Of a stretch of DNA of 23,078 nucleotides, positions 1-23,078 are shown piece after piece. A model generated the notes under the pieces. That model saw nothing but the letters and a program-made list of their open reading frames with translations. It did no database searches and was not told the DNA's origin. This stretch comes from a virus. The translations under genes were made by a program, and so were the position numbers. How positions within the stretch are numbered: the stretch's first letter is position 1; the number at the start of each line of letters is the position of its first letter. The DNA is taken from IMG/VR virus record IMGVR_UViG_3300028899_000031, positions 1-23,078 of that record. One strand, given 5' to 3'.

Positions 1-775
1 TAAAGAACATATCTATCCATTAAAAACATCCGATAATCTTTGTCTTGCTGGTGGTGTTGCTTACAATGGTTATGTAAATGAAATGTTTACCGAAAAATGG
101 GATAATGTTTTTATTCCACCTGCAATTGGTGATGAAGGCCAAGCTATTGGTACTTATCAACATGCTGAATATACAATAAACAATAGAGTACACAAGTCTA
201 ACGTATATGCCGGCAAATCATACGAGTATATAGGCGAAAAAAAATTAACGTCTTATAAAGAAATAGCACAAGAAATCGCCGATGGTAAGATAGTAGGTTG
301 GTTTCAAGGTAAATCAGAAAGTGGTAACAGAGCATTAGGTAATAGAAGTATATTAGCTGATCCTAGAAATCCAGAAATAAAAGATATTATCAATAGTACA
401 ATAAAAATGAGAGAAGATTTTAGACCATTCGCTCCAGCAGTTTTAGAAGAACATTATAAAGAATATTTTGAGACAAATAGTCCTAGTCCTTATATGTCAA
501 GAATATGTAAAGTAAAAAAAGATAAAAAATCAGTAGTACCTGGAATTACTCACGTTGATGGTACTGCTAGAATACAGACAGTTAACAAAGAAGATAATAA
601 TAAATTTTATGAACTTATACGAGAGTTTGGTGTTATCACTGGTGTTCCTATGTTGCTTAATACAAGTTTCAATTGTCAAGAGCCTATAGTAGAAACACCT
701 CAAAATGCATTAAGAACTTTTAAAAGAACAGGATTAGATATATTAATTATTAATGATTATGTGGTAAGAAAATGA
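1..775 (+). CDS. NodU/CmcH-family O-carbamoyltransferase, C-terminal part (5' end outside window)
   Basis: The reading frame is open from base 2, so the first visible ATG at 83 is internal and the gene begins left of the window. The family transfers a carbamoyl group from carbamoyl phosphate, through carbamoyl-AMP, to a hydroxyl of a sugar or natural product. The visible part starts at the end of the Kae1-like catalytic domain with the family motif NLCLAGGVAYNGYVN. It continues through the C-terminal domain with SGNRALGNRSILADPR, RPFAPAVL, VDGTARIQTV and GVPMLLNTSFN, all hallmarks of this family. The stop (773-775) overlaps the next start as ATGA, which implies translational coupling. In this setting it probably decorates a sugar or related metabolite made by the downstream genes. 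The family call is firm; the substrate is unknown and the N-terminal metal-binding histidines cannot be seen. Confidence 0.9.
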   Translation, partial: KEHIYPLKTSDNLCLAGGVAYNGYVNEMFTEKWDNVFIPPAIGDEGQAIGTYQHAEYTINNRVHKSNVYAGKSYEYIGEKKLTSYKEIAQEIADGKIVGWFQGKSESGNRALGNRSILADPRNPEIKDIINSTIKMREDFRPFAPAVLEEHYKEYFETNSPSPYMSRICKVKKDKKSVVPGITHVDGTARIQTVNKEDNNKFYELIREFGVITGVPMLLNTSFNCQEPIVETPQNALRTFKRTGLDILIINDYVVRK

Positions 776-1605
776 TTTATAAAAATAAATTTGGTGAAAT
801 TGATATATTAAATTCAAAATATAATTTTAATAATAAAACTATAGCCATATCTATGTCTGGCGGATGTGATAGCACTATGTTATGTTATTTGCTTGCAAAA
901 ACTATACAAAAGGAAAAATTAAATATTATTATACAACCATATAATGGTTACGATATTGATATACCACACGATTCTGAAAATGTGCCAAACATTATAAAAT
1001 ATATGCAAAATAAATTTCCAGGTGTAATAAGATGGCCAATGGGGGTGGTTTATAAAACTTTAAGTAATGAAAAAACTGTTCTAGGTACAGGTACAGGAGA
1101 TAGTATAGTATTAGAAGATGAGATAATTAAACAAGATTTGCCATTTAAAGGAAATAAAATTCTTTTTGAATCAACTAAAGATAAAAATTTTTATATTCAC
1201 CCATTAAGAGATTTAATTGAAGAAAAAGTAATTGGAAATCATAACGGTATAACAATTGTAGCACTTTCACAAGGTCCTCCTTTAAAAGCACAACAAGATA
1301 TGATAAAAAAATACAATAAGGTACCTAGTCCACAATCAATACAAAGAATAAAAGGATATTATGATTCAGAAGATTTAAATGAACTGCCCAATGAAAAAAG
1401 GAAGTGGTATAATCATGTAAATGAAGAAGTACCTAATGCACCATTTAAATTTATTGATAAACGATTTATAATACAATGTTATAAAGATTTTAAAATGATG
1501 GATGTTTTAAATGAAATGACTGAATCATGTACAAAACCTGGTGGAAAATGTGGAACCTGTTGGTGGTGTAGAGAAAGAGAATGGGCAATGGAAGAAGTAT
1601 GTTAG
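772..1605 (+). CDS. PP-loop ATPase with QueC-like Cys4 site (copy 1)
   Basis: A 277-residue adenine-nucleotide alpha-hydrolase-like protein. The PP-loop SGGCDS (residues 29-34) binds ATP, and proteins with it usually adenylate a carboxylate or amide before amination or thiolation. The C-terminus has C253, C260, C263 and C266, a C-X6-C-X2-C-X2-C pattern close to the zinc site of QueC (7-cyano-7-deazaguanine synthase). I do not see the QueC central motif of the VPGRN type, so a true preQ0 synthase role is doubtful. It overlaps the upstream gene by 4 bases and the downstream start by 7. A second member of the same family lies at 5159-5914. Other options are a tRNA-thiolation-like or amidotransferase-type PP-loop enzyme. 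The PP-loop assignment is firm; the substrate is not known. Confidence 0.75.
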   Translation: MIYKNKFGEIDILNSKYNFNNKTIAISMSGGCDSTMLCYLLAKTIQKEKLNIIIQPYNGYDIDIPHDSENVPNIIKYMQNKFPGVIRWPMGVVYKTLSNEKTVLGTGTGDSIVLEDEIIKQDLPFKGNKILFESTKDKNFYIHPLRDLIEEKVIGNHNGITIVALSQGPPLKAQQDMIKKYNKVPSPQSIQRIKGYYDSEDLNELPNEKRKWYNHVNEEVPNAPFKFIDKRFIIQCYKDFKMMDVLNEMTESCTKPGGKCGTCWWCREREWAMEEVC

Positions 1606-2222
1606 ATTTAAATTTATTAAAAAATATAATGAGTGAGATTAGAGAGAATGATGATCTATTAGATTCATTAAGTCCTAATCAATTCAATACTAAATTAAAA
1701 CTTATAGAACACATTAAAAAGGTAGTACCATTAGAAAAAGAAGATGATATAGCTATCTTTGGTTGTTGGTATGGTAGTATATTAATACCTGCTTTTTATA
1801 ACGAAGTTAAAAGAATTACGGCCATAGATTTAGACCCACAAGTTATTAGTAGAAACAAGTATAGAATATATCCTGGATATAAACAACTTGATTTTGTATC
1901 TAAAGATTGTTTTGAATGGGCTGAAGATTCTAATAGAATTAAAAGAACAAAACTAATTATTAATACTTCTTGTGAACATATGAAACCTATGAGAGACTTA
2001 AAGATTTTAAGTGAAATAAATTCTTACTTTGCTTTTACATCTAATAACATGTATGATATTGAAGGACATATAAACTGTGTAGATACAATAGAAGATTTTA
2101 AAAAACAGTTACCAGATACGGCAACAGTTCTTGCTGAAGAAAAGGTAACAGACTATAGAGGAACAAGATTTTTATTAATTGGTAAACTGGAAACAGATAC
2201 ACCAGCACACTATAAGGAGTAG
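1599..2222 (+). CDS. Class I SAM-methyltransferase-like protein
   Basis: A 207-residue protein with a Rossmann-type SAM-binding pattern. Strand 1 is followed by a glycine motif (IAIFGCWYGS, residues 51-60), and an acidic strand 2 end (AIDLDP, residues 75-80) would hold the SAM ribose. The C-terminal part (YRGTRFLLIGKL) looks like the closing beta strands. I chose the ATG at 1599 rather than the upstream in-frame ATG at 1581. A GGAAGAAG ribosome binding sequence sits just ahead of 1599, and this start gives the short stop/start overlap (ATGTTAG) typical of this operon. The motif I sequence GCWYG is unusual because tryptophan and tyrosine sit in the glycine loop, so a SAM-binding fold with another function remains possible. 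The methyl acceptor is unknown. Confidence 0.6.
   Translation: MLDLNLLKNIMSEIRENDDLLDSLSPNQFNTKLKLIEHIKKVVPLEKEDDIAIFGCWYGSILIPAFYNEVKRITAIDLDPQVISRNKYRIYPGYKQLDFVSKDCFEWAEDSNRIKRTKLIINTSCEHMKPMRDLKILSEINSYFAFTSNNMYDIEGHINCVDTIEDFKKQLPDTATVLAEEKVTDYRGTRFLLIGKLETDTPAHYKE
2214..2219 (+). promoter_or_regulatory. Shine-Dalgarno AAGGAG deciding the 2224 start
   Basis: A perfect AAGGAG ends four bases before the ATG at 2224. An in-frame ATG also exists at 2179, inside the preceding gene, but it has no comparable site. This supports the shorter protein. Confidence 0.7.
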
Positions 2223-2223
2223 G

Positions 2224-3078
2224 ATGAAAAGAGTTATATTCTCCTTGTATATTAATATACCTAAAGAGGAGTTAGACTTATTTGATAAACATATAAAGAA
2301 ACCAGAAACAGAGTTTACAAATATTAATACTAAAAATGAATTTGAAACTCATTACCAAAGACTAATAGATTGTAAAAAAGAATATGCTGATAAAATAGGC
2401 GTAGACTTTTTTATGCATGAAGAATATAAAGAATATTACGATCACTTTAGAAAAAATTATCCAGAAATTACAAGTTATAATATAGTTAACTTTTTTAAAA
2501 TACATTTACTATATGAGTATAGTAAAAAATATGATGAAGTATTATACCTAGACTTTGATGTTGTTCCTAATACAGACGAAAACTTTTTTGACCATTGGGA
2601 TTTATCAAAAGGTGTTTGTGTTTTAAATAATAATGAAAGAGTATCTCCTATTCAAAAGATTACAGAAAGAACACAAACAATAAGAAGTCCAAACGCAAAA
2701 TTTTATAATGCTCAAGCTATGTTAATAGAAAAAGGTTTAAGTCCTGAAAATGATGTTATTAATACAGGTATAATAGGTATTGATAAAGAACATTTAGATC
2801 AATTAGAATATTTTACAAATTTTAAAGAAACTCTTAATGAAATGACAAGACTTATAGGTGTATATGATATATTTCCTAAAAAGATTGCTGATTTCTTTGG
2901 TTATGATAATGAAACAATATTTGCTGTGAAACTAAAAGAAAAGAAAGTACCAGTACAATGGTTAGATAAAGATTGGCACTATTTCTTTGATACAAATCTT
3001 TTTATTCCTAAAACTGCCAAACTTATACATGCTATTAATAAAAGGTTTGATATAATTTGGAGAAACATTGATGATTAA
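2224..3078 (+). CDS. Glycosyltransferase-like protein with DXD motif (1)
   Basis: A 284-residue soluble protein with no signal peptide or membrane segment. A beta strand ending in a DXD motif (EVLYLDFDVVPNTDENFF, about residues 105-122, D110 and D112) is the nucleotide-sugar and metal site of GT-A fold glycosyltransferases. The pattern of a hydrophobic strand, DXD and then a short helix is repeated in the next gene. A later segment (NTGIIGIDKEHLDQL) resembles the acceptor-side region of GT-A enzymes. The start is set by a strong AAGGAG at 2214-2219, and the gene follows its neighbour with one base between. It probably transfers a sugar to the product of this cluster. The exact GT family, donor and acceptor cannot be told from the sequence alone. 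Confidence 0.65.
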   Translation: MKRVIFSLYINIPKEELDLFDKHIKKPETEFTNINTKNEFETHYQRLIDCKKEYADKIGVDFFMHEEYKEYYDHFRKNYPEITSYNIVNFFKIHLLYEYSKKYDEVLYLDFDVVPNTDENFFDHWDLSKGVCVLNNNERVSPIQKITERTQTIRSPNAKFYNAQAMLIEKGLSPENDVINTGIIGIDKEHLDQLEYFTNFKETLNEMTRLIGVYDIFPKKIADFFGYDNETIFAVKLKEKKVPVQWLDKDWHYFFDTNLFIPKTAKLIHAINKRFDIIWRNIDD

Positions 3079-3850
3079 AATATGTACTGTATACTTCAAA
3101 GGCATGTATACACCAGATTATGTTGCTAACTTATATGATGGACTGAAAAGAAACAGTACAATACCTTTTCAGTTTATTTGTTTAAGTGATGACCCTAACG
3201 TAAAGGCCGATGTAGTATTACCATATAATCATCATAGTACTATTGTAAAGCACTGGCATAAATTAAAATTTTTTAGTCCTTTATTTGGTGGTCAACAACC
3301 AAGTGATGAGATTGTTATAATGGATATAGATCAAGTTATTGTAGGTAATGTAGATGATCTTATAGGACATCCAGTTGGCGATGATGAGTTAGTATCATAT
3401 GGTGTATTTTGGAATGAAAGATTACATACTAACAGATTAAAAGATAATAACATATTACCTTTGAATGGTGGTTTTTATAAATTTAAATCTGGCCAATTCA
3501 AGCATATATGGGATGATTTCGCACTTAATCCTGAATATTGGCAATTGCATTATTACAATGTAGGTAAAGTACACTTTAAATATTATGGCGAACAAAACTA
3601 TGTTGATTGGAAAATATTTGAAAAGAAAAGTAAACTTACTAATACACCACAAGAATGGTTAGGTAAGTATACAGAAAACGGAAAAGATATGATAAATCTG
3701 AACAAGATGTATGCAAAAAAATTTGATACAGATTATATGTTGTTAGATGAACCAAATGAAAAATTAAAGATTGTACACTATACAGGTCCGAATCGTGTTA
3801 TTCACGAACTAAAAGACAGCCCTTTGTATAGTAAGTGGATAAATAGGTAA
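3071..3850 (+). CDS. Glycosyltransferase-like protein with DXD motif (2)
   Basis: A 259-residue protein that begins with a typical GT-A first strand (MIKICTVYFKG) and a nucleotide-binding region (FQFICLSDDPNV). It has a DXD motif at D85-I-D87 within IVIMDIDQVIVGNVDDL, a pattern very like GT8-type enzymes. LNGGFYKFKSG further on matches the usual acceptor or donor loop, and HYTGPNR near the C-terminus resembles the late His motif that helps bind metal and phosphate. The ATG at 3071 is preferred over an in-frame TTG at 3068. It overlaps the upstream gene by 8 bases and ends directly against the radical SAM start. The likely role is a second sugar transfer on the same product. The fold call is good; the specificity is unknown. 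Confidence 0.7.
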   Translation: MIKICTVYFKGMYTPDYVANLYDGLKRNSTIPFQFICLSDDPNVKADVVLPYNHHSTIVKHWHKLKFFSPLFGGQQPSDEIVIMDIDQVIVGNVDDLIGHPVGDDELVSYGVFWNERLHTNRLKDNNILPLNGGFYKFKSGQFKHIWDDFALNPEYWQLHYYNVGKVHFKYYGEQNYVDWKIFEKKSKLTNTPQEWLGKYTENGKDMINLNKMYAKKFDTDYMLLDEPNEKLKIVHYTGPNRVIHELKDSPLYSKWINR

Positions 3851-5137
3851 ATGGACGAGAAACAAAAAAAAGAATTTGAACAAAAGTTAAAGGATAAGAA
3901 ACTATGGTTTTGTCCTTTACCTTTCACACATGTATTCTCTAGTTTAAGTGGTAGATTTGCACCTTGCTATGACGCACTAGCAAGAACTGGCCATAATATG
4001 GAAGATACTACAATAAGAGAATGGTATACTTCTGACTATCAAAACACTTTAAGAAAAGAAATGTTAAAAGAGGATTATAATGGTAAATTCTTTAAACATC
4101 ATTGTACAGGTTGTTGGAAACAAGAATCAAAATATGGTCGTTCAGATAGACAAAAATATGTTGAACAAATATTAGCAGGTACATTTGATAGTAAAGTACC
4201 AGAGTTATTAAGAGCTGTTCAAAAATTTCAAGATGACGGTAAGTTAGATTTAGATGAAAGAATATTAGACATTAAAATGAAGATGTTTGGTAATGCTTGT
4301 AATCTAGATTGTTATATGTGTACACCAAGAAGTGCTAACACTAGAACTATATCTCTAAAAAACTTAAAGAAAGTATATGATCCTGATTTAGACCCTAAAG
4401 ACGGTGATAGAATGAATACTTTAAAACATGATGATGTAGAATATCTAGATGATATTGCCTCTGTAGCAAAATATACTAGATCAATCAAACTAATTGGTGG
4501 CGAACCTTTAGTTATGGTAAATCATTATAAACTATTAGACAAATTAGTAAAAACAGGTTACTCAAAAGGTATAGACTTAATATACAAAACAAATTTATCT
4601 GTATTTGATATGGACGGTTACAACTTTAGAGATTACTTTGACCACTTCAAAGAATTTGTAATGAAAGTATCTATAGATAGTTATGGTAAATATAATGACT
4701 ATATAAGAAAGAAATCAGATTGGCCTTCACTTTTAGATAACATAAAAACAATGAGAGCAAGAAGAAATGCAAGAGTTAATATTCACTCTGTAATATCTTT
4801 TTTAAGTGTATTAGAAAATTATAAACTAATTGCATTATTAAAAGATATGGGTATAGCACATACGTTCTATATTATAGAATATCCAAAAATCTTACAAGTT
4901 AAAAATTTACCATATGAAATAAAACAAAAATTAATACCTTTTTATAAAGACTATCCTAACATTATAAGATCATTAGAAAAGGAACAAGATGAAGCAGAAT
5001 TTATTAAGACTATTGAATATTGCCAAGATTTAGATGAAAATGGCTTCAGTAAGGAAAAAGGACATGATTTATTTGCACTACATCCAGAACTAGAAGAACA
5101 TTATATAAAGGCGAAACAACGTGAGACAAGACATTAA
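3851..5137 (+). CDS. Radical SAM protein with N-terminal twitch/SPASM-like Cys region
   Basis: A 428-residue protein. The radical SAM core has C150-X3-C154-X2-C157 (NACNLDCYMCTP), which binds the 4Fe-4S cluster that cleaves SAM, and GGEP at 216-219, which contacts SAM. Ahead of it lies a region with C21, C39, C85 and C88 (FCPLPFTHVFSSLSGRFAPC, then CTGCWKQE). This matches the twitch/SPASM-like region placed N-terminally in a family common in marine phages, and it could hold an auxiliary cluster. The gene starts on the base after the previous stop. Such enzymes perform difficult C-H chemistry on sugars, peptides or nucleosides. No candidate peptide precursor is visible next to it, so a sugar or nucleoside substrate is more likely. 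That last point is inference. Confidence 0.85.
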   Translation: MDEKQKKEFEQKLKDKKLWFCPLPFTHVFSSLSGRFAPCYDALARTGHNMEDTTIREWYTSDYQNTLRKEMLKEDYNGKFFKHHCTGCWKQESKYGRSDRQKYVEQILAGTFDSKVPELLRAVQKFQDDGKLDLDERILDIKMKMFGNACNLDCYMCTPRSANTRTISLKNLKKVYDPDLDPKDGDRMNTLKHDDVEYLDDIASVAKYTRSIKLIGGEPLVMVNHYKLLDKLVKTGYSKGIDLIYKTNLSVFDMDGYNFRDYFDHFKEFVMKVSIDSYGKYNDYIRKKSDWPSLLDNIKTMRARRNARVNIHSVISFLSVLENYKLIALLKDMGIAHTFYIIEYPKILQVKNLPYEIKQKLIPFYKDYPNIIRSLEKEQDEAEFIKTIEYCQDLDENGFSKEKGHDLFALHPELEEHYIKAKQRETRH

Positions 5138-5146
5138 ATAATACTT

Positions 5147-5154
5147 GAAGGAGA
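5147..5154 (+). promoter_or_regulatory. Strong Shine-Dalgarno GAAGGAGA before the second PP-loop gene
   Basis: It sits in the 21-base gap after the radical SAM gene, with GGAG five bases from the ATG at 5159. It is among the strongest ribosome sites on the plus strand, which suggests independent and efficient translation. Confidence 0.65.
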
Positions 5155-5158
5155 TATT

Positions 5159-5914
5159 ATGAAACTAACATATGGCAATCAAACTATTGACCTTTTTGGA
5201 AAAGATAATTTTCCAGACGGACCATCAGAAAAGGTAGTAGTATCATTATCAGGTGGTTGTGATTCATCATCACTTACATATTTAATAGGAACTCATTTTC
5301 CTAATATAGATATGTACCCTTTTCATGTCAAAGATACAGACTGTCCTATAGACACTGAAAGAGCTATAGAAGTACATCAATGGTTACAAAACAAATTTCC
5401 CAAACTACATGATCTAGAGATATTTACAGTAGCAACATCTGATCCAGTTTGGCAAGAAAAAGCAAGAATAGAAATGGAATCACCAAGAGGTAAAGTTATA
5501 GTAAATGGTAAAGAAGCTTCTATATGGGGAAATCAAAATGGCGCCTCAAAGGCACTACAGTGTAGAGATAAGAGATCAAAAATGTCACTAAAACATAACG
5601 CACCAGTTGTTATGGCTATGACTTGTAATCCTCCGATAAGTGTACAAAAAGAAAGAGGATTTTATGATGTAGCGGAAAGAAAACGTGATCCAGGAACAAA
5701 CAATTTAGATATGACAGATACAATACCTGCAGGTGGAACTACACACCAACCTTATTTAAGAAACGATAAGAAATTTGTAGCAGGTGTTTTTAAAAAACAT
5801 AATCTAATGGATACTTTACTTCCTTTAACTAAATCATGTGCTTGGTCTAAAACACTTGAAAATTGTGGTAAATGTTTTTGGTGTAATGAGAAACAATGGG
5901 CTTTTGAAGATTAA
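5159..5914 (+). CDS. PP-loop ATPase with QueC-like Cys4 site (copy 2)
   Basis: A 251-residue relative of the protein at 772-1605. The PP-loop is SGGCDS (residues 31-36). The C-terminus has C227, C236, C239 and C242, spaced C-X8-C-X2-C-X2-C as I recall for QueC. Both copies share the tail pattern SC...CGxCxWC...E.QWA or REWA, so they are clearly paralogous, but they differ in the middle and act at separate points of the cluster. As in copy 1, the VPGRN-type central motif of QueC is absent. It probably activates an acid or amide with ATP. The two copies might handle successive steps or form a heterodimer. A strong ribosome site precedes it, and 18 AT-only bases separate it from the ATP-grasp gene. 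Confidence 0.75.
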   Translation: MKLTYGNQTIDLFGKDNFPDGPSEKVVVSLSGGCDSSSLTYLIGTHFPNIDMYPFHVKDTDCPIDTERAIEVHQWLQNKFPKLHDLEIFTVATSDPVWQEKARIEMESPRGKVIVNGKEASIWGNQNGASKALQCRDKRSKMSLKHNAPVVMAMTCNPPISVQKERGFYDVAERKRDPGTNNLDMTDTIPAGGTTHQPYLRNDKKFVAGVFKKHNLMDTLLPLTKSCAWSKTLENCGKCFWCNEKQWAFED

Positions 5915-5932
5915 TAATTATAAAATTATATT

Positions 5933-7018
5933 ATGGATTATGAAATTAAATGGTGGAACTCCGAGTTAGTCAATAAGGAAACTTTACCTAAAAATATTCT
6001 TATATTAAATGCTCGTTTAAAAACTGAACTACTAATAGAGTTTTGTTTAATACATGGCATTAATTTTAAGATGTTTGAACTGGACGGATATCGTGTAAAC
6101 ATAAGTCCAAAATTAGCAAAATATACTACATATCTTCCAAGAGAACAATTATACGATCCACAATATTATATTCAAAATTTAGATTTTGTACCTGATATGA
6201 TTATTAATTGGAGAGACGAAGAAGTACCAAATGTTTTAGAATATGAACTCTCTCAATACTGGAAACCTAAAACACAATTTGATAAAAGAGCTTTAAAGTT
6301 TTTTTCATCTAAAAGAGAACAAGACAGAGTATGTAAACTAATGGGTGTACCTACGTTAGATGAAGGAAAACCTGGCGATAAGATTATAGTAAAATTAGAT
6401 TCAGGAGAAGGTGGTGGAGGAGACGGTTATAAATCTGCAATTAAAGGAGAATATCAACCGAAGAAAAATGATTTTATACAAAGATATATAAATTACGAGT
6501 ATTCAATTATTCAAATGGTACTATGTGATAATGATGGAGAATATCATATATATAATCATACTATAGGTGTGCCAGGAAATGGTGTTCAAATGGGTCAAAA
6601 TATTCCATTTATGTATCAATTTCCACACAACAAGTTTCCTAAAGAAGAAATGTATATAATAAAAAATTTTTATAAAAAGTTAAAAGAACATATAACAGTA
6701 AAGAATAGAATTGTGGCAACAGAATGGTCTAAAGAAAAAAATGGTAAACTACATTTTCAAGAATTTAACTCTAGACCTTTTGGTCAACTTGAAATTGGAT
6801 CATATTGCTGGGATATAGGTAAATTTAATACAGTAGTAGATTTTTTTACACAAAAAGTCCAACCTGAAATAGAATATTATCAACAAATAACATCGGTGTA
6901 TCTTGATAATATCCGTACTAATAAACCATTTGGTTGGGGTCATTATAAAGACTTGGCTCTTGTAAAACTTCCTTATTCAGAAAAAATAAAAACATGGAAC
7001 ACAAAAGATTCTATATAA
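5933..7018 (+). CDS. ATP-grasp ligase-like protein
   Basis: A 361-residue protein with the layout of ATP-grasp carboxylate-amine ligases. An N-terminal pre-ATP-grasp region (ILILNARLKTELLIEFC) is followed by a helix, KREQDRVCKLMGVPT (127-141). A strand with the ATP-binding lysine K154 leads to a glycine loop, SGEGGGGDGY (157-166). FIQRYINYEYSI (181-192) matches the hinge and adenine-binding segment. FQEFNSRPFGQLE (275-287) supplies Mg ligands E277 and N279. Such enzymes join a carboxylate, through an acyl phosphate, to an amine or thiol. No ribosome site is visible in the AT-only 18-base gap before its ATG. Its 3' end overlaps the SDR gene by 25 bases. The substrate is unknown. Confidence 0.75.
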   Translation: MDYEIKWWNSELVNKETLPKNILILNARLKTELLIEFCLIHGINFKMFELDGYRVNISPKLAKYTTYLPREQLYDPQYYIQNLDFVPDMIINWRDEEVPNVLEYELSQYWKPKTQFDKRALKFFSSKREQDRVCKLMGVPTLDEGKPGDKIIVKLDSGEGGGGDGYKSAIKGEYQPKKNDFIQRYINYEYSIIQMVLCDNDGEYHIYNHTIGVPGNGVQMGQNIPFMYQFPHNKFPKEEMYIIKNFYKKLKEHITVKNRIVATEWSKEKNGKLHFQEFNSRPFGQLEIGSYCWDIGKFNTVVDFFTQKVQPEIEYYQQITSVYLDNIRTNKPFGWGHYKDLALVKLPYSEKIKTWNTKDSI

Positions 7019-7500
7019 CAGGAACAAGACGTGGCTTAGGTAAAGCACTCGTAGAAAAATATGGTACAGTGGATAAATTACAAGACTGTGATATTTTTAT
7101 TAACTGTAAGCATGATGGATTTGAACAAGTAAATCTTTTATATCAAGCGGCTGATTTAAAGAAAAAAATAATTAATATTGGTTCTCTTGCTAGTGATTAT
7201 ACGTATCTGTATCGGTATGGTGTTGAGAAAAAAGCTTTAAGAGAAGCTAATCACCAATTATTTAATGATGGAATTGATACAACAATTATAAATTTTGGTT
7301 ATATAGATACAGAAAGAGTACAAGATAAAGATGTTCCTAAAATGAGTGTTGAGTATTGTTGTGGTATTATTCATTGGGTTTTACAACAACCAAATAGAAT
7401 TAAAGAAATAACAGTTTGTCCACCTGAAAAAAAGATTAAATCTAATTTTGGTCCAGATGATGACAAAATTAAGGGTGTAGCTCATGCTAAATTTGAATAA
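6994..7500 (+). CDS. Short-chain dehydrogenase/reductase, compact
   Basis: A 168-residue Rossmann oxidoreductase. TGTRRGLG (residues 9-16) is the TGxxxGxG dinucleotide-binding motif. A conserved serine (S64 in NIGSLAS) and Y75-x3-K79 (YGVEKKAL) form the catalytic set, so it is likely active. IINFGYIDTE near residue 100 is the usual strand after the active site. The double arginine in the glycine loop would favour NADP(H), which is inference. At 168 residues it is clearly shorter than the usual 230-260, lacking much of the segment between strands 2 and 4. It overlaps the upstream gene by 25 bases and the downstream one by 17. It probably reduces or oxidises a hydroxyl or keto group in the cluster product. 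Confidence 0.75.
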   Translation: MEHKRFYITGTRRGLGKALVEKYGTVDKLQDCDIFINCKHDGFEQVNLLYQAADLKKKIINIGSLASDYTYLYRYGVEKKALREANHQLFNDGIDTTIINFGYIDTERVQDKDVPKMSVEYCCGIIHWVLQQPNRIKEITVCPPEKKIKSNFGPDDDKIKGVAHAKFE

Positions 7501-7963
7501 AATAAAAGAAGAAATAAAAACTCTACCTAAATGGGACGAACAAATAGGTTTACAAGGTACAGAAACTATTAAAGACGGCCATGTTGGTGGCATGACAAAT
7601 TTTTATGATAAGTTTGAGTACGAAGATGAAAAAAAATTTATACATCCAATATTTGATATACCTTATATCAATTCTATTATGAAAGAACATAATTTATATA
7701 GAACTAGGTTGATGAATTTAAAACCTAAAACTTGTTATACTTACCATCAAGATTATGAAAAAAGATTCCATATACCTTTAATTACAAATAATAATTGTTT
7801 CTTTATTATTGATGATGAAGTTAAAAGGTATCCAGCAGATGGTAATTGGTATATAATTGATACGACTAAAAAACATACTGCTGTTAATGCTTCAAGAGAA
7901 GATAGAATCCATTTAGTAGGAAATAAAATAAGTATAGGTGATGTAATAGAGATTGATACATAA
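7484..7963 (+). CDS. Aspartyl/asparaginyl beta-hydroxylase-like 2-oxoglutarate oxygenase
   Basis: A 159-residue double-stranded beta-helix protein. H88-x-D90 (YTYHQDYEKRFHIPL) and H131 (KKHTAVNASRED) fit the Fe(II) facial triad. R141 in DRIHLVGN fits the 2-oxoglutarate carboxylate ligand of the aspartyl/asparaginyl hydroxylase family, whose members show the same R-H-I-P-L and H-x-V-x-N pattern. Eukaryotic members hydroxylate proteins; the substrate of this phage one is unknown and could be the small molecule made here. An AAGGG lies eight bases before the ATG at 7484. The stop overlaps the next start as TAATG. Confidence 0.75.
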   Translation: MLNLNKIKEEIKTLPKWDEQIGLQGTETIKDGHVGGMTNFYDKFEYEDEKKFIHPIFDIPYINSIMKEHNLYRTRLMNLKPKTCYTYHQDYEKRFHIPLITNNNCFFIIDDEVKRYPADGNWYIIDTTKKHTAVNASREDRIHLVGNKISIGDVIEIDT

Positions 7964-8583
7964 TGTACACTATAAAAAAACTTAAAACCTGTACGCTATT
8001 GAATTTAATTGATTTTGAAAGCAATAGTCTATTATCAGGTGATAGGGCTTTAAATGATTTGCGTTTTAGTAAATTAAAACAATTGTTGTTTGAAACTCCG
8101 AAATTTGATGACTTATGTATAGTAACTGAAAATTTAGATGAGTATGGTTATAATACTAGAATGAATGAACTATTTACTGAAGTTAATAACAGATATTATT
8201 GGCTAGAGTTACCAAACTTCAACGAGGGATATGATAGATTTGACAAAGAAAATCCATTTAACTCCATTAAATTTATTAAAAAAGAATTTAAAATTTTAGG
8301 AACTGAAATTAAAAATGTAATTGTGGCAGGTCAAAACTTACCAGGTTGTGTTTTTAAATCATTAGATCACTCTGCTTTACGTTGGGCTGAACAAGGACAT
8401 CATGTACAGATAGTATTATCTATGTGTGGCGATTATGAAGTGTCTGGTGTTGGACCAGAAAAATATATGAACTCATTTGCTAATTTATATAAACAAATTA
8501 AAAAATCTGGACAATGGGCTAATATTGATTTAGTATCTGAAATTAAAGATATAAAATTTTTTAAAAATGGTGAAGTAATATGA
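7963..8583 (+). CDS. Unknown protein of the biosynthetic cluster
   Basis: I do not recognise this 206-residue protein. The N-terminal half is rich in charged and aromatic residues (for example RYYWLELPNFNEGYDRF). The C-terminal half alternates hydrophobic strands and helices, with NVIVAGQNLPGC and HHVQIVLSMCGDY, and could be an alpha/beta fold. No signal peptide, membrane helix or clear metal motif is visible. It is coupled to both neighbours (TAATG at the start, ATGA at the end), so it very likely works with the hydroxylase-like and glycosyltransferase-like proteins on either side. Confidence 0.6.
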   Translation: MYTIKKLKTCTLLNLIDFESNSLLSGDRALNDLRFSKLKQLLFETPKFDDLCIVTENLDEYGYNTRMNELFTEVNNRYYWLELPNFNEGYDRFDKENPFNSIKFIKKEFKILGTEIKNVIVAGQNLPGCVFKSLDHSALRWAEQGHHVQIVLSMCGDYEVSGVGPEKYMNSFANLYKQIKKSGQWANIDLVSEIKDIKFFKNGEVI

Positions 8584-9164
8584 GAAGAATAATAGCTTGT
8601 AGATTCGGTAATAAGTTTACACAATGGCATGTTGATAATTTAAAATATATGATAGATTTCCATTCTGGAATATCATATGATTCTTTTGAAGTTATTGAAA
8701 ATGATATTTACGGTAATTGGTATAATAAATTCCAAATGTACGATAAGTTCCGGGATGGGGAGAACTTATACTTTGATTTAGACGTTATTATATGGAAAAA
8801 GTTACCAGATTTATTCAGAAAAGACTTTACTTTATTAAATGATTTATGGTGGAGAGAAGAAGCTCATACTCCATTAAACTCAACTATTGTCTCTTGGACA
8901 GGAGATGTTTCTCACATATGGAAAAAATTTAAAGAAGCTGACACGTGTTACCTGGAGATGTATAATAAAGGTAGTGATGAGTTTTATTATAAAGAAATAG
9001 AATACAAAAACTATGATAAAGTTTGTCCTTCTATTAAAAACTATATGTATGAAATTCCACCAAAAGAATTTAGTATCTGTACTCTAGGTCAAATGAACCA
9101 CCTTTTAGAACCTGGTTGGAAAGGTTGGTGGTCAGATTTTATTTTACCTCACAATAAAGATTGA
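8580..9164 (+). CDS. Short glycosyltransferase-like protein with DXD motif (3)
   Basis: A 194-residue protein similar in pattern to the one at 3071-3850. It has a first strand (RRIIACRFG), then WYNKFQMYDKF and a DXD at D66-L-D68 within NLYFDLDVIIWKKLPDL. The corresponding segment in the longer protein is WHKLKFF followed by MDIDQVIVGNVDDL. It is short for a GT-A enzyme (usually about 250 or more) and lacks an obvious late His motif, so it may be a minimal or acceptor-modified form. It is the last plus-strand gene. It begins with an ATGA overlap and ends inside the 3' end of the convergent gene (26-base overlap). Confidence 0.6.
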   Translation: MRRIIACRFGNKFTQWHVDNLKYMIDFHSGISYDSFEVIENDIYGNWYNKFQMYDKFRDGENLYFDLDVIIWKKLPDLFRKDFTLLNDLWWREEAHTPLNSTIVSWTGDVSHIWKKFKEADTCYLEMYNKGSDEFYYKEIEYKNYDKVCPSIKNYMYEIPPKEFSICTLGQMNHLLEPGWKGWWSDFILPHNKD

Positions 9165-9660
9165 GAGCACCCTTTAATAATTCAATTCTAGTTTTACATT
9201 TTCTTAATGCTTTCTTACCATCAAGATTTTTAGAATCTCTTATCTTATCTATTTCAAACAATGCAATCTTTAAAGCAAACATTTCATCTTCGGTTGCTTC
9301 TTCAGGATTAAAAATAAAATCAAGAACTCTATTAGGAGAAGTATCATCTGTTTGTACAAGACCCTCTCTTTTAGCAATAGCTAAAGCTACCTGTTCAAAT
9401 TCTTTTTTTTGTTCTTCATTGTGACGATATGTACTCTCATGTATTTTTTCTATATTGGTAACTTTCATTAATGATATAAAGTATGGATGTTTTTCATCAA
9501 ACTCAACGTGAGTAGATGTAAGACTTTCTTTATTTTCATTAGTTAATACTTCAATCCAATCTCTTTTACTACTAGTAAATCTAGCGTCAACGAAATATTT
9601 TAACATTTCATCACCAAATCCTACTTCTTTATGTTCTCTTTTCATTATTTCAATTGACAT
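9139..9660 (-). CDS. Unknown 173-residue protein at the end of the structural operon
   Basis: I do not recognise this protein. It is soluble, charged and mostly helical by composition. It has a long C-terminal helical stretch (FALKIALFEIDKIRDSKNL, then KKALRKCKTRIELLKGAL) and no signal peptide or membrane segment. The start at 9660 follows an AAAGGA ribosome site and overlaps the upstream epimerase gene by 11 bases. Its 3' end overlaps the convergent plus-strand gene by 26 bases. Being last in a tail-gene operon suggests a virion or assembly role, but its coupling to the epimerase could equally link it to sugar modification. Confidence 0.7.
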   Translation of the reverse strand: MSIEIMKREHKEVGFGDEMLKYFVDARFTSSKRDWIEVLTNENKESLTSTHVEFDEKHPYFISLMKVTNIEKIHESTYRHNEEQKKEFEQVALAIAKREGLVQTDDTSPNRVLDFIFNPEEATEDEMFALKIALFEIDKIRDSKNLDGKKALRKCKTRIELLKGALNLYCEVK

Positions 9661-10384
9661 TTTTATTTTCCTTTATATAATTGTATAGGTCAGTTTTAAC
9701 CGACCAGTTTAGTTTATTCAAAATTTTAGTATCTGCTGTATTATCTTCTCTTTCAAATTCATTACCTACCCTTTTTTCTTTGAAATCAATTCCAAAATAC
9801 ATTATCATCTCCAGCAAATTATAAGATTTTCCTATACCTATATCTGTTACACCTGTAAATTCACTTTTCATTAAAGTGTCAATAGCAGATATTATATCAT
9901 CTACATGTATAAAATCTCTTGTATGATTAGTATGTACAAATGGTACATCGTTTCTTAATATTCTTGGTATCAACATATGCTCCCTAGCGCCTGGACCGTA
10001 TACAGTTGTAAATCTCATACCGATACTGTTTTCTGGTGCAATTTGTTCCAAAGAATATTTACTCATAGCATAAGGGTTACGCCAAGGCTCTATGGCCGTT
10101 GAAGAACTTGCATATAATATTTTTGTATTTGGAAAATAATCAAATAGTCTTTGACCTGCAATTACATTTTCTTTCCAGTATTCTGTAGGTCTATCTAAAC
10201 TATCTCTAACTCCTGAAAGGCCAGCCAAGTGTATGACTAAACCTACATCGTATTTAAGGTCACAATTTAATAAATCGTTACCTGATAATTTGTCTATTGG
10301 GATTACTTTGTGATCGTTGTTTTTTAAATGCTTATGAAGGTGTTTTCCTATAAATCCTTCACTGCCTGTTAATAATATATTCAT
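9650..10384 (-). CDS. NAD-dependent nucleotide-sugar epimerase/dehydratase
   Basis: A 244-residue extended short-chain dehydrogenase. It has G7-x2-G10-x2-G13 (GSEGFIG) for NAD(H), HLAG at 52-55, the serine strand YASSSTA at 91-97 and catalytic Y105-x3-K109 (PYAMSK). RFTTVYGPG matches the family's substrate-side motif, and RDFIHVDDI follows it as usual. Members act on UDP-, GDP- or dTDP-sugars as 4-epimerases or 4,6-dehydratases. At 244 residues it is shorter than the common 310-340, with a reduced C-terminal substrate domain. It lies on the structural strand, 16 bases after the fiber-like gene, rather than with the sugar genes on the plus strand. The class is firm; the sugar is not known. Confidence 0.88.
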   Translation of the reverse strand: MNILLTGSEGFIGKHLHKHLKNNDHKVIPIDKLSGNDLLNCDLKYDVGLVIHLAGLSGVRDSLDRPTEYWKENVIAGQRLFDYFPNTKILYASSSTAIEPWRNPYAMSKYSLEQIAPENSIGMRFTTVYGPGAREHMLIPRILRNDVPFVHTNHTRDFIHVDDIISAIDTLMKSEFTGVTDIGIGKSYNLLEMIMYFGIDFKEKRVGNEFEREDNTADTKILNKLNWSVKTDLYNYIKENKNVN

Positions 10385-10400
10385 AATAAATTCTCATTGT

Positions 10401-10937
10401 TTAAACGCCAGCGGCGTGTAGTGTTTTCAATAAACCACCAGCACTATTCTTAATTAATAAAGTTGATAGCGATTTCATTTGTGTTGAACCGACAGAGTCA
10501 TCAGCCATCATACTCTCTGTAATTAAATCAATTGATCCTGATGATATTAATTCTCCAGCTGCACTTGGAAAAGTAATTGTTTGTCCATTTAAAGTACCAT
10601 TAACTGTTAAATTAGTCATTGTTACGTTTGTTGGAAACGCAAGTGTGACTGTATCTGGACCTGAAACTGTAGCAGTAATCTGATTACTTGTACCTAGAAA
10701 AGATACAGTATTACCTGGAGCAATTAACTGAATAGTTGAGCTTGCGTCTCTAATATAGTGACCTTGTCCAGTACCTATTTGAGAAGATAACTCTACTACA
10801 GCACCAACAACAGACGTTGCTGATATTCCTGCTCCTGGTAATAGAGCTGCGTCACCAAAATCATTTAGAGCTAAATCGTTAAATTGCGTTCTAAATGTTT
10901 CTAGTGTATCCGTTCCTAGTATATTTTTTACTGCCAT
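10401..10937 (-). CDS. Fiber-like phage structural protein
   Basis: A 178-residue protein rich in Thr, Ser, Gly and small residues, of the kind seen in phage tail fibers. The N-terminal 30 residues (VKNILGTDTLETFRTQFND) look like a virion-attachment segment. A beta-rich middle has VTMTNLTVNGTLNGQTITF, and MMADDSVGSTQM precedes the end. The C-terminal STLLIKNSAGGLLKT (158-172) closely matches the C-terminus of the protein at 18869-19795. It follows the large structural protein and two small genes in one operon. It is probably a short fiber or baseplate appendage component. No enzymatic motif was seen. Confidence 0.65.
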   Translation of the reverse strand: MAVKNILGTDTLETFRTQFNDLALNDFGDAALLPGAGISATSVVGAVVELSSQIGTGQGHYIRDASSTIQLIAPGNTVSFLGTSNQITATVSGPDTVTLAFPTNVTMTNLTVNGTLNGQTITFPSAAGELISSGSIDLITESMMADDSVGSTQMKSLSTLLIKNSAGGLLKTLHAAGV

Positions 10938-10952
10938 TGTTCTACTTTATCT

Positions 10953-11078
10953 TTAATCTTTTTTCTTTTTAAATAAGCCCATAACTTTAGAAGGTGCTTT
11001 TTTAACAACTTCTGGTACCTTTAGTTTAGGTAACGTAATTTTAGGCATTTTCATTTTCGCTTTTAATTTCTCTAGCAT
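10953..11078 (-). CDS. Small Lys/Pro-rich peptide, 41 residues
   Basis: A short open frame between two structural genes, too short for usual cut-offs. It has an ATG at 11078, one base after the previous gene's TAA, and an AAAAGGA ribosome site about four bases upstream. The stop is at 10953-10955, 15 bases before the next start. The peptide is strongly basic. Its middle, MPKITLPKLKVPEVVKKAP (residues 11-29), has proline every five residues, alternating with Lys and aliphatic residues, and it ends in a cluster of four lysines followed by Asp. Such a peptide could bind nucleic acid, membrane or the acidic surface of a virion protein. The coding call rests on spacing, ribosome site and composition. 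Confidence 0.7.
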   Translation of the reverse strand: MLEKLKAKMKMPKITLPKLKVPEVVKKAPSKVMGLFKKKKD

Positions 11079-11079
11079 A

Positions 11080-11310
11080 TTATCCTTTTCTATTATTTTC
11101 TAACTCTTTCTTAATCTCAAATAATTCTTTCTTTAATATATTTATCTCTTTACAAAGGCTTCTTATTGTATCACTATTAGTTTCTCTTGATTTTACTCTA
11201 ACCATATATGAGTTGTATTCTGATCTATTAGTGTTAATAATAGCTTTAGTGTCTACATCTTTAATTAGACTTTCAAATCCTTCAACTCTTAATGTATTAT
11301 AATTTGCCAT
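11080..11310 (-). CDS. Small coiled-coil phage protein
   Basis: A 76-residue protein. The N-terminal half (MANYNTLRVEGFESLIKDV, then KAIINTNRSEYNSYM) resembles a small conserved protein found among structural genes of T4-like marine phages; I recall this from general knowledge only. The C-terminal half (from about residue 45) has hydrophobic residues at heptad-like spacing (IRSLCKEINILKKELFEIKK), so it is probably an oligomeric coiled coil. I chose ATG 11310, four bases after the upstream stop. A TTG seven codons earlier (11331) has a better ribosome site (AGAGG) and would overlap the upstream gene. It may be a minor virion or chaperone-like factor. Confidence 0.7.
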   Translation of the reverse strand: MANYNTLRVEGFESLIKDVDTKAIINTNRSEYNSYMVRVKSRETNSDTIRSLCKEINILKKELFEIKKELENNRKG

Positions 11311-11314
11311 ATTT

Positions 11315-14300
11315 TTATACTGCCAATGCAATACCTCTTAAATCTTTCATTACAGGTGGGTATGATGAGTTAGTACCTTTCATAACAACTTTTAATTGGA
11401 ATGTAGTGAACTCATTTAAACCACTTGCACTATATTTGTATTCTCTAAACGTATCATCATCTTCAGCAGGTGTAACAGTTGTATCTTCTAAACCTGTATT
11501 ATTAAATGCTGTCCAACCTATATCGTCAATTTTTCTTGCTTCTTCCGAAGAAGATAATCTATAATAAACGAGGACACTAGAAGTTGCTCTAACGTTTGAA
11601 GTCAATCTAATATCTAAAGCAGTTGATAAGTTTTCTAAAACAATTGGTTTAGTAACATAAACTCCTGCTGTTGATGTACCACTAGCTTCCGTATCTGCTA
11701 CATAATTTGGTGTGTTAAAGCTAGTTGCTGAATTTAATCTATTCTGAATTGTATATGCACTTACTCTTGCCATATCTAATACTGGAGATAGTTTAGTATT
11801 TGTTGTTGTAAACGTTAAGTTAACGAATAAAGATTTATTACCTGACATTTCATTAGTTTCGTTTACAGAACTTGCAACCATATTAGGTGCATTAAAGTAA
11901 ATGTTATCACCAGCAATAGTTGATATTGCTTCAGTTGATGATGTTAAACTAAACTCTGACTCATTACCATGAATTGATCTTCCAGTTGTAGGTCTAATTG
12001 AATATGTTATATTTGTTTCTGGAACTGTTACCGTAGCTAAATTCAAATTTAGTATATCATACGATCTATTTTGTGTAGCAGTGATAGTAGATCCCCCTAT
12101 ATCTCCTGTCGCTGTTGCTGTTCCTGAAGTAGTAACATCGTAACTATCTAAAGTTACATTAGAAATACTTGTATATGTTCCATTAATATCTGAATGGACA
12201 ATACCATTGTAAGTTGCTGATGGAACACCTGCAATTGTAACGTTGTTTGCTGTACCATGCATACCGTGACTAGGATGTGAAATTCTAATTACACTAGACG
12301 TATCAGTTGTTCTAATTGCATTTGTTGTTAATGTTCTTGTAGGTAAAACGTCATTACATAGAGTAACCGTACCTGTTACGTTTTCAAATTCCGCTCTCTT
12401 TATTTTAAACTTAATGTCCTCGTTTTGTTCAGCCGTCCAAGTTGAACCATTTTGTGATTTGAATAGAACACCAGCATAAGGCTGTTGAGAAATTGTTCTA
12501 TCTGAATTTATTACTTTTTCACCTAATCTACCAACATAACAATTGTAATTGTTGGTCATTGCCATAACAACAAAACAGTATTCTGTATTTTCTTGTAAGT
12601 AAACTGGTGAGTCAAAAGTAAATGTTGTAGCCGTTGTTGCGTCTGTACTTATATTTACTGAACTTGGATTTAAAGTTTTTTCACTGAAAGGAACTATTCT
12701 CTTTCCAGGATATCCGTTTACTACTTCTCTAATTTGTATTGTTACCGGAATATTAGTATCTTTTGAACTAAAATATAAATCTACTGAAGTTGCAAATACA
12801 CCACCTGCGTCATCAATCAAAAATGTTTGTGCTAATGGGTCATTCCAACCTATTGTTGTTTCGGTAATTCTTGTTCTTGTTTGTGTTCCTCTACTAACTG
12901 TTTCAACAGTACTTTCTCTAACAGTTTGAGCTTCTCTTGTAGAAATAATTGTTTCTTGTACTGTATCTAAAGCACCTTTAGCAACATAATCAGCCTCTGC
13001 TGAAGTTTGAACTGCCGTACTTAAATTGTTTGTAACTGAACTTGTTAATCTGAATACTCTTTGACCTGTTCTCCATCTTGGATTACTATTCACTTTTGGA
13101 TCAGGTATTGAAAATGTTCCTGTAACCATTCCATTAATATTTGTAACCAAATTGCCACCTAACGAACCACCGTTTGGTGTAATATAACTTGCTATGTCAA
13201 TGTTATCAAAGAAAGGATAAACTCTTGTTTCAGGTTTCATTCTAGTTGCTATAAATGTTAATGTTCTACTTCTTATAAATGGAACAAAACCAACACTAAC
13301 AACTCTATCGCCTATTGATGTTCTTATTACTTGTGGTACTATTCTTGATCTTACACCTGTTCTTGTTGCGGATATTTGACCTTGTTCATTAATCCTTGTA
13401 CGTTGGTTTATTGCTCTACCACGTCTAACTGTTCCTAAATTTTGTCTTGATACTTCTTGTGGTGTTCCTGACCAGAACTCTTGCCAATCATTCCATACAG
13501 TACCTATTGCTACACTTGTTAAATTTGGATTACCTAAACCTTGTACTAACGTATCAAAACTACCTATTCTATTAATTACCAATTCTGGTATTCTTTCAGT
13601 TTCTTTCCATTCATCACTTGGCGGAGTTAATTGAACATTACCTGCCCATGAGAATACATCAAATGGGTTTACGTTAACAAATTTACTTGCAAAAGGTTGA
13701 TCTATTAAAGTTGTTTCACTGTAAGGCAAAGTCATACAATCACCTGTTTTTGCATACTTAGCGTCTGTTCTATCTAAAGCAGTTATTGAAGTACCGTCAT
13801 CATCAGCTTCTATTAACTGTACGGCATCCTCATGGAACATAGGTCTCATTTCACCTCTTGCCATATCCATAGATACTTTGTAATCTAAATTTCCTGCGTC
13901 ACCAACACTATGACCTGTAAAGTTATCTACTAAAAATCCATTTTTAAATCTGTCAAAACCTTCGGCGTCTTGTATTTGTAAATTTGCTGCTTGTATTTCT
14001 AAAAGAGATAATTGAGTATAATATTCTGTATTTTCAAGTCTGTTTTCTAATCTACCAATGTCTCTCATTGTATATCTCTTATTATCTACTTTAGTAATAT
14101 CAATAGTGTCTGTTGTTAAAGTGTAAGCAGGTATATCTAAAGTGTATAAATGCATTGCACCATCTAAATTTTTAGGCGATTGTGGTATTAAAGCACTTGC
14201 ACCTCTAGCTACTTGAAAATTACCATCTTTGTCTACAAAAATTTTATCTATTCTTGATAAGTAATATTCTAAATCTGAAGATATATCAGAACCAAATTTA

Positions 14301-17300
14301 GCAACATCTACAGTTGAAGCACCTGTACCGTCATAATCTCGGTCCTGGTATCCTCTATTAATTCTAGCCTCGTCATCAACTCTTGGTCTGAAATCTAAAC
14401 AATCTCTTAACTCATAAGTGTCTCCAGTTGTATCCGAAGTATGAGAAGGAATATCTGCATAATCAACAGCGCCTGAATAACTATCAACAGTGAAAACATC
14501 TCCTGAACCGTGAGAGAAGTAATCAACACTAATTTGAATAGAACCTGTTGGATCTACTGCACCTGTATTTAAAGTTATTCTACCTATATCATAGAAGTTA
14601 TCTCTTTGACCATTGTCTAAAGTAAATCTATCTGTAATATCAATTTCTCCACTATTACTATAAGAACCAAAGGCAGTTGCCATTTTAACATAGTTTAATT
14701 TGTAAATATCACATTTATTTAATCTCATACCACCTTGTTTTTTAATATCTGCTAAACTTGTATGATTTCTTGTAAATCCTGTTACCAATGTTTTTGTTTT
14801 TTCTTCTACTACTGATCTAACAATAGTAGCTAAGACTTTGATTTTATGTCCTGCATAATTAGCACCAAAATCTAAAATTATTGATTTACCTACTGGCGAA
14901 CCAGTTAATGAAAATATTACATCACCTTCATGGTTATTTCCAGTTAAACTTAAAAAATCTCCTGTCGTACCTGTGCCACCTGAACCTGTTGACATTATTG
15001 AAACAGAAAAATCATATTCACCCATAGAAGGGAATACTTCGTTTGTACCTGCTGAAAGAGTTGCGTCTCCATTTGATCCTAATGTTGCTGTAAAGTGTCT
15101 TCTAACTTTAAAGTTTGTATCACTAGCACCAGAGTTAACAGTTGTTTTTAATGTCTTAACATTTTCATAAGGTAATCTGAATATTGAAATGTTTTTATCT
15201 GAATCTTTAAATGTTGTTCTATTTCTATTTGCATTTGATTTAGTTGAAACATCTGAACCACCAACTGCACTAGATATTTCTAAAGAAGTATCTGAAATAA
15301 TAGCTTCAATAATTCTTGTTAGTGAAGTACCTGCGTCTGTAGTAAATGTGATTGAATCACCTACTCTTAATTCTGTATTAAATTTTGTACCAAAACCTGT
15401 AATTGCGTTGCTACTGTTTGCAACTGATATTGTACCTGTAATCTGTAAACTTTCTCCGTATGTAAAATCTATAAGAGTATCTGCTGTAAATGCCGGAGTA
15501 CCAGCCATACCAATTTGTTTTGTAGATGTGAAATCATATGAAGTAACACCTTTAAATCCTCTAGCGTCTGCTTGAATAGCAGCCGTGTTTGATGAAATGC
15601 CACCTGTTATAGTTTCTCCAGCTGTAAATGTTCCGTTTACATTAGATAAAACAACAACTGATTGATCTGCCGTACCACCACTTGTATATGAAGTAAAACC
15701 ACCACCGTTTACATCTAATTCAAAATTTGAACTAGTTGGATTTTTTACTGTATATGTGTTACCATTTAATTCTGTCATACCACCAACACTATTGATTGTC
15801 ACTTGTTGACCATCTTTTAAAGTGTTTGTAGAAGTTATTACAACAGGATTAGCTGCTGTTGCAGCTGTTATTGAATGTTGATTATTTGTTGATACACTTT
15901 CAAAAGTACCTTTAGCACCTGAAGTACCACCTGTAATTTCTTCTCCAGTTGTAAATGCTTGGTTTTTAGGACAGTTTAAGTGTGTCATCATAACAATATC
16001 AAAAAGATAATGTTTGAAAACTGCACTTGTTAATGATGAACTTGAAAAAATATTGTTTGTAGCTGTACCTGAAGTATATTCAAATCCTCTAGATTTAGCA
16101 CGACCTATTATAGGTATATTAGAACCTGATCCTGTATTTTCTGTTCCTCTTACTGATGTTGCTGTATTATATAAACCAACTTTTTTAAAAGCTTCAACAT
16201 CACCTGAAACAAATCCAATATCTGGAGAACCATATACGTTATTAACATACACATAGTTTCCTACATCAAATCTAGTATTAGAATTGTTTTGTGTATCAAA
16301 ATCTCTTGCCTTATCTATATCTGCAAATCTTGTTCCAATAGTACTTATTTCAAAACCTTTAACGTATGCTTTACCTGGTGCTAAACCAGCAGCAATTTTA
16401 GTTTCTAATCCACCATCAGCTGAAGTGTAAATACCTCTATTATCTCCTGATAGTAAATGTTCTCTTAAATCTAAATCAAAATCTTTTATTGAATAATCAC
16501 CTGATTCGTCAAATGTTCGTCTTGCTAATGTTTCTTCTAATATTGCATAATCAGTTGTTCTAACTTGGTTTTGAATAATACCATTTTTTAATCTTAATAA
16601 CTCTACAAAGTTTGAATCGTCTGTAGCAGTTAAAGATTTTTTAGTTAATGTTAAATCTATTTTAAATCTATGAGCACCTGGAGCATTTGTATTTGAAACT
16701 CCTTGAGCATTATCATTTAAAGTTGTATCATCGTTTTGAGTTATAAAACTTTCTGTTATTATTAATCCTACTCTATAAGAAGGAGTGTTTGAATATTTTT
16801 CCAGTACTAAATTTTGTTTACTTACTTGAACATGAAATCCATTAATGTAATAAACACCTTCATTAACAGCGGCCATACTACCATCTGCTGTGGTATTAAC
16901 TACTGCTGAAACTATTGTTGCTGTTGATTGTAAAGTTGTATTTGCTGATATAGTTTCTCCATCTGTAAATGCTGAAGAAGTATTATTTGTACCTGAATTT
17001 ATATATTTAACAAGTAAAGTGTTTGGATCTGATCCATCTGTTGCTACAGTTTTAACAACTCTTGCTTTTAAACCTGAAGAAACACCTGTAAAAGTTAAAC
17101 CAACGAAATCTGTTAATACAACACCAACTGAAGCTGAATCTGTAAATGAAGTTAACTTAACAGAACCTACTATTAAGTCATAAGAAATATCGCCAGGTAT
17201 AACCATAGCGCCTTGTTCAAAGACGTGATCTGATAATCTCTCAATCTGATTCTGTAGAATAGATTGTGATTGTGTTAACTCTCTACCTTGTACAGCAAAT

Positions 17301-17389
17301 GCTGGTCTATAAAGAACTCTATGAAACTTTTTAGTTTCAGTAAAGTCATCGTAATAAGGCGAAAGATTAAAGTCAGTTGGACTTGGCAT
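11315..17389 (-). CDS. Giant DUF4815-type virion structural protein
   Basis: A 2024-residue protein taking up about a quarter of the window. The N-terminus matches the DUF4815 phage family: YYDDFTETKKFHRVLYRP, ELTQSQSILQNQIERLSDH, then GVYYINGFHV and the later NAPGAHRFKIDLTL. Middle and late motifs typical of the same structural proteins are MKPETRVYPFFDNIDI (about residue 1380), NDPLAQTFLIDD (about 1514) and NGYPGKRIVPFSEKTLNP. It also holds several GE-x-ITG beta modules (about 138-163, 476-500, 590-612) and two FCCH-like inserts (about 511-573 and 1698-1768). An Arg-rich stretch lies near 1320-1375. By gene order after gp8 it stands where T4 has gp9/gp10, so it is probably a peripheral baseplate or fiber-network protein. 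The start has a strong AGGGAG. Confidence 0.88.
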   Translation of the reverse strand: MPSPTDFNLSPYYDDFTETKKFHRVLYRPAFAVQGRELTQSQSILQNQIERLSDHVFEQGAMVIPGDISYDLIVGSVKLTSFTDSASVGVVLTDFVGLTFTGVSSGLKARVVKTVATDGSDPNTLLVKYINSGTNNTSSAFTDGETISANTTLQSTATIVSAVVNTTADGSMAAVNEGVYYINGFHVQVSKQNLVLEKYSNTPSYRVGLIITESFITQNDDTTLNDNAQGVSNTNAPGAHRFKIDLTLTKKSLTATDDSNFVELLRLKNGIIQNQVRTTDYAILEETLARRTFDESGDYSIKDFDLDLREHLLSGDNRGIYTSADGGLETKIAAGLAPGKAYVKGFEISTIGTRFADIDKARDFDTQNNSNTRFDVGNYVYVNNVYGSPDIGFVSGDVEAFKKVGLYNTATSVRGTENTGSGSNIPIIGRAKSRGFEYTSGTATNNIFSSSSLTSAVFKHYLFDIVMMTHLNCPKNQAFTTGEEITGGTSGAKGTFESVSTNNQHSITAATAANPVVITSTNTLKDGQQVTINSVGGMTELNGNTYTVKNPTSSNFELDVNGGGFTSYTSGGTADQSVVVLSNVNGTFTAGETITGGISSNTAAIQADARGFKGVTSYDFTSTKQIGMAGTPAFTADTLIDFTYGESLQITGTISVANSSNAITGFGTKFNTELRVGDSITFTTDAGTSLTRIIEAIISDTSLEISSAVGGSDVSTKSNANRNRTTFKDSDKNISIFRLPYENVKTLKTTVNSGASDTNFKVRRHFTATLGSNGDATLSAGTNEVFPSMGEYDFSVSIMSTGSGGTGTTGDFLSLTGNNHEGDVIFSLTGSPVGKSIILDFGANYAGHKIKVLATIVRSVVEEKTKTLVTGFTRNHTSLADIKKQGGMRLNKCDIYKLNYVKMATAFGSYSNSGEIDITDRFTLDNGQRDNFYDIGRITLNTGAVDPTGSIQISVDYFSHGSGDVFTVDSYSGAVDYADIPSHTSDTTGDTYELRDCLDFRPRVDDEARINRGYQDRDYDGTGASTVDVAKFGSDISSDLEYYLSRIDKIFVDKDGNFQVARGASALIPQSPKNLDGAMHLYTLDIPAYTLTTDTIDITKVDNKRYTMRDIGRLENRLENTEYYTQLSLLEIQAANLQIQDAEGFDRFKNGFLVDNFTGHSVGDAGNLDYKVSMDMARGEMRPMFHEDAVQLIEADDDGTSITALDRTDAKYAKTGDCMTLPYSETTLIDQPFASKFVNVNPFDVFSWAGNVQLTPPSDEWKETERIPELVINRIGSFDTLVQGLGNPNLTSVAIGTVWNDWQEFWSGTPQEVSRQNLGTVRRGRAINQRTRINEQGQISATRTGVRSRIVPQVIRTSIGDRVVSVGFVPFIRSRTLTFIATRMKPETRVYPFFDNIDIASYITPNGGSLGGNLVTNINGMVTGTFSIPDPKVNSNPRWRTGQRVFRLTSSVTNNLSTAVQTSAEADYVAKGALDTVQETIISTREAQTVRESTVETVSRGTQTRTRITETTIGWNDPLAQTFLIDDAGGVFATSVDLYFSSKDTNIPVTIQIREVVNGYPGKRIVPFSEKTLNPSSVNISTDATTATTFTFDSPVYLQENTEYCFVVMAMTNNYNCYVGRLGEKVINSDRTISQQPYAGVLFKSQNGSTWTAEQNEDIKFKIKRAEFENVTGTVTLCNDVLPTRTLTTNAIRTTDTSSVIRISHPSHGMHGTANNVTIAGVPSATYNGIVHSDINGTYTSISNVTLDSYDVTTSGTATATGDIGGSTITATQNRSYDILNLNLATVTVPETNITYSIRPTTGRSIHGNESEFSLTSSTEAISTIAGDNIYFNAPNMVASSVNETNEMSGNKSLFVNLTFTTTNTKLSPVLDMARVSAYTIQNRLNSATSFNTPNYVADTEASGTSTAGVYVTKPIVLENLSTALDIRLTSNVRATSSVLVYYRLSSSEEARKIDDIGWTAFNNTGLEDTTVTPAEDDDTFREYKYSASGLNEFTTFQLKVVMKGTNSSYPPVMKDLRGIALAV

Positions 17390-17395
17390 TTAATT

Positions 17396-17401
17396 CTCCC
17401 T
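17396..17401 (-). promoter_or_regulatory. Shine-Dalgarno AGGGAG overlapping the gp8 stop
   Basis: AGGGAG lies six bases before the ATG at 17389 and overlaps the first bases of the gp8 stop codon TAG (17400-17402). This arrangement would couple translation of the giant structural protein to gp8. Confidence 0.65.
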
Positions 17402-18869
17402 AAAATTCAATAACTAGTTTGATATTTTCTGTTTGATCTGTTGCTCTTTGAATCGGAGCTCTGTTTTCTACGTATAAAATATCACCAGTATCATGGTCTA
17501 TTTCAGAAGCAGAATAACCACCTGAAAATACAACGTTATTGATTGTACTTGTTACACTTGTTTCCGGTGTACCTGTTGCTGATGAAGTTTGACCTGTGAT
17601 AACTTCGGTACTAGAAAATGCTGTTAAATTACCTGACGAGTCAACACCGGCGTCATTATGTCTTGATTGCATGTAATATAAAATTCTGTTTGTTGCGTCC
17701 CATTCTACAACTTTACCAACTGCACCTGTACTTGCTTGATTCAATTCTTCATCTACTACAAAAGTACCTGGAGTTGGAGTTGAGTTAATTCTAACTGCTT
17801 TAGTTCCTCTTAATGTTGAAGCTGAAGCGACTGTACCACCAGCTGCTGGGTCTCTTATTAAAATGATTTTTCTGAAATCATTACCAGCATGGAAATCTCC
17901 AGAGTTTGCTGATTCTGTTCCTTCTAAATTTATATTTAACATTACAAAAAAACCACCTAATTCTTCTACTGCATTAAATCCATTACCACCATTTGGTGAG
18001 ATAATAACATCTAATTCAGCACCTGTTAAACCTGTTGCACCAGCGGCTACAATTTCTGTATTTGAAACTGTACCAAAAGTGTAACCTGTTCCAACATTAG
18101 TCATAGTTACCGAAGTAACAATACCACCTGCAACTACAACATTAGCTGTTGCACTTGATCCGTCACCTTTAATAGTAACTGAATGTGTACCGTTTGCTCC
18201 ACCTGAACCACTTGCTTTAATTTTTATACAATCAATTGATCCGTCTATAGCAGCTGCACTAACAGTTGAGTTAGTTGATACTCCCATAAAGTCTGTTGAT
18301 AAAAAATTTGATTGTTGAGAAGCTGACATAGTGAACATGTATTTCCATTTATATCCGTCAGCAGTTGTTATAACAGTTGTTGATGTACCAGATGGCTCAG
18401 TAGTTGAAGCTGTGTTACCATCGTTGTCTATGCACTTATAAACATTTCTGTCTGTAGTTAATACATAGAAATTAGCGTCATGTAAAATTGTTGCACCACT
18501 ATTAGCAGTAACTCTTATAGATGTACTACCTGTTACGTATTCGTTATAGTCGTGTCTGTAAATATCGTATGTTGTTCCTGTTGCCCAATTTCTTCTTGGT
18601 ATTGCAAAAGAAATATCTGAAGTTGTAATTTTCTTAGCTGCTAATAAATCATCGTAGGTATTGAACTCTGCAACAACACTGTCGCCTGGAGTTATTGGAG
18701 CTCCATCTGTTCCTTCGTAATCTGTACGAGAATCAGCTCTTGTTAAAGTACCCCAAGGTTGAGGTCTTCCAAGTCCTAGGTAGTAAATGTTTGGCGAAGC
18801 TTCCGTGAAAGATTCGTGAAACTGTTCACTATTATTAATTCTGAATTTTGTTGTTATAATCGCTGGCAT
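17400..18869 (-). CDS. 8: Baseplate wedge protein gp8
   Basis: A 489-residue protein matching T4 gp8, a wedge subunit that joins gp7 and gp10 in the baseplate. The N-terminus IITTKFRINNSEQFHESF, the segment LGRPQPW, PRRNWATGTTYD, DGYKWKYMF and the C-terminus GDILYVENRAPIQRATDQTE correspond in order to T4 gp8 segments I know, such as GEMIYMENRPPIIMAMDQTE at its end. It is longer than T4 gp8 (about 334 residues). The extra length lies largely in the middle, including a GxGY repeat (about 246-266) and two GE-x-ITG-type modules (about 369-395 and 416-437). The start overlaps the upstream stop by one base (TAATG). Confidence 0.85.
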   Translation of the reverse strand: MPAIITTKFRINNSEQFHESFTEASPNIYYLGLGRPQPWGTLTRADSRTDYEGTDGAPITPGDSVVAEFNTYDDLLAAKKITTSDISFAIPRRNWATGTTYDIYRHDYNEYVTGSTSIRVTANSGATILHDANFYVLTTDRNVYKCIDNDGNTASTTEPSGTSTTVITTADGYKWKYMFTMSASQQSNFLSTDFMGVSTNSTVSAAAIDGSIDCIKIKASGSGGANGTHSVTIKGDGSSATANVVVAGGIVTSVTMTNVGTGYTFGTVSNTEIVAAGATGLTGAELDVIISPNGGNGFNAVEELGGFFVMLNINLEGTESANSGDFHAGNDFRKIILIRDPAAGGTVASASTLRGTKAVRINSTPTPGTFVVDEELNQASTGAVGKVVEWDATNRILYYMQSRHNDAGVDSSGNLTAFSSTEVITGQTSSATGTPETSVTSTINNVVFSGGYSASEIDHDTGDILYVENRAPIQRATDQTENIKLVIEF

Positions 18870-19795
18870 TATGATGTTGTTCCTATAATTGTTTTTTGTG
18901 TAACGCCACTAGAATTTTTTACTAGTAGAGTTGACGCATTAGATAAGTTAGCCATAGTGATAGAACCACCAGTTATACTAACTGCATTGGCATTTTGACC
19001 AGCCATAGTACCTATTGTACCTAAAGCAAAATTGACAAATTGACTACCATTCCATTGCAAAATGTCGCCACTTGCAATACTTGTCAAAACAACATCGTTC
19101 ATTTCAGTTAATTCATCATTTGCTGTAATATTTGAATCAACGTATTGTTTTGTTGCAATACCTAAATTTTTTGTTGGGTTACCGAATACTACTACCTCGC
19201 CTGTACTATCTCCTTCTAACCAAGTTGTAGTTGTCGTACCATCCCAACCTGCAATTATCATTGCTCTAGTTTCACTGGCAGTATTACCAGAAGCATTTCC
19301 TATAATGACATTACCTGATCCAGTTTCTATAGTTTGACCTGCACCATGACCTACAAAAGTGTTGAGTTGTCCTGTATTTATTCTTAAACCTGCGTCTGAA
19401 CCTATAACAGTATTTTTTTCTCCTGTTGCGTCTTTACCTGCTGAGTGACCTACAGCTGTACTTTTACTTGTAGTTGTAACTGATTGTAAAGCTGAAAAAC
19501 CCACGGCAACGTTATCATCTCCTGAAACAATTGCTCTTAAAGATGTTTTACCAACAGCAACATTTTCTTGGGCTGCGTTCAAAGTACCTGTCACCGAGTG
19601 ACCGATCATTAAAGAGTTTGAAAAGTTTGTTCCCTCTTGTTTACCTGTAATAATACCAGTACTTAAAGTTGTACCGTTTCCTAAAGCAGTATAAATTTCG
19701 CTAAAGTTATCGTTGATTAAAATACCACCGTCTCTAATAGTAGAACCTGTACCGTCATTTGGAGCTGAACCGATGTTTATTGTTTGTTTTGCCAT
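18869..19795 (-). CDS. Trimeric fiber-like protein with 17-residue beta-roll repeats
   Basis: A 308-residue protein. The N-terminal 40 residues (MAKQTINIGSAPNDGTG, then ILINDNFSEIYTALG) are the typical virion-attachment segment of phage fiber proteins. Seven repeats follow with a [NS]x[AVIMF][VI]G core at residues 61, 78, 95, 112, 128, 145 and 162, a period of 16-17. This resembles the YadA-type left-handed beta-roll of trimeric adhesins. ATKQYVDSNI at 214-223 and DILQWNGSQFVN at 244-255 are common fiber linkers. The C-terminus STLLVKNSSGVTQKT (288-302) recurs in the gene at 10401-10937. It lies between gp7 and gp8, where T4 has no gene, and is preceded by AAAGG and three TATAAATA sites. It is likely a short tail fiber or host-contact protein. 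Confidence 0.75.
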   Translation of the reverse strand: MAKQTINIGSAPNDGTGSTIRDGGILINDNFSEIYTALGNGTTLSTGIITGKQEGTNFSNSLMIGHSVTGTLNAAQENVAVGKTSLRAIVSGDDNVAVGFSALQSVTTTSKSTAVGHSAGKDATGEKNTVIGSDAGLRINTGQLNTFVGHGAGQTIETGSGNVIIGNASGNTASETRAMIIAGWDGTTTTTWLEGDSTGEVVVFGNPTKNLGIATKQYVDSNITANDELTEMNDVVLTSIASGDILQWNGSQFVNFALGTIGTMAGQNANAVSITGGSITMANLSNASTLLVKNSSGVTQKTIIGTTS

Positions 19796-19804
19796 TTGTA
19801 CCTT

Positions 19805-19824
19805 TATTTATAGTTATATTTATA
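19805..19824 (-). promoter_or_regulatory. Two overlapping-region TATAAATA late-promoter-like motifs
   Basis: On the minus strand TATAAATA occurs at 19817-19824 and again at 19805-19812, both matching the T4-type late promoter consensus. The first could start a very short leader for the fiber-like gene (ATG at 19795). The second is so close to the ribosome site that it may simply be AT-rich leader. Confidence 0.5.
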
Positions 19825-19851
19825 CGTTCATTGTGTCACTATTTACAATTT

Positions 19852-19859
19852 TATTTATA
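19852..19859 (-). promoter_or_regulatory. TATAAATA late promoter before the fiber-like gene
   Basis: An exact TATAAATA on the minus strand overlaps the gp7-like stop codon. It would start transcription roughly 40-50 bases before the fiber-like ATG at 19795. It lies beside the only intergenic space of more than 50 bases in the structural block, which makes it the best promoter candidate in the window. Confidence 0.6.
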
Positions 19860-22548
19860 AGTCTGTTTGGTCAAATCTATCATTAGTACTATCAAAGTTA
19901 TTTATCCCACCACTAAACGATTCATCTCCTGCCCAATACCTATCGTATTGGTCAAATGTTTCATTTCTGCTATCAAATGTATTAGTATCACCACTAAACG
20001 ATGTTTCGGCGTTTATACCAGAAAATGTAATATCTGCTGGAAAAGTGAAGTTGGTCTTTAACATAAAACCATAATCATCTTCATTTACATTAGTACCACT
20101 TATCATATTAAGTAGAGCTGTTGTACCATCTAAACTTGATCTAGTACCAATAACCTTTAATTCGTTTAATCTATCAAAAGTAATACCAGATGTACTATTA
20201 ATACCACCTGCTCTATTGACAGTAACACCATATGCTGTATTAACCCACTTGTTTATTGAAGCAAATCTAGGACCACAATATGCAAATCCTTGATTTATAT
20301 TTTTGTTCGTTCCAACTTTTCTTCTTAATCTTAAATTTAATTTAACACCTATAGGCGCTCTTGTTAAAGTCACAGCTCTAGTTGTAGAAGGAAAATATGG
20401 ATTTATTACTTCTGTAGAAGCAGTCCATGGATCTTCTCTTAAACTTGTTCCATCATCTATTGTTCCTAATCTTCTACCAAATACAGTAGAAAATATTAAT
20501 TTCATCATTGAAATTATTGGTTCGCCAATTGTACCTGTGTTAAGAGCCTCTGCTATGCTAACTTGCATATTAATTCTACTCTCTAAATCAACTTGACCTG
20601 TAAAATAGAAACCTGAAGTATGCATTGTTTTTTTAAATGCGTCTCTCCATAAATTAATTGAGTTACCTACTTTTAATACATAAGAATAATCTTGATAGTA
20701 TAAACTATCTTGTACTTTCATAGTATTTTCTGAAAGGAATCCTTTTTCATTTAAGAAAGTACCATCTGTATCTACTACAGCAGTGACATCTACAGTTGTT
20801 GTAGTTAAATCTAAATATTTTAAAGTACCATCACCTCCTCCAGTTGATACTGTTTCATTTAATTGAAAAGTACCTGATACATTTTTTAATTTTAATATAT
20901 TTCTATCTGAATCCCAATCTGTTATTAATCCTGTTGTACCTGAAGAAGCACCTGTTAAAGTTAATCCGGTTCCAAAACTTCCTGTAACACCTATCAAAAA
21001 TAAATTATTTACAAAAGATAATGTTGGAGGTGTAGGAGAATTTTGATATTTAATACCTAAATTTGTTGTTGTTATTCCTAAAACTTTTCCTACTTCTGTA
21101 CCATAAGATAATAAGTTTGCATTTGCACCAGTTGAAGATGTTACCGTAACTGTTGGTAAAGTTTTATATCCGTCACCACCATTATATAAGTAAACGTCTG
21201 TAATATCTCCTGTACCTGTATCTGATTCAAAAACAATTTTATCTCCTGTAAGATGATCTCCTGAAGTTGTCTGATCTTCTAATACTACATGATCTGTATC
21301 TTCATGTGCTACAGCACCATTAACAACAGTAACTACACCTTTAGCACCTGATCCAAATGTTCCTGTATTTACAAAACTTAATTCATCTCCAATTTCATAA
21401 CCAGAACCCCCGGCGTCAACAATAACTTCCGTTAATTTACCAGAACCAACATCACTAACTTGAAAAGCAGCTTGTTCTCCACCACCTGTGACTGTTATAA
21501 TATCGTCTGTAGTATATAAATTACCGTCATTAGTAATTGTTTTTGTTCCTGGTATTCCTGAAATATTTGCTAAAATATAATAATCGTCTGTATCAGTTGC
21601 TGTACCTTGTATTTCTTCATCTACTTGAAAAGTACCTATGATAGTATCTTTGTTTATAGTAACTTCAGAAACTTCACTAGCACCAATATAAAATTTAGTA
21701 ACATGTTCTATTATTGCTGTTGCGTTAGAAGTATTACCTGTAATTTTTCTTCCAACTAAAGATGAAGTATTACCTTGTGTAGCTATTACTCTTAAAACTG
21801 TTTTAGTATCCCATTTACCGTCAGATACTTTCATCAAGTTTTCTCTAGGATAAAATGTTTCAGAGCTATCGTTAAATAATATTCTAAAAAATAATTCGTG
21901 GCCTTTTTGTGTGCCTTTTAGTTTATATAACGATTTAATATTTTTTATTAAATTTCTTTTGTTTAATCCTGAAGCTAAATTTTCTGGTATAGTTTGAAAG
22001 AACTCGTCCCTAAAACTATCTAAAAAATTTGAAATAACTTTATCAGGATCCCTAAAGTTTGTTAATTGTTGAATTGTATTAACTGGATTAGGTCTATATA
22101 AATTAACAACAGCTGACGCATTAGAAATTGTACCAACAACTATTTCGCCAACTATAAATTTATCTTGTGATGATATGAATAATCTATTATTATCTAAATC
22201 TTCCGTTAATACTGTAGCTGTTGCTTTAGAAGTTTGTCCTGTTATAGTTTCTTTAAATGTAAATTTACCATATGTACTATCTTCTAATATAATTTTATCA
22301 TCTAAATCTAATTGTGTATGTTCAGCACCAAGTGATCCACCATCTAATACTAAATTGTTAACAACGCCTGTTTGATTTTCTAAAGTTATTCCGTCTGTAG
22401 TTTGAATAGAAGTTACCTGTAATTCGGCAGCCTCCATAAATTGAAAATAAGTTTTTAAGAACTCTACAAATTTTGGGTGATCGTCAACTACGAAATCCGG
22501 TAGTTGAGTCGGTATTAAGTTGGAAATTTTATTATCAAATTTCGCCAT
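19855..22548 (-). CDS. 7: gp7-like baseplate wedge protein
   Basis: An 897-residue protein. Residues 16-40 (LPDFVVDDHPKFVEFLKTYF) and 190-235 (NLASGLNKRNLIKNIKSLY, then GTQKGHELFFRILFNDS) match, in order, a region of the C-terminal third of T4 gp7 (SNFEAFCEAYIQYL; STKGIEASYKFLFKVLYN). Its position between gp6 and gp8 agrees. The large N-terminal part of T4 gp7 is missing, and the C-terminal side is extended with beta-rich modules: GE-x-ITG types near 95-118, 129-148, 264-282, 306-316 and 525-570, and GxGY types near 370-386 and 448-466. The last 50 residues carry a 20-residue tandem-type repeat. There are two stops in a row (TAATAA) between gp6 and this gene and no clear ribosome site. The wedge role is probable; full equivalence to gp7 is less sure. 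Confidence 0.7.
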   Translation of the reverse strand: MAKFDNKISNLIPTQLPDFVVDDHPKFVEFLKTYFQFMEAAELQVTSIQTTDGITLENQTGVVNNLVLDGGSLGAEHTQLDLDDKIILEDSTYGKFTFKETITGQTSKATATVLTEDLDNNRLFISSQDKFIVGEIVVGTISNASAVVNLYRPNPVNTIQQLTNFRDPDKVISNFLDSFRDEFFQTIPENLASGLNKRNLIKNIKSLYKLKGTQKGHELFFRILFNDSSETFYPRENLMKVSDGKWDTKTVLRVIATQGNTSSLVGRKITGNTSNATAIIEHVTKFYIGASEVSEVTINKDTIIGTFQVDEEIQGTATDTDDYYILANISGIPGTKTITNDGNLYTTDDIITVTGGGEQAAFQVSDVGSGKLTEVIVDAGGSGYEIGDELSFVNTGTFGSGAKGVVTVVNGAVAHEDTDHVVLEDQTTSGDHLTGDKIVFESDTGTGDITDVYLYNGGDGYKTLPTVTVTSSTGANANLLSYGTEVGKVLGITTTNLGIKYQNSPTPPTLSFVNNLFLIGVTGSFGTGLTLTGASSGTTGLITDWDSDRNILKLKNVSGTFQLNETVSTGGGDGTLKYLDLTTTTVDVTAVVDTDGTFLNEKGFLSENTMKVQDSLYYQDYSYVLKVGNSINLWRDAFKKTMHTSGFYFTGQVDLESRINMQVSIAEALNTGTIGEPIISMMKLIFSTVFGRRLGTIDDGTSLREDPWTASTEVINPYFPSTTRAVTLTRAPIGVKLNLRLRRKVGTNKNINQGFAYCGPRFASINKWVNTAYGVTVNRAGGINSTSGITFDRLNELKVIGTRSSLDGTTALLNMISGTNVNEDDYGFMLKTNFTFPADITFSGINAETSFSGDTNTFDSRNETFDQYDRYWAGDESFSGGINNFDSTNDRFDQTDL
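19861..20001 (-). repeat. Duplicated 20-residue SFSG...FDQ motif at the gp7-like C-terminus
   Basis: Residues 850-869 and 877-896 align without gaps with 13 of 20 identical (SFSG..N.FDS.N..FDQ.D), separated by seven residues. A third, degenerate TFSG unit lies just upstream. Nothing like it is known to me in T4 gp7. Confidence 0.75.
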
Positions 22549-22554
22549 TGTTTA

Positions 22555-23078
22555 TTAATGACTTGTTGTAGTTGTATAGCCTACGCCAGCTTCGGATGAA
22601 CCGCCTACAAAAGTATCTTCCTCTACAGTTATGTTTGAATTTGAAACATCTATCTCTACAACTTGGTTTCTAACTGGAACTATATCATTTGATTTTGGCG
22701 TAGCAGTTAATTCAATAACATTAGAAACAACACCTCTAATATTTGATATTGAAGCTACGTTTAATGAATTTAAAGTTACCTGACCTGTTTCATAATCAAT
22801 AGTACCTTGTGTTGAGTTAGCATATGTTGTAACACCACTTACTAGATAATATCTTCTAACATTACCTTTACTATCATCATCTAAAAACATTTCATCATTA
22901 CTACCTGAAACTTTAAATCCTGTTGATGTCAAAACTGATGGATGACTATCATGTGGATCCCATATTGCGTTTCTAAAATATATATCATATTTTGTTGAAG
23001 ACGCTATACTTGGTGTAAAATTTTTTCTCATTTTAATAGTTGTTATATTTGATAAAATACTTGTATCAATATCATCTA
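22555..23078 (-). CDS. 6: Baseplate wedge protein gp6, C-terminal part (5' end outside window)
   Basis: The frame stays open past the ATG at 23031 to the right edge of the window, so the gene starts outside and that ATG is internal. The visible 174 or so residues begin DDIDTSILSNITTIKMRKNF and continue with YDIYFRNAIWDPHDSH, GNVRRYYLVSGV and NDIVPVRNQVVEIDVSNS, ending GGSSEAGVGYTTTTSH. This fits the C-terminal region of gp6 in T4-like marine phages, and its place just before the gp7-like gene agrees. gp6 forms the core ring of the baseplate through its C-terminal domain. The stop is followed by a second in-frame TAA. Confidence 0.75.
   Translation of the reverse strand, partial: DDIDTSILSNITTIKMRKNFTPSIASSTKYDIYFRNAIWDPHDSHPSVLTSTGFKVSGSNDEMFLDDDSKGNVRRYYLVSGVTTYANSTQGTIDYETGQVTLNSLNVASISNIRGVVSNVIELTATPKSNDIVPVRNQVVEIDVSNSNITVEEDTFVGGSSEAGVGYTTTTSH

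Follow-up and report, generated by a model that had tools for sequence, protein, structure and literature searches.

Gene content and genomic position of the island

The window analyzed here is the whole stretch of 23,078 nucleotides. It begins with a run of twelve co-directional open reading frames on the + strand (g1 to g12, positions 2-9164), in the layout that an earlier note on this DNA had described. With refined start positions, the successive gaps are -4, -25, +1, -8, 0, +21, +18, -25, -17, -1 and -4 bases, so that the spacing ranges from -25 to +21 bases. Promoter and terminator scans of the island gave no signal above that of shuffled sequence, and the T4-type late promoter pattern had no match within the island; hence, the spacing of the genes is the sole argument for their co-transcription. 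The first gene, g1, lacks its 5' part because the window starts within it (full-length homologues in relatives have ~506 aa), and in relatives the gene run extends ~10-12 kb further upstream, where genes for an aminotransferase, an SGNH protein and at least three radical-SAM enzymes are located. Sequence comparison thus indicates that the window contains the downstream half of a longer island. The twelve-gene operon proposed in the earlier note holds as regards the genes, their families and their tight spacing, but not as regards its limits.

The last gene of the run, g12 (8580..9164), is arranged tail-to-tail with g13 (9139..9660, - strand), which overlaps it by 26 bases and encodes an uncharacterized protein. 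Next to it lies g14 (9650..10384, - strand), encoding a putative nucleotide-sugar epimerase/dehydratase (PF01370 E 8e-26; PHROG 540 E 6e-44; best NCBIfam match GalE, below cut-off). Among the 26 non-redundant loci with enough flanking sequence, g13 flanks g12 on the - strand in 24, and g14 is found in 20. The island converges through g13-g15 on the adjoining gene for a VrlC-type baseplate protein (11315..17389, - strand), which delimits the pelagimyophage host recognition cluster on one side. Glycosyltransferases are a trait of that cluster, and g4, g5 and g12 have corresponding matches. In the Mosig annotation, the opposite border is at neck gene gp14, and the tail fibre genes lie between the two; the corresponding position here is outside the window.

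Its protein sequences place the window in a T4-like phage whose nearest isolate is Pelagibacter phage Mosig, which infects Pelagibacter HTCC1062. The window gp6 is 50% identical to that of Mosig and VrlC 64% over its length, while VrlC is 45% identical to the HTVC008M VrlC. Among 50,697 phage records, g12 was found only in Mosig. Of the homologous phage contigs, one fell in a Pelagibacter MAG, others in gamma- and alphaproteobacterial MAGs.

A conserved backbone and two exchange sites

For a census of relatives, g12 was used as query, which yielded 80 loci, and 32 non-redundant islands were counted. Genes g1, g3, g4, g5 and g12 are present in all 32 islands and in the same order in 31 of them, and this order is held across deep divergence, with g12 down to ~70% identity. 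The other genes are patchy: g6 and g7 occur together in 7/32 islands, g11 in 7/32, g2 in 2/32, and g8, g9 and g10 each in a single one. The exchange is confined to two sites, slot A between g1 and g3, holding g2 in the window, and slot B between g5 and g12, holding g6-g11. In relatives, their places in these slots are taken by nitroreductase-like genes or by different radical-SAM or PP-loop genes. Upstream of the window, fully covered relatives have further backbone genes encoding a glycosyltransferase-like protein, a radical-SAM protein, an SGNH protein, a sugar-type aminotransferase (DegT family, E 1e-74; nearest subfamily the PseC/LegC nucleotide-sugar transaminases, below cut-off) and another radical-SAM protein; an upstream radical-SAM gene is kept in 29/32 islands.

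The inseparable backbone and the replacement of patchy genes at two slots imply a conserved core with exchangeable tailoring. Judged from this gene content, the island encodes one conserved core pathway, extending upstream of the window, plus swappable tailoring genes, and not a fixed twelve-step pathway. The earlier note had proposed one full pathway of twelve genes and named the independent occurrence of the genes in relatives as evidence against it; such occurrence was seen for seven genes, but never for the five of the backbone.

The first backbone gene, g1 (2..775), encodes the C-terminal half of a NodU/TobZ-type O-carbamoyltransferase (PF16861 E 4.9e-71, and the end of PF02543, E 4e-8); both the N and C Carbam_trans domains are present at full length in relatives. 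It matches the sugar and antibiotic O-carbamoyltransferases TobZ, NovN, GdmN and NodU, and its relatives are 74% identical to Mosig_00089. By motif spacing, the TobZ positions W408, G421 and R423, named in PMC8670742, correspond to W, G and R in g1. We dropped this state as a marker of modified DNA, since the text of that study makes no state assignment. Carbamoyltransferases are also encoded by 113/197 Pelagibacteraceae genomes, nearly all of a distant type of their own, and two host loci inspected had ordinary neighbor genes and no obvious glycan locus; for these reasons, we do not claim a host origin of g1.

The product of g3 (1581..2222) gave only E 0.04 in Pfam. Its structure model (pLDDT 86) is that of a class I SAM methyltransferase-fold protein; the best PDB fold matches are SAM methyltransferases (TM 0.59-0.66), with NodS first among hundreds of such matches. 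The likeness to NodS is limited to the fold: neither Pfam nor a PDB profile search gave a match to it at the sequence level. Gene g4 encodes a GT8-like glycosyltransferase (PF01501 in 7/8 family members, best E 2.9e-6) with an invariant DXD motif, YLDFD. It probably starts at the ATG at 2224 (2224..3078), which is preceded by AAGGAG, and not at the mechanically assigned TTG at 2179. Genes g5 (3068..3850) and g12 encode glycosyltransferase-like proteins of PHROG 1962 (E 1.3e-11 and 3e-4, respectively). Profile searches identified no solved relatives of g4, g6 or g12.

The island of Mosig EXVC030M (MT647606.1, Mosig_00083-00096) has the same backbone, with unchanged gene order and again located next to VrlC, with identities of 75% (g1), 50% (g3), 52% (g4), 53% (g5), 65% (g12) and 61% (g14). 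However, Mosig lacks g2 and g6-g11, and a single nitroreductase-like gene occupies its slot B. The accessible part of the Mosig genome note does not discuss the island. The backbone is absent from HTVC008M and Melnitz in the stretches compared, and the island is thus probably dispensable in related phages. The host recognition cluster (Zaragoza-Solas et al. 2020, PMC7029224) shares the position by VrlC, the glycosyltransferases, the radical-SAM cassettes and the variability; the available portion of that survey calls the region non-syntenic and does not contain the ordered carbamoyltransferase-methyltransferase-glycosyltransferase backbone and two slots seen here.

The exchangeable genes

The family calls of the earlier note were all recovered, those for g2, g3, g7, g8 and g9 only weakly by profile. 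Genes g2 (772..1605; PF06508 E 2e-5) and g7 (5159..5914; E 1e-4) encode QueC-like PP-loop ATPases. An AF2 model of g7 (pLDDT 90) has the ATP-pyrophosphatase fold and matches the PP-loop ATPases TtuA, QueC, TilS and Cap9, at TM values (0.4-0.5) that resolve the superfamily and no subfamily. The g7 protein contains SGGxDS and C(x)8CxxCxxC; g2 keeps SGGxDS and C..CxxCxxC, with a different spacing of the first cysteine, as in several other members. The canonical QueC catalytic signature consists of YxQxHxxE, VPxRN and YPDC (PMC13329287). All three motifs are absent in 15/15 PP-loop proteins, which keep SGGxDS and CxxCxxC and reach NCBIfam QueC scores of at most 20.6 (cut-off 150).

Gene g6 (3851..5137) encodes an N-terminal-twitch radical SAM enzyme (NF033640, E 2e-87, 294 bits against a curated cut-off of 170; a slot-B paralogue scores 278 bits). 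Invariant in its family are CNLDCYMC and Cys 21, 39, 85 and 88, and g6 accompanies g7 in all seven islands that have g7. A search for g6 in genome contigs gave no match, and a search of the 197 Pelagibacteraceae genomes gave only six weak partial matches, so that g6 is not obviously of host type.

The remaining genes of slot B are mostly rare. Gene g8 (5933..7018) encodes a putative ATP-grasp ligase whose PF13535 match (E 0.029) is below cut-off. A pattern scan of viral contigs returned no g8 relatives, yet it missed homologues present in six loci that g6 had retrieved (L003, L006, L026-L028 and L040); neither g7 nor g8 had a match in the phage records. The short SDR-like g9 protein (6994..7500) has a PF00106 match below cut-off (E 0.008), with TGTRRGLG (TGxxxGxG) and YGVEK (YxxxK) visible in its sequence. 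The g10 protein (7484..7963) resembles Asp/Arg-hydroxylase-type 2-oxoglutarate oxygenases (PF05118 E 8e-12; weak LpxO match, E 6e-5). Finally, g11 (7963..8583), to which the earlier note had given no family name, may encode an isochorismatase-like cysteine hydrolase, as PF00857 was detected in 2/7 family members (E 0.0027).

Proposed product and target of the pathway

We favor, with no more than even confidence, the reading that the phage makes a glycan which contains an amino sugar, bears methyl and carbamoyl groups and is probably destined for the host envelope; the substrates and the target, like the product, are inferred. The epimerase, aminotransferase and radical-SAM part would provide an amino sugar, g4, g5 and g12 would transfer sugars, and g3 and g1 would methylate and O-carbamoylate the product, respectively. 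The exchangeable enzymes (PP-loop ATPases, twitch radical SAM, 2-oxoglutarate oxygenase and ATP-grasp) might introduce lineage-specific groups, for instance amides, oxidations or amino-acid caps. Rhizobial NodS and NodU both tailor an amino sugar of Nod factors. Here, a NodU-family carbamoyltransferase adjoins a protein with NodS as top structural match; as the NodS match does not extend to the sequence level and no chitin synthase or deacetylase was seen, the likeness would be functional at most. The likeliest target would be the glycan on the surface of infected cells, altered to stop adsorption of competing phages, with the virion tail as second. A non-systematic look near the island recognized no surface-glycan polymerase, flippase or ligase and, to our knowledge, such an abundance of radical-SAM and PP-loop genes is atypical of known O-antigen loci. 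The accessible text of the pelagimyophage survey, which places glycosyltransferases in the host recognition cluster, argues for a change of the O-chain and exclusion of coinfecting phages (PMC7029224).

The best-surviving alternative, to which we give a minor share of likelihood, is that the glycan decorates tail or baseplate proteins of the phage itself and so alters receptor binding or stability. Where relatives have flanking sequence, VrlC and tail fibre genes neighbor the island, and the epimerase gene g14 closes the tail gene run at its 3' end, on the strand opposite to g1-g12. However, proximity to tail genes is a general trait of this hypervariable region according to the consulted portion of PMC7029224, and neither an acceptor motif nor a conserved target protein came to light.

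That auxiliary metabolic genes, for instance for iron-sulfur metabolism, have loosely gathered in a hypervariable region without forming a single pathway seems improbable. Seven of the twelve window genes are patchy, and RibB, MOSC and adenylate-kinase-like genes occur sporadically, in single or few islands. By its description, the marine T4-like genome TARA_ERS488813_N000010 (Nishimura et al. 2017, PMC5332604) resembles the relatives described here in its wealth of radical-SAM genes (12) and its PaaD-type gene, and these were read as auxiliary genes of Fe-S metabolism, whereas the radical-SAM genes studied here are part of an island with glycosyltransferases. The five backbone genes and the upstream radical-SAM gene stay together and ordered across deep divergence, which is not expected of a loose collection.

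Slightly less probable still is a diffusible small molecule resembling an aminoglycoside or nucleoside antibiotic. Twitch radical SAM enzymes, DegT aminotransferases, O-carbamoyltransferases, methyltransferases and glycosyltransferases are also parts of antibiotic-type pathways, and the relatives of g1 include TobZ, NovN and GdmN; but no export or self-resistance gene was recognized, and such a product would bring little gain to a lytic phage and leave the position beside tail genes unexplained.

Least likely is a nucleoside modification, either of phage DNA (a carbamoylated or glycosylated base, or 7-deazaguanine) or of tRNA: phage carbamoyltransferases of the same superfamily can make 5-carbamoyloxymethylcytosine in DNA (MetaGPA, PMC8670742) and, in the part of PMC6884629 available to us, QueC genes occur in phages with 7-deazaguanine DNA, but PF00303 (ThyA-type synthase/hydroxymethylase), the partner in the former phages, is absent from the complete Mosig genome and five contigs (controls positive), no TGT-family gene is present in Mosig or a 165-kb relative (controls working), the QueC motifs are missing, the neighbors here are glycosyltransferases and in MetaGPA the glycosyltransferase-flanked carbamoyltransferases are those of unmodified contigs (PMC8670742), and the accessible part of PMC7029224 counts a restriction system in only one of >100 SAR11 genomes. 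Of the two products that the earlier note suggested, the decorated sugar is thus favored over the modified nucleoside.

One may speculate that these lytic phages have a radical-SAM-rich route of their own to a tailored amino-sugar glycan, in which a fixed backbone is combined with two slots that would act like serotype switching and render the coat of each strain chemically distinct from those of competitors. Phages of SAR11, the most abundant bacteria of the ocean, and related phages count among the most numerous marine viruses, and the role of the large variable region by their tail genes is the question at issue. The ordered backbone and exchange slots give a region described as non-syntenic, in what is accessible of the survey, the shape of a pathway whose product can be tested. 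The cultured phage Mosig on Pelagibacter HTCC1062 is a system in which this product can be analyzed, and new sugar chemistry may be found among the uncharacterized radical-SAM and PP-loop enzymes.

Gene layout of the viral record

The 23,078-base viral record carries a run of twelve genes, g1 to g12, on the + strand (positions 2-9164), in which the spacing between neighbours ranges from -25 to +21 bases. The N-terminus of g1, which encodes a carbamoyltransferase, is missing because the record begins within this gene. The run converges tail to tail with a run on the - strand that comprises the genes g13, g14 (nucleotide-sugar epimerase) and g15 (fibre-like protein), together with T4-type baseplate genes. 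The - strand also encodes a VrlC protein (11315-17389) with 64% identity to VrlC of Pelagibacter phage Mosig. Homologues of g15 (10401-10937) in relatives are longer and align to it as two separate pieces, a pattern that fits a fibre protein whose middle part varies.

The earlier note had assigned protein families to most of the twelve genes. Its families for g1, the glycosyltransferase-like g4 and g5, the twitch radical SAM enzyme g6 and the 2-oxoglutarate oxygenase g10 were borne out, and those for g3 (methyltransferase) and g7 (PP-loop) hold at the level of the fold. Support was weak for the ATP-grasp ligase g8 and the SDR g9, and, by sequence, also for the glycosyltransferase-like g12. The gene g11 may encode an isochorismatase-like hydrolase.

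Conserved backbone, exchange slots and island variants

For a census of related islands we used g12 as bait, in preference to a variable gene. It matched 173 viral loci, of which the nearest 80 were retained; the resulting frequencies are therefore valid for near relatives. Clustering of the g12 DNA at 97% identity gave 39 clusters, 32 of which had at least 6 kb of upstream sequence. The genes g1, g3, g4 and g5 were each present in all 32 of these islands, the order g1-g3-g4-g5-g12 was kept in 31, and an upstream radical SAM gene was found in 29. The remaining genes were far less frequent: g6 and g7 occurred in 7/32 islands and never apart in those 32, g11 in seven, the PP-loop gene g2 in two, and g8, g9 and g10 in one each.

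Depending on the island, the position between g1 and g3 (slot A) is occupied by g2, by a PP-loop gene other than g2 or by an unknown gene, or holds no recognised gene. The options for the position between g5 and g12 (slot B) are no recognised gene, g6 and g7 with followers, a nitroreductase-like gene, a paralogue of g6, or split radical-SAM genes. The paralogue, which is about 34% identical to g6 and also belongs to NF033640, is located at L030:8599-10008 and L031:5212-6606 in two of the loci compared, and lies immediately upstream of g6 in some islands. This arrangement points to duplication and divergence of the twitch radical SAM gene. A different island type is present on contigs G006 (= L036) and L034, where g1, g6, an unknown gene and g3 are followed by a strand switch. 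These two contigs contain g6 but no g4, g5, g7 or g12, and g6 is therefore able to occur outside the backbone.

In relatives, the + strand run extends some 10-12 kb upstream of the region covered by the window. The genes located there encode a glycosyltransferase-like protein, split radical-SAM proteins, an SGNH-like protein, nitroreductase-like proteins, a further radical SAM protein and a DegT-type aminotransferase (E 1e-74). Some relatives have, in addition, a PaaD/SufT-type Fe-S protein, RibB and further PP-loop genes; a single island, L006, contains both RibB (4083-4715, E 1e-81) and the PaaD/SufT-type Fe-S assembly protein (5588-5986, E 1e-12).

Among 50,697 phage records, Mosig is the only carrier of g12 and the backbone radical SAM gene. 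The match between its genes Mosig_00083-00096 and the island is gene for gene; slot B is occupied there by a nitroreductase-like gene. The backbone genes were absent from the stretches of HTVC008M and Melnitz that were compared.

The phage backbone was also found on three contigs filed in bacterial MAGs (L141, L142 and L143; Pelagibacter, Gammaproteobacteria and Rhodobiaceae), which look like phage DNA binned together with bacteria. On a contig binned as Omnitrophota (L144:7026-8458), the carbamoyltransferase is encoded by two ORFs in reversed order, the C-domain ahead of the N-domain, and the surrounding ORFs include several of radical-SAM type and others resembling KdsA and KdsB.

Proposed product and pathway

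The island lies in the region that Zaragoza-Solas et al. 2020 (PMC7029224) named the host recognition cluster. That paper proposes a change of the O-chain and the exclusion of coinfecting phages, and notices radical-SAM cassettes. Because the O-chain change was already proposed there, a decorated surface sugar, one of the two products put forward in the earlier note, is prior art; what is added here is the ordered backbone with its two slots.

The other product put forward, a modified nucleoside, would require the island to act on DNA or nucleosides, and this has become less probable. Gene-absence tests were made on the Mosig genome, the window being only part of its own genome, and detected neither a thymidylate-synthase-type gene nor a TGT gene, whereas the positive controls worked. 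Moreover, none of 15 PP-loop proteins contained the catalytic motifs of canonical QueC, which were published in 2026 (PMC13329287).

For the surface sugar, the families, the gene order and the exchange are the established part of the mechanism. A nucleotide sugar would be oxidised or epimerised and then aminated by the DegT enzyme; g4, g5 and g12 would transfer the sugar, g3 would methylate and g1 carbamoylate it, and the slot enzymes would tailor the product. The nearest solved relatives of g1 are enzymes acting on sugars or antibiotics, and the top fold match of g3 is NodS. In rhizobia, NodS and NodU jointly tailor the amino sugar of Nod factors. The NodS match of the g3 model is non-specific and would serve as a lead only.

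This is a real, ordered and partly known pathway island. The idea behind it has been published in general form, whereas the details of its architecture are new and can be tested in a phage that is in culture.
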